DNA of 64,000 nucleotides, taken from the NCBI GenBank assembly GCA_030248225.1, contig JASANE010005003.1, forward strand, positions 33,139-97,138, read 5' to 3'. The DNA is from Trileptium ribeirensis (Eukaryota > Nematoda > Enoplea > Enoplida > Thoracostomopsidae). Positions 1 to 64,000 of the stretch are shown one piece after another. A model generated the notes under the pieces. It saw only the letters and a program-made list of their open reading frames with translations. It ran no database searches and was not told the origin of the DNA. The position numbers and the translations under genes were made by a program. Positions within the stretch are counted from its first letter, which is position 1. Every line of letters starts with the position of its first letter.

Positions 1-910
1 CTTATCGATCTACTAGATAAGCGTTCCGAACAACACCAACTAAACTCGATGATGCAGAATAACGGAACATCGTCGCTACGCGCTACTGCAATACCATCAG
101 TTACGCCGATAGGAAACCAATGTTTCCGATGTGGTTATTTAGGGCATTTCGCCAGATTGTGTCCGTATTTCGAATGGATGTGTATGATCCGCTGCAAAAT
201 GAATATACACGCCTAATTACATGTACAATGCACCACCACCAACCGCTAGCGAGTATGTTAGGCCACTACCGAAGTACAACAATCGCCCTTGGTATCGGGT
301 GGTTGAATCTGGAGGCGGAGGACGATCCTCGCGACGCGACGATTGGAACAATACGGCTAATCAGCGGGGATGCACTGGTTATGGGCAGCAAGGATATTAT
401 GGCCACGGGCATGCAACCTATACATATGGAAATGGCGGTCAGACCAAACATTATAATAGATCTCGCAGACGTAGCACAAACGGGTACAACCAGCGAAACA
501 ACGGTTATAACCCAACATTTGACCGACGCTATGCCGGACCACCCCACCCATTGTCAGTAGAAGCAAAACCGTTCGTCCGCGCACGCCTAGCAACGGTTAG
601 AATAATGCAAATCAAGTAAGAGCAGTAGCTCGAAATAGACCTGCGCAGGCACCAATAAATAACAACGATCGAGTTGACCGTCGTAATGCATGTGTAATGT
701 CAGTGACCAGAGCAGCAGATCCCGAGCTAGCACATAACTTAGATGCCATGCGACATATAATGTCTACGCTAGAAGAACGCGCAAGAGCTGGCTTAGGCAC
801 CCGTTCGGCACAAGTCAACATGATGGTCACTGAAGATGAGATAACGCACGAACAGGATAACCCAAATTTTGAAGTTGAATATGAATATCCAAACGAAATC
901 GAAACATAAC
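1..910 (+). pseudogene. gag: gag C-terminal part of a Ty3/gypsy-like element, truncated by the window edge
   Basis: Nucleocapsid end of a retroelement Gag, which binds the element RNA during particle assembly. The frame open from base 1 to about 219 carries a CCHC knuckle, C-x2-C-x4-H-x4-C, with the Cys codons at 121, 130 and 160 and the His codon at 145. A frameshift then leads to a Gly/Arg/Tyr-rich segment at 221-619, of the basic kind that often trails a Gag knuckle. A third segment at 697-909 is helix-prone and ends in an acidic tail. The start lies outside the window. At least two frameshifts make it non-functional as it stands. The knuckle is seen directly; assigning it to the same element as the downstream pol is inference from position and strand. 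Confidence 0.7.
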
Positions 911-1092
911 AAGGCTCACATCAAGTAAACTTATTGCAAACAAGTAGTGACACGCCATGAAAATGGTCACAAGCGATCGGGTCGCGGAGTGGCAACTAAG
1001 CATACCAAACATATGAGGAAGAAACACTTGAATACAGAGAATTTAGATACAGTAACGCCCAAAGTAAAACTGGATCCGCACGACGCTCGACT

Positions 1093-1990
1093 TTGTCGTT
1101 TCCAACCTCTGGCCCGCAGGGTGTGACCCGAGACTTGGTGAGTAATGGTTGGCGAACCAATATATGTGTATATCCCAATAGAAAGTCAGCGCCAGGAGAT
1201 GATGAGTACCGAGATGCCGAGCAGAGGAGTGAGAGGGGAGGAGGAGCTGAGAACCTAACGGAACCAAAGGAACCTAATGTACCTGATATTCCGAGTGAGA
1301 AACATGGGAGATGGCCGTTCGGACTTCGGGGGCCGATTAATAGGGCATCCGTGTCTGGCAATGACCCCAACGCTTTCACGTGTAACCTATCTCAGGCAGC
1401 TGCATATCGGATGAAACCTAATGTAACCAAGGAAGTGGAACCTAAGGAACCAATGGATGGAGAACCTAATGAACCTAATGCAATGGAACCTAGACAGACG
1501 CCGTTCGGACTTCGCGGGCCGATTAATAGGGGTCGCGTGTCTTGCAATGGCTCTAACGCAGGCACGGTTACACATGATGAACCCGCGAATTTTCCTGAAG
1601 CCTAGTTAATTGTTGAGCGCGATGGAGACGAAAGTCCTAGCCTTATTCAAAACTGTATGTGTGTAGTATGGTGTAATTGTGTGAATGATGTTGCTGAAGT
1701 TGTTGATTCAAGGGATGTTGTAGAGCGCGGAACCAGAAGAACTTGCACATGAAGCGATGAACTTAACGAAACCTAATAGTGAACCTAAGGAACTAGCGGA
1801 TACTGAGAACCTAATGGAACCTAATCTAGCGGAATTTAGTGGATGGAATGGAATACCGAAGAACCTAAAGGAAGGGAACCGAGAACTAAGGGAACTAAAT
1901 AAACCAAAGAACCTAGCGGATACATTCAATGAAACTAAACTGACTCCCACCAATTTAGATCGGCCGTGTGAGGTCCCTGTAACTTTTTAA
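1093..1990 (+). repeat. Glu-Pro/Asn-rich degenerate coding repeats
   Basis: The + frame at 1093-1605 and again 1757-1990 is built of short repeats of the type GAACCTAAGGAACC, coding for runs such as EPKEPN and EPNEPN. A longer unit recurs at about 1311-1346 and 1500-1533 (core CCGTTCGGACTTCG followed by GGGCCGATTAATAGG). The composition suits a disordered spacer within a Gag or Gag-Pol protein. The AACCTA-like text comes from codon repeats and is too irregular to be telomeric. No domain is recognisable. Confidence 0.5.
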
Positions 1991-2215
1991 TCGACCTGGA
2001 AAGACCGCTCGTAGACACTGGTCAGGTGCGAAGGAGACCTTCAAAACCCGGGTCATTCTGATTGTCCTAGCTCCGTTCAAAATTCGAAAGCGTATGTGTA
2101 CCCTAGTATCTTTCAACCGCCCGGGGAAAACCGCTCGTGCACACTGGCCAGGTGTGATGGACGCCTTCGGGAAGTGAGCTGTCCTGATTGCTCTAGCTCC
2201 GTTCAAAATTATAAT
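1990..2215. repeat. 126-bp tandem duplication, two copies
   Basis: The motifs CCGCTCGT (2005 and 2131) and CTAGCTCCGTTCAAAATT (2067 and 2193) each recur at a spacing of 126 bp, so this is a head-to-tail duplication. A weaker third relative lies near 1615-1665. Stops occur in all frames, so I see no coding role. It lies between the Glu-Pro region and the next open frame of the element. Confidence 0.7.
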
Positions 2216-2930
2216 TTATGAATAGACTTCGGTCCGAAAGTGTAGGTGCCACCAGAGATGATCTGGTCAGGAATCGTATTTTTCGTTGATCTATCTTCCT
2301 GCAGGTGAGCATGTGAGTGGCCGACTGCGATCAGGTCGGAGCAGTTATGTCTGAACCGTGTGTAGAACTGGGAGGGGAAGCTGTTCCACTCGAGGGTGAA
2401 AAGGGTTTACGGCTACAAGGAAACGATGCCGAGCCGAGTGCCGAAAATATTTTGCGCATAGAAAATCATAATGATCGAGCTAGTATACACATAAGCATGG
2501 AATCCAGAGGTAACGAAAATGAATAGCCTAGGGAAGAACAATACTGATAAGGAAGAACCACTAGTAACCAGTAAATGCTCGAAAGTTGTGATAATAACGC
2601 CCAGAGTGGACGAAATGATAGGAAGAGCAAACGCAATAGAAAACCTGCAACAGGATAACAAAACAGAAACCGTAACATGCCAAGTGTAAAGAAAGCACGT
2701 GAATTCGGAATCATAATTTGACCGGATCACCGACTGACTTGACCAGGTTAATCGAACAAGCATTACGTTCACCGGGGAGTATTCAAACTTTCGGCCGAGT
2801 TAGTATAGGTGCCGCGGTTGACAGCATACGAACCGATTTAACAACCCTAAGTACCAATTAGACCAAAGGCGCACACAAATAAATAAACAACACCTGCTAG
2901 ATACCATGCTAAGGAAACTGTTCGCACTAG

Positions 2931-3569
2931 ATAAACCAGCGAACCAGTGGACCCCTTAATCTTGAAGGATTACCAGACGAGGAACGTTTAGCGTTGAGGT
3001 CGGATTCAGAATTCGCGCCCGCAGTTAAATCAGAGTGCCACAGAAAAGTTCTTCACTACATTCTCGCACTACCTAGGCTACGTTTCGTAGAAGATCGAGT
3101 GCCAATAAGAACGCTATTTTACCGGAGGGTCATAGCTGTGTCGGAGCGGATATGCCATGCCTATCAGTTGCTCAGGATCCGAGTAGCTGAGACGGCCCGA
3201 ATCGGCGGACGGCGGGACGCTGCCATTTTGTCAAGGCTGTTAGGGTTCGTATCTCCATTCCTACACACTATGTCGGGGATACACGTCAGTAGTTGCATGT
3301 TGACACACCCAGAGGGACTCATGAAAATAGTTGCCCGAGTTATCAATTCAATGAGCATCGCGCAGGCAATCACTGAGGTGTACCGACCTCAAGTTCCCTT
3401 TCTCCAAACATGCATAGTTTGTGAAGAGCAACACAATCTAAACGTCATGCCCATGGAGAACTGTGCTTTCGCTACCTATCGCGGTGAGTGGGAAATTTAT
3501 CCGCCGACTACGGGACAATTAGGAGAGATGGAACAGCATCCACTCGACCAAGTATCACACAGGGATTGA
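2931..3569 (+). CDS. unrecognised 212-codon open frame of the element
   Basis: An open frame without an ATG at its beginning, bounded upstream by TAG at 2928 and ending at 3569. It has Arg-rich, helix-prone segments in the first two thirds, then a Cys-containing patch (TCIVCEEQHN, followed 10 residues later by another Cys) that could bind zinc. I do not recognise a family. Frames between 2317 and 2930 hold shorter broken pieces that may be its N-terminal part (helix-like TDLTRLIEQALRSPGS near 2722-2770). It lies between the gag and env-like parts, where a normal Ty3/gypsy element would have pol. Its length in a decayed region suggests it was once coding. A capsid-like or novel accessory protein are both possible. 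Confidence 0.4.
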   Translation: MNQRTSGPLNLEGLPDEERLALRSDSEFAPAVKSECHRKVLHYILALPRLRFVEDRVPIRTLFYRRVIAVSERICHAYQLLRIRVAETARIGGRRDAAILSRLLGFVSPFLHTMSGIHVSSCMLTHPEGLMKIVARVINSMSIAQAITEVYRPQVPFLQTCIVCEEQHNLNVMPMENCAFATYRGEWEIYPPTTGQLGEMEQHPLDQVSHRD

Positions 3570-3611
3570 ACTCAACCCATGAACTTATAGCGTATAGGAA
3601 AGCCAACTGAA

Positions 3612-3797
3612 ATGGTTAGAATTATAGTAAGAGCACCATACTTGTTGGTTTATCTTGTCACGGAATTCGACGAATCCGGACCCATCGTATACGCTATAAT
3701 GACTAACGCATTTTTCAGAGAAGTAGGTAGCAAACAAAAGCGCGAGGAACTACTGTACCTGCGACTATTGTGGTTACGCAAGCCCGCTCAAAAGTGA
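3612..3797 (+). CDS. short unrecognised open frame before env-like gene
   Basis: A 61-codon frame with an ATG start, a hydrophobic N-terminal stretch and a basic C-terminus. It ends 14 bp before the env-like frame. It could be a leader exon or a displaced piece of the flanking ORFs. No family is recognisable and the support is weak. Confidence 0.2.
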   Translation: MVRIIVRAPYLLVYLVTEFDESGPIVYAIMTNAFFREVGSKQKREELLYLRLLWLRKPAQK

Positions 3798-3810
3798 CCC
3801 AAACGAAGAC

Positions 3811-4830
3811 GTGGACCAAGTCCCAAACACGGACCATGACGCTGACATAACATTCATTGACGAAGAGGAACTTGAAAGTGAGTTGAGTGCAACACTCAGT
3901 GACGCCAGCGGGGACGAATTTGACATGCCTGCAGTTGAATCACTTGACTCTGATGATCTCACCTCAGAATTGGGTTTCTTCTCGGACGATGAAAATGATA
4001 GCTATGAACGATGCGACACTGGTGACAAGAGTGACCACGCATCACCGACCGGGTCGGTACTGTCTCCTTCGAACAGACCAAGCCAATGTGTAAAAGCTGC
4101 AGTCGGATTGCTGACTCAAGGAACCAAAATAATGGGATTACTAATAACTTTGTTGATCCTCCATAAGTTAGGGCAGGCTCATGCTATTGCTACGCCTTTT
4201 TCAGACCAAATGGCACGCTTAGGAGCTATGGTGAATCAACAGCTGAGTACTCTGGTTGAACCACAGGGTTTAGTGCTAACTTGTTTGCAATCCCCCTTTT
4301 TACTAATAATTTAACGGCTATCTTTAGATGGACTGCAACCCAGTCGACAGCCACCGGTACGACATGATATGTATACACTCCAAGGGCTAAACCTTGCCTG
4401 GGGAACTGCTGTTCCAACCCAAAGTTTACTACCATGCCGGATTTACAACAGAAAGTTCAAGAATTAGAATGAGAATTATGAACACCTATCAAGGCGTACT
4501 AGACATTAGTTACTATATGGCACCATGCGCGAATATTACGAGGCGAATGCTCATCTTTGTGAGGAAGCAAAGATTCCAAAGAAACGATTTCTCGCCACAT
4601 TAGACGGTGCCACAGGCGAAGTAACAGGATTTATATGCGTAGGCGTAGATTTTACTAATACCGTGCATCTAAAAGATTTAAATAAGCAAATACTCGCGTT
4701 ATCTAATGGCTCTTTTACGTTAATTTGTGTGCACCGTGACCTAGCTTTTTCTCAACAGTCTAGGTTTGCTACTTGGGACAATACAACAGTCACGGCTGAC
4801 TATCTGTTTTGTCCGCATTTACTTAGCTAG
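3811..4830 (+). pseudogene. env: env-like membrane glycoprotein, N-terminal half (broken)
   Basis: Likely the 5' part of a retroelement envelope-type gene. The frame at 3811-4314 begins with a very acidic segment of about 90 residues (EEELESEL, DSDD, SDDEND). A hydrophobic signal or anchor core follows (MGLLITLLIL), then a signal-peptidase-like AHA, and then what would be extracellular sequence. After frameshifts near 4315-4520 the frame at 4525-4830 continues with a Cys-containing, NTT/NGS-glycosylatable segment. The second half lies beyond a minisatellite, at 5775-7020. Hydrophobicity and sequons are seen directly; env identity is inference, because no diagnostic fusion-peptide or furin motif is clear. 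A different membrane protein is possible. Confidence 0.45.
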
Positions 4831-4916
4831 ATACGTGTACTAAGTCGCGCGTCATGGAGGACTAGACGGGACAAATAGACGAGTGTCGCCACACTGTTAC
4901 CGCAATTTATATCTCC

Positions 4917-5548
4917 CGCATTGGAATACTGCCAAAATTGAATTTCTCGCGCTGGACAACTGCCAAAATTTGAATTTACCGCGCTGGAAAAGTGGCAAAA
5001 TTTGAATTTCCCGCGCTGGACAACTCTTAAAGTTTGAATTTCCCGCGCAGGACCACGGCCAAGATTTGAATTTCCCGCGCTGGACAACCACCAAAATATA
5101 AATTTACAACGTTGGACAGCTCACAAAATTTGAATTTCCCGCGCTGGACAACTGCTAAAATTTGAATTTCCCGCGCTGGACAACTGCCAAAACTTGGATT
5201 TCCCGCACTGGAAAACTGCTAAAATTTGAATTTCCCGCGCTGGACAACTGCCAAAATTTAAATTTACAGCGTTGGACAGCTGCCAAAATTTGAATTCCCG
5301 AGCTGAACAACTGCCAAAATTTGAATTTACCGCGCTGGACAGCTGCCAAAATTTAAATTGACAGCGTTAGACAGCTGCCAAAATTTATATTTACAGCGTT
5401 GGACAGCTGCCAAAATTTGAATTTCCCGCGCTGGACAACAGCCAGAATTTAAATTTGCAGCGCTGGACAGCTGCCAAAATTTAAATTTGTAGCGTTGGAC
5501 AGCTGCCAAAATTTAAATTTACAGGATTGGACAGCTGTCAAATTTTGC
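4917..5548. repeat. 32-bp minisatellite, about 20 copies
   Basis: Head-to-tail units of 32 bp (GCGCTGGACAACTGCC followed by AAAATTTGAATTTCCC). The spacing is fixed by GCTGGA at 4951 and 4983. The left copies carry TTTCCCGCG; those toward the right more often carry TTTACAGCG. The array breaks the env-like gene. Because 32 is not a multiple of 3, the open frames read through it on the minus strand are artefacts. Confidence 0.92.
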
Positions 5549-5774
5549 TCCATAACATCGTTTATACTTGAGATATCTACGACCGTTATGCTATACTGTG
5601 TCTTTGTGCTATTAAAGACATATTACATGTCTGTCTGATCAAAAAATCTACACAGTCACGGCAGACTGTCACATATGTCCGTCGTTGTAGCTACGGTGTT
5701 ACGCGAACATACTGACAGCGACCGCCCACTATTAGGACACAGCTAAGCACGGCGCACACAAATTAACGTAAACG
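5549..5774. other. spacer between the minisatellite and the env-like second half
   Basis: Non-coding in all frames. A stretch at about 5652-5685 resembles the coding sequence at 4788-4820 just left of the array (both contain ACAGTCACGGC and a downstream TGTCCG). This may be a decayed flanking duplication around an inserted block. Nothing else is seen. Confidence 0.35.
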
Positions 5775-7020
5775 AGCCATAAGGAAATGAGAAACACCTA
5801 CAATGTCACCTACGGTATTTCGCGAGCAATTATGAAACTAACTCACGATAACGAGGAGCTATACTCATTTCTACATCATGAAATGCAAGAGGTTGTTAGT
5901 ATGATTGACTAAGTAAGGTGCCAAGAGCAGCGATATGTTACCGAGGTCTACCGCGAGCTGGTGAATCATATGTTTCGCACCAGTCTCCGATCATCGGTTG
6001 ACGCTGTCATGGAAGCCATGATGACCACCCAACTATCACCGAAAACAGCGGAGGCGGCTACGCTAAAGAACTTATTCCAAAAGAGTTCGCAGATAGCGCA
6101 GAGCTTTCTGATACGCGAACCAGCACTGGCTTACCAGTTCGGGCAAATTTATCCAGTACATATCGATCTAGGATCATTTAAATTTGCATTTATACTGCGC
6201 GTTCCATTAGTTACGTCGGATGACGTCCGACTATACTTTCGAATATACAACGTTGGCTAGATCGTTCCAGAGCACAGCGGCCACATGAAACTACCATTGC
6301 CTGATTACGCTATTCGAATTGAACGAGCACGGTATGAGGTCTTAAAATTGCACGCATGTAACACACGACCAGGCATTGCGTTCTGCGAGATACAAGCACT
6401 GGCAACGGACCACACATCGCGTTGTTTGGACTGGATCATCATGGGCGAGGACGCTCCGGATGAGGCTCGTCAACTCTGTAAGAACAGTGCATTGGTCGGA
6501 CCGATAGCCAACCATACCGACGTCTACACTACAGCACAAGGGGTTCTAATCCGAACCGCTGAACGCAAAGCTGTCGTCTCCAAGAAGAAGCATCTTAGTC
6601 ACGTGACCCGAGGAGAAACATTCAATGTCGCTGATAATGGGTTTTGTGGCTGTCGCATGATAACTACACCCGGCTCGTGGTCGGGCCACTTATGCTGGCT
6701 ACACATTAGTTGCGCAGGAAGTCACTGTTCACATTGGACCTAACATCACCATTCACGACTTCTCAGAAATACCCCTCAAACCGATCGCCTGGAGCTCGTT
6801 GGAACACGCCAAGGCGACGAACCTGCAAATCCAGCAAATGGCTGATGAACAGTTGAAGAAGGTAATCCACTTTCCATACATCACTACAACTAGAGTAGCT
6901 CCATACCTCTGGATGCTCATCGTGCTTGTAGTCATCGGCGTATGGGCAATAATCTATTTTAGGAAGAATGCCGGCTTTTGTCCTAAATGCATAAAAGTAC
7001 GTTTGCAGCGCTGGTGGTAA
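5775..7020 (+). pseudogene. env: env-like membrane glycoprotein, C-terminal half with transmembrane anchor
   Basis: One frame runs from about 5775 to about 6650, broken only by TAA at 5910 and TAG at 6258. A frameshift before 6720 then leads to the last segment, ending at TAA 7018-7020. Early parts are helix-prone with heptad-like spacing (residues coded at 5961-6150). The middle is Cys-rich (6345-6660). The end has a sequon (NIT), a helical stem, a roughly 22-residue transmembrane helix (core LWMLIVLVVIGVWAIIYF) and a short basic tail with CPKC. This layout is that of a class I-type retroviral or errantivirus envelope C-terminus. Family assignment is by architecture only. It lies immediately upstream of pol, whereas Ty3/gypsy env genes normally follow pol. 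Confidence 0.55.
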
Positions 7021-7770
7021 CAAAGACCATGTGGCCGGACGGAGCCAAAGCGACTCGAATTGAGTATCAAGACTGGAAATGCACCCCAAACGCTCCTCCA
7101 CCAATGGTTTCAGTCTCAGCCGCTTCCACGTAAGACTTGGAATTACGAACAATAAGTCCTCGTCGGTCCGCCAGAATAAATGCTACCAATGAGGACGAAA
7201 ACGTTGTTTTGATGGAGCCCACTGAACTATTTGCTGTGTCTGAGCGAGCCCAACGTAGAAGACATCGCAATGTAGCTTATCACCAGCACGTCAACGCGAT
7301 ACATCATATGGACACACCCTTGCGAATCAACGCTTGAGGTTATGATAGCCGGGGTCGTACGGGCATGGTGTTAGGAAGTTGCGCCATGCAGCTGCGTCAC
7401 CGTTATTACATATATACCGCACACCGGTACTTACATTGATCGATACCAGTGCAGACGTTTCCATTGTGTCGCAATACTTGGTCAGTAAATTAGGTTCCCA
7501 ACGTGCTCTGACGACTCCACTAGAATAGTATCTGCCACTAAGCAGGAATTAACGCTAGACGGCAGCATAAGCGTGCCTTTGTCGATCGTGTCCATAAAAG
7601 TACAAACCGAATTCTTTGTCATTAAAACAGCACCATATGACTGCATCATAGTAATAAATTTCATCTCCCAATTGCCAAAATGCATTATAAATTTTAAGGA
7701 ACGTTACGTAGAAGTCGCAGTTGATGAAGAAGATGCTAAGACACCCTTCACAGGTTTGGAACGTTAGGGC
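7021..7770 (+). pseudogene. pol: pol: retropepsin-like aspartic protease region
   Basis: The protease would cut the element polyproteins. The frame around 7336-7510 reads into LTLIDTSADVSIVSQYLV. The DTS catalytic triplet is coded at 7442-7450 with the usual hydrophobic strand before it and the ADVSIVS turn after it. After a frameshift, 7573-7767 supplies the C-terminal part (YDCIIVINFISQLPKCIINF), matching the late strand and flap side of Ty3/gypsy proteases. A basic, Arg-rich lead-in is coded at 7137-7335. Frameshifts lie near 7336 and 7520. DTS in place of DTG is common in such enzymes. Confidence 0.75.
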
Positions 7771-8028
7771 CCACCGCTAATCGCAGTAATGTGTAGGAAG
7801 CTTATTACAATAGTACGAAACACAGAAACATTTATTAACGCAATCCCTGAAATAGCTGAAACAGGTGTAGGACCAGCACTATTTGTGCCTGCACCGTAAA
7901 TGATCGATATTGCAATGGCACACGCATTAGTGTTAAGGAGCCAATGAACCATACCAATCGCAGTAATTAATTTCGGAAACACACCGGTCACTATCTATGC
8001 CGGACAGACAATTGGCCATATCGAAACA

Positions 8029-9102
8029 ATGATTAACCCTACCGTACAGTTCCTGAAAATCACAAATAGAAATTTGATTCGGTATGAAGAGCACCGCCGT
8101 ACCAAGCAATTAAATAACATAACAGCACATCCTGAAAGGATCATCCAACATATAGAGGCAGGAAAAAGGTCAACTGACCATGAGAGAGCTCAAACGGTCC
8201 TAGGTAGGATCGATTTTGACAGGGCCTTATTGTCTCCGTGTGAGCTAAAACAATTGAAAACCGCTGAAAATGTAGACGTCTTCAGCACGAATGATTTTGA
8301 CATAGGGCGTTATAATGAAAAAAGGTACAGCATAGAGACCGGAGACGCTAAGCCAATCAAGCAAGCACCGTATCGACTAGAATAATCCTTGCGTGAACCG
8401 CTTAGAGAGAAACTAAACAGTATGTTAGATGAGGCCATCAAGCTCACCTTGGGGATCACCAATAGCGTATGTAACTAAGAGTCGTCACTCTTCACTCCGG
8501 CTCTGTGTGGACTTTCGGAAGGTGAATACAGTAGCAGAAGAAAATGCATATCCATTGCCTAGAAAAGATGATATTTTAGGATGCCTCCGAAACACCAAAC
8601 TAATGTCGAGTTTAGACCTAAATAAAGGCATCTGGCAGTTAGAACTATTACCAGAGACAAAGGATAAAACATCTTTCGTAACGGTACACGGGCAATATGA
8701 ATATGACGTCCTGCCGTTTGGATTAAATTCACACCCAGGAGCATTCCAACGTTGCATGTCTATGATTCTGAAAGGGCTCGAATGGGAGAAATGCGTAATC
8801 TACATAGACGACATACTAATATTTTCACCAACGTTCGAAGCACACCTAGCGGGCCTAATCCGAGTTTTCGACCGTTTTCGCAATGCAAATTTAAAACTGA
8901 AACTATCAAAATGTCACTTTGGACGAGGCAGTCTAAATATCTAGGACACATAATTAGTACTGAAGGTGTCAAACCAGTCCCAGAAAAGGCAAAAGCAATC
9001 GAGCAATTCAAACGTCCGGAAACATTGAAGCAGCTTCAAAGTTTCCTGGGATTCGTAGGTTACTACCATAAGTTTATACCAAATTATTCGGACATATGCT
9101 AG
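8029..9102 (+). pseudogene. pol: pol: Ty3/gypsy reverse transcriptase
   Basis: RNA-directed DNA polymerase domain. All main blocks are visible in order: the N-terminal substrate loop (PIKQAPYRLE, before TAA 8383), SSSPWGSPIAYV, LCVDFRKVN, SSLDLNKGIWQLEL, LPFGLNSHPGAFQR and the catalytic box YIDDILIFS near 8800. After a frameshift near 8915 come KYLGHIISTEGVKPVPEK and SFLGFVGYYHKFIPNY. Lesions are few: one TAA (8383), frameshifts near 8420 and 8915, and a TAG at 9100. The aspartates of YIDD are intact. Block spacing and the LPFGL motif place it in the Ty3/gypsy (Metaviridae) group. Confidence 0.93.
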
Positions 9103-9783
9103 CCGCTGAACGAATTAAAGAGCAAAGATACGGAATTCAAATGGACCCCCAGATGTGAGGAAGCATTTAAGAAGTTGAAACAATCATTGCTGGATGAAAC
9201 GGTATTAGTTCACCCCGATTTTACACAGCCGTTCATCCTACAGACGGACGCTTCAGGATACGCAATGGGCGCAGTACTGTCACGGAAAACCAAACAAGGT
9301 CTCAAGCCCATTGCGTACGCAAGCAAAGCCCTACTAGATTATCAACGCAAATACCCCGCAATAGAAGCTGAAGCTCTCGCGATTAGGAGGGCTGCACTAC
9401 ACTTCAGGCATTACTTAGTGGGACACAAATTTCACGTAGAAACTGATCATAAACCGCTAAAAGACCTGTTTAACAAACCACCTAGAAACTCGCGTCTGTC
9501 TTAGTGGCGTAGCGAGTTACTGCTTGAATTCGGGGGATTTGAAATACAGTACAGACCGGGTAAGGAAAACGGCAATGCTGACGCTTTGTCGCGGGACCCT
9601 AGGTATGACCCGCACATAAATGAGAAACCGGGAGATACTTATGAAATTTTAATGATGGATAGAGGACGACCTACAGGACCCCGCCCGCCAGCATGCGTCG
9701 CTTGGGATCAATGCCACCTACCATTGCTAACCCTACCAAACCCAGAAGCAATACCATTGCAACTAGTGCCGACACTCAAGTAA
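9103..9783 (+). pseudogene. pol: pol: RNase H domain and linker
   Basis: It continues the same frame as the end of RT. The connection segment (EFKWTPRCEEAFKKLK) is followed by RNase H with FILQTDASGYAMGAVLSR (first catalytic Asp), YPAIEAEALAIRRA (Glu) and HVETDHKPLKDLF (Asp). The typical end GKENGNADALSR lies near 9560-9595. One in-frame TAG lies at 9502. Past 9600 the frame becomes a Pro-rich linker to its stop at 9783. The catalytic carboxylates appear intact. Confidence 0.9.
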
Positions 9784-9988
9784 CTACAGTACCCCCAGCA
9801 ACGCTTAAGCTAATCCCAATTAGGATGGACCCGGGAGAAACACCAGTAATGGCCGTACATACAGCAACCGCCTCGTGTTCTGGAGGCAGACCTCAGGCTC
9901 GAGGGTCTAAAAACCATTCCGGCCAGAATCGGAAACCATGGGTTTAAGAGCAATCACACCACCGACAGAGCATTAATTTGATAGGCTC
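9784..9988 (+). other. spacer between RNase H linker and integrase remnant
   Basis: A short stretch with broken Pro/Thr-rich reading frames (one at 9693-9947). It probably belongs to the pol linker. No domain is recognised. Confidence 0.3.
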
Positions 9989-10951
9989 ATGAAGCTAATG
10001 ATGCACTACGAAACAGAGATATTACCAACGGTTCGGATCGCGGCCGCACAAGATACTCATGAAAACATACATTTGCCGTTGTTTTCAGATCTCCCAGAGT
10101 TTAATCTAGTACGGCTTTTACCATACATCCAGCGAAACGATCCAGAAGTAGGTCCAATTTGGTGGTATCTATATAGCAAAATACGGCCCAAGGCCGAGTT
10201 ATGCGCACTGAGAATTGAGATGGGAGCACATTATTTCGAGCTAGCCCCGAACACCAAGCTATTGTACATGCATATTGTGCAACCACGATATGAAACAGGA
10301 GAATTAGTCTGGGTTTATAGGTACGACATCACACCAGGAACATATAGGAAACTCACACCGCGTTGGTGCGGACCACCCGAGATATTAGGAATAACCCCAC
10401 CGTGCATGCGCGTAAGAATGCATTCTAATACGGAAGCAATGGTGTATGTTGTACACATTAATAGGACTAAACCACGATTTAGGGCATTAGACCCAGTAAC
10501 TAACGTAGGGGACTGGCTAGGTCAAGTACACACTTCCGTACTAGAGCTGAGTTTGAATGAACCAACCCAACGAATTATCGCTGATAGAGACTTTGTTACC
10601 GAAATAGAACCAGCAGACGAAGTAGCGGTACGCACAGTAAGAACGGCAATCAGTGATAGTTTTGACACCGAAAGCGTAGAGATGGGCGACCCTAATGACC
10701 CTAACTTATATCGCCGGACGTACGCGGAAATTGAAGCCGAACAAGCGGCCATATACCATGTAGAATATCGGATCGACGAATACGAACCCCAGAATCCACG
10801 CACAGTCAGGAATCGGATTGCACTGACTGATCCAGATAGAGAAATAGAGCCATCTTGGCCGCCAATAACGCAGGAGCAACTTACAAGTCAAGAGGCCTTC
10901 TCATATATACCAGAACATGGTACCCGAGATACGCAGGTAGAATACGGATAA
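9989..10951 (+). pseudogene. pol: integrase remnant lacking zinc finger and DDE core, 320-codon intact frame
   Basis: An uninterrupted frame from ATG 9989. Residues about 40-95 match the segment that precedes the integrase zinc finger in Ty3/gypsy elements (QRNDPEVGPIWWYLYS, then HYFELAPNTKLLYMH). Directly after residue 100 (about nt 10289) it reads YETGELVWVYRYDITPG and KLTPRWCGPPEILG, which is the GPY/F chromodomain-like C-terminal module of integrase, ending VVHINRTKPRF. The HHCC finger and the roughly 150-residue DDE catalytic core that normally lie between are absent, yet the frame is kept across the join. Residues 170-320 are acidic and poorly structured. It cannot have integrase activity. 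The join may be an old internal deletion in a non-autonomous copy, or a fusion with a retained role. Confidence 0.8.
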
Positions 10952-12530
10952 CACACAACACCTGTAACAACAATGGAAAGGATAGTAGCTACTAGTGAGG
11001 AAGTTCCTTTCGGAGATCCCACAGTAGGCGTCGGAACACTTGAGGGGCAACATTTCTATCCAGCAGATCTCACGCTGTCTATCACGCCACAAGGAGGTTC
11101 CGGTGGAATCATCGTACCTGGACCATACACCTCAGGAGATCTACGTTACGCTATTATGCTCACTGCTCAAGACCAATTATTATTTCAATCACGACCAGCT
11201 GAACATATCATGGCGTCGCGAGTACGAGTACCAATGGATTGAAATGTCAACCCAAACCTTGGAGGACTACAAAATAATGCGTCCTTTCAGCGCCCCATCC
11301 GCGGCTGCCGACAGACCTATTCCACCCTATTATTGGGCCTACCGAGAACCGGCCATCATAAACCGACCTTCAGGATCGCCTATGTCTAGCTATTTGTCCG
11401 AGACCTCTGGAGAAGGCACAACCGTAGATGTGAGAGCAGCCGAAGCAGACGATGAACGAACTAGCCAAACCTCATAGGAACCATCTTCCGCCGAGCGGCT
11501 TGGCCAGGCAAGACAGGAAACATCGAGTAGCGGTTCAAGGACACCTAGTACACAACAGGGAACCTATGTCTCACAGGGCAGACGAACGATCACCGAGTCA
11601 AGTAGCGAAGCGCCACCACCCCAGAAAGGAACTGGTCGTCCAGTGATCTAAAGTGCTCTTCCTCGCACACGGACACCACCGGAAGAGCGAAGAAAGGCCC
11701 CTGTCGGACGGACCACTCAATGAAAGCAAGCCAGAACGGCACAAGGAAGCTCAACTATCCAGTTTGTTACTACAAACAGCCCGGAACGTCCACGGTGACA
11801 ATTACTGAGTTGATACGTACAACTGCCACAACTACATTTTTTGGAATAATGCGACCCAGTACCGCTCATGCGACCGTCCCGACTAGACATATCTTACATC
11901 GATAGGCCAGAGATTGGGTCTTTAGGCCACGCGGTACGGCATCGGACGAGGAAGTAGGAGAAGCCCTCCGCGGCGGCAGACGTGTGACCTTCCAATAGCC
12001 AGGAGTAACTACCAACGAAGCCGCCGGAACGTCCACCAGATTAGCTTCTACTACGCGCACACAATCCATTAGTGTCACCGCCTCGATGACCAGTGCCGCG
12101 ATGTCGACTCCACGGCAAACCCTGTTAGAAGAACGCACCCCGGGCGGAATTGTCCCGCCGCCCATATTCCCACGATATCCTTCTAGCCAGGAACTACGCC
12201 CCGCAGCCTGGAGACAACAAACAACCGGCCCACAACCTTATGAGGAGTCTGACTCGGATGATCCCGACTTACGAGTGGACTAATGCAATTCCTATTAGCA
12301 CGTACTACCAAACCAAAATCCCAAAGAAAACTCAAGGGGGGTGAAGAGGGTAAAATAAGACACAACATTAGCGGTGAACAAAAGCATCCTTACACATGGA
12401 CTCATTACGTACATCGCCATTATAGATGCGACGGAGCTACAGTGCGAACGATATTAGCGCCGTGTTGATCCCAAAGGGCATGCGGCACGCACCGGCGGAA
12501 GACGACGGGCACACATATCACAAAATGCCC
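10952..12530 (+). pseudogene. degenerate Ser/Thr/Pro/Gln-rich region linking pol to the NADAR module
   Basis: The integrase frame continues in phase past TAA 10949 to 11242. A shift then gives 11240-11640, rich in Ser, Thr, Pro and Gly with one TAG at 11475. Further broken pieces reach 12344 (for example 12086-12283, Pro- and Asp-rich). The composition suggests a disordered N-terminal part of a third polyprotein. No domain is seen. Base composition is more GC-rich than the DNA beyond 15.1 kb, which fits formerly coding sequence. Confidence 0.4.
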
Positions 12531-12533
12531 TAA

Positions 12534-13665
12534 TGCTTTGTGGACCAGCTGGAGCGGCGAAAACTGTTCGCGGTCAAGGGCACACGGTGGAGCCGACTGT
12601 CCAGCGAATACCCCATGGCAGACCGATTCGAACATGACGGAAGACGCCTATCCAGTGCCGCCGAGCATTATCAATTCGGCGTCTTGGCGCTAATCGGCCG
12701 CGAAGAGGAGGCCAAAGAACTGGGCGAAATGAACACTTGCCCAACCGAGCTACAACTCTGCAGCATAGCCAAACAACGCCAACTACCCATCAGCGTCAGA
12801 CGGTGGCACATGTCGTACCGACCCCACCTAATGCGGCCAATCGTCTTGGCAAAATTCAACATCGACGAACACGCCGAGGAACTGGAGAAAACCGGCTGCC
12901 GGCAACTCCTGAGTGACTCAATGAACAAATTTGGAGCATCGGCACCATCCAGGCCCAGTCTTGCTACCACCGGGTCGCGTGCCATAACGTGACGGGTCGA
13001 TTGCTCAAAGAAATTCGCGCATTTAATCGAGATGGTTTCGTACGATGGCCCCGGGTGATCATCGTCGGCAACGAACAAGCCTTGCCATTCCTTGACGTGG
13101 CATACCAACATAATTGGCTCGTCTTCGCCTACCCGACGTTAAATATGGTCGAATTGCAACAATGGTGACGCTGCAAACGGATTGTATTTTTGTCCTGGGC
13201 GGCTATGAAGACGTGTGGTTGGCGACTCGGAAGGCATTCTCGCCGGGCGCCTTACTTTAAGCGCCTCAAGCGCCACCGGGGAGTGTTGGATTGGGAAGAC
13301 GCAGCCATTTCCATGGCATCGCCAACCCATCAATGGGACGCCGACAATTATACGGGTGGCGCCTGGGGGCGTCAGTTTCGCACCAGGAAAACGAAACTCA
13401 CCATCGAACATGAGGCCCTCCGTAGCGTAATAATGCTACGATGGCCTGCGTCACTAATGGGTACCGAACCTGGCACGTGGTCGGACCGTTCGACCAGGGG
13501 GAAGACCGACGACGTTGGAATCAACCCGTTGTTTCACTCCAAATTGGTCGCTTGGATTGAACAACATGTCCAGAGCGCCGAAATCATCGGGCGACTTATG
13601 GAACGACCGCCACCAAGAGAAGAATACTACGTAAATCTGATACTGAGTTATAAGTCGTGAAAGAT
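12534..13665 (+). pseudogene. NADAR-like domain joined to SGNH-like domain, copy 1 (frameshifted)
   Basis: The first frame (12534-12992) has NADAR-family features: an N-terminal strand with AVKGTRWSRLSSEYP, the SAAEHYQF helix carrying the family Glu, and LMRPIVLAKFNIDEH, then LEKTGCRQLLSDSMNKFGAS. The last block has lost the Glu and Trp of the usual LxExSxDxxWG. After a shift near 12950 the frame reads RVACHNVTGRLLKEIRAF, the conserved xHN-GRLL ending. It then reads WPRVIIVGNEQALPFLDVA, comparable to SGNH block I, and after another shift CIFVLGGYEDVW, comparable to block III. The frame at 13190-13660 supplies the rest, with an FHSKLVAWIEQHV end. NADAR proteins act on ADP-ribose-linked substrates. 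Three frameshifts imply a pseudogene. NADAR assignment is fairly firm; SGNH is tentative. Confidence 0.65.
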
Positions 13666-13877
13666 AGTAAAATTTTCTCGGACTATTGGGGAGGGGAAGA
13701 AACTTTAGGGTGCCCAACAGATAACAGGAACAACAAATTTTTGCCTAGGCAGACTGAAGCCGAAGCAGGCACATTAGGATAGGGGGTATAAAACACCTAA
13801 AGCACACGCGCAAGCGGCGCGGAATGCTTGGTAGCTAAGCGGTTGCAGGCCCGTGTTTATCTAAGTTCTCTTTGCAG
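13666..13877 (+). other. intermodule spacer ending in a splice-acceptor-like site
   Basis: About 210 bp without an open frame between the two NADAR-SGNH modules. It ends in a pyrimidine-rich run and CAG (TTCTCTTTGCAG, 13866-13877) placed directly against the ATG of copy 2 at 13878. Retroviral and errantiviral 3' genes are often made from spliced subgenomic RNA, so a 3' splice site here would let copy 2 be expressed separately. The site is seen; its use is inference. Confidence 0.5.
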
Positions 13878-15129
13878 ATGAGCGACAAAAACAACAACCG
13901 ACGATCTAGCAATGGTGGTGAACCAACCAGCAATAGGTCCGGCGGACGATTATCAGCGGTCGGACCGTTTACCGTGCCAGAGGCAGTTTGTTACCAGTTG
14001 CCTACGATACCGTTTTACCAAGTGGACTTGGCGAAACCATATGCCGCATTCTTTTCACACGGCACCAATTGGCCATAGTCATCCAACATTCACATAGCTC
14101 CAGCTCCGTTCAACAACGACGGCATCATCGTCGTCACCGCCGAGAAACGCTATCAAATGCAAGTGTTCTCGTTCCTGGAGCAGACCGATGCCGCTCGTGA
14201 AATACTCCAAATGACAGGTACGCCACTGCAGGTTAAAGTTAGGTCATGGGGGCTAAAAGATGAGCTCATAGACTACGTCACCAAAGCCCGCCTTAAGCCC
14301 TTGTTAGAGCATATAATGCGACCAATATTGCTCAACAAGTTTGCTATGCCGGAATACGCACACATTCTTCGGTTCACCGAAGACCGCCAACTTCTTGAAG
14401 TCTCTACAGACGCTTTTTGGGGTGTCGGACGCTCCAATCAGCAACTGCAAGGCAATGAGGCACCAGGACGCTGCCACAACGTTATGGGCCGTTTGTTGGA
14501 AGAGGTGTGTGAATATCGCACCACAGGACATGTATGATGGCAGCATGTAGCCATCCTTGGAGATGCTTTGGCGCTGCCCCTGTTAGAAACGGCAGGCGAT
14601 AACAAATGGCTGGCCAACGGGTGGCCTGGTTCTTCGATGGTCCGACTCATCCAGGTTGCCAATGACGTACTAACGCCTCAGCTCAAGTGCATAATTCTGT
14701 TGGGCGGCTATTACTACATCTATAGAAAGGCTCCGCTGGAGCACCAACCCGAACGCTGCATTCAAGAAAGTTAAGCGCCAATTGAGAGTGTTGTCAAAGC
14801 GGGTAGCGCCGACAACGGCAATCACTATCGCTCCCCCAATACCGCGTTGGGTTGCTACCAACCAGGATGCAGCGTCCTGGACAACTGAACTAAAAAAGAT
14901 AATCGCCAACCATCGGCAGCGCCATGACACCCTCCACAATGTACAAGTCCCAGATTGGCCGGTCACTTTCAATACTGCTGACGCTTGGGAGCGGGACGAA
15001 CCGCATATGGAGTGGCGCGAGCGGCCACAATTCAGTGAACCGATGGTCTCAAATTACTGCCGCCGCAACTTGCGTGAGCAGGTGAGCCATCTAGTGCGCG
15101 ATGCTGAATTGGGACGCCTTGCACCGTAA
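13878..15129 (+). pseudogene. NADAR-like domain joined to SGNH-like domain, copy 2 (nearly intact)
   Basis: From ATG 13878 one frame runs to about 14750 with only TAG 14076 and TGA 14535, then shifts once to reach TAA 15127. After about 40 polar residues comes a NADAR-like domain: VTAEKRYQM (family Glu), MRPILLNKFAMPEYAHIL, the signature LLEVSTDAFWGVG and CHNVMGRLLEEV. It continues into VAILGDALALPLLETA, GWPGSSMVRLIQ and CIILLGGYYY, matching SGNH blocks I to III. Block I has Ala where the nucleophilic Ser of GDS should be, so this domain may not be catalytic. The key NADAR residues look intact. Known NADAR enzymes remove ADP-ribose from nucleic acid bases or metabolise ADP-ribose derivatives. 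The rest ends with a basic helical tail (15060-15129). Confidence 0.7.
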
Positions 15130-16340
15130 AAGCGAGCACAAAGCGCACCGTTAGCAGCTAGCGTTAGCGAAAAAACAGGGCGAAAATTTCACGACTTTCT
15201 GAAAGAAATACCTATAGGAAGGAGAACCAACATAAGACATCCAACTAGTTAAAACAAGCAACCGCGAAGTACGTCAAGAACGTCGACTTAAGACACCATT
15301 CGCAAGTATTCTATGCATCTGAATAAGATAGAAATAATGGCGACATAATCTCAATATACCAACCCTATTAAGGAAAAGCGACAATTTGTAAGGAAGTCCT
15401 CTAGTAATTGAGCACACCGCTAGTAATAATCACTCCTTTCCAACGATCCCAAAATAAAACTAATAGGCATAGCAATTCCGAAACCAGCCTATAAAATTTA
15501 TTCCAGGAGAATTTTCTAAGGGAACCCCTGGGTCGAGACAAACCGGCAGCCGGGTCCTTTTCCTGGGGTACACCAAACAAAAAATTCACTTGGAGGTACG
15601 CGCTAAACTGTATATCTATATATCTATTGTTTGTTGCTATTATTGCTATTATGAGGTGTCAAAATAGGGAGCAAAGAGATAATTCAAGGGAATAACAAAT
15701 TCTCAGAACCAAGAAAACGAAATTTAACAAACTCAAAATACTAAAAATAAGGGAAAACTTCTAAAGGTACCGAATAATAAGGGGGATTACGTTTTTGGCA
15801 ACACAAATCCATAAAGAATTGTCGTCCTTCTATCCGTTTCTCGGGAATTTAAATTTTAATTCTTTGGGAATTTTTCATATCTTCGGAAAATTTTAAGAGT
15901 TGATTACAAAGGCTGTACATCATATCGGACAAAAAGGAGCTAATTTTTACACATATTTTACATTTTCTTATACATATGTCCCCAAAATTGATTTCTACCA
16001 TAAGTAAGGAGTTTAATAAACCCAAAAAAATTTAAGAGATGTAACAGCAAGGGATTTTCTGGGGATTTTCTTCAAATACCTAAATCAAGTAAATATCCAG
16101 AATCAGGGTTATAATGGGCAAATTCAACATGGTGGGCGACCGGATACTGATACGGGAAGTTGATTGCGCCGTTCTGTGTGCTGTACCCGAATTTTGAAAT
16201 GTGTGGTTCTACATATGTGTAAACCATTATATTTGTGTGTATGCTCATTTGCAGCTTTTATGTATAATCATTCTAGGATTTTAAATATTCAAAATTGGAA
16301 AAATGGGAGCCGGGTCAAGAAAATTAAGGGGACCCAGATT
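15130..16340. other. AT-rich non-coding 3' region of the element, U3-like
   Basis: No coding frame is supported. A-rich purine runs that could serve as a polypurine tract occur near 15169, 15767 and 16024. A possible LTR start TGTAACA lies at about 16040. The matching 5' LTR is outside the window, so the boundaries cannot be fixed. Confidence 0.35.
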
Positions 16341-16735
16341 TCTGACGGGGTTTGCACTGGAAGTATAAAAGGAAGGGGCCCGGCACAGCATCGGAGCCAG
16401 TCTTGAACGAGTTTTCTAAAATTGACGACGTTTTATTTTGGGCGGTTGTCGCCGTTTTCTGCACTGCAGTTTTTGCTTGTAGAGTTTCGTTTCTTTGTTT
16501 AACTACCAAAGTTTGCGCTTTCTGGGAGCAGCTCTCGTGTGTAGACGCAGCGTAGAGTCCCTCCTGGTGTACTTTTCTTTGCCGAAATTTGCTAGCACGA
16601 GCTGCCCTTGCGGGTGCTGGCGCGTCCGGTGGATGCTCCGCGCATCGGTAAGTGCAGCCCCCAACAAAACTGAGAAATAACGCGTTTTAACAGATCACAA
16701 AGTTTTTAGCTCTCGACTGGTTCCCCGCTCGTCGG
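16340..16735 (+). promoter_or_regulatory. LTR-like TATA/initiator promoter, + strand
   Basis: TATAAAAGG at 16364 is followed 35 bp later by an arthropod-type initiator, CCAGTC at 16397-16402. Downstream are a GC-richer transcribed leader, a donor-like CGGTAAGTG near 16645, and the motif TCTCGACTGGTTCCC at about 16711. The same arrangement, with the same 35-bp TATA-to-initiator spacing, occurs on the minus strand at 20.94-21.29 kb, so it is a repeated element and not a unique gene promoter. It may be the 3' LTR of the element that fills 1-16 kb. LTR ends were not found. Confidence 0.5.
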
Positions 16736-19700
16736 GTTTTTATTTTTTTATTTATATTATTATTTTATTATATTTTTATGTTCTAGACGCGGTGGGCGAA
16801 ATTTTACTGCTTAGTGATGTGAATGGACGTTGGAAAAACAAAGACACACGGGGGGTAAGGCGTTAATTGAATCGCGAAGACCTGGACGCAACTGCTAGCT
16901 CAGGCATTCAGACAAGTGTAAGTAGGATTTGTTCGCGAGGCTACCGATAAATCTAGAGCGTTATTCCCTGAGGTTTTATTTGTTCCGTAGCAGATCATTC
17001 GTCTTAACATCAGTTTCCACGCCGTGTAGACTGGACAGGGAACTTCATTGATTTTAAATTGAACAGTTTAGGGCCTCCCCGGTTCGAGTGAGCATGTTAG
17101 CACACTACGGAACCTCGCACCGCCCTATTTTCCTTTAAACCGTGCTCGACTTTTGCATTGGAGATTATCGTACACGCTTTCAAGTTTGTAAAACATTTCG
17201 CCTTGTATCGTATGTCAGTGAGCTGTGAGTGGCTCCAGGTCATCCGAGAGTACAGAGTGTCAATTAGGGTACGGAGAAGTACAGCAATTAAAACGGACAT
17301 GGTCATTTGCAGCCCAGGACGCAGTAGTATTCTAAATAAAACTACAAAGTAGGGACTCCTGACGGAACCGCCAAAATTTGAGTGAATGCCTTGAGTTGTT
17401 TTTCAACTAAGTAAGGCCCAACGCCCATGAAATTCACGCAAGTTACACATCTTGTCGACACGGTTGAAGATTTTGTCAATTTTTAACAATTAATAACCAT
17501 CGTCGGGTGGATCCGGACATTCCGATAGGAGTGACGTATCTTAACCCCTCGTGTGTTATGTCGACACATTTCTGTTAAGCTTTAGCGAAGTTAAAATGCT
17601 CCTCCGAGCGTAAAGTCTATAGCTCGAGGCTCTCAATCCAAAACGGTTTAGTCAAGCAACGTGATAGCAGTCATTTTAGGTCAGAGGTGCTGCCAGTGAT
17701 CACGGACCCTGATGCGAAATGAAAATGCCTTGAGGGGCGCCATGCTAAAAATGCAGAGTAAACTGCAGTCTGCTGTGACGTATCAATCTAGTCTAAGTTC
17801 AAACAAAGTTACTCGAGACCGCACCCCATAGTCGAGCTAGTGCCCTGAGGAGTTCAACTAACAAAAGTGCCCTCCCAATCTAAGCAAAATTATCGGACGC
17901 GGACTTCCACACATGGTAGACGTGGTAGAATCCTCGTTGGAGCAATCTATTTTTATGTCAAGAACATAAGTTTGAAATGATAGGAAGGTAGGCAACGTCG
18001 GCCTGAACCCACGAGACGCACCTATTACTTTCCGCTTGCATACGGCTATCCGCTCTCCAGTTTGGCCCGGTATAATCCGTTTTTTATCGCGCTAGGAGTC
18101 TCAATGTTCAAAATAAGCTGACAGTTCGCATGTGACCCCAGACGTGGCGAAGCGAACTTAGCATGTAAATATGGAGAACGAGAGAACGCTTGGACACCGA
18201 TAAACTCACATGTTTATAGCAGGCCTAGTGGAAAATTTGTGACGAGACATGTTTTGCACCCGTAAAGTGGGGTAAAATTTATAAAGTTCACATCACAAGT
18301 AGCCTTGTTATGGGTACACTGCGAGGTACCCACGTTCGTAATTCTGTATAAATGTTATACCTACGTCTTTGAATACATAACTTTGCTTTTCGCTAATAAA
18401 GTGTTAGACTGTTAAGTGCATCTTTGGGCGATACGTTTTAACCAATACCCGTCGATAAAAAGGTCACAAACCAAAGGCCGATTATTATTTTTCAAGTACC
18501 AGGTTTTGCCAACAACACTATTCTCGAGGAACTAAATAATCTTACTAGGAAGTCAGTTAGGTGCCATTTAAGCAGCAACCGGCACAACTTGCATCTGATT
18601 TAGTGCTGGGTCCCGTAGGCAGGTTTCGGTCCTCTGTTTCCACTAAATTATTTAGACCAGGTAAATGCTCTGGGATCAGTACCCAGGTGTTCCCTAGAGA
18701 TCATTTTAACGGGAAGGTTCCCTCCAGGCTAATCAAAGATACCGTCGAACCCGCGTTCATGCATTCAGGTTCAAGGTGTGGGAACCCCAATTATTAAGGA
18801 TAGTGAGTAGAATGAGGGCAAGGCAGGTCAGCCTTAGTACCTGTGAGCAGGCTTAGGGGTTAACCCTCCCTCAGGGGACCTTCATACTACTAGATACGTG
18901 GGCCAGTAATGGGGGCCAGGCCGAAAACCCTGGTAAACCCGCCGGCAACTCGTTAAGCTAAGCGATTCCCTTAGGTCAGCTAACAGTTCACCGGGGCGTC
19001 GTGAAAGCCGGGGTTGTCCGGGCACCACAATGCAATATAATGTGGTGCAGCTGGGATTCCTTAGGGCCTGAACTGGTCCTAGTACAAAGTACCGGCTCTG
19101 CGTTACATAAAATTTTAAAATATTACAAAATATTGCATTAGAACAGGACAGAAAACGGAGAGAAGAAGGTTGTTTCGAAGCAAGAGCTTCGAGACCGACT
19201 AAGTATAAAAGTAGTAAGACGACGGCAGCCTGAAGTCTATCGGTGCAAATTTTCAGCAGAATGGTCGGGTAGTCCGACCTGCATTTTAGCACGAGTACGC
19301 TACTGTTTGCTTTACGTGCTGCTTTCGAATTAATGCTCAGACGTTGCTATGCGTATGTCTGAGCTTGCTATCGTAGGTCGTTTTGTTTAGCAGCTCCAGA
19401 TATGAAGCAGGGGAACCCATCTTGATCACACGACCCTGGTCCTTTCGGCTTCCTAGAATTTTCCCAGTTCTGGGTGTGTTAAAACCGGTGCGCCGTGATT
19501 ACCAACGTTTCACCGCGCTCATCGGAAATCAACTCACTAACGGAAAGGCACAGTCAAATAGGCTTGGCTCCTATATTTGTGTGTCAGAAAACCTTTGCTT
19601 TTTGTTTTCGTGTACACAAAATTGGCTAATGGTTATTGACGTTATTATCGTTATTGGCCAATGGTACGCCGCTCACTGCCAGTTGTCGAGATCAACATGT

Positions 19701-20935
19701 TCTTTGATCTCTAAACGAGGTTAGCTGTTGGAGGGTCTGAAAGCGGTAGGTATATTTTAAAAATAAGATAAAATGCAGCGACTTCGGCAAACCAACCAAC
19801 TGGCTTCCCCTAACTGAATCAATGTGCTCCGATCATGGTATAGTATAATAAAAAATTTCTTCTCGTAATATCTGAAGTTCTTTGTTTTTATCTCAATTTG
19901 GTACGTTATGTGCTTACAGATTTCCCTTGGAATGAAAGTTTGAGGTTGCTATTATACAAGTATTGTATAGTATATGCAGTGGCCATTACTAGTCACGCAA
20001 ACACTACATTTGGCTCAAAACCAAACATAATGTTTTATATGCATTAATGGTGTTCCTTAGCATCTTCGTCTGAAAGGGCATATTCAGATTTCAAAACATA
20101 AAGTAGCTTGCTGCATATGAATGAATTTATCATGAAAATGGCACCAATTTCTGTTTTCAACGTCCTAATATTGGCATATCTCTATGTTGGTCAATATATG
20201 TTTATTTGTATAAAAGTTGTGTATTTTTAACGAAGAAGAGAAATTGCACCTAAATATAATTTCTTCAATATATAGGCCCGCAGTAAATTGTATGACTCAA
20301 CCATTGTGTTCCTTAGCAAACAATTTTCGCACGCAGAAGAAACCCGGCACTGTGGGTGTTGAGCGCCTACAGTGATCCAAAACAGTCGAATTTTTAATTC
20401 TCGTAGAAATGACTGCGTCCTTTCTCTTTACCTATCCGGTCTGAAATTCATCCATACTCAGCCAAAGTTTTCATTACTACTGAAGCCAGCCGCTCGTCAT
20501 TGTCGCTTGGAGGAAACCCCGAACTCCCATCGACCGAAACTGCGCCGAAGATTCGTTCATTTGTCTAGGATATTTTGGAGAACGTTGAAAGGGTGAAGAA
20601 GGCGATCAGTGCCCTTATGGCGTGCTAGGTCAGCTCGCCTGGCGCCACAGAGGCCTTCCGTTTTCTGATAAGAATTTTCAGGGCTCCCGGTTACCGATGT
20701 TGCACGACTTGGGGGCACCCGTTTTTTGAGAATTTTGCACGGGACCTTTGGTAGAAAAATTTCCTGTGGTTTCTGTGATGCTATAAGGCTGTGACGGCGG
20801 TAGCCGCGACTGCCGTCAGATTTGCCCTATTCTCCCGGTGCTCTCCAACCTTTATCAATGAAACCCTTACATCAAATTTTGTAAAAAAGCATTGACATCC
20901 ATCGGACCTATAAAAAAGACAAGAAAATGGCCCGA
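16736..20935. other. unassigned sequence, no supported gene
   Basis: About 4.2 kb with only short chance frames, the longest 136 codons on the minus strand at 18882-19292, with no recognisable motif or splice logic. A GC-richer block at about 18560-19500 contrasts with its AT-rich surroundings, but I could not match it to rRNA or a known element. A hairpin with a 9/10-bp stem (TGACGGCGGT...ACTGCCGTCA) lies just beyond the listed bounds of this featureless stretch, at about 20791-20817. Confidence 0.4.
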
Positions 20936-20939
20936 TACG

Positions 20940-21300
20940 CAGGGAACCAGTCGAGAGTAGGGGCGATATCGTTTTATTGAATAATTTTACAAATTTGGTA
21001 TTTTTGTCGGGGCCCGGCCTTTACGAGCGCGCGGAGAATCCTTCCGACGCTCCGGCGTCCGCAAAGGCTGACCTTGCGTGTTCAAAAGAAACTGAAAGCA
21101 CAGGTGATGCTGTTCGCAGTTGAGGTACAGCGAGGAATCACCCTGGAGAAGCCGAAAATAGAAAACCTAAAATAAAAAACAAGCCATCATACGAAAGTGA
21201 AAAAATAATTAAATGGCGACAACCGCCAAACAAGCTAAAGCAAGTCTCGACTGGTCCTGATGCGATTTCGGGTGGTATCCTTTTATACCCTAATCTAACC
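20940..21300 (-). promoter_or_regulatory. LTR-like TATA/initiator promoter with poly(A) signal, minus strand
   Basis: Read on the minus strand: TATAAAAGG (plus 21279-21287), initiator ACCAGTCGAGA 35 bp on (plus 21249-21254 for the core), a GC-rich leader containing GGCGGTTGTCGCC as in the 16.4-kb copy, AATAAAA (plus 20972-20978), and then TCTCGACTGGTTCCC (plus 20942-20956). The shared order and motifs show that it and the 16.34-16.73 kb region are diverged copies in opposite orientation. The poly(A) signal downstream of a TATA promoter is what a U3-R-U5 unit looks like. Confidence 0.5.
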
Positions 21301-22860
21301 TCTCTCTTTGTCTACTGTCCCGAGAGTCCTAAAAGAATTTTCATATTTAAACTTGGCATCAGTATCCTTAAATAAGCATAAGCAACAAAGTATATATATA
21401 TAATTATATATATACAAAAATGTGCACGTATATACGCACACAAATACATTGACATTGATAAACCCCTAAGTTGTCGTGTAAGAACTTTCTCAAAATGACA
21501 CCAAACAAGCGCCCTTGGCGGCAAGCGGCACATAAGAAAAGGGCGTCGTGGCAACAAAAGAATCGGAGTGGGCATTAACTGGGCAGTGGCTGAAACGTGC
21601 CAAGAAAGCACGTAAACAAACTAAACCACGAGCTGGTCGGCGCGTGGTTTTCAAAAGAAGAAAATATACGGGTGCTCAGGGCACTAGCACTTCCTTAGCA
21701 TTTTAGGGTGTTTTATGTGATTGCAGATGAACGGAGAGGAGTATCGAGAGGAGGAGTAATCGGGGGCGGGATCATGTCCATGCCCTGGCTAATCGCCTAC
21801 TGGACAAAAATAGAAATTTAACGTAAACCAAATAGATGGACTGCTAGAGGCCGCTTTATGAGCAAAAGAATGAGAATTTTGCTTTCCCGCGAGGGTTATC
21901 GGGATTCCGGACGAGCCGGTAAGGGTTGAGGGCCCCAGTTTAGGGTACATTGAGCGTGAGATCTCATGGGGGTGTACGGTTCCAAAAATGAGCGACGTTT
22001 GGTTGCATTAGTTGTCGTTTTGTAGTTAGAAAAACGGGTGTTTAAACGCTTAGTCAGGAGACCCTAAGTACTTACTGGTGAGGGATAGGTAGACCCGAAG
22101 GTGCGTTTTAGCAATCTTAGACATCCCTAATGGCAATTCGGTAAAGCCCGAGTGTCCTAATTATAAAATAAATTTAGGAATTGCGAATTTAAGTTAGGCC
22201 GTTAAAATTAGGTTCCTGGTTAGGTGTTCCCAGTTTCTTGTTCCATATTTTGGTTCTTACTCCATTAAACTTCACCATGATGTAAATACAACAAATTATT
22301 TTAACTCCTGCGTATCAGGGCAGGTCCTTCCATAGGTCTGACTACTTCAAATCGTGACCCTAATCGAATAGGGCTCTAAGTTATCAATTTCTGCATATTA
22401 CCTGATATGTCCTGACACACAGTGAAACAAGCACTGCAAATTGTAGGCGTGCGCACCGGAATCAGGCTAAGGGTACGAAATCAAAGTATTAACCCCATGA
22501 GCATGAGTGTTGAGAGTTCTGGCTATTGTCCCCGGCCAGTCCGAGTGCGCACCCGTTCCTTCTATAGTTAAATTACAATTACCACTTATAACATGGTACC
22601 GTTACACATTCCCGTTATTATGGGATCGACCGGATGCCACTGAGTTTATTAACGTTTCGAATGTAGTGCGAAAATAGCCCCGATCACCACGGTCCCGTGG
22701 AGCGTGATCCTCTCAACACATTACAGTAACAATACATTTTTATGACAACAATGCATTATATATATTAAACAATGTCAGGTTCACGCCCCGTCTGCATGCG
22801 GTCGTCCGTAAGGTTAAAATTTGTCCTCTTCCTGGTAGTATTCTGAATGAAGTTAAAATT
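21301..22860. other. unassigned AT-rich sequence
   Basis: It contains a short TA-rich run near 21389-21415. An acceptor-like TTGCAG stands before ATG at about 21727, but the following frame closes after ten codons. Nothing else is supported. Confidence 0.3.
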
Positions 22861-23022
22861 TCCTAAAAAGAGATGTTAACTAATAATATATCTCTGCGCA
22901 AATAAAAGAGACTCAGAGGGTCCAATTTGAAACAAAGAAATGGCCACTGAGCAAACAGTAGCCGCACTCGCTCTGTTACACACAGACTCTGTGCTAGAAG
23001 TGGGTACGTGTATGCTGGGAAC

Positions 23023-23128
23023 GTAACAACTTTAGCAATGTTGTTACATGCTCGCGCGTATGCGTAGCAATGGATCAAAGTTGTTTGCGCAGAAACCGCT
23101 TTGCGTAACAACTCATGAACGTTGTTAC
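23023..23128. promoter_or_regulatory. two dyads GTAACAAC-N8/9-GTTGTTAC
   Basis: Perfect 8-bp inverted repeats occur twice: 23023-23047 (9-bp spacer) and 23105-23128 (8-bp spacer), with starts 82 bp apart. They lie in a stretch open on the minus strand (22863-23159), so they could also be coding chance. The repeated spacing suggests a dimeric protein-binding site or paired hairpins. Function unknown. Confidence 0.5.
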
Positions 23129-23535
23129 ACACTGTCGAATGTTGTGCTTCCATAGACACGTGTGTATATGTTGACGATGTCGGGTAAACTGAATACTATT
23201 CTCTGTGAACGATGCACAAATAGACAATGCATTCAAGCGCTGTCACAACAGTTGCGCGATGAATCGGACAGCATTAAGCATACACATTGCAGCGATTCGC
23301 AGGATTCGGAATTTCCAGAAGCGTGAAAGGTACAACGTCGAATGGTCGTTCAAAGCTGTTGCTAGCAAGTAATTTGTCGGGCGGAGCCGAATTCGGTTGA
23401 ATTACCAACCGACGTGAAGTTTCAGACACAACAAACGCTGAAGAATGCGGTAAGCGATATTTAGCCTCAGTTTTATTCACTATCGCAATATGTTCTCAAA
23501 GGGAAAAGCTGATGTCGAAGTCAATTGCGGAGTCC

Positions 23536-23722
23536 ATCGAAACAATGATTCAAAAACCAGTACAGTTGCCACCACACAGTTTACCATTTTGCGATAGAAC
23601 TGAGGCACTACGTCAAGTGCACGAAATGCCTGACAAAGGAATCATTCATGGGTTATTTAGCCCGTAGACCTCGCTAATTTTATTAACAAACAATAAGGGT
23701 GTGTCATGGCGCATTTGCTTTT
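23536..23722 (+). pseudogene. Ty3/gypsy-type RT N-terminal fragment
   Basis: A short frame (one internal TAG) reads LPPHSLPFCDRTEALRQVHE, MPDKGIIHGLFSP, then TSLILLTNNKGVSWRICF. This is the fingers region of a gypsy-type reverse transcriptase (template loop, GII-x-SxSP, KKxGxxRxC). The palm motifs that should follow are missing. Weakly coding pieces at 23163-23530 may be the preceding protease part. It differs in sequence from the pol at 8-9 kb, so it comes from another family. Confidence 0.7.
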
Positions 23723-24391
23723 AGATCTCAATCCAATAATGCAGCTAATCGCAAACTTTGTTAACCAAGCGCAGCCGGGTTATCAAAATCATTTCATCCC
23801 TAGATCAATCACCAATGATCAACAAGGTAACGTTCGACCAGTTATTCCCTAGTGCCTACACTGAAGACGCACTAATCAGTCTGCTGGTTTTCCAGGTACT
23901 ATTTTGATCTTGTGGACATCTTAATAATAATTGGAAAAATTACACAAGCTTTTTAAATTCTGAAACAGCTCTAGTTTTGATTCTGATATGCAAATTTATT
24001 CAGCTCCCATGGTGCCTACGAGTCTTTACATTTAATGCAATGTTTTTCTTCTGAAACGCATTCATACGGCTCGAGAATGGAAATTCATTAACCATCATTC
24101 GCACAGCATGCTTTTACTAGTGTTCGAACAATATTGCCACACATGTTTATAATCAGGTAGATAATTCACATAAGGAAATGAATAATGTAACGGCAGAAAG
24201 GGGGTAAACCTCGACTCTTACATCTGCCTATAATTCTGTATTATATAATGTAATAAATTTAATCGACAAATACTTTATACTATATTCGTATTAAATACAA
24301 CAAATTTGGTAAGGAAACGTTGATACAAATTACTATGGTTAAGTAAAATAGAAACAGAAGAGGAGGGTAGACCCATTCCACTAACATTTGT

Positions 24392-24610
24392 TTAAAGGTT
24401 TCTAGTAAATTTTAGAAACTGGCTCAAATCTATTTCGTTTAAAAGTTCCTTAAATACATGGAGACTTGAAGCAGCTACCAAGGGTATACCGTTCACATAT
24501 TTGGGCAGGTTGTTCCAAACGTCAATATTACGTGGCAGAATATAATGGCTTAGTTAATTTGTTCTGCACTTTGGTTAAAGCAATTTAAATGGGTGATCTC
24601 GCGTGTTTTT
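24392..24610 (-). pseudogene. LINE (non-LTR) reverse transcriptase C-terminus
   Basis: Read on the minus strand: HPFKLLQPKCRTN, a stop, LSHYILPRNIDVWNNLPKY, VNGIPLVAASSLHVFKELL and NEIDLSQFLKF, ending at stop 24392-24394. The WNxLP box followed by FKxxL is typical of the extreme C-terminus of jockey/CR1-like LINE ORF2 proteins. The rest of the element is not visible upstream, as expected for a 5'-truncated or decayed insertion. Confidence 0.75.
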
Positions 24611-25042
24611 GCAGTTGAAAGTTGTTGAAAGTTTTGTAGTTTTTAGTCTAAGTGTGCAATTATATTAACTACATAGCTACAGCATACCAGTTTCTTTTAA
24701 ATAATGTGCAACAGACATAATTTTCATTTATATGTATTACAGGTTTACCAGGCTGCCAGGGTGTTTCAGGTCCAAACTCGCCCCAAAACCCCGGGTTGGT
24801 CACCAATCCCTCAATTGTATCCTTCCCTCTCCTAGGTTTTTTCCTTTTCATGATTTTGTTGTTTTCGTTTTTTGTGCTAATTGGCATATTAAGCACTGGT
24901 TTAAATTATTAGTTAACATGTGTAGGCATTATTGATTTTGTTCTAATTAAGTCTAGGATCGGCCTCGGCTGAGTTGAGAGGTCGTAAACAACGGCAAGCG
25001 TGCATATTTTAATCTTTTCAATTTTAATACGTAAAAGCTTAC

Positions 25043-28000
25043 TGTCAACTTTTGGGCAGGTCCAACCTTGTATTTTTCATTTCCCAGAAACCATATTTTA
25101 CTAATCTGAATTTTATTCCTAAAATTGTAATGAACTAATTACCCTCCCCTGGGGAGATAGTGACTCTCCCGGAGGGGCGACTTTTATAGCCTCGATTGTT
25201 AGGACATTTTCTACTATTCTGGGCATGGGAAATCTCTATTTTCCTATATTAGGGTTATAGGACCCCCTAATTATAACCTACAAGTTAAAAGGTACAATTC
25301 CACATATTTAGTATTTTCAACCAAATACCAAGATTAATTCCACTTTCAAAACTTTCCTTAAAGGGGGTGGTGGTTATGCATCCCGAGCGGAATGGCACAC
25401 GGCCACACCTTGGGTAACCACCCCATTTTACTCCTATTTCGGGGATTATTATTTCCTAAACTCGGGTCGGAATTTACAAATTTACGAATTCCCTTGTCTT
25501 TGATTTAAATAATACAATTCTTCTGGATTTATTATTTCCCTCTGATGGGGTATACTACTATATCATACTTCGTCCCCGGTAAGGTAACATTCATTTTCAC
25601 TTAGGTGCACCTTTTACTTACCCTTATCCTGGGATACATTACCCCTATACCCTGATACTATACTTGATTTTACCTAAAAATCCACTTTTTTACGTTATTA
25701 TTGAATTTATAAATATACTAGTGTTTCATTAGGTAGAAACCACTTCTATCCTAAGGTGGGACTACATTTCATCTTTTCCCTGGACCAACAACACCCTAAT
25801 CGTCCCATAATCCTATTTTTCCTAATCCTTGGTGTCCCATAATTTTAACCATTTTCTTTCGAAATTAAATACGTTGTCAACTTTTGGGCAGGTCCAACCT
25901 TGTATTTCCCTCCTCATAGACAATATTTTATAGGTCTTGACCTAATTTCTAAAATCACACCGACTTCATTACCCTCCCCCGGGGGATATCCATCTTCCCA
26001 CCGGGGTGACTCCTATACTTACTTCCGAAATTGAGAAAACGATCTAAATTTCATATTTCATCTGTTATTTCCTACTCCCTCTCGACATATTACCCTTTAA
26101 AACTAACTCAAAATCCATGAATTTACAAATTCCCTTATTTTTACTTAAATAACACATTTCTCTTAGATTTATCATTATCTCCTCCCGGTGGGATGGATTA
26201 TAGTCCATAACGGGCAAGTTTCCGCTTATTTCCACTCGGGTGAACTTCTCCCCTATTCCTATTTTTAGATACATCATCCCTATACCCTAATTCCACACTC
26301 TATTTTACTTAGAAATCGATATTTTTACCTTTCTATCAAATTTACAAATGTATTAAGATTTTTGCTACTTGGGTATAACTTTTACCTGTTGCTGGATTAC
26401 ATTTAATCTTTTCCTTATGCTAAAACCACCCTAATACTATTATTACTTCATCTTTATTAAGTTAGGAATTTCCTAAATTTTACCACCTTGTCCTTACTTG
26501 AATACTTCGATATTTGATTTTTTCTAACCATATACGACTCCTTAAACATTTAAAACTATACAATGGGGTTCCCCTCATTCATTTCCCTCTGGAAATATAC
26601 TTAACCCTCATGGGATACCTCTAGGTGACCCTATTTCTCACCCAAAACTCTTGAAAAATTTTCTAAAAATTTGCAAAATATTATTACTAATATATATATT
26701 ATTATTATTGTTATTAAATAAAATTAGCTAGCTATTATTATTACTTTGGTGTGACGCTAGCTACCGGACTAGTTTATTGTTATTGAACGACGTGGAAGAC
26801 GAGTGCGCGATAGATAGATGTTGCGTTGTATATTTGACAGTTTTGTTTTCTTGTGGATTATTATGTTTCTTTCTTTCTTTCGTTATTAATTATATATTAT
26901 ATATATATATTCCGTTACTTGCCATTACGTGGATGGTTTTCTTTTTCTTGGTGTTTGGAGCGCTATTATACGATAGTTAGTGACAACCTATAGTAATTTC
27001 GTGATCCATGTAGGAACCCCTGGTGTCATACTTATACGGTCTCTGTTCGTGAATTTTCGTGGCATTGGGACACAAAATTACCGAGCGACATCCATGCACA
27101 TACATACATACATACACGCACATAAGTAAAATTAGGCTCACTCGCAGTGACTTTGCAGGAGGTTACCTGCATTTCTGGACCCTGCCGAGGTGGCGGGTGT
27201 GCTAGGCAGAGTAAGTCCTAGCCGGGTTATAAGGCAGACCAGAAGAAGGGTATCTCATTCCTTAAACGGGAACCTCTGGGTGGGATTGGTCTTTCTTCCT
27301 TTCCGGCACCTTTTTAACACCCGTTGGACTCCAGGCTGCCACAACATGGGCTGCTCTATCGTCGAAGGCTGTGACATTGCAAACATTCCTTAGGGTGGGA
27401 CATAGTTGTCGGAACTATGTCTTAGCGCAAGCCTCGCCTAGGGGTTGTCCAATGCACAGGCCGGGAAAATATTACGCTTAGGGGGCTTGGCAGTTATGGG
27501 CCAACAATTTAGGGAAAATCCTGTGTCACTTGTCCCTCAACACTAACACTAACACTTAAAATTCTTTGGTTTTTCAGGGTTACGAACCACACGAACATTT
27601 CAGGTAGTACGATTTTAGGTACATGTATCCTATAATGCATGATCGCACGTTCTTGTCCTAAAACCGCTTTAAAAATATAAAAATTTATAAAAACTGTTGT
27701 AGGAAGATTGGTTTCGCAGTGCGAAACTCACGGTTATCACTATGACCTCAATATTTGGGAAGTTTGTTATGGTTGTTATACCGGGTGCATAATGCCTGGA
27801 TTTTGTTAAGTATTGTTCCATAATTTTTTATTGTTTTCTAACGATGTTACCATAAAATCTTTGAAACATTTCCAGCTAACATCGGGTAATAAAATTTCTA
27901 CTATACGGCTGTGCATGTCATTTATCCAGCAGGACCTGATGGTGTTGTTTTTTTTCATTATTTATACTTGTAGTTTACTGCTTATAGCCAACGGATGGTG

Positions 28001-31000
28001 CAGGTCACCAACGCGTGCGCTATTCTTTGTAAAATACTCCAGGTGGCAGGGCCACGTTATTTTGCTAGCACTTGCTCACTTGGCATTTACCAGTTTGGTG
28101 CGGGAATATTAGCCAAGTTGTTATCAAAGACTCTGGTTTTAATGGATTGCTAGATTCGTTATTGTAGTGGTGTTATTCTTGAACTATTTTCAGACGACTT
28201 GTAAATATTTATAGCTTTAGCGTTCTGGTGCAATCTTTCGACATTAATATTACGATCTCTAAAGGTAAAACCCAGATCTTTGTTTTATGCATAAACTAGG
28301 TAAAAGGTAAACGGTCGTTCTGGGTAAAAGAATTTTCCAGTATTGCAGGACAAGCTAACAATTTTATAAGAAATCCCTCAAAGCTCCAGTCTTCATCTCA
28401 ACTCTGGCCGCTTGTCGAGCTGAGATGGAGCTTGGATGCCTTCAGAACTTGTATGGTTCAACCCTACTCCTATTCGATCACCTATGGTAAAATTTATTAG
28501 TTCAAATTTTCTAATTTTGTTTTCCAAAATTTATGCCAAAACTTATTCAAATTTTATTTACTACGCGCTACGGGACTGTTACGCGGACTCTTCGCCGTAG
28601 CGACATTTTGCCTAAAACATCTTGCATGAAATTTATAAGTATTGAATCCAGAGCCTGTGTTCCTGGACACGTTCTGGTGGACTCTAAGCTTAGGGGTGTA
28701 CTAGCCTACACGGGCATGGTACTGCCATATAAAACCATACAAGAAACCTTTAAGTAAATAATCGTTTTAATTCGCTATATTGTAATTTTGTTTTTTTCTT
28801 TTTCTTCAGACTTCAAAACTTTTGCATAACCTTTTTAACTACATCTTAAATTTATTCGTTTTCACAATTCAAACTTTTACAACGTTTTACTTAGTGTCAT
28901 AGCTTATTCTAGTCAAAGTTTTATAAATGCACCATGGCCTGTCATCCGGACTCGCCAGGGTACAGTCAGCACTAGCACGGAAATGCAATCGTACTAATCA
29001 AAATTCAGTTTAGCCCCAACTTAATTTTGAAGATGTTACGTCTAAAAGGATGCCAAGTGCACCAACGCCATCCATACGTAAACTCCCAATTTTTATCCCA
29101 TGGCAATTTACTTTTTAATGTGAACAACGGTTTGCATCTGTTTAGGTTGCAAGATACAATTGGTAATCAACTCGAATTGGTTGAACTGTAATTTATTTTA
29201 GTGTATATACGTTCATACGGCCTATTCAGCTTAGTTCACCATTAGTTACCTAACGTTGACCTAAACTCGATATCCCTGCCCGGGACAATGACATGTCTAC
29301 CGCTGGGAACTCGCGCAACTCTCATCCAGTGATAAAGGGTGTCTCCGACCGCTGGTAGACCGGTTCATCCCCTTTGGTGGCTTCTTCCCCTTATTCTTGA
29401 TTTCACTTCCTTCTGGGCAATTCTCGAACTCGCTCTCAGCTTTCACCCCTTACCCTCTGGCCACCATTGGAGGTGTCGGTTACGTTTTGGTAAGAAACGT
29501 GCCGCGGAGAAGGCCGATAAACTCACATACGTTAATATTTAACCTTTTCTAAATTTATACCATTTCCTGAACCTCTAAACGATTCATTGGGGTCTTAACT
29601 TACCATACCTATCCAGCAATCTACATCCTCATGGTGGGATACCCCTAAATTGTTCTCTTTTCGACCCTAAAAGTTCTTGGAAATTTTCTAAAATTTTGAA
29701 AATATTATTAAGTAAAATTTATTAATAAATAAATTACTTTAGCTACCATTTCACTGCGGTGTAAACAATCGGCAAATATGCGCATGCGCCGGCAGCCATT
29801 TTGGCTGAAATAGTCGTTGTTATTGTTCGATTGGACGACGGTTGCGCGACGTGTTTTCTTGTTCTCCAGTATTAATTAGTGTTTTGTTAATGTGTATTGT
29901 GTGAAGTTTTCTCTTTTATATTTTTCTTCTCTTATTGTCACATTTTTGCGAATTTTCTACTTTTTATTATTCTTCTTATTATGTTACTTTATTATAATAG
30001 TATGAAGTATTATTATTACTAAATTTTGCTATTACTATAAGTTCGCGTCGGATTTATACGGTTTTTCAACAGGTGCTTTTTGGTTTTACGGTACCCCTAC
30101 TCATGCTATCCACAGAGATTCACGCATAGTGCTTTTAAATAGTTAGTAATTCCGAAAGGTAGGTACACATATAGCCCCCTACCCATAAATAGGTGCAAAC
30201 ACAGGTTACATTATATAGTGACAATGCAGGAGGCTCGTCCTGTACTCTCGGAATCCTGCCTAGGTGGCGGGATGGCTAGGCATAGTAAGCCCTAGCCGGG
30301 TTTATGGCAGACCAGAAAGAGGGCAGCCCATCCCCTAAACGGGAACCTCTGGGTGGGATTGGTCTTTTCCCTTTTCCGGCACCTTTTTACCACCCGTTGG
30401 TACCAGGCCGTCTTCTATGGGCTGCTCTATCGTCGAAGGCTGCGGTGTTGCAAGTATGCTCTAGGGTGGGACATAATTACCTGAATTATGTCTTAGCGCG
30501 AGCCTCGCCTAGGGGTTACCCAGCATGCAGCCCGGGGAAATTTTACGCTTAGGGGGCTTGGCGTTTATGGTGCAACACCCACGTTCTATTTAGGGGCATC
30601 CTGTGTCACTTGTCCTTTAAACTAACACATAAATTTCGTTAGATTTTTCAGGCTTACGAGGTTCACGGCTTCATCAGGTAGTTACGAGTTCGGTGCATGT
30701 ATCCGATAATACATGATATTTACGAACCGATCATTCTCAAAAATTTCAAAACAAAATCAATATAAAAATTGTTACCCCCGTATACACTCCATATTGCGGG
30801 ACATGAGAAGCATATTTGTGCTTCATTACCGTTACTATTTGATATCTTCCTACCCCAGGTGCATAATGCCGGGGCTGTTAAGTTTTACATATATTGCGTT
30901 GGATACTAATACTGTTACTTTGTTTATTTCTTGTTCTTAAACTTTCAAGCTAACAACGGGTATTAAAATTTTTCAGCGGAACTTGTGTCGTTGATCGAAC

Positions 31001-32902
31001 TTGAGCCGATCCCTAATTATTCAGTTGTCTTGTTAATCCACCCAAAGGTGCTGGTCACCTGTAGGGATGCGTTTATTCTCCCTTGCACTAGCCCTAGCTG
31101 GTCCCTAGGATCTTATTGTTCCACGCTTTAGAGGTGCTAGGCACTTACCGGGAATCCTTAGCTTGTCACTGCGATACGTTTACGTCACCCAGCTATATCG
31201 TTATTGCACTACTTGTCATTTAATTTTAGGCAATCTGTATATAGCAATAGTTTTAGTGTCCTGGTGCAATTATACTTCACCCCAATACTAGTACTACGAT
31301 ACAACAGGTAATACTCCAATTTCTTATTTAATGGTTAACATACAGACGAAGTTAGCACAGTATAAGGTGTGTCCCACCATAGCTTGCAAATCTTAACCCC
31401 ATGGATAAAAGTAACTCTTTAGCTCCATACCCTGCCTTAACTCGGGCCGCTCTGCTGAGTTAAGTCAGAGTTTGGACGCCTTCAGAGCTAATGCAGCTCA
31501 CTTCTCCCTTAATAGTGACGAATTAATGATAAAAACTAAAAGTAAGAACAATGTTATCTAGTTGCTTTCTTTTAAAATTTACACGGAAAATTTCGGTTAA
31601 CAAATGCTATTGATTGTTACTCGAACACTTTTTGATAATGATATTTTCAAAGGAATATCTCGACATTGAAATTAGTCTTTTCATTTGTTAGCATTACTCG
31701 ATGCCAATCTAAATTTCGCTGTTCACGGGTCTACTCGGGCGCACCGTGGCAGTATTGAATTTTGTAAGTAATTACAAACAGAATTTTCTAAAAAGTTCTA
31801 GGTTGAATTTTCTGCCAGCCTACGCGGGCACTGGAAATATTCTGGAAATACTACGCGGAGTCTTACAGTGGCTTGTCAAAATGCTACGGACTCGCTGCTC
31901 GAGCTCGCTGTAGTTTAAAGATAGCTTTTCACTCCCTAGTGGACATTAGTAGGATTGTAATACTTGTGCCTCTTTACAGCTTGACCAATCTCGTCTAAAA
32001 TTCTCGCCTTTAATATATACTGTGTATAGGAAAATTCATCTCAGTAAAATTTAAATTTTACACCAAGCTTTAATTCACAATCAAAATCTATGTTTCCTAA
32101 AATTTATTTTTAACTCAACCTTATACCATGGCTCGTTATGCGAACTCGCCAAGGTATATAAAAATAAGCGTTGAGGGCATGATTACTCGGACTCGTCGAC
32201 GCTGATCCAATTTCTTGAGTTCAGTTCTAAATTCCATTTAGCTAGACCCATTCTTAAAGCCTTTTCTAACATCAAAATTCATTACCCAAGGCTCGTCTCT
32301 TGGACTCGCCCAGGGAATACTCATCAGTAGCACAGATACTCGATTCCGCTGACTAAATTTCACTTTGTACCAAATAAATCATTCCAAATTTGCTTCGGCT
32401 GAAGGGTGCCGGGTGCACAAAATCAAGCCAAGCTACATTTGCAATTTTTGCTCCAGTTAAATTTATTTTTCCCTAGTTTCTCCAATACTTTTACGTCACA
32501 AATGGTTCCGTTCAAATAGTACATAAGCTACAACTAATACTCCACTTGAATTACTGAGGCATTTGTTTAAAGTAACTTACTCACTACATACGGCCAACCT
32601 AGCTTATTTTATGGACGGTTTTATGATCCAGATACAACCTTGATATCCCTGCCCGGGACAATGACATGTCTACCATTGGGAACTCGCGCAACTTTCCTCC
32701 CGTGACAAAGGGTATCTCCGACCGCTGGTAGACCGGTCCATCCCCTTTGGTGGCTCTTTTCCCCTTATATTTGACTTTACTTATATTCTTTGGGTAATTC
32801 CCAAACTCGCTCTGCTTGCACCCCTTTCTCTTTGGCCACCATTGGAGATGTCGATTACGTTTTGGTAAGAAACGTGCCGCGGAGAAGGCCGATAAGCTCA
32901 CA
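25043..32902 (+). mobile_element. very long solo LTR, outer copy, split by a nested copy
   Basis: It begins TGTCAACTTTTGGGCAGG and ends GCCGATAAGCTCACA, the same termini as the other two copies. Removing the inserted copy (25875-29527 and one 5-bp duplication) leaves about 4.20 kb, close to the 4.22 kb of the copy at 46-50 kb. No open frame is shared between copies. It contains a GCGCATGCGC / CAGCCATTTTGGCTG pair near 29780-29807 (NRF1- and YY1-like) and a strongly conserved block near 30250-30545. The flanks do not show a matching target duplication (CTTAC against CTAGG). It could be a recombinant between two insertions. Confidence 0.8.
25875..29527 (+). mobile_element. very long solo LTR, nested copy with TACGT duplication
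   Basis: This 3653-bp copy starts TGTCAAC and ends CTCACA. It is flanked by TACGT at 25870-25874 and 29528-29532, a perfect 5-bp target-site duplication. It sits inside the outer copy, whose homologous sequence stops at the left duplication and resumes after the right one. It is about 550 bp shorter than the other copies and lacks the GCGCATGCGC segment near 26750, so it carries a deletion. No polypurine tract, primer-binding site or gag-pol is present, as expected for a solo LTR. Confidence 0.88.
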
Positions 32903-33855
32903 CTAGGCACGCCAGAGCACGATCTCGCGCACCCCAGTTATTTATATATATACTTGGTGGCCAGGATTGTAACTAAATTGTAAAATTGGTGTGTTATATA
33001 TAGTAGTCTCTGGGAGTCGGAGCGTCGCGTAATCACGAAGTTACACTGCCGCAGAAAGAAATCCAGCTCCGACACATACGTTCACGCAATATTAAGCGCG
33101 GCTATGGAAACCCGAGTGTAGGCGTATCCTAAATTCCGAATTGTTAATCCACTGGGCGAAGGGCCGAGTATAAACACATCCAGCAGGACAACGATACACC
33201 GTAACCAACATGTAATGTACGCAACGCTTTAAGTATCAGCACTCCGCTCTATGACCCTCGAAATCAAGATCAAGCGTATAAACTCACTAAAGCTATACCC
33301 AGTGATATTAGCTAGGTAAACAATACGATAGAAAACCCGTATGTCGATAAAACACGTTCAAGCTAACACAGAAAACTTTGCCGCACTCTCGATGAAGACA
33401 AGCAACAAACTGACAATAAAACAAAATCAAGCTTCAAATAGAACATAGCTAGTGAATGAAAAGCGCGCATTTATGCAAATTAGGAAAAAGAAAAATTTAA
33501 GATTTTAGAATTTTATAGAAACTAAAATTTGGGGGACACGTATAATAACATTATTTAGTGAAAAATACTGAAAAAATGGGGTTTAGCCCCGGGAATCCCC
33601 TGGCAGCCTACTACACCACCGATACTTGGCACGGTACAATAAACGCAGTAGTGTGAAATGATACCTATATAATTCCATACCTAAACTTGCGACTAGCTAT
33701 GTGTTTAGCTATACAAATATAAAATATACTAAAACCAGTATAAATCCCAAAATTCTCCCATATACATACACCCTCCAAAACCTAAATTTTTCGCATAAAA
33801 TTATCTAAAATTCACATTTTATTTTCAAACACCCTATTTCCTAACCCATATTTCG

Positions 33856-36800
33856 TAAAAATAGTTCTGCGACAAGAGTGGTTTCGATTTGGAGCACACT
33901 GCCTTCTCATCTCGAGATTAGTGACATGTAAAAATAGTTCTGCGACAAGACTGATTTCATTCAGACACACTGCCTTCTCATGTCGAGATTAATGACATGT
34001 CAAAATAGTTATGCGACAAGAATGATTTGGAGCACACTGCCTTCTCATGTCGAGATTAATGACATGTAAAAATAATTCTGCGACAAGAATGATTTCGACT
34101 TGGAGCACACAGCCTTCTCATGTCGAGATTAATGACATGTAAAAATGCATTCTCGACAAAGTCGTTTCATTTTGGAGCACACTGCCTTCTCATCTCGAGA
34201 TTAGTGACATGTAAAAATAGTTTTGGGACAAGAGTGATTTCAATTTGGAGCACACTGCCTTCTCATGTCGAGATTAATGACATGTAAAAATAGTTCTGGG
34301 ACAAGAGTGATTTCGATTTGGAGCACACTGCCTTCTCATGTCGAGATTAATGACATGTAAACATAGTTCTGGGACAAGAGTGATTTCGATTTGGAGCACA
34401 CTGCCTTCTCATGTCGAGATTAATGACATGTAAAAATAGTTCTGGACAAGAGTGATTTCGATTTGGAGCACACTGCCTTCTCATGTCGAGATTAATGACA
34501 TGTATAAAATAGTTCTGCGACAAGTGTGATTTCGATTTGGAGCACACTGCCTTCTCATGACGAGATTAATGACATGTAAAAATAGTTCTGGGACAAGAGT
34601 GATTTCGATTTGGAGCACACTGCCTTCTCATGTCGAGATTAATGACATTGAAAAATAGTTCTGGGACAAGAATGATTTCGATTTGGAGCACACTGCCTTC
34701 TCATGTCTAGATTAATGACATGTAAAATAGTTCTGGGACAAGAGTGATTTCGATTTGGAGCACACTGCCTTCTCATGTCGAGATTAATGACATGTAAAAA
34801 TAGTTCTGCGACAAGAGTGATTTCGATTTGGAGCACACTGCCTTCTCATGTCGAGATTAATGACATGTAAAAATAGTTCTGCGACAAGAATGATTTCGAT
34901 TTGGAGCACACTGCCTTCTCATGTCGAGATTAATGACATGTAAAAATAGTTCTGCGACAAGAATGATTTCGATTTGGAGCACACTGCCTTCTCATGTCGA
35001 GATTAATGACATGTAAAAATTGTTCTGCGACAAGAGTGATTTCGATTTGGAGCACACTTCCTTCTCATGTCGAGATTAATGACATGTAAAAATAGCTCTG
35101 CGACAAGAATGATTTCGATTTGGAGCACACTGCCTTCTCATGTCGAGATTAATGACATGTAAAAATAGTTCTGCGACAAGAATGATTTCGATTTGGAGCA
35201 CACTGCCTTCTCATGTCGAGATTAATGACATGTAAAAATAGTTCTGCGACAAGAATGATTTCGATTTGGAGCACACTGCCTTCTCATGTCGAGATTAATG
35301 ACATGTAAAAATAGTTCTGCGACAAGAGTGGTTTCGATTTGGAGCACACTGCCTTCTCATCTCGAGATTAGTGACATGTAAAAATAGTTCTGCGACAAGA
35401 GTGATTTCGATTTGGAGCACACTGCCTTCTCATGTCGAGATTAATGACATGTCAAAATAGTTATGCGACAAGAATGATCTCGATTTGGAGCACACTGCCT
35501 TCTCATGTCGAGATTAATAACATGTAAAAATAATTCTGCAAAAAAAAAAAAAAAAAAAAAAAACCCCCCAAAACGACAAGAATGATTTCGATTTGGAGCA
35601 CACTGCCTTCTCATGTCGAGATTAATGACATGTAAAAATAAAAAAAAAAATAATGGGAAAGAATGATTCCATTGATAAGTATGTGAGATAATGAATTAAA
35701 TAGCGGAAAAAGATCGAGCAAGCACACGCCCCAGTTCTGCGACAAGAGTGGTTTCGATTTGGAGCACACTGCCTTCTCATGTCGAGATTAGTGACATGTA
35801 AAAATAGTTCTGCGACAAGAGTGATTTCGATTTGGAGCACACTGCCTTCTCATGTCGAGATTAATGACATGTAAAAATAGAAAAAAAACACCCAAAAAAA
35901 CAAAATTCTGCGACAAGAATGATTTCGATTTGGAGCACACTGCCTTCTCATGTCGAGATTAATGACATGTAAAAATAGTTCTGCGACAAGAATGATTTCG
36001 ATTTGGAGCACACTGCCTTCTCATGTCGAGATTATTGACATATAAAAATAGATCTGCGACAATTGTGATGTCGATTTGGAGCAATCTTCATTCTCATGTC
36101 GAGATTATTGACATGTAAAAATAGCTCTGCGACAAGAATGATTTCGATTTGGAGCACACTGCCTTCTCATGTCGAGATTAATTAGATGGAAATATAGGTC
36201 TGCGACAAGTGTTATATCGTTTTGGAGAACACTGCCTTCTCATGTCGAGATTAGTGACATGTAAAAATAGTTCTGCGACAAGAGTGATTTCGATTTGGAG
36301 CACACTGCCTTCTCATGTCGAGATTAATGACATGTAAAAATAGTTCTGCGACAAGAATTATTTCGATTTGAAGCACACTGCCTTCTCATGTCGAGATTAA
36401 TGACATGTAAAAATAGTTATGCGACAAGATTTTATTTTTGGGCCCTCCTTCTCTTCGAGATCACTACATGTAAATATATCTGCGACATAGAGTGGTTTCG
36501 ATTTGGAGCACACTGCCTTCTCATCTCGAGATTAGTGACATGTAAAAATAGAAAAAAACACCCACAAAAAATTCTGCGACAAGACTGATTTCGATTTGGA
36601 GCACACTGCCTTCTCATGTCGAGATTAATGACATGTCAAAATAGTTATGCGACAAGAATGATCTCGATTTGGAGCACACTGCCTTCTCATGTCGAGATTA
36701 ATGACATGTAAAAATAATTCTGCGACAAGAATGATTTCGACTTGGAGCACACAGCCTTCTCATGTCGAGATTAATGACATGTAAAAATAGTTCTGCGACA

Positions 36801-39800
36801 AAAGTGGTTTCGATTTGGAGCACACTGCCTTCTCATCTCGAGATTAGTGACATGTAAAAATAGTTCTGCGACAAGAGTGATTTCGATTTGGAGCACACTG
36901 CCTTCTCATGTCGAGATTAATGACATGTAAAAATAGCTCTGCGACAAGAATGATTTCGATTTGGAGCACACTGCCTTCTCTTGTCGAGATTAATGACATG
37001 TAAAAATAGTTCTGCGACAAGAATGATTTCGATTTGGAGCACACTGCCTTCTCATGTCGAGATTAATGACATGTAAAAATAGTTCTGCGACAAGAATGAT
37101 TTCGATTTGGAGCACACTGCCTTCTCATGTCGAGATTAATGACATGTAAAAATAGTTCTGCGACAAGAGTGGTTTCGATTTGGAGCACACTGCCTTCTCA
37201 TCTCGAGATTAGTGACATGTAAAAATAGTTCTGCGACAAGAGTGATTTCGATTTGGAGCACACTGCCTTCTCATGTCGAGATTAATGACATGTCAAAATA
37301 GTTATGCGACAAGAATGATCTCGATTTGGAGCACACTGCCTTCTCATGTCGAGATTAATGACATGTAAAAATAATTCTGCGACAAGAATGATTTCGATTT
37401 GGAGCACACTGCCTTCTCATGTCGAGATTAATGACATGTAAAAATAGTTCTGCGACAAGAGTGGTTTCGATTTGGAGCACACTGCCTTCTCATGTCGAGA
37501 TTAGTGACATGTAAAAATAGTTCTGCGACAAGAGTGATTTCGATTTGGAGCACACTGCCTTCTCATGTCGAGATTAATGACATGTAAAAATAGTTCTGCG
37601 ACAAGAAGATTTTATTTGGAGACACTGCCTTCTCATGTCGAGATTAATGCATATAAAAAAATTGTTTGGAATGATTTCGATTTGGAGCACACTGCCTTCT
37701 CATGTCGAGATTAATGACATGTAAAAATAGTTCTGCGACAAGAATGATTTCGATTTGGAGACATGTTTTTTTCGATGTCGAGATTAATGACACTAAAAAT
37801 AGTTCTGCGACAAGAATGATTTCGATTTGGAGCACACTGCCTTCTCATGTCGAGATTAATGACATGTAAAAATAGTCTGCGACAAGAGGCCCCACACTGC
37901 CTTCTCATGTCGAGATTAATGACATATAAAAATTGTTCTGCGACAAGAGTGATTTCGATTTTGAGATCACTTCCGTCTCATGACGAGATTAATGACATTT
38001 TAATATATCACTTCGACAAGAATGATTTCGATTTGAAGCACACTGCCTTCTCATGTCGAGATTAATGACACGTAAAAATAGTTCTGCGACAAGAATGATT
38101 TCGATATGAAGCACACTGCCTTCTCATCACGAGAATAAATACAAGAAAAAATTGTTCTGCGACAAGAGTGGTTTCGATTTCGATTTGGAGCACACTGCCT
38201 TCTCAGTCTCGAGATTAGTGACATGTAAAAATAGTTCTGCGACAAGAGTGATTTCGATTTGGAGCACGCTGCCTTCTCATGTCGAGATTAATGACATGTC
38301 AAAATAGTTATGCGACAAGAATGATCTCGATTTGGAGCACACTGCCTTCTCATGTCGAGATTAATGACATGTAAAAATAATTCTGCGACAAGAATGATTT
38401 CGATTTGGAGCACACTGCCTTCTCATGTCGAGATTAATGACATGTAAAAATAGTTCTGCGACAAGAGTGGTTTCGATTTGGAGCACACTGCCTTCTCATC
38501 TCGAGATTAGTGACATGTAAAAATAGTTCTGCGACAAGAGTGATTTCGATTTGGAGCACACTGCCTTCTCATGTCGAGATTAATGACATGTCAAAATAGT
38601 TATGCGACAATAGTGATTTCGATTTGGAGCACACTGCTTTCTCATGTCGAGATTAATGACATGTAAAAATAGTTCTGCGACAAGAATGCTTTCGATTTGG
38701 AGCACACTGCCTTCTCTGCGAGATTCATGACATGTAAAAAAATAGTTCTGCGACAAGAATGATTTCGATTCAAAGCACACTGCTTTTATATGTTGAGATT
38801 AATGACATGTAAAAATAGTTCTGCGACAAGAGGGTTTCGATTTGGAGCACACTGCCTTCTCATCTCGAGATTAGTGACATGTAAAAATAGTTCTGCGACA
38901 AGAATGCTTTCGATTTGGAGCACACTGCCTTCTCATGTCGAGATTAATGACATGTCAAAATAGTTATGCGACAAGAATGATCTCGATTTGGAACACACTG
39001 CCTTCTCATGTCGAGATTAATGACATGTAAAAATAATTCTGCGACAAGAATGATTCGATTGGAGCCCTGCCTTCTCTATGTCGAGATTAATGACATGTAA
39101 AAATAGTTCTGCGACGGTGTTTCGTTTGAGCACACTGCCTCTCATGTCGAGATTAGTGACATGTAAAAATAGTCTGCGACAAGGATTTCGATTTGGAGCA
39201 CTCTTCCCCATGTTGAGATAATGACATGTAAAAATAGTTCTGACAAGAATGATTTCGATTTTGGAGCACACTGCCTTTCTCATGTCAATATGCTTAAAAT
39301 AGTTCTCGACAAGAATATTCATTAGCACACTGCCTCTCATGAGAAATGACAATAAAAATTGCGCGACAAGAGCATTTCCCAATGAGCACACTCCTCTCAT
39401 GCAGATAATACATGAAAAAAGCCTGCGACAAGATATTTGATTTTGAGCATCACTGCTTCCTCCATCTGAGATTAATGACATGTAAAAATAGTTCTGCGAC
39501 AAGAATGATTTCGATTTGGAGCACACTGCCTTCTCATGTCGAGATTAATGACATGTAAAAATAGTTCTGCGACAAGAGTGGTTTCGATTGGGAGCACACT
39601 GCCTTCTCATCTCGAGATTAGTGACATGTAAAAATAGTTCTGCGACAAGAGTGATTTCGATTTGGAGCACGCTGCCTTCTCATGTCGAGATTAATGACAT
39701 GTCAAAATAGTTATGCGACAAGAATGATCTCGATTTGGAGCACACTGCCTTCTCATGTCGAGATTAATGACATGTAAAAATAATTCTGCGACAAGAATGA

Positions 39801-40372
39801 TTTCGATTTGGAGCACACTGCCTTCTACATGTCGAGATTTAATGACATGTAAAAATAGTTCTGCGACAAGAGTGGTTTCGATTTTGGAGCACACTGCCTT
39901 CTACATCTTCGAGATTAGTGACATGTAAAAATAGTTCTGCGACAAGAGTGATTTCGATTTGGAGCACACTGCCTTCTCATGTCGAGATTAATGACATGTC
40001 AAAATAGTTATGCGACAATAGTGATTTCGATTTGGAGCACACTGCTTTCTCATGTCGAGATTAATGACATGTAAAAATAGTTCTGCGACAAGAATGCTTT
40101 CGATTTGGAGCACACTGCCTTCTCATGTCGAGATTAATGACATGTAAAAATAGTTCTGCGACAAGAGTGATTTCGATTTGGAGCACACTGCCTTCTCATG
40201 TCGAGATTAATGACATGTAAAAATAGTTTTGCGACAATCGTGATTTCGATTTGGAGCACACTGCCTTCTCATGTCGAGATTAATGACATGTAAAAATAGT
40301 TCTGCGACAAGAGTGATTTCGATTAGGAGCACACTACCTTCTTATGTCGAGATTAATGACATGTAAAAATTG
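33856..40372. repeat. 73-bp satellite, about 89 monomers
   Basis: Head-to-tail monomers of 73 bp containing TTCTGCGACAAGAATGATTT, GGAGCACACTGCCTTCTCATG and the dyad CATGTC-GAGATTAAT-GACATG. Variants recur in a fixed order. A monomer with CATCTCGAGATTAGTGAC is followed by one ending in GACATGTC, and then by one with AGTTATGCGACAAGAATGATC. This gives blocks repeating at about 292 or 365 bp (4 or 5 monomers). Minus-strand frames through it only reflect 73-bp phasing. Homogeneity is high except at 39050-39480. Confidence 0.97.
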
Positions 40373-41200
40373 CTGAAGCTCTAAAACGTTATAAGTTCAA
40401 CTATTTTTGTGTTATAAATAGGTTATTTAACTATTAAGTTAAATTGTACGATGGTTTTGTTCCTTTCAGCTGCTCATCTACCAATGTTTAGTGCGACAAG
40501 ATACAATTTTGTTTTGGGGTTGATCACTTCTGTAGTGGTTTGTAATTTGGTTGAGTTTTCTTTTATTAATTAAATTTACTACTTGAGGTTTTCCACGTAG
40601 ATATAGCGGTTACAAATCCCTGCAAACCGTGTTTGCAAGGCTTACCCGATATATGCTTCACTTTCCTCAATAACTCAAGCCTCAAGTTTCAAGGTATTTA
40701 AAAAGTAGTTTTCAAAGCGTTTAAATATTCAAAACAAGTATTTTCAATTCTGTTAAGAACCTCGTATTTAGGTTTTACGTATATTTGCTACACAGATTCC
40801 AGAATACGTTATAGCTTAATGTCTGAGTACATACAATTTGGTTCCGAACATTAAATCGAACTTTGGGTTGACCGAGAAATTCAGTTTATTTTCCACATTA
40901 TTTTAATGATATACCATTAAGTATAGATTATGTTATGACTTTGGCTTGTAACAGCAAACAACAACCTTGAATTCGCAAAACATACATTCTATTGAAGATT
41001 CACATTTAAAGTTCATAATTATTACATAATTTGTGCAAAAAAGGCTGGGTCGTCTTGTCCCCTTACCGATACCTCTAAAGACCCATGAAGAGACCTAAGG
41101 TCTTTACCATATTTATTTTAAGCTAATAGTGATTGTAATAAAAAAGTGAGGATGTATAAATCCATATTTTCAAAACCAAAACAATTCAAAAATATAGCTG
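40373..41200. other. AT-rich flank of the satellite
   Basis: No gene is seen. A decayed monomer-like stretch (GCGACAAGATACAATTTTG) occurs near 40492, which suggests the array once reached further right. Otherwise unremarkable. Confidence 0.4.
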
Positions 41201-41224
41201 CAGTCAATTTTAACATGACAGTGT

Positions 41225-41790
41225 TAAATCCATTTGCGGTTAATGCTTTTGAGGTGCTAGATTATGAAAAGCGAAACCCGAATAGATCAGAATTAGGTAC
41301 TTAATATTATTATATTTATGCGCCACGAAACCTAAATTTTAGCATTGGCCATTTTACTTTGTATTAGTAGATGCGATATCCTCGGTTATTCATGATATAG
41401 GAAACTCGATTTGACAAGAACTAACAATTTCCAGCAACATCGTTTCCGGTTTTCAATGGTGTTATTTTATGAAAGCTGAAAGTCCATTTGCAGTTTATGC
41501 GTTTGATGTGCTAGATTATGAAAAGCGAAAGGCGAATAGAACAAAATTAGGTACCTAATATGATTATATTTATGCGCCACTAAACCTAAATTTTACCATT
41601 AACCATTCTATTTTGTATTAGTCGATGCGATATCCTGTTATCCAAGAAGTAGGATACTCGATTTGACATGAACTAACAATTTCCAACAACATCCTTTCCG
41701 GTTTTCAATGGTGCTATTTTATGAAAACTGAAACTCTGATAATTTAAAATTAGTTACTACTCTTGTATTTATGAGCGACTAAACTTACAA
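41225..41790. repeat. 254-bp tandem duplication, two full copies and one partial
   Basis: Matching text such as CCATTTGC, GTGCTAGATTATGAAAAGCG and TTATATTTATGCGCCAC recurs at a spacing of 254 bp (starts 41230 and 41484). A third, shortened unit begins near 41735. Non-coding. Divergence of a few percent to about 15 percent by eye suggests a moderately old duplication. Confidence 0.8.
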
Positions 41791-42204
41791 CAAACCCATT
41801 GTATATCCATTTTTGAAATAATTAATGTAGAATACATATCCAATGTTGCGGGAGAAACATGAAATTCTATTAGTTTCATAGTTTTAGATTTTTGTAGTTC
41901 AATAAACTTTATTACAAATTCAATCCGTGACGTAATGCGCTCCATGGCACTACAATGTATCAGTTATTGCTCGCGAACATAACTTTTTAAATCAATTTAG
42001 GCTAATTTCGTTGACAAAGAAATTTGATGCTCGCGTACAGCAAATATCTTATGTAATAAGAAAGTTTGGTGATTTAAGGCACAAGTATCCGAGGTCTAGT
42101 CGGGGCGGGGAGGTAGCGCCAATCAGGGGTTTACAGCAGGCAAAGAGATGGTAGCCTGAGGAATAAATGTTCGAACTTTTTATAAAATCATAATTTTCTT
42201 CAAT

Positions 42205-42610
42205 TTTGTCATAATTTTCCATCTTTCGACTATTTCTCCAACGTTTAAAAATTAGTGCCAATATTCCCCAACTTTTTCCAGTTGTCTGAAAATTTTCCAC
42301 GCACTTTGTGCTCTTAAGGGAGCCGATCCGATAGACTTCAGGAGTCTGACGTTCAAGAAATCCCTGCGGCCCATTTATACACCTATGGAGACAGTGCAGG
42401 ATAAGTTTACCTTCACATTGAACTACTCGAAAATTTTCCATTTTTTGACTATTTTCCCCAACGTTTGAAAATCAGTGCCAATATTATCCAACTTTCATGT
42501 GCCAATATCGCAACTTTTACTGCCAATAATCCCCGTTCAAGGAACCACCGCTGCCCCTTTATCCACGTATAGAGACAGTTCAGCATAAGTTTACTTTTGC
42601 ATTAATCGTA
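42205..42610. repeat. irregular duplication with pyrimidine-rich text
   Basis: Two related blocks share GACTATTT, CCAACGTTT and AGTGCCAATATT (42227 and 42448), and GAGACAGT, CAG and ATAAGTTTACTTT-like text (42389 and 42571). The offset is about 180-220 bp, so it is not a clean tandem copy. A 130-codon minus-strand frame at 42049-42441 crosses it and has no recognisable domain. Confidence 0.55.
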
Positions 42611-43508
42611 ATCACTTTCTGCTAATTATTCCCGTCATTAGTATAAATCTGCACATCACAATCGGTCGACTGATGTGGTCTTTTATTGCGTTCTGAGGTG
42701 GATCTACATTGAGGGTCAGCGTTGAAGAACAATCCTAATTTAGTCGTTTGCCGCTTCCGTGGCTTTAGATACAGCAATATTTAGTTGGGCATCTGTCAAT
42801 TGTTTGGCGGAATTCGTCGAAATTATACCCTCGGTATGTAAAATTAGGCATGTGTTAAGATCATATATTAGGATCTTTCTTATTGATATAACAGCTGATG
42901 TCACAAAGTAAATTACACTATTATATAAATTTTACAGAAAAAACTATGCAATAGTACAATGTCTCTATTCTTCGAATTGAATACAATCCATTTAAAACTG
43001 TCCGTTTATCATAAGTGGGTCTACGATGTCCCAGGGGATAGTGGGCGCTCGCTAAAGATGTCGTCGTCGGGGAGATTAGCGGGTCTGCGGGAACGGGGAG
43101 GTCGTCAGGATGGGATTCATTGTTGAAATTCTGTAGAGACTAAAAATTGACCGAAGTTTCCTTCGATTTTTACAATTTTCCATCGATTTTTGTCAAACAA
43201 TATCCCGATTTTTGCAAGTTTTCCCCAATTTTTGCCTATTTATTTTTCCCAAATTTGTCCCGAGTACAACATAATGAACGTGCGTTGTTTTTTCTTCGCT
43301 GTACACACTGAGCACTTTGATTTGATCCTTTGTGTAACGCACCATTAGCATTATATATCTACATCTTTAGGCTGTGTGTATTATTTAACCTTCCGCAAAC
43401 ATATAAACCCTATTTATAAAAATGTACAAATTGTATTGCATCAAATCAAAATTCATCTGCAAATTTGTCGATCAGTCAATAGTAGCAAGACTGTATTAGG
43501 AAAGAGTA

Positions 43509-43654
43509 TGACACTTCACTGCACTCTAATGTTAGCCCGTGTTTGATGATACAAGCGTTTTCGGCCTGACCACCCCCACCCAGAAACTGGGGGTCAAGTC
43601 GAACACGCACGTATCATCAAACACGGGCTAACATGTGAGTGCAGGGAAGTGTCA
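43509..43654. mobile_element. 146-bp hairpin element, MITE-like
   Basis: Arms at 43509-43552 and 43611-43654 are reverse complements at 41 of 44 positions, with a 58-bp centre that has its own small hairpin (ACCCCCA...TGGGGGT). To the right follow three units of about 35 bp starting GAAGTGTCATG (43646-43740). The compact near-perfect inverted repeat is like a miniature foldback or MITE, but no target duplication could be assigned. Confidence 0.65.
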
Positions 43655-43744
43655 TGAAATGTGATTGTTTTAGTGCCTGAGAAGTGTCATGAAATGTGAT
43701 TGTTATAGTGCAGGGAAGTGTCATGTAATGATTGCTTATGTGAA

Positions 43745-44685
43745 TGTGAAATGTGTCAACTTCCAATTGCCGCGCAGTTTTAGTCACGAAATGTGACTGG
43801 TCCGAAATAAGTTCGACGTGGGCGTATAAAAACTTCGATTTTTTTATTTCCGTTCATGCAAAGTGATGTTAGCGTCGGGGTGAGATGTAACGCTATTTCG
43901 TGGAAGTATGCAAGCGCATGCACCGGCCTATGGCCGTCAAATTGTTTCTATGTTCGAGTATTTGGTGTGTATCAAACCTCGAAGTCTAACAAATTGTTAT
44001 GTAAGTCCTGATCTGGGTCCCCTGAAATGTAAATCTTGAATTTGGCCACCTCAGGGGTAATTCCAGTTCACACCATAGTATCTTTCCGGGAATCCAGTTC
44101 AACCCGAAATGCAATTTAGTGGAATTTTTGTGCAAGTAAGGCTCGAATAATGCCATGGTTTCGAACAAAGTATGTATATGGTAGAGAAACAAAGTTTGAT
44201 GTCTGCACTGTGAAACTTTCAAATTTGAAACAAAAATATTCGTTACATTATAGATCGTTTCAACAACCTTATACGTTTTAAATATCAAGCGGCTATGGCG
44301 TTATCCTAGAAGCAAACAACTTGTGCCTAACGTTCCAAATTTAAAATGAAATATTCATTTTTATCCTTACAACACAACAACAAAGAAGTTTATTAACAAA
44401 TAGCATACCGATATCTGGCAAATCAGCGTAACGATATTAAGGCATGGCATCAGGCGTTAAGGCCATCATTGGAAGCTCGAAACTTATGCAATCGATTACT
44501 AAGATCGGGTGTACCGGTTACAAAATCTAATCACACAATAAATACATAAGCAAATTATAAATAAAATATAAGTTAATAAACCTAAATTCAGCCGAAAAGG
44601 AAGGAAGTCCACTTACATTCGGTGAAAATATAGCGCGTAAAACGTTAATTTTTATTAAGCGAGTAAATAGCATTTCAGATAATTA
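43745..44685. other. unassigned AT-rich sequence
   Basis: It contains the small dyad GTCACGAAATGTGAC near 43782 and a 100-codon minus-strand frame (43986-44288) that I do not recognise and cannot support as a gene. Nothing else is seen. Confidence 0.3.
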
Positions 44686-44689
44686 AAAA

Positions 44690-44900
44690 GGTTTCTATTA
44701 AACTGTAAAAAATGGCTCAAGTCAAGCTTGTTTAAAAGTGCTCTGAATTTTCTGCAGTCGGATGATCCTACGCGAGGTTCACAGCAAACAAAACTAGGCA
44801 ATTTATTCCACGCATTCATACTTCTCACCGCAAAGCTATGTTTATACCAGTTTGAATGAAACTTTGGTTTTATTAGTTTTCTTTCATGACCTTAATACAT
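44690..44900 (-). pseudogene. LINE reverse transcriptase C-terminus, second fragment
   Basis: Minus-strand translation gives SHERKLIKPKFHSNWYKHSF, AVRSMNAWNKLPSF and KFRALLNKLDLSHFL, which is the WNxLP...F.xLLxKLDL ending of a jockey/CR1-type LINE ORF2. It resembles the fragment at 24.4 kb in layout but not closely in sequence, so the two come from different copies or families. The DNA to its right on the plus strand does not give a recognisable palm domain. Confidence 0.75.
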
Positions 44901-46076
44901 GAATGGGAGACTTTGTTCTCTAACACTTTATGGCATATCAATACAAAACAGCGACAGTTGCTCTTGGGTTGTTATTTCGTAGTAATTCAGAACACCATCA
45001 GCGTCTTACTGGGTCTCAGAAAATTAATATCTCATCATCAGCTTGACGAAAATGTCTGGATAATTAACTATACTGATTAAGATCATGTATGCGGCGAAAT
45101 ATCAAATAATTAGACTGTGTAATAAAGAACAATTTATTATCTAATAGAAACAATAGAGCAACCCGCAAAGTATACGCTTTGACATTTGCAATTCGTATGG
45201 TGACTAATGAACGTTATATCTAACATTTGTTTACAGTATTCAGACTAAAAAAGGAAACGGATATTGTTAATAGCGGCAATTCGTCATCGAGCCTGAGTAA
45301 ACCATACATTCGAATAACGATAACCACGCCGAATTGGATTTAAAAATGTCACAACAATATAGCGTAAAGAATACTTTTAAGTGATTTGCGAACTTTATGT
45401 GGATTTCCTTTGAAATAATGAATGTATTTTGTGATAGTAACGCGTAAAAAACTGTTTTGCACATTAATAATAATACATTTACATAGCTCCTTTTTCACGG
45501 AACGCGTTGCATCAGCGCTTTAAATGAGAATACGATAGGAAACAATATCAATCAATGAAAGCAGTCCCACGGTGCGTTAGGCAATTAGCATAATGATATT
45601 GTTATTAAAAAAGCTCCACTACGTCGTTGAAGCCTGTAACGAGGATTCAATTCGTTAAATAAATCAAACTACGTCTGCGCGATATGCTACCTATGTCCTA
45701 TATACGAACATAACTAAACACCCATGCTTCCACCCTTAAAGCTTTTCCGGTAAATATTCATAGACAATAGCATGTTTATAACCAAAAGCAGAGATTTTTA
45801 TAAAAAATGAGATGATAGTTGAAAAAGAAACCGTATGAACTAAATTTATTAAATGATAGACAATCGGTGCTTTCAACCTTGGCTAAGATGTCAAATTACC
45901 CAATACCGCTTTTTCGGTTGATGGAACTATGGTAGTGCGACTTGCAAGAATTTTAATGACTTTAATACTTCATGATTTTAATAAAACATTACGCTCATCC
46001 AAACTCATAAGAAAGCTGTTAACAAGGGCTCTCTAGATTTCCCTTCCACCACCCCCGAAAAGCCATCATACGCATC
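44901..46076. other. unassigned AT-rich sequence
   Basis: Only short chance frames are present. It ends with GCATC at 46072-46076, the left target duplication of the LTR that follows. Confidence 0.3.
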
Positions 46077-49000
46077 TGTGAGCTTATCGGCCTTCTCCGC
46101 AGCACGTTTCTTACCAAAACGTAACCGACATCTCCAATGGTGGCCGAAGGGAAGGGGGTAAAAGTAGGATGAGGTTGGAAATCATCCCAAAGTATAAGAA
46201 AAATCAAGATTAGGGGAAGGAAGCCACCAAGGGGATGTACCGGTCTACCAGCGGTCGGAGATACCCTTTGTCACGAAGTGAGAGTTGCGCGAGTTCCCAA
46301 TGGTAGACATGTCATTGTCCCGGGTAGGGATATCAAGGTTGTATCTGGATTATATGACCATTCCTAAAATAAATTGAGTTGGCCATGTGTAATGAATAAG
46401 TTACGTTAAACAATTGCTTGAGTAATTTAAGTGGAGCATTAGTTGTAGCTTATGTACTATTTGAATGGAACTATTTGTGGTATAAAAGTATCAGAGAAAC
46501 TGGAAAAAGGTGTGTTTACTTGAAGCAATAATTGTAAATGTAGCCTGGCTTGATTTCGTGCACTCGGCACCTTTCAGCCAAAGCGAATTTGAAATAATTT
46601 ATTTTGTGTAAGGTAAAATTTAGATAGCGAACACGAGTATCTGTGCTATTAAAGATCATACCCTGGCAATGTCCACAAGACGAGCCCTGGTTAATGAATT
46701 TTGATATTGGAAAAGTCTAAAGATTGGTTCAGTTAAATTTGAAACTAAATTTAAGTAATTTTGGTCAGCGTTGGCAAGCTCGAGTAAGAGTGCCGTCCAC
46801 GCTTAAGTATACCGTGGCAAATTCGCAAAACGAGCCGTGGTATAATGTTAAATTGAAGATAGAATTTAGAAAAAGTAGATTTTGATTGTGAATTAGAGCT
46901 TTGTGAAAAATTGGTATGTTAACAATGTGAAGTTGCGTATACATAATTTTAAGGAATGAAATGTTATCTTTAAACTACAGCGAGCTCGAGTGGCGAGTCT
47001 GTAGTATTTCGATAACTTGTTGTAAGATGTTGCATACAACTTGTTTGAGTATTTTAGTGCCCGTGTAGGCTGGCACAGAGTTTAATCTAGAGTTGTTTAA
47101 AAGCTTTTGTTTGTAGTCACGGACAAAACTTAATACTGTCACGGTGCGCCCGAGTAGGCCCGTGAACAGCTGAATTTAAATTGATATCGAGTAATGGTAG
47201 CGGATGAAATTGGTATTTTCAATAGCAAAGTAAATATTGAGAAATCTCATTAGCAAGAGGTGTCGGAGTAACAGTTGGTGGCATGTGTTACCCTACAGGT
47301 GTATGTAAATCCCCGAAGGAATTTAATCGGAAAACGTTGTCTTTACTTTTAGTTTACCTTAGTAGTTTGTCGGTATTAGAGGAGAAGTGAGCTGCATTAG
47401 CTCTGAAGGCATCCATGCTCTGGCTTAACTCAGCAAAGCGGCCCGAATTAAGACAAGGTATGGAGCTAAGAAGGTACTTTTATACATTCCGCAATGTCGG
47501 AATACCCTTTAGGTCCTACACAATAAACAAAACGTTTTACCTGTTTCGTGTGTAATATTAGTATGGGGTGAAGAAGAGTTGCATCAGAGCGCTAAAGCTA
47601 TTTCTATATACAGATCGCCTAAAATAAAATAATAGTTAGGGCAATTCGCAGTATACCCTAGTACCATCGACGCAGCACAGCCCTAGCCCTAAGGGTAAGA
47701 TAATACTGTCTTAGGCGTGCGCAGCACCATTTGAAGCTTAGAGACAACAAGATCCTAGGGATAGGTTGAGGCTAGCGTAAGGACAAATAGACGTTCCTTT
47801 AGAGGTGACCAGCACCTTTAGGTCGAATAACAAAATAGCTAAACAGTTAGTGATCGGCTCGAGTTTGATTAACCATACGAGTTTCGTGGAAAAATTTTAA
47901 TACCCGTTGTTAAGTAGAATTTTTATGAACAAGATAGCAAACGATATAACAATATTAGTACCCAAAGTATTATATGGAAAAGAAAAAAACTTAACAGCCC
48001 CGTCATTATGCACCTAGGGTAAGTAAATAACAAATAATAACACTAACAATGTATGAAGGTGATTCCTTTGTCCAGCAAAACGGAACGTATATATACAACG
48101 TGATAACAATTTTTGTATGGATTTTTGGACATTTTGATAATGGCATAGACTCGCGATAAGCATGTATTATGGGATACAAGTACCCGGATCGTAACTTTAC
48201 CTGAATAAGCTGTAGGCTTTGGGGATCTGAAAGCAAACTAAGAATTTTATGGGTTAGTGTTAGTGGGACAAGTAACACAGGATGCCCCTAAATAGAACGT
48301 GGGTGTTGGCCCATAACTGCCAAGCCCCCTAAGCGTAAAATTTCCCCGGCCTGTGCATTGGGCAACCCCTAGGCGAGGCTTGCGCGAAGACATAGTTCCG
48401 GTAACTAGGTCCCACCCTAGAGCATGCTACCAATGTCACAGCCTTCGACGATAGAGCAGCCCATGGTATGGCAGCCTGGAGTCCAACGGGTGGTAAAACG
48501 GTGCCGGAAAGGGAAAAAGACCAATCCCACCCAGAGGTTCCCGTTCAGGGGATGGGCTGCCCTTTTTCTGGTCTGCCTTAAACCCAGCCAGGGCTTACTA
48601 TGCCTAGCCACCCCGCCACCTCGGCAGGGTCCAGAAAATACAGGTACAACCTCCTGTATTGTCAGCTAAAGACTCTTACCATGGGGTTGCATATACACGC
48701 AGGCTGTGGGACACCTTAGTAATCCGGTACCTACGAGTAAATGCAAAGCGGACTAAACAAATTTTAGCTGCGTAGATATATCCATATAAGAGAGTTCCTA
48801 AGATTACAGAAGGAAAATCGGAAACCTAGAAATTTTAAAATGTAACCACTAACGGGATATTGAGCTATATAATTGTTTCAACGTGTCATTGGAAAATGTT
48901 TGAGAAGCAGACATAACGAACCATTTTTAATTCCAGGTAATCCAAGCAAAAAGATATATCAGAACAAAATAAAGAAAAGTTAATACTTTTACTAGAGACA

Positions 49001-50294
49001 GTTCTATTATAAGAATAATACGTAATTAAAAATAATAAAGAGCAATTATAAAAGTATTAATATGAAACAAATTGGCATGAAAACGCAGAAATACAAAAGT
49101 CGGCAAAGTCGTACGTATGTATGAAAACACACTAATTAATTATATAACAAGGACCAAAAACTATATACACGTCGCCGTTGTCATCCAATCGAATAATTAC
49201 GACTATTTCAGCCAAAATGGCTGCCGGCGCATGCGCAAAATATTTGAAAAAGCCAAATTTATTTAGTAATAATATTTACTATTTAGTAATATTGTTTTTA
49301 AAATTTTAAGAAATTTGTGAATTTGTAAGGTTAAAATGAGAGGAATTTAGGGGTGTTTTACTGGGATTAGGTAGATTTCCAACCAGTAATAGGTAGGTAA
49401 GACCCCAGTGAAGCATGTTGGAGGTTGGAGAAAAGGTATAACGTTGAAAAAGATTGAATATCGGGATATGAAGATTGAATTTGTGAAAAATAATAAAATT
49501 TAGAGAACACCAAAGGTTAAGAAAAATAAGATCATGGGATGATTAGGGTGTTCTAAGCCCAGGGAAAAGATGAAATATGGTCCCACCTTATAATAGGATT
49601 TGTTTCTGCTTGATAAAGCCCTAATATATTTATAATTTTATTAATAAAGTGAAAAAGTAAATTTTTGGGTGAAATAGAGTCTTGTGTCAGGGTATAGAAG
49701 TAATATATCACCAAATAGGGGTAAGTAAGGGGTTCACCCGAGTGAGGGTGGGTGTTACCCTACCGTGGACGAAATATGATTCACCCCACCGGGAGAAATT
49801 AATAATAAACCAGAGAGAAATGTGTTATTTAAACCAAAAGTAAGGGAATTTATAAATTTGTAAATTCCGACCCCATATTTAAGAAATAATAGTCCCCGAA
49901 ATAGGAGTAAAATGGGCTGGTTACCCAAGGTGTGGCCGCGTGCCATTCCGCTCGGGAAGCATAATCACCAGCCCCTCTTGGGAAAGTTTTGAAAATAGAA
50001 TTAATCTTGGTATTTGGTTGAAAATATTGAATATTATCGGATTTTAGTTTCTAATTAGTATTTTAAAATATAGGAACCAGGTAGCCCAAATGAAGAAAAT
50101 TAAGAATCCCCCATGTCCAAAATAGTAGAAAATGTTCTAGCAAGAGAGATAATAAGAGTCGCCCCTCTGGGAGGTCAAGGTCTCCCCAGGGAAGGAAAAT
50201 TAATTCATGTTAGTTTTAAGGTTGAAGTTGAAATGAGTGAAGTGTGATGTCTGGGGAGAGAAAATACAAGGTTGGACCTGCCCAAAAGTTGACA
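46077..50294 (-). mobile_element. very long solo LTR, 4218 bp, with GCATC duplication
   Basis: On the minus strand it starts TGTCAACTTTTGGGCAGG (plus 50294) and ends GCCGATAAGCTCACA (plus 46077). It is flanked by GCATC at 46072-46076 and 50295-50299. It is the reverse-orientation relative of the copies at 25-33 kb and has the same order of conserved blocks: the GCGCATGCGC pair at 49209-49237, the GGCAGACCAGAAA block at about 48330-48640, and the terminal block at 46077-46330. No protein-coding frame is conserved, so it is best read as a solo LTR. A size over 4 kb is exceptional for an LTR. Confidence 0.9.
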
Positions 50295-50299
50295 GCATC

Positions 50300-50704
50300 C
50301 TCTCCCTTTCCTGAGAGATGGCAGAAAAGCGAAATACTATTTAAACGCGCGTCTGGAGTGTTTAACTTGGGCTCATCTATCAGATGCAACCCCCTGTGAA
50401 GAAACCCCTACCTACACCCTTCAATACAGTAGTTTGAACTAGGCGCAGCCGTGGGAAAGTTTCTGAGTTTCTAAAAAATTTCAAAGTTTAGATCCCCTGG
50501 TGCCCATACCTCCCACTACCCCCACCCAAGCCGTCGCATCTTCGACACCTTTAAACATAATATATTTTGTCACATATTATAGCAATGCCTAGCTACATCT
50601 AGAACTCTCTGAATGCCACGTAGATGACTATGAGCAGCAATTTATTCAGTAAATGCAAATGAATAGTATAGCTTTTTTATTATGTTATCCGTACTATAAA
50701 ACAA
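50300..50704. other. unassigned sequence right of the solo LTR
   Basis: A C-rich stretch near 50395-50535 with no open frame or repeat identified. Confidence 0.25.
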
Positions 50705-51090
50705 AGATTAAGTTGAAATATGAAGGGAAATGGAATGTCAACATGCACGTACATATTCTATTCACCAAAGAATGCGTTTGTGGAATCTAACACGGCTTCA
50801 TAACTAAATCTAAAAAATATTTATTCAATGCTCTGTTCTCAAATTTTTATTTAATTTAAAGCGCTATGATCGTGCAGCAATTTTTATGCCGACTGGTGCG
50901 AATTAATAAGAATAAATAATCAATATGGGCTAATTCTGAAACATACCAAACTGTATATCGTGAAAAGTTATATCTCCCAAAGAAATTAAGCGTCGATTTT
51001 ATAAAATAGCCAGAAAACTTCATTAAAAATGCACCATTACAAGTATCAAACATATGATAGGGACACTGCCGTGTCTCTATAATTTTATCG
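50705..51090 (+). repeat. left member of an inverted homologous pair, ends in a palindrome
   Basis: Homologous to the reverse complement of 56005-56385. Matching landmarks are TTCTATTCACCAAA, ATATGGGCTAATTCTGAAACA (ATGGGCTATTTCCAAAACT in the partner) and the ending CATATGATAGGGACAC. The palindrome ATAGGGACAC-N4-GTGTCTCTAT lies at 51057-51080. In this copy the reading frame kept in the partner is broken by stops. It may be one end of a transposon or an independent copy of a family. Confidence 0.65.
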
Positions 51091-51479
51091 TACTAACCCG
51101 GTTCGGAAATAACGGTGAGAGGACTTACCGTTTGAATAAATGTGGTCTACTGACACAAACCTTTATTAACTATATTCTATTAAAAGCATATTTCTTTTTT
51201 ATTTATACATTTTTCTATTGCAAAAGTGCTAGAGTTAATGTGGAAATGTAGAATTTACTAGTAAAATACATGTTTTTTAAGTTATATTTAGTGGATTAAA
51301 TGTATTGTACCTGGTAGCTTGTTGTCTGCTCAGGTGCTGGTGAATTATGAGTGTCCAATATGTAATCTAGACAGACGTTCACATCCATATTGAACTCAAA
51401 CTGACAGGACGAGCTGAATACAGGCCATTTTGCATGAATAGTTGAGAAGTTGTAACCGCTTATTGAGTATTTAGGAAGC

Positions 51480-52040
51480 AAGGATGTGCACTACATATGA
51501 GCCATCCGATACAAAAATAGACGTAACCAATAATATTCAAATAACACTCGAGCGGTTCCAGAGATATTGACATTTTCGTGCATCATGGGTGTCATGACAG
51601 CAGTCAAAAACTCATTTTGCCCCAAAATGAGGAAAGCAGCGTAGAAGATGAATACTCTACAAAATGAGACAGCTCGATCGATCGCAGACATATTACCATT
51701 TTTGAGTGAATATTCATTGTGACACGAATCCACGCAGATAACCGTTTTGACTCAGTCTTATAGCGTAACTAAAGACAATAACAATAAGCAAAGCAGCTAC
51801 ATAGAAGATGGAGTGCCTTTGAAAATGAGATCAATCATACAATTATAGCTTGATCGGTTACGGAGATATTGTCGTTTTCGTGTATTTTGGGTCTCATGTA
51901 TCCATTTAAAAAGTCTTTGTGGCCCAAATGCTGTATTCTGAAAAACTATATAGCAAGGAATTATAAGGCAAGATATATTAAATGCATTTTCGTAGTGGTA
52001 TAGAGCTTTACTTGATCTACAAAATGAACTCAATTAGATT
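51480..52040. repeat. degenerate repeats of about 150 bp
   Basis: Text of the type GAGATATTGACATTTTCGTG recurs at about 51562 and 51864. GAAGATG...AAAATGAGA...GATCG recurs at 51646 and 51805, and a weaker relative lies near 51678. The minus-strand frames across it (80 and 78 codons) are probably not genes. It belongs to the interior between the inverted pair at 50.7 and 56.4 kb. Confidence 0.45.
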
Positions 52041-52680
52041 GGACATATCTGCATCACTTGGTGAGGTTGTTGCAATAGTTTTTCGCCTCCGATTAACGAT
52101 AGAGGTTTTAAATTTTCGAATGGGTCAGAACTCGAATACTTTCCGAATAATCGCCAATGTAAAGCGCCAAAAAAATGTACGCTGAATATCTTATCAATAG
52201 CTGAAAGCAGACGTTATAGCGTATTGTCGATCTATACTTGCGCTAGTTTGACTGTGCACATAAATAGACTTATATCGCTTTCAGTTACTGACAATTGACT
52301 GAATTACCTATTGTTTACTAAAATACCCAGCATAACAAGATAGTCTAGATAGACTGAAGATGTCCTGTATACTATACAGCATAAGATAAAATTTTATATG
52401 TATTTGCCAAAACTGAAACCTTTGTCATTTTGATTTGTTTCACTCATACGTAGGCTTTCTTCAGCCAACATGATCAAACATTGTCGATAAAATTGACTGA
52501 CATTTTAAAAATCGGGAAATACCCCATGGCCTAAGAAAAAAAATTGATTCGATATTAGTAAATATTTAACAATTCGTGATTATAGTTTTTCTCTGCTTAT
52601 TTGAATTTATCCGACATTCGGCTATATGAAGTATGTTAACAAGTATAAACAAAATTGAAAAATAAATTTGAGGTCACTAA

Positions 52681-53310
52681 GTATATATGTTTATAGTAAT
52701 CGCAGGTAGACGACTTCATATCATTTTTTTAAACTTATTTTCTACTTCTAATTGTCGACGAATCAGCAGATATAATCGTGCGAAAATTGTTGCAACTAGC
52801 TGCTTTTTCAGTGGCACGACGCTCTTTGTGGTGGCGGCGACTTTGACGTCCTAAATCCAAAGCTTGGTTATTTTTTGCATGACGTCGACGGATGTTGCTT
52901 TTTGAGTGAACCACTGGAAATTTCTGTTCTCTTGCCAAGGTTTGTTCGTATATTTCTTTCTGCAATACGAAATTGAGTATAAAATTGAATGCAATAAGTG
53001 TATATATGTTTGCTGTAATCATAGGTAGGTCACTTCATATAATTTTTACCATAATTTAATTTCTACTTCTAATTGTCAACGACTCAGCTGACATAATCGT
53101 GCTAAAATTAAGGCATATAGCTGCTTTTTCAGTGGCACGACACTCTTTGTGGTGCCGCCGGATTTGACGTACTAGATGCAAAGCTTGGATATTTTCTGCA
53201 TGACAACGATGAATATCGCTTTTTGAATAAACTACAGGAAATTTCTGCTTCCTTTCCAAGGCTTGTTCATGTATTTTTTTCTGTAGTATGAAATTTCGAT
53301 AAATGTTTTT
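52681..53310 (-). repeat. 318-bp tandem duplication containing an exon-like frame
   Basis: Two head-to-tail units (starts 52681 and 52999). Each carries a minus-strand frame that ends at the same place: 52735-52955 and 53056-53277. In each a TTGCAG or CTACAG acceptor stands before a homologous segment, K-[EK]-I-x-EQ-x-L-x-R, then QKFPVV, RRHHKE and RATEKAA, up to TIRSR. Substitutions between the copies are mostly in-frame and the C-terminal ends are kept, which suggests both were under coding constraint. The product is a basic protein of about 75 residues per exon. Family unknown. Confidence 0.6.
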
Positions 53311-53559
53311 CAAAAGCTGTCTGTTGTCAGAAACGGTTTTATGCCGCTGTTGCAACTAAGGGGGGCATAAAGTATCGCGATGCTTTTTACATTGTGGTCG
53401 CTGCAATTTTTGCAATTTTTACAGTAGATAGTAGGTACAAATATTATGCACAGGGAAGTCTCTATGGGGTTAGGCGCTGTAGAGCGCTGGCACCCAGTTT
53501 CAGATATTGCCACCCATAAGTTTTAAATTGCAACAAGAAATTTTCGCCATGCCATCTTA

Positions 53560-54060
53560 GATAATATGTTGATTCGACCGCTAAATTGCGAAGTCTTAAC
53601 GAGAAATTATCTGTCGATGCCTCAGACTATATACACAGGAAAATCTCCACGGGAGCACTGTGAAGCCGTGCTTCCGTGGTTTCATGTGGCGTCACTCCAC
53701 AGAATAAATCCGCAACAGAATTATTTCAACATGCAACCTTACATCATATGTTGACTTGCCCCTCAAAATGCGAGGGTACCCCCGCGCAAAATTATCTGTT
53801 GACGCGCCTGACTATAAAGTAATATTGCAGAAGGCGTTAGAAATACTATAATTGTATGCAGAGCTTTATATTTAGCCGGGTTTAGCAATTACTAAAGTAG
53901 TTCACTACTAGCGACGATCGATGAATAAAATTATCTCTTGACGCGCCTGAATATACAGTAACATTGCAGAAGGCGTTAGAAATAAATGCTATGCAATTGT
54001 GTGCAGGACTTTATATTCAGTTTGATTTTGTAATTACTACTAGTTACTCCGTCGTGTTTT
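53560..54060. repeat. about 139-bp tandem units, diverged
   Basis: AAATTATCTGTTGACGCGCC followed by TGACTATA and by GCAGAAGGCGTTAGAAATA recurs at 53789 and 53928. A weaker first unit is near 53605. Function unknown. Confidence 0.6.
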
Positions 54061-54289
54061 GCGCGCCTGTTCGACATTGGGGCGTTGTGTTGTTGTGTGC
54101 GGCTTTTTCGTTGTTTTGTTTCTCTTTTCTCCGCGCGTCGTGTTTTCTTGCGCGCCTGTTCAGTCGCTCCTGTTTCTACCGCGACGTCGGTTCGATCCAC
54201 TCGTGTGCAGCTTTTATTCAGTATAAAAACCAACTATCAGTGACGATCGATGAATACAATTATAGTACCCTATGCTGCTTTTGACCTAA

Positions 54290-56000
54290 TACAACCGCCC
54301 ATACATGAATTCAGAAGAAACCATGTGTTTATAAGTACGAGAGGCACGACATGTTATATTAAAAGATATAAAATCGTGACCATTACTGGAAATTTTTAAA
54401 ATCGTTGATGGTGTTCTGAAAATTGCCAGTGATACACGTTACGTTAAAGGAATAAAGCTTTATAAATATATAACTTTAACAATATGGAACTTTTATAAAT
54501 AAGACAATTCGACTCTAAATAGAACACACCGTAAATTTTAACTTTTAATTTCTGATTTAAGTGTCCTTCATGCATATTTTAACGGTACATGTGTTTACAT
54601 AAACACATAAATAAAACAAGTTTGAGAGATTAACTAACGGAATCGTAATTTACTTCTGTGGCGATAGTTTTAAAAAGGGTTGCAATCACACAGCCTTAGA
54701 ATTTCGCTGTTATCAGAAAACGTAATTAACCATCGGACTCGTTGTTTGCAACGTTAACGTGATAAAAGAAACAGCAAATTTGATGTTTTGTGCGCTATTA
54801 ATCTACACCATACTATCTAATGGTATATATACTGTATAACAAAACACAAGATGTATGCGATACCATCATCTAAACTATAGTTTCTACATCTAGCTATATA
54901 TCTTATTTACGGTATCAAGGGCACCATACTCAAGCACATTACATGTACATGGAGTGCAAATAACACCGTTTTGATTGCCGTTTCGAAAATTTTATGGCGT
55001 AGTTCATGCCATAAAATTACTACCAGATACATTAGCTACGCATATCATCTAAAAGAACCATCAGAAACACCATGGTGTCAAAGACATTATACAGTGGACT
55101 ATTGCAGACACCCATACTGGGCAAAGCTTCCGCATGGAGCTGCTTTATAATGGAATGCCGCATAAGTTTCAGATAACATTGGCGTAATTAATTTTATTTA
55201 CGATTCACAATCATTAAATAAACTACAATGTCATATTTAATGAGTCCGATTTTGTCTTTAATTTGTACTATGTCAAAATTCTTTTACATATGCATTGGAT
55301 AACATTCTATGTGAATACAATGTGAAGCGTTTTACATAATGAGAAATCCGGATATAAGGCAACGTCAGCATTTTATCATATAAAAATGTAGCATATCAGT
55401 ACAACTTCGGCTTTTTATGCTCTGTCGCTTCCTCGGTTTTTCCAAAACAAAAGAGTCTCATTCCATTTGGTCAAATATGTTATACTACTATGTTGGTCCC
55501 TATTTTTATGGTTGGACGATCTTCCTAACGATTCAGCAATCATAAGATTCCAATCTATAGTATATAATGACATAATACTTATCAGCGCTGTTTGGAACGC
55601 TTTTTTTGGTTACTCCGAAACAAACGACTCGTGAAGGTATGAAGTTAGACTATGTCGGCTCCTATTTCTACGGTTGAACAGCAACTTGTGGTCGAACAGA
55701 ACACCGCCCGTCTTACATACACCTAGCGCTACATCCCTAATACATGACATTAGAGTGTGTTAATGTAATATATACCATAATTAACTTGCACACTAACGTG
55801 TTAGTTCACTGCTGGAGTGAGAATGATATTTATAGTAGAATATGCCGCTGTCCAAACAACTATTAAGATGCCATTCACTGTGTGACAAGAAGCGAATTGT
55901 AACAAGTAGACTGGCTGATACCTAAATATTTTGTTTCCAGCATAAGGTGGCAAAATCGGGCAATGTTGTTGTCCAAATGATATGTATATTAGCTGTAATA
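54290..56000. other. unassigned AT-rich sequence
   Basis: 1.7 kb with no supported gene or repeat. Several TA-rich runs and scattered AATAAA-like words only. Confidence 0.3.
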
Positions 56001-56004
56001 TAAA

Positions 56005-56385
56005 TTATAGGGACACCGCAGTGTCCCTATCATATGTTGTGTGTCAAAACTGGTGCATTTTTCAACGGACATATTTGGAATTTTTAATAAATCGATATTA
56101 ATGTTCTTTGGCGATATAATTTTTAAAGAAGTACAATTTGGTCAGTTTTGGAAATAGCCCATGTTGGCTGTATATTTGTGTTATTTCGATCAAGGCGGCA
56201 AAAGATTTACTGCAAGAGCAGAGTACTTTTAAACAAAACTTTGAGAACACGTTTTTGAATGAATAGAGATTTGTTCGTGAAGCCGAGTCAGATTTCAAAA
56301 ACATATGTTTTGGTGAATAGAACAGGCACGTCCATTTCGCCATTTGTTTCCGTCGTCCGTTTGCCATTATAATTCAATCTAATTT
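56005..56385 (-). CDS. unrecognised 89-codon frame within the right member of the inverted pair
   Basis: The minus-strand frame 56098-56367 starts MANGRRKQMAKW and ends FFKNYIAKEH. The left partner (50705-51090) is homologous over the same span but has stops, so this copy is the better preserved. Downstream on the minus strand, about 90 bp past the stop, lies the palindrome ATAGGGACAC-TGCG-GTGTCCCTAT (plus 56010-56035). It is basic at the N-terminus and Cys-containing in the middle (LCSCSKSF). I do not recognise the family. It could be the end of a longer transposon protein followed by a terminal hairpin. Confidence 0.4.
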
Positions 56386-56479
56386 TGATTTGATTATATA
56401 ATATATTGTTTATTTAAGCTATTTAATATATTTATTCTATGATAGTTAAATTATTGGCTTGTCGATGGAGTTAGCGGTA

Positions 56480-57190
56480 GCTAAGCACGCAGTAATATAG
56501 GTTCTATATACATGGTAAGTCCCAAGGTAGCCGAGTTCGCGAGAGACGTGTGCTTTCGGCGTGTGCAGGGAAAATCGGACCGTTTAAGGTAGGGGGTGGC
56601 TCTTCCTGAATCATGTCCACTTGGCCATGGGTATAGCCAAGAGCGCAGCGGGCACGGGGGACCTGGCCCCGGTTCATCAAACGCGCCGTCAGTGCAGGAT
56701 GACAGAAAACCGAAGTGCATATTTATGTGCGCAAGGTGGGGTTACGTTGTGCCCTGTCTCATCTTGCACATCGTGTGCCCCAATCCCCACCCCGCGTGCG
56801 GAGAGTTCAGGCTACACTCCTGTGCTCTGCTCAGTTCGGTTCTTCCGATCACAAGTTATGATCCGATCTCAGTCTCCAACTAATAAAACTTTGCGATTCC
56901 CAAGCGCGGAGAGGACAACTACAAACCCCCAGACGAACTATACATGTATTTATAGACGAGCCGACGAAACTTCAGCTGTTCTTGTCTTTGACAGAATACG
57001 TGCTATATCTCACTTGTTTTAATTATACTTATTGTTCTAGAAAAGTGCTCTTAAGAGCCGACCTCGGCTTTCCCATATATATACTAGGGTTTGTGGAGCT
57101 CGTCCGTGTAGACATAACAGACTCAGCTCCACAACCAAGCCGAGCTTATAGCACAAATTCTAACCTGTATTGTAATAAGATTTATTTGTA
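56480..57190 (+). other. GC-rich block with poly(A) signal, possibly LTR-derived
   Basis: It stands out as GC-rich against AT-rich neighbours. It contains CTCAGTTCGG-type initiator text near 56830, AATAAAACTTTGCG at 56882, and a 10-bp inverted repeat TTGTGGAGCT...AGCTCCACAA (57092-57134). Initiator followed closely by AATAAA resembles an R region, but LTR ends and a target duplication were not found. Open frames across it overlap on both strands and look like chance. Confidence 0.3.
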
Positions 57191-57322
57191 AAAGTCTCTG
57201 ATGCTAATACTACAAACAAATAGGTGTCAATGTTAGGTGACCAAAGCTTCATAATTATATTTTTGACCGAAATTTAACCCTAAATCTAAAGTGCATCTCG
57301 TAACCTTGTAAGGAAAGAAATA

Positions 57323-58924
57323 CAAGGTAACAATGCTGCGATGCAACATGTAAAAGCATATGTTTATTCATGTAAAATTTTGGAAACAAGGTTTCAAAAT
57401 TTAAAGTTAATGTTCACGAATTGTTTTCGAAATACATTTTGATATTAATACAACCGTAACACAGGGTTTATAGAACTCTAACCGTTATAATAGCCACTAA
57501 AACATATGCCGATTGCCAAAGAATTGGTGAAAGTACTAAAATAGATATATAACAGTCTAGTCTCGAAAGTTGAACAAAGCGACTTCAAAAATTATTTCAA
57601 TCAGGGGGGTGACAATCTTAGGCGGCTTTGGGAACAAATTTGCCAAAAAAGCCTCTATACCCCAAAAAATCCAAATAAAAAGAACAATAATTTAGCATCA
57701 TTAGGAGGTTATACCTGAAAAGGGGCGACCCTGATCTCGAAGAGATCTCTTTTGGGGGTAAGAGATGATTGGGGGTCCACAGACTATGGGGGCTATACTG
57801 AAAAGTTGGTGGGCCCCTTCTCTGATTTTTTCGCCCTCAGCCTAATCAGGGCCGTAAATTTGGCCCAATCCCAGTTGGGGGGGAAAAATTATTTTACGCT
57901 TGCTTACTCTACGCAATTCTTAACCACCATATAAAATACAGCATACATGACGATAGGAAGTATTATCTCCTCTGAGGTGTCGGATCCCTCTATCTAGGCG
58001 CGATGTGCGATTCTCAGGGCATACTACACCCCTGCCACAGGTCAGCCTACCCCCGGCGGCGCTGAACACTGAACACATACGCGCCGAAAGCGCTATACTC
58101 GTCCCCACCCCTCCGCCAGAGCGGCTGATCCACATCGGGCAATGGGAGACCGAAGGCCAACCCTCCTCTCCCGACGACCCCAGCTACTCCCCTGGACTTC
58201 TGACCTTGAGCATGTATGATATACTGATTATCGCAAAATCAAATTATTTTCTCGGATTTCACTATGAAACATAATTATCTGTTATACGTAACGGCTCTGC
58301 AACGGTGTTGAGCAACGGCCATCATGGATAAGATTTTGGGCCAGCTTAGGGCTCAACGAAACACTGGCGAATCAACAGCTTGTGTGCTGGTCAACGGACT
58401 ATTCATGGCTCACCGTCGGTTCGCGGTTCAATGTCTGGCCGGCCAACGGGTCGCCGGCAGCTTAACGACTGTGCGACGGCAATAAGGCTTTCTTATTACG
58501 ACATTGATAATATCAGTAAATGCTTCTTCATCATTTCTTCGAGAAGTTGCTCGATTTGCATATTGATGCTTTGCACTGCGTACAACACAATAGTTAAAAA
58601 GTGCCATTAAAAATTGCAAAGTTGGCAATATTTTGAAACCCTGTAATTCACTGGTAATGCCAGACCACTGCCATTTTGTGTATTGATACCAAGACTTCCT
58701 GCATAAAATAAGAATCCTTAACGCCCCTAAAATTTTCGCAGTCGGCATATGGTTTTGCGGTTATTATAACGGTTGGAGTTCTGTAAAACCTGTGTTACGG
58801 TAGTATTAATATTTTTCGAAAACAAGTAGTGAACATTAACTTTAAATTTTGAAACCTTGTTTCCAAAATTTTACATGAATAAACATATGCTTTTACATGT
58901 TGCAACACAGCATTGTTACCTTGT
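57323..58924. mobile_element. foldback element with arms of about 190 bp
   Basis: 57323-57516 is the reverse complement of 58738-58924 with scattered mismatches. Landmarks are CAAGGTAACAATGCTG, AAGCATATGTTTATTCATG, CCGTAACACAGG and CATATGCCGA. Each arm also holds an internal imperfect palindrome (AAATTTTGGAAACAAGG, then TTTCAAAATTT). The 1.2-kb centre has a GC-rich piece (57940-58480) and a minus-strand frame (58428-58748) without a recognised domain. The structure fits a foldback or non-autonomous TIR transposon. The frame could be a decayed transposase or captured sequence. Confidence 0.75.
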
Positions 58925-59175
58925 TAAATATATATTAAATGTATGTATTAAATGTATGTTTTTAATGTAAATGATATGTATTTTCGCAATACTATAATGA
59001 GTTATGGAAAGTTACATTTATCTTTAACTAAACCGTTGCACAGATCGTAAGGGTCAGGGAGCGGGGTGTTTTAAAACTGGTACATTACTATAATAGGCAG
59101 CGAGGTGCGTGTTGTAATCTGGCATACAGCATTCATCGTTGTGCTCTACGCACATCTAATTGCGCCTTATGTCTT

Positions 59176-59625
59176 TTACACAATTTCAGTTCTAGAAAAA
59201 AATAAAATTTTGTTTCTAACCACGTCAGTAGCGTTAATATCGCCGTACACTGTTGCGGTAATAAAATTTTCTGCGTTCGGACACTCTTGCTGGACAGCAT
59301 CACCACCTTCTTGAGCTGTCGTGTTATTTGTTTTACGTGCATCATCAACATTGTTGTTCAATTGGCGTTCCAGGATTTCATTATCTCCTGCTTTCACAAC
59401 ATCTATTTCTGTACACTGTGTGGATCTATCGCTATGCGAAATCACATCGGCAACAACAACTTTGTGGTTCGATGCTTGAGTTTTATTTTGTTCATCCTGA
59501 TCGTCGTCGTATGACGAGTCTGTTTCCCAAAGGCTTTCACCGGTTTGCGATCCAATAACAGGATCACCTTTGTCTCCCAAATCTTTATTATTTATGTCGG
59601 TTAGTTTTGTGTTGCTAGCTAAATC
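59176..59625 (-). CDS. downstream exon of an unrecognised minus-strand gene
   Basis: An acceptor (TTTAG before GATTTAGC, plus 59625) opens a 150-codon frame to TAA at 59176-59178. It starts in phase 0, matching the phase-0 donor of the exon at 60089-60490, 463 bp upstream. The sequence is polar and acidic with Asp/Asn/Thr/Gln-rich text (SSYDDDQDEQNK, LNNNVDD). It looks like a disordered tail. A donor-like GTGGTTAGA lies near 59218, so the exon may end earlier. No family is recognised. Confidence 0.5.
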   Translation of the reverse strand, partial: DLASNTKLTDINNKDLGDKGDPVIGSQTGESLWETDSSYDDDQDEQNKTQASNHKVVVADVISHSDRSTQCTEIDVVKAGDNEILERQLNNNVDDARKTNNTTAQEGGDAVQQECPNAENFITATVYGDINATDVVRNKILFFSRTEIV

Positions 59626-60088
59626 CTAAAGATTACACAAAGCTATCAATATATTACCATTATCTTCACATTTTAACAGTTGTTCTGGTTATAGATATTA
59701 TACATATACTTAGCGTAGCACTGGACATTGTAACAAGTGTGTGACTCTATGCAGCAAACGGTTAAAGCCTAGAAAAAATTAATTCCTTTCAAATGTCATA
59801 ACAATTATGGAATCATGTAACAGCGACAGTGTTGTGTTACAATACTTCTCTAAAAGAACAGTTCAAGCTACTACAATGAATGGAAAAATATGTATTTGAA
59901 GTAATATCGCAAACCGCTCGCAATTTTTTGAAAAAATGCTCAAAAAGGTATACATGCGATATCCCGCTAAAAATTCGAAAATTATTTAAAAACACATATT
60001 TCAAAACTTACAGTATATTTATAGCAAACCATAAAATAATAACATAATACTTTTGTGCTGCAATCATTAATTTCAACAAGCAACAAAC

Positions 60089-60490
60089 CTGCTCAGATCG
60101 TATCTGCATCTCTGAACACACATCTTCTCCGTCGACTTCAACTATTTCGCTTTCCGATGGACTACACACCTCCTCTATCGAATTGACCGGTGTCGCAGGA
60201 TGTGGTCGATCGCCGGTATTCTCAACAACACCGCTGCTCTCGTCATATCCATGAATGTTTTGTTCGTTTTCTGATGCGGATTCATCCGTTTTTTCGACGG
60301 ACTTCTTGCTAACTTGCTGCCTATCTTTTATCCATTGTCGATACTTCGGATCATTCTCGTCAAAATACATTGAAATATCGTCAGCTAAAACTTCGTTCTT
60401 CACGTAGTATTCTGTAGCGCGAGGAATCAAGTCTCGGATCCAGAGTGCCATCTGGAGTTCCTGCAGTGCCAGTCGAAAATTTATGCATTC
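60089..60490 (-). CDS. exon of an unrecognised minus-strand gene
   Basis: Exactly 134 codons between a good acceptor (TTGTATCTTCAG before GAATGC, plus 60490) and a good donor (CAG before GTTTGT, plus 60089). The first half is helical and ordered (LALQELQMALWIRDLIPRAT, then YFDENDPKYRQWIKDRQQ). The second half is acidic and Ser/Glu-rich (ESASENEQN, SPSESEIVEVDGED). Flush phases at both ends, no stops and a plausible partner exon support a real host gene. I do not recognise the domain. A decayed duplicate of its 5' end lies directly upstream. Confidence 0.6.
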
Positions 60491-60712
60491 CTGAAGATAC
60501 AAAACAGTTAGTATAATAATACAGTATAGCTGTTTTATCGCATTACATCAAGTGTCATATTTTAGGTAATAGGGATTAAGTCCCGGATCCATAGTGCCAT
60601 TTGGAGTTCCTACAGTGCCAGTCGAAAGTTGATGTATTTCTAAAGATAGATAACAGCCAGTAGAGTAAAGTATAGCTGTTTTATCGTAATAGGTCAAGTG
60701 TGATATTTTTGA
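60420..60712 (-). repeat. tandem duplication of about 150 bp covering the exon 5' end and intron
   Basis: 60420-60560 recurs at 60570-60712: CGGATCCAGAGTGCCAT against CGGATCCATAGTGCCAT, then CAGTGCCAGTCGAAA in both, and GTATAGCTGTTTTATCG in both. The right copy has lost the exon frame, so it is a broken exon fragment in the upstream intron. Confidence 0.8.
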
Positions 60713-61502
60713 TTACTTTTGACAAAAACATTGTATACTCACTCAAAAGTACTTATTGTAGTATTACTAACTAGTGTGTAATTTGTAAACAAATGTACAT
60801 ACATAGATATGAATGAAACAATACACATATCCGTTTATGAATGAATGGTCGGAAACTGGCTTAGTCAATTTATATATAGCCAAATAATTATAAGGTTACT
60901 GTTATATATGTTATATGTTCGGCAGGGCCCACGCTCTTTAACAAATAGGTATAATTGTTGCAATTTGCTGAATGTTTTATGAAAATATTAGGTAGCAGCA
61001 GTTAAAACTGTAGACTCGGCCTCATATTGATCCCTCATGGCGACAAATATATAGATACTTGCTAAACCAGATCAAAATATAAACAATTGATTCCGAAGAA
61101 ACCATGGGCCAATTTCGTTTAATTGATGCAAATAATTCAATGTCGAGCCTTAATACCAAATCGACAATGACATTTACTTCTCGTTTTATCTTGAGAAATA
61201 TTTTTGTTTTATTTGGAAGCAAAATTTCTTGAACCAAGACGAAGTGCACAGTAACAGTATACGTTGACTCTTCAAATTAGAAATTTGCTGTGAAGGCATG
61301 AGCCAAATAAAAGATAAAAATATTAATCATTAAATTATATACAATGAAATTTACGTCAAATGACGCGTTGTTACTCACCGAAGCACTGTTAGGACAATAC
61401 CAGTGCTATAATCATTGTAGCGTATCGCTACAGTGCAAAAATCTGAACCGTATATAAAATAGCGATTAATTGGGGCTATATATTCTGGCTGTGTCACTCC
61501 TA

Positions 61503-61579
61503 ATGTAATAACCGGTGACGCAGCTGCATGGCGCAACTTCCTAACACCATGCCCATACGACCACGGCTATCGTAACCTC
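61503..61579 (-). mobile_element. 77-bp fragment nearly identical to the pol protease region
   Basis: The reverse complement matches 7336-7411 at about 73 of 77 positions, with sharp ends. The matched part lies just upstream of the protease DTS site. No further homology is seen on either side, so this is an isolated scrap of the same element family. Confidence 0.8.
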
Positions 61580-63180
61580 TAGGGTGGACCGTGAATACTA
61601 AATTTTAATCCTATTCTTGGTCAGACCCAAGAAGCTACGCAGCTTAGCAGGCCGCAGGCGCGCTTCACGGGATGTGTTCGGACCCCGCCCGAAAGGTTGC
61701 GCGCGTGTCTAGTATCGGGTATGATTTCTGAGGTCCCCCAGGGAGGCTGGCACCGACACCTGCTCGCAGGTCATGGAGCCTAGCTGCCATTCCCTACCTT
61801 AGACTCATCGGAAGTTGTTTAGTTCGATTTTAGTGTGGTAAGTTTTGAAATAAAATATGGAAATATCCCTAGAAATTTGAAGCTCAAGGCGATTTACCTA
61901 GAAAAATCTGAGGGTGCTCCGTGTTAGAGCATTGACCTATGTGGCCCCCACAGTGTTCCGACAAGCCCTGAGTGTTTAGAGTCGGATTATCAATGGCGTG
62001 GCCTGCGCTTTTCAATGAATTCCATTTCGGTGTAAGTATTCAAAAATCCCTATTGAAATTTTCAAATTATCGCCAGGAACGAATTAACTTTTTTAACTGT
62101 GTTCCTCAGATTTTATAATTTGATTCCAGTGAAACACGAAATAGATTTGATAGAAGGCCATGCTCGTCAGGGCTTGCTACATTCTCGCACACAAACTATG
62201 GCGAACAGGGTCTGCTCGTCCGAGCGGACAAACCAGAAAAGCATAACGTCCTATCGTCTCGGTATCGAAGAAGACTATAGTCGGCGTGTCAAAATACAAC
62301 GTTTATTTACAACGATCAACGCTTATTGAAGGGTCGAGTGTTCCACAAAAAGCCTAAAAGTATCTTGCTGTGGTCGCGACAGTCCAGCACAGTGTGGCGG
62401 CACGGGGCGTTGAAAGGAAAACGGGCGAGGAGCGTGCAGATATTCGCCAAGTTGCGAACTAGTGGCGGTTATCCCTGCTTCACTCAATGCTAGCGAACTA
62501 CTCAGCTGTACAGCGCACTAAGCAGGGGCCCTAGAGTGCTTCGGAAATCGTTCCTTAACGCAAGTCGCTCTGGGCGACGAATACTCAAGCGGGGGAAGGA
62601 ACAACAGTGCTCAGACTGACTATGCGATCTCGACAGCGTCGTTGTGGTGCTACGTAGGGTGATGTCGACTCTAACTGGGGACAAAAGGTGCCTGGGAATT
62701 TATCCTCAAAATGTACTCTCATTTGTGCGTATGCATAAATTCACCCTACAGCATTTGGCATCCCTACCTACCTAATAGTACGACTGACCGAACGACGAAG
62801 ACGGGAGGGGGGGCAAATGAAGTTGAAAAATGGAACAGTTTCCTTTAATTCAAGCCGACGGGACACGGTCAGGGTTGCAACGCGGCGTCAGGCGTCCTTT
62901 TAAACAACTTGCGGGACAATCCTCCAGCCAGTTGATTCTCCCTGGACTTTGATATCCTGTTAATTTCTCCTGGGTTTTGATGTTGGGTTTTGGGCGAGGC
63001 GGCGAGTCCTTTTCTGTCAGACCACACCTATCCAAAGGCTAAATTCGCCTTGTTTCCTACCTAATAGGGTCCTTTGTACTACTCGGGCCCTGGGCGATCG
63101 GCCCGGGACGCGCTTGCGTCCTTTGGTTCGTTCGTCGGTTGCTTGTCCTTTGACTCTCCCTAACGCCTATCTTTGCTTAT
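61580..63180. other. unassigned sequence with GC-rich patches
   Basis: It holds the small palindrome ACCTGCTCGCAGGT near 61759 and a GC-rich stretch at 62330-63130, with only short frames (76 codons at 62099-62329). No gene or known repeat is supported. Confidence 0.3.
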
Positions 63181-63181
63181 T

Positions 63182-63256
63182 ACACTGCAATGTTGCAGTG
63201 TTTAAACTGCACTGTAGTGCAGTTTAGTTATCACCAACGTAATAGTAAACGTTGGT
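63182..63256. repeat. three consecutive palindromes
   Basis: ACACTGCAATGTTGCAGTGT (63182-63201, stem 9), an AAACTGCACT/AGTGCAGTTT palindrome (63204-63225, stem 10) and ACCAACGT-N8-ACGTTGGT (63233-63256, stem 8). All are perfect and follow each other with gaps of 2-7 bp. They end 9 bp before the tRNA-like sequence. Confidence 0.85.
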
Positions 63257-63259
63257 CTG

Positions 63260-63520
63260 CACCTATGGCTGAATGGCTAAGACATGTAAAACCGCAGCGG
63301 ACTTAAATTCTCCGTGCAGGTTCAACTCACTAACTGGGAAAACAGCACTGGCTGACACTGAAACTATAGAAAAGGTGAAACTGGGCATACATAGTACATA
63401 GCCTAACGGGCACTCATGATAAATAGTAAAACCAGGCTAAACTCAGCGATCAACTCGCTCAAAAAGAAAAAGGGGTTTTGCACTCGCCCGGTTTGGGGCC
63501 GAAATGGCCCAGGCGAGGAG
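63260..63520 (+). mobile_element. tRNA-Leu-like SINE-type sequence
   Basis: A pol III box A (TGGCTGAATGG, 63266-63276) and box B (GGTTCAACTCA, 63319-63329) are 53 bp apart, as in class II tRNAs. Between them CGCAGCGGACTTAAAT closely resembles the anticodon arm of tRNA-Leu(UAA). The acceptor stem does not pair well and the box B end is degenerate, so it is not a working tRNA. The body continues to a strong hairpin (CTCGCC...GGCGAG, about 63483-63517). This layout fits a tRNA-derived SINE or a decayed tRNA gene. Confidence 0.45.
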
Positions 63521-63529
63521 GTAAGTTTT

Positions 63530-64000
63530 CTTTAATTTTTTTAGAAAGTACTAAAATTTTATTTGAAGGCGGGGACACGATGTGTTTCTCCCGCAAAGCC
63601 TACATCTGGAGATGGCGCAGGGGCAAGCGTTAATTCTGTTTCCTTTAAACAATGGTCTCCAGGGAAGACCATGGCGTAGTGCTATGGTGAACACCAGTAA
63701 ATTTAATGATTTTAGCGACATAGTTATTTGGAGTCCGAACTTGTGCATCACCACAAACGATGCGTTCGCGGCACCGAACGGGGTCGTCGGAATTTTGGTC
63801 GGCTGGGGGTCTTGTTCCCTTAGCCAAATTTTGTGATCATAGAGGTCATAGGGTGGTCACCTACCGTTCCTCCGGTCAGTCGTCCTAACGAGATGCCTAC
63901 CGATTATGTTGCCTACGTACACTAAAATCAGATTCAAACGATTGAGTAAATATGACTCCGAGACAACATTCCGAGAAAGCAACAAAGACCTTAGGCTCAA
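63530..64000. other. unassigned sequence at the window end
   Basis: Overlapping frames of 60-84 codons occur on both strands at 63551-63836. The minus-strand one has a Cys-rich end (CPCAISRCRLCGRNTSCP) that could be a piece of a LINE or zinc protein, but the evidence is too thin to call. Confidence 0.2.

What the first reader, a model, noticed from the sequence alone, without database searches (positions are those of the whole stretch)
12534..15129. Retroelement carrying two tandem NADAR-SGNH-like modules
Two diverged head-to-tail units lie downstream of pol. Each holds a NADAR-type signature (in copy 2 LLEVSTDAFWGVG and CHNVMGRLL; in copy 1 AAEHYQF, LAKFNIDEH and CHNVTGRLL) followed by an SGNH-like fold pattern (GDALALPLL and ILLGGY in copy 2; GNEQALPFL and VLGGYED in copy 1). 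They occupy the slot where env or accessory genes sit in retroviruses. Known NADAR proteins reverse ADP-ribosylation of guanine bases or process ADP-ribose metabolites, and bacterial members pair with DarT-type toxins. A mobile element bringing such an enzyme could be countering a host nucleotide- or ADP-ribosyl-based defence, or protecting its own RNA or DNA. That role is inference.
Basis: partly seen in the sequence, partly recalled or inferred. Interest (0 to 1): 0.92.

Follow-up and report, generated by a model that had tools for sequence, protein, structure and literature searches.

The report
Retroelement with two tandem NADAR-type genes
A decayed Ty3/gypsy-type retroelement carries, just after its polymerase gene, two old tandem copies of an accessory gene that begins with an enzyme fold (NADAR) known for handling ADP-ribose; such domains are only recently known from retroelements, and here the active site looks partly worn away.

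Summary
Two head-to-tail paralogous units (12534-13660 and 13878-15129, + strand) follow pol of a decayed Ty3/gypsy-type element. Copy 2 holds a NADAR domain above Pfam's cut-off (PF08719, E 8.9e-11). Copy 1 matches no curated NADAR model alone, but its three pieces are homologous to copy 2 (28-41% identity), so it is a diverged relative. The 'SGNH' half is not supported: no profile hit for any piece, and the expected Ser and Asn are absent in both copies. A lysine essential in one tested NADAR is Val in both copies; copy 1 also lacks the last-strand Glu. Copy 2's ATG directly follows the highest-scoring AG|ATG acceptor-like site of the first 16 kb. No unit piece has a membrane-grade stretch, so env is unlikely. 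The genes are broken. No LTR pair was found in the window and no relative with the modules was found, so that they belong to the element is likely, not proven. NADAR domains in Gypsy (Ectocarpus) and Tx1 elements (oyster), and GDSL third ORFs after pol (rotifers), are published. I file it as a new variant of a known kind.

The parts
203..906 (+). gag-like region (RG/Y-rich C-terminal type) in two frames
   Evidence: ORFs 203-619 and 601-909; no meaningful Pfam hit (best 0.077); gag reading is by eye
7489..7764 (+). protease C-terminal half (tentative)
   Evidence: ORF; no Pfam hit; reading by eye from the residue pattern, recalled
8429..8941 (+). reverse transcriptase piece
   Evidence: PF00078 E 7.6e-22; best PDB match Ty3 RT 4ol8, E 1.3e-34
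9103..9501 (+). RNase H piece
   Evidence: PF17919 E 2.8e-36, PF17917 E 1.2e-30; Ty3 4ol8 E 3.1e-14
9977..10948 (+). integrase remnant: C-terminal-like stretch plus long tail; catalytic core not detected
   Evidence: MLVIN_C only 0.011, below cut-off, no rve, while rve is found in relatives L026 and L018
12534..12989 (+). copy 1, NADAR-related domain, broken
   Evidence: homologous to copy 2, E 6e-14; no curated NADAR hit alone
12917..13165 (+). copy 1, end of NADAR-related domain and start of second domain (other frame)
   Evidence: tblastn to 14409-14654, 37%, E 9e-14
13169..13657 (+). copy 1, rest of second domain (fold unknown)
   Evidence: BLASTP to copy 2 piece 28%, E 1e-8
13859..13877 (+). 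splice-acceptor-like tract ending in AG directly before the copy 2 ATG
   Evidence: tied third of 491 YAG sites in 1-16000 by a simple score; the only one of 20 AG|ATG sites there to reach its score
13878..14075 (+). copy 2, start codon and N-terminal part, closed by an in-frame stop
   Evidence: no NADAR signal in this piece alone
14079..14534 (+). copy 2, NADAR domain
   Evidence: PF08719 E 8.9e-11, above cut-off; TIGR02464 1.4e-12, below its cut-off
   Evidence: 41% to copy 1, E 1e-8; no SGNH hit
14695..15129 (+). copy 2, rest of second domain to stop (other frame)
   Evidence: 28% to copy 1, E 1e-8; no SGNH hit
16040..16700 (+). possible 3' LTR start and promoter-like TATAAAAG at 16364 (tentative, end unknown)
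   Evidence: sequence; TGTAACA occurs at chance level; no LTR pair in window

Best explanation
A dead Ty3/gypsy-type LTR element carries in its third-gene slot, between pol and the presumed 3' LTR, two separate accessory genes that arose by an old tandem duplication (shown: order, homology, decay; inferred: that they belong to the element). Each makes a protein with an N-terminal NADAR-type domain and a C-terminal domain of unknown fold. Copy 2 was probably made from a spliced subgenomic RNA (inferred from an acceptor-like site abutting its ATG). Mechanism I judge most likely (inferred): the protein entered the element's particle or RNA-protein complex and bound ADP-ribose or an ADP-ribosylated ligand on element RNA, cDNA or Gag, shielding it from, or cleaning off, host ADP-ribosylation. 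Copy 2 keeps the two acidic residues that hold the distal ribose but lacks the phosphate-binding lysine, so weak or altered hydrolysis or mere binding is more likely than standard guanine-ADP-ribosyl hydrolysis; copy 1 looks catalytically dead and at best a binder. I put the anatomy at about 0.85 and the mechanism at about 0.25.
For: NADAR profile hits for copy 2. Paralogy in all pieces. Copies diverged under protein constraint: nucleotide identity at codon positions 1/2/3 is 0.53/0.55/0.33 over 277 aligned codons (some copy 2 codons counted twice, against two frames of copy 1), with 0.25-0.27 expected from composition. Ty3-type RT and RNase H on the same strand. A-over-T skew on this strand is 0.20 in pol, 0.131 in copy 1 and 0.105 in copy 2, reached by 1 and 4 of 39 windows of 1200 nt beyond 17 kb. 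Breaks counted by hand from the ORF list: about 6 in 3.5 kb of pol, about 3 in each unit of 1.1-1.25 kb. Acceptor-like site before the ATG. Active-site comparison with residues named in PMC11543638 (passages). Precedents: NADAR in Gypsy and Tx1 elements (PMC12477816, section 5 part 1 of 2 and passages); extra third ORFs after pol in rotifer elements (PMC5408684, passages).
Against: No LTR pair and no second copy of the modules found in the window. 0 of 16 related Ty3/gypsy loci carry a NADAR signal; many of these contigs are short or cut. The key lysine is Val in both copies; copy 1 aligns Ala, one residue off a Glu, at the first catalytic position and Ser at the last-strand Glu. Skew falls to 0.02-0.09 in parts of both units, and the units are slightly more broken per length than pol, so both are weak evidence for belonging.
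Confidence: 0.5

Rival explanations
1. The NADAR-type proteins are structural or RNA-binding parts of the retroelement RNA-protein complex, with no ADP-ribose role left; the fold was kept as a scaffold, as seems possible for Tx1 ORF1 proteins.
For: Loss of the catalytic lysine in both copies and of further residues in copy 1, yet protein-level conservation between copies. NADAR lies in ORF1 of oyster Tx1 LINEs (PMC12477816).
Against: Copy 2 still keeps both acidic residues, Asp and Trp of the pocket, which a pure scaffold need not keep.
Confidence: 0.25
2. Captured or host NADAR genes that lie next to the element by chance or were carried along as passengers, without function for it.
For: No LTR pair found; no relative with the same cargo in 16 loci; NADAR genes exist in many invertebrates (PMC11125620, passages).
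Against: Same strand, directly after pol, units read through mostly open frames with no obvious intron, A-over-T skew shared with pol though weaker, decay of the same order, duplication followed by constraint.
Confidence: 0.2
3. The second domain is a degenerate SGNH/GDSL esterase relative, like the catalytically dead GDSL derivatives of some rotifer Athena elements, so each gene is a NADAR-SGNH fusion.
For: Motif order read by eye: GDA/GNE, GGY and a PP-rich strand (frames; positions); GDSL third ORFs after pol are known (PMC5408684).
Against: No family hit for any piece, no PDB profile hit to an SGNH enzyme, hhalign probability under 1%; Ser and Asn positions not kept in either copy.
Confidence: 0.3

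Closest known systems
Ectocarpus Gypsy elements with an N-terminal Pol NADAR domain (PMC12477816)
   Same: Ty3/gypsy element carrying a YbiA/NADAR-type domain; role unknown
   Different: There one domain at the N-terminus of Pol, highly conserved; here two separate tandem genes after pol, diverged, with eroded pocket. Sequences were not compared here
Tx1 LINE ORF1 proteins with NADAR domain, Crassostrea gigas (PMC12477816)
   Same: NADAR domain in an accessory ORF of a retroelement
   Different: Non-LTR element; ORF1 upstream of the RT (recalled); not compared by sequence here
Rotifer Vesta/Juno LTR elements with GDSL or DEDDy third ORF; Athena GDSL ORFs (PMC5408684)
   Same: Non-envelope accessory ORF downstream of pol; some GDSL derivatives (Athena-L) lack catalytic residues
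   Different: Other enzyme families; no NADAR in the passages seen
E. coli YbiA and DarT1-linked NADAR antitoxins (PMC11543638, PMC11125620)
   Same: Copy 2 is homologous to the NADAR domain
   Different: Lys replaced by Val; no ADP-ribosyltransferase partner found; followed by an unknown second domain
NADAR domains of animal RNA viruses and large DNA viruses (PMC9503650)
   Same: Virus-like element of a eukaryote with NADAR cargo
   Different: The paper's NADAR section lists phages, NCLDVs and RNA viruses, with RNA-virus NADARs in polyproteins; it names no retroelement

Membership tests
NADAR domain superfamily | Match to the family profile above the curated cut-off | tested here: met
   Copy 2 only: PF08719 42.7 bits vs 35.1. 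Copy 1 alone: not met; linked by homology to copy 2
NADAR hydrolase (active enzyme) | First catalytic Glu (E43 P. nicotianae, E88 E. coli C7) | tested here: inconclusive
   Present in copy 2; in copy 1 Ala at the aligned column with a Glu one residue on
NADAR hydrolase (active enzyme) | Phosphate-binding Lys (K50/K95; Arg tolerated in vitro) | tested here: not met
   Val in both copies by register; Lys or Arg in all 4 reference proteins aligned
YbiA subfamily of NADAR | Glu in the last strand (E125 equivalent) | tested here: inconclusive
   Met in copy 2 (LLEVS), not met in copy 1 (LLSDS)
NADAR domain superfamily | YbiA-like fold | not tested
   The one job for this domain failed; later jobs were not accepted
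SGNH/GDSL hydrolase | Family profile match | tested here: not met
   Pieces only: none in Pfam or NCBIfam at E up to 1; hhalign 0.42% and 0.08%
SGNH/GDSL hydrolase | Ser of GDS and Asn of GxND | tested here: not met
   GDA/GNE and GGY in the two copies (positions), placed by eye against the SGNH alignment
Ty3/gypsy LTR element | Ty3-type RT-RNase H | tested here: met
Ty3/gypsy LTR element | Integrase core after RNase H | tested here: not met
   No rve hit in the tail ORF; no tblastn match of L026/L018 integrase to 9.6-12 kb at E up to 5. Taken as decay of this copy
Ty3/gypsy LTR element | Paired LTRs | tested here: inconclusive
   None found; the element appears to begin before the window
DarT1-NADAR toxin-antitoxin system | Neighbouring ADP-ribosyltransferase gene | tested here: not met
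   No such family in the 28 window pieces scanned; not every ORF of the window was scanned

The most novel reading that the evidence does not exclude
A retroelement family keeps a pair of NADAR paralogues, one with a modified pocket and one dead, in the third-gene slot as a two-protein system that binds and removes ADP-ribose which the host puts on retroelement RNA, cDNA or Gag: an ADP-ribosylation-based restriction of retroelements in an invertebrate and its counter-measure.
Probability: 0.1. Interest if true: 0.85.

Novelty: new variant of a known kind. Interest (0 to 1): 0.5.

Why it matters
NADAR domains have turned up in RNA viruses, DNA viruses and phages (PMC9503650) and, in a 2025 paper, in two kinds of retrotransposon (PMC12477816), with the benefit to the element unclear. 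A third retroelement setting (separate, duplicated genes after pol) would argue that ADP-ribose handling is something retroelements keep acquiring. If true it points to host ADP-ribosylation of retroelement parts, which can be tested with a recombinant domain from an intact family member.

Tried and rejected
Host or family identification: a protein search with the copy 2 NADAR piece (11 candidates, none E <= 0.01) and with the integrase-tail ORF (603 candidates, none) found nothing; both miss full-length relatives because of the tool's length limit. The RT piece found 267 of 314 candidates at E <= 1e-10, 120 listed, best 53% identity, most from unnamed sources. Viral-contig scans with NADAR, RNase H, second-domain and RT pieces and with P0003 found none. 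RT profiles gave 1 viral contig (the same one) and 15 loci in bacterial assemblies, probably eukaryotic contamination, while the RT piece alone gave none there. NADAR and second-domain models on the 892 ORFs of 50 aa or more in these 16 loci gave no hit better than E 0.034; many of the contigs are short and cut.

Rejected: a DarT-type pair (no transferase found); env (no transmembrane-grade stretch); a formal dN/dS between copies, since third positions are near saturation (33% identity), replaced by codon-position identities. Copy 1 as an independent NADAR call by curated profile: rejected. PADLOC gave nothing for four pieces at E up to 0.1. PDB search with the copy 2 NADAR piece gave only chance matches. 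Searches of phages and plasmids with it gave weak NADAR matches (best E 7e-3 and 5e-3).

Papers: searches of NADAR with retrotransposon (104 papers, 20 listed, mostly the author name), 'NADAR domain' with transposable element (1), with LTR and endogenous (4), with Metaviridae (2), YbiA with retroelement (2) and YbiA/Tx1 terms (14) showed one paper on NADAR in retroelements, PMC12477816. 'NADAR domain' with GDSL gave 0 papers. Only open-licence papers are searched there.

Full report
What was claimed. All nine quoted motifs are there.

The element. No tRNA was found by ARAGORN and no Rfam match at gathering threshold; the window looks eukaryotic. RT and RNase H pieces are Ty3-type (PF00078 7.6e-22, PF17919 2.8e-36; best PDB match Ty3 RT, 1.3e-34 and 3.1e-14). 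The ORF after RNase H has only a weak integrase C-terminal-like hit (0.011) and no core, whereas relatives L026 and L018 have one; this copy has probably lost it. No LTR pair was found in the first 24 kb or by self-comparison of the window. A-over-T skew is positive in every 2-kb block to 16 kb and slightly negative in the next two; in detail it dips to 0.02-0.09 within parts of both units. It is 0.20 in pol, 0.131 in copy 1 and 0.105 in copy 2; of 39 windows of 1200 nt beyond 17 kb, 1 and 4 reach those last two values. This fits an element ending near 16 kb but is weak evidence. A TATAAAAG lies at 16364. The genes are broken by stops and frame changes.

The two units. Copy 2 (13878-15129) has an ATG, an N-terminal piece, a NADAR domain and a second domain; two in-frame stops and one frame change break it. 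The NADAR piece passes Pfam's cut-off and matches two NCBIfam NADAR models below their own cut-offs. Copy 1 (12534-13660) matches copy 2 piece by piece in the same order; its scores lie far above 500 shuffles per comparison. By itself copy 1 has no curated NADAR hit; its best independent support is phrog_1017 at 0.009, the PHROG that copy 2 hits at 2.8e-11 (that PHROG bears no functional name), and 6.7 bits with a four-protein NADAR model made here. Profile-profile comparison of the aligned copies with those four proteins gave 91% probability, E 8.8e-7; copy 2 carries most of that.

Age and constraint. Between copies, identity is 0.53, 0.55 and 0.33 at codon positions 1, 2 and 3 over 277 aligned codons; some copy 2 codons were counted twice because copy 1 continues in another frame. 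Composition alone gives 0.25-0.27. So the copies are old and diverged while the protein mattered; alignment by protein adds some bias to positions 1 and 2. A formal dN/dS was not made.

Active site. Residues are taken from passages of PMC11543638 and PMC11125620. In the alignment with YbiA and three other NADAR proteins (all four pass PF08719), copy 2 keeps the first Glu, the last-strand Glu, the Asp and the Trp; the essential Lys is Val. In copy 1, register with copy 2 puts Ala at the first Glu with a Glu one residue on, Val at the Lys, Ser at the last-strand Glu and Asn at the Asp. All four references have Lys or Arg at the Lys column. The shared Val suggests a change before the duplication, though decay cannot be excluded in a dead copy.

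The SGNH half. The quoted motifs exist, but none of the pieces hits an SGNH family, profiles of the pieces hit no SGNH chain in PDB at E up to 10, and hhalign against six SGNH esterases gave 0.42% and 0.08% (alignment, comparison). Crossed controls in the same call gave 0.30%, 4.28% and 0.27%; the 4.28% is the copy 1 piece that also holds the end of its NADAR part, against NADAR. The Ser of GDS is Ala or Glu, and GxND reads GGY in both copies. I leave the fold open. The esterase set was TesA-like, so a distant SGNH branch would be missed.

Expression. A pyrimidine-rich tract ending in AG abuts the copy 2 ATG. It ties for third among 491 YAG sites of 1-16000 by a simple score made here, and is the only one of 20 AG|ATG sites to reach that score. 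This suggests a spliced mRNA for copy 2; no transcripts were available. None of seven unit pieces has a membrane-grade stretch (max KD19 1.32).

Relatives. No locus with the modules was found in viral contigs, bacterial-genome assemblies or the protein database. Eukaryotic genomes could not be searched. The closest RT among fetched loci, L026 (50% identity), has two other ORFs after pol, one with a Tudor domain (PF00567, 3e-11) and RING-type hits below cut-off. That fits a slot whose cargo changes, but L026 has no demonstrated LTR pair.

Literature. PMC12477816 (section 5, part 1 of 2, and passages) reports a NADAR domain at the N-terminus of Pol in one Ectocarpus Gypsy lineage and in ORF1 of oyster Tx1 LINEs, role unclear. 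PMC5408684 (passages) reports GDSL and DEDDy third ORFs after pol in rotifer LTR elements, and GDSL derivatives without catalytic residues in Athena-L. PMC9503650 (section 19 and passages) lists NADAR in phages, large DNA viruses and animal RNA viruses. PMC11287256 was seen in passages only and adds nothing here.

Verdict. Real tandem NADAR-type genes, most likely cargo of a decayed Ty3/gypsy-type element; second domain unknown; enzyme activity doubtful; new variant of a known kind.

Noticed in passing
window 2931-7017: ORF pieces upstream of the protease/RT region, the last (6664-7017) with a strong membrane stretch (KD19 2.52): env-like by eye, yet between the gag-like region and pol. Unusual order, or parts of two elements.
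   Followed up: partly
window 4694-5792: Nineteen 32-bp tandem units (4914-5520) flanked by 45-nt inverted repeats: a MITE-like insertion inside the env-like region.
   Followed up: no
window 16710-20957: Inverted repeats of 48 nt, 73% complementary and best matched at their outer ends by eye, 4.2 kb apart: possible DNA transposon directly after the retroelement.
   Followed up: no
window 33854-40370: Large tandem array; self-matches are offset by about 73 bp.
   Followed up: no
window 25042-32902 and 46077-50295: Inverted pair of related repeat blocks; the longer matches between them are 69-84% identical.
   Followed up: no
window 7327-7411 and 61503-61588: A stretch of about 86 nt repeated in inverted orientation at 92% identity, perhaps a short interspersed element near the protease region.
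   Followed up: no
L026:5458-6966 and L026:7274-9454: Two ORFs after pol of a Ty3/gypsy element in a MAG labelled Limnohabitans (likely eukaryotic contamination): the second has a Tudor domain and RING-type hits below cut-off, the first no Pfam hit. A RING-Tudor gene as retroelement cargo would be notable given Tudor proteins of small-RNA silencing (recalled).
   Followed up: partly
L012 and L018: Contigs with identical ends (123 and 91 nt), as expected from circular assemblies of one-LTR forms; L018 has a 1058-aa ORF after pol without Pfam hit at E up to 0.1.
   Followed up: no
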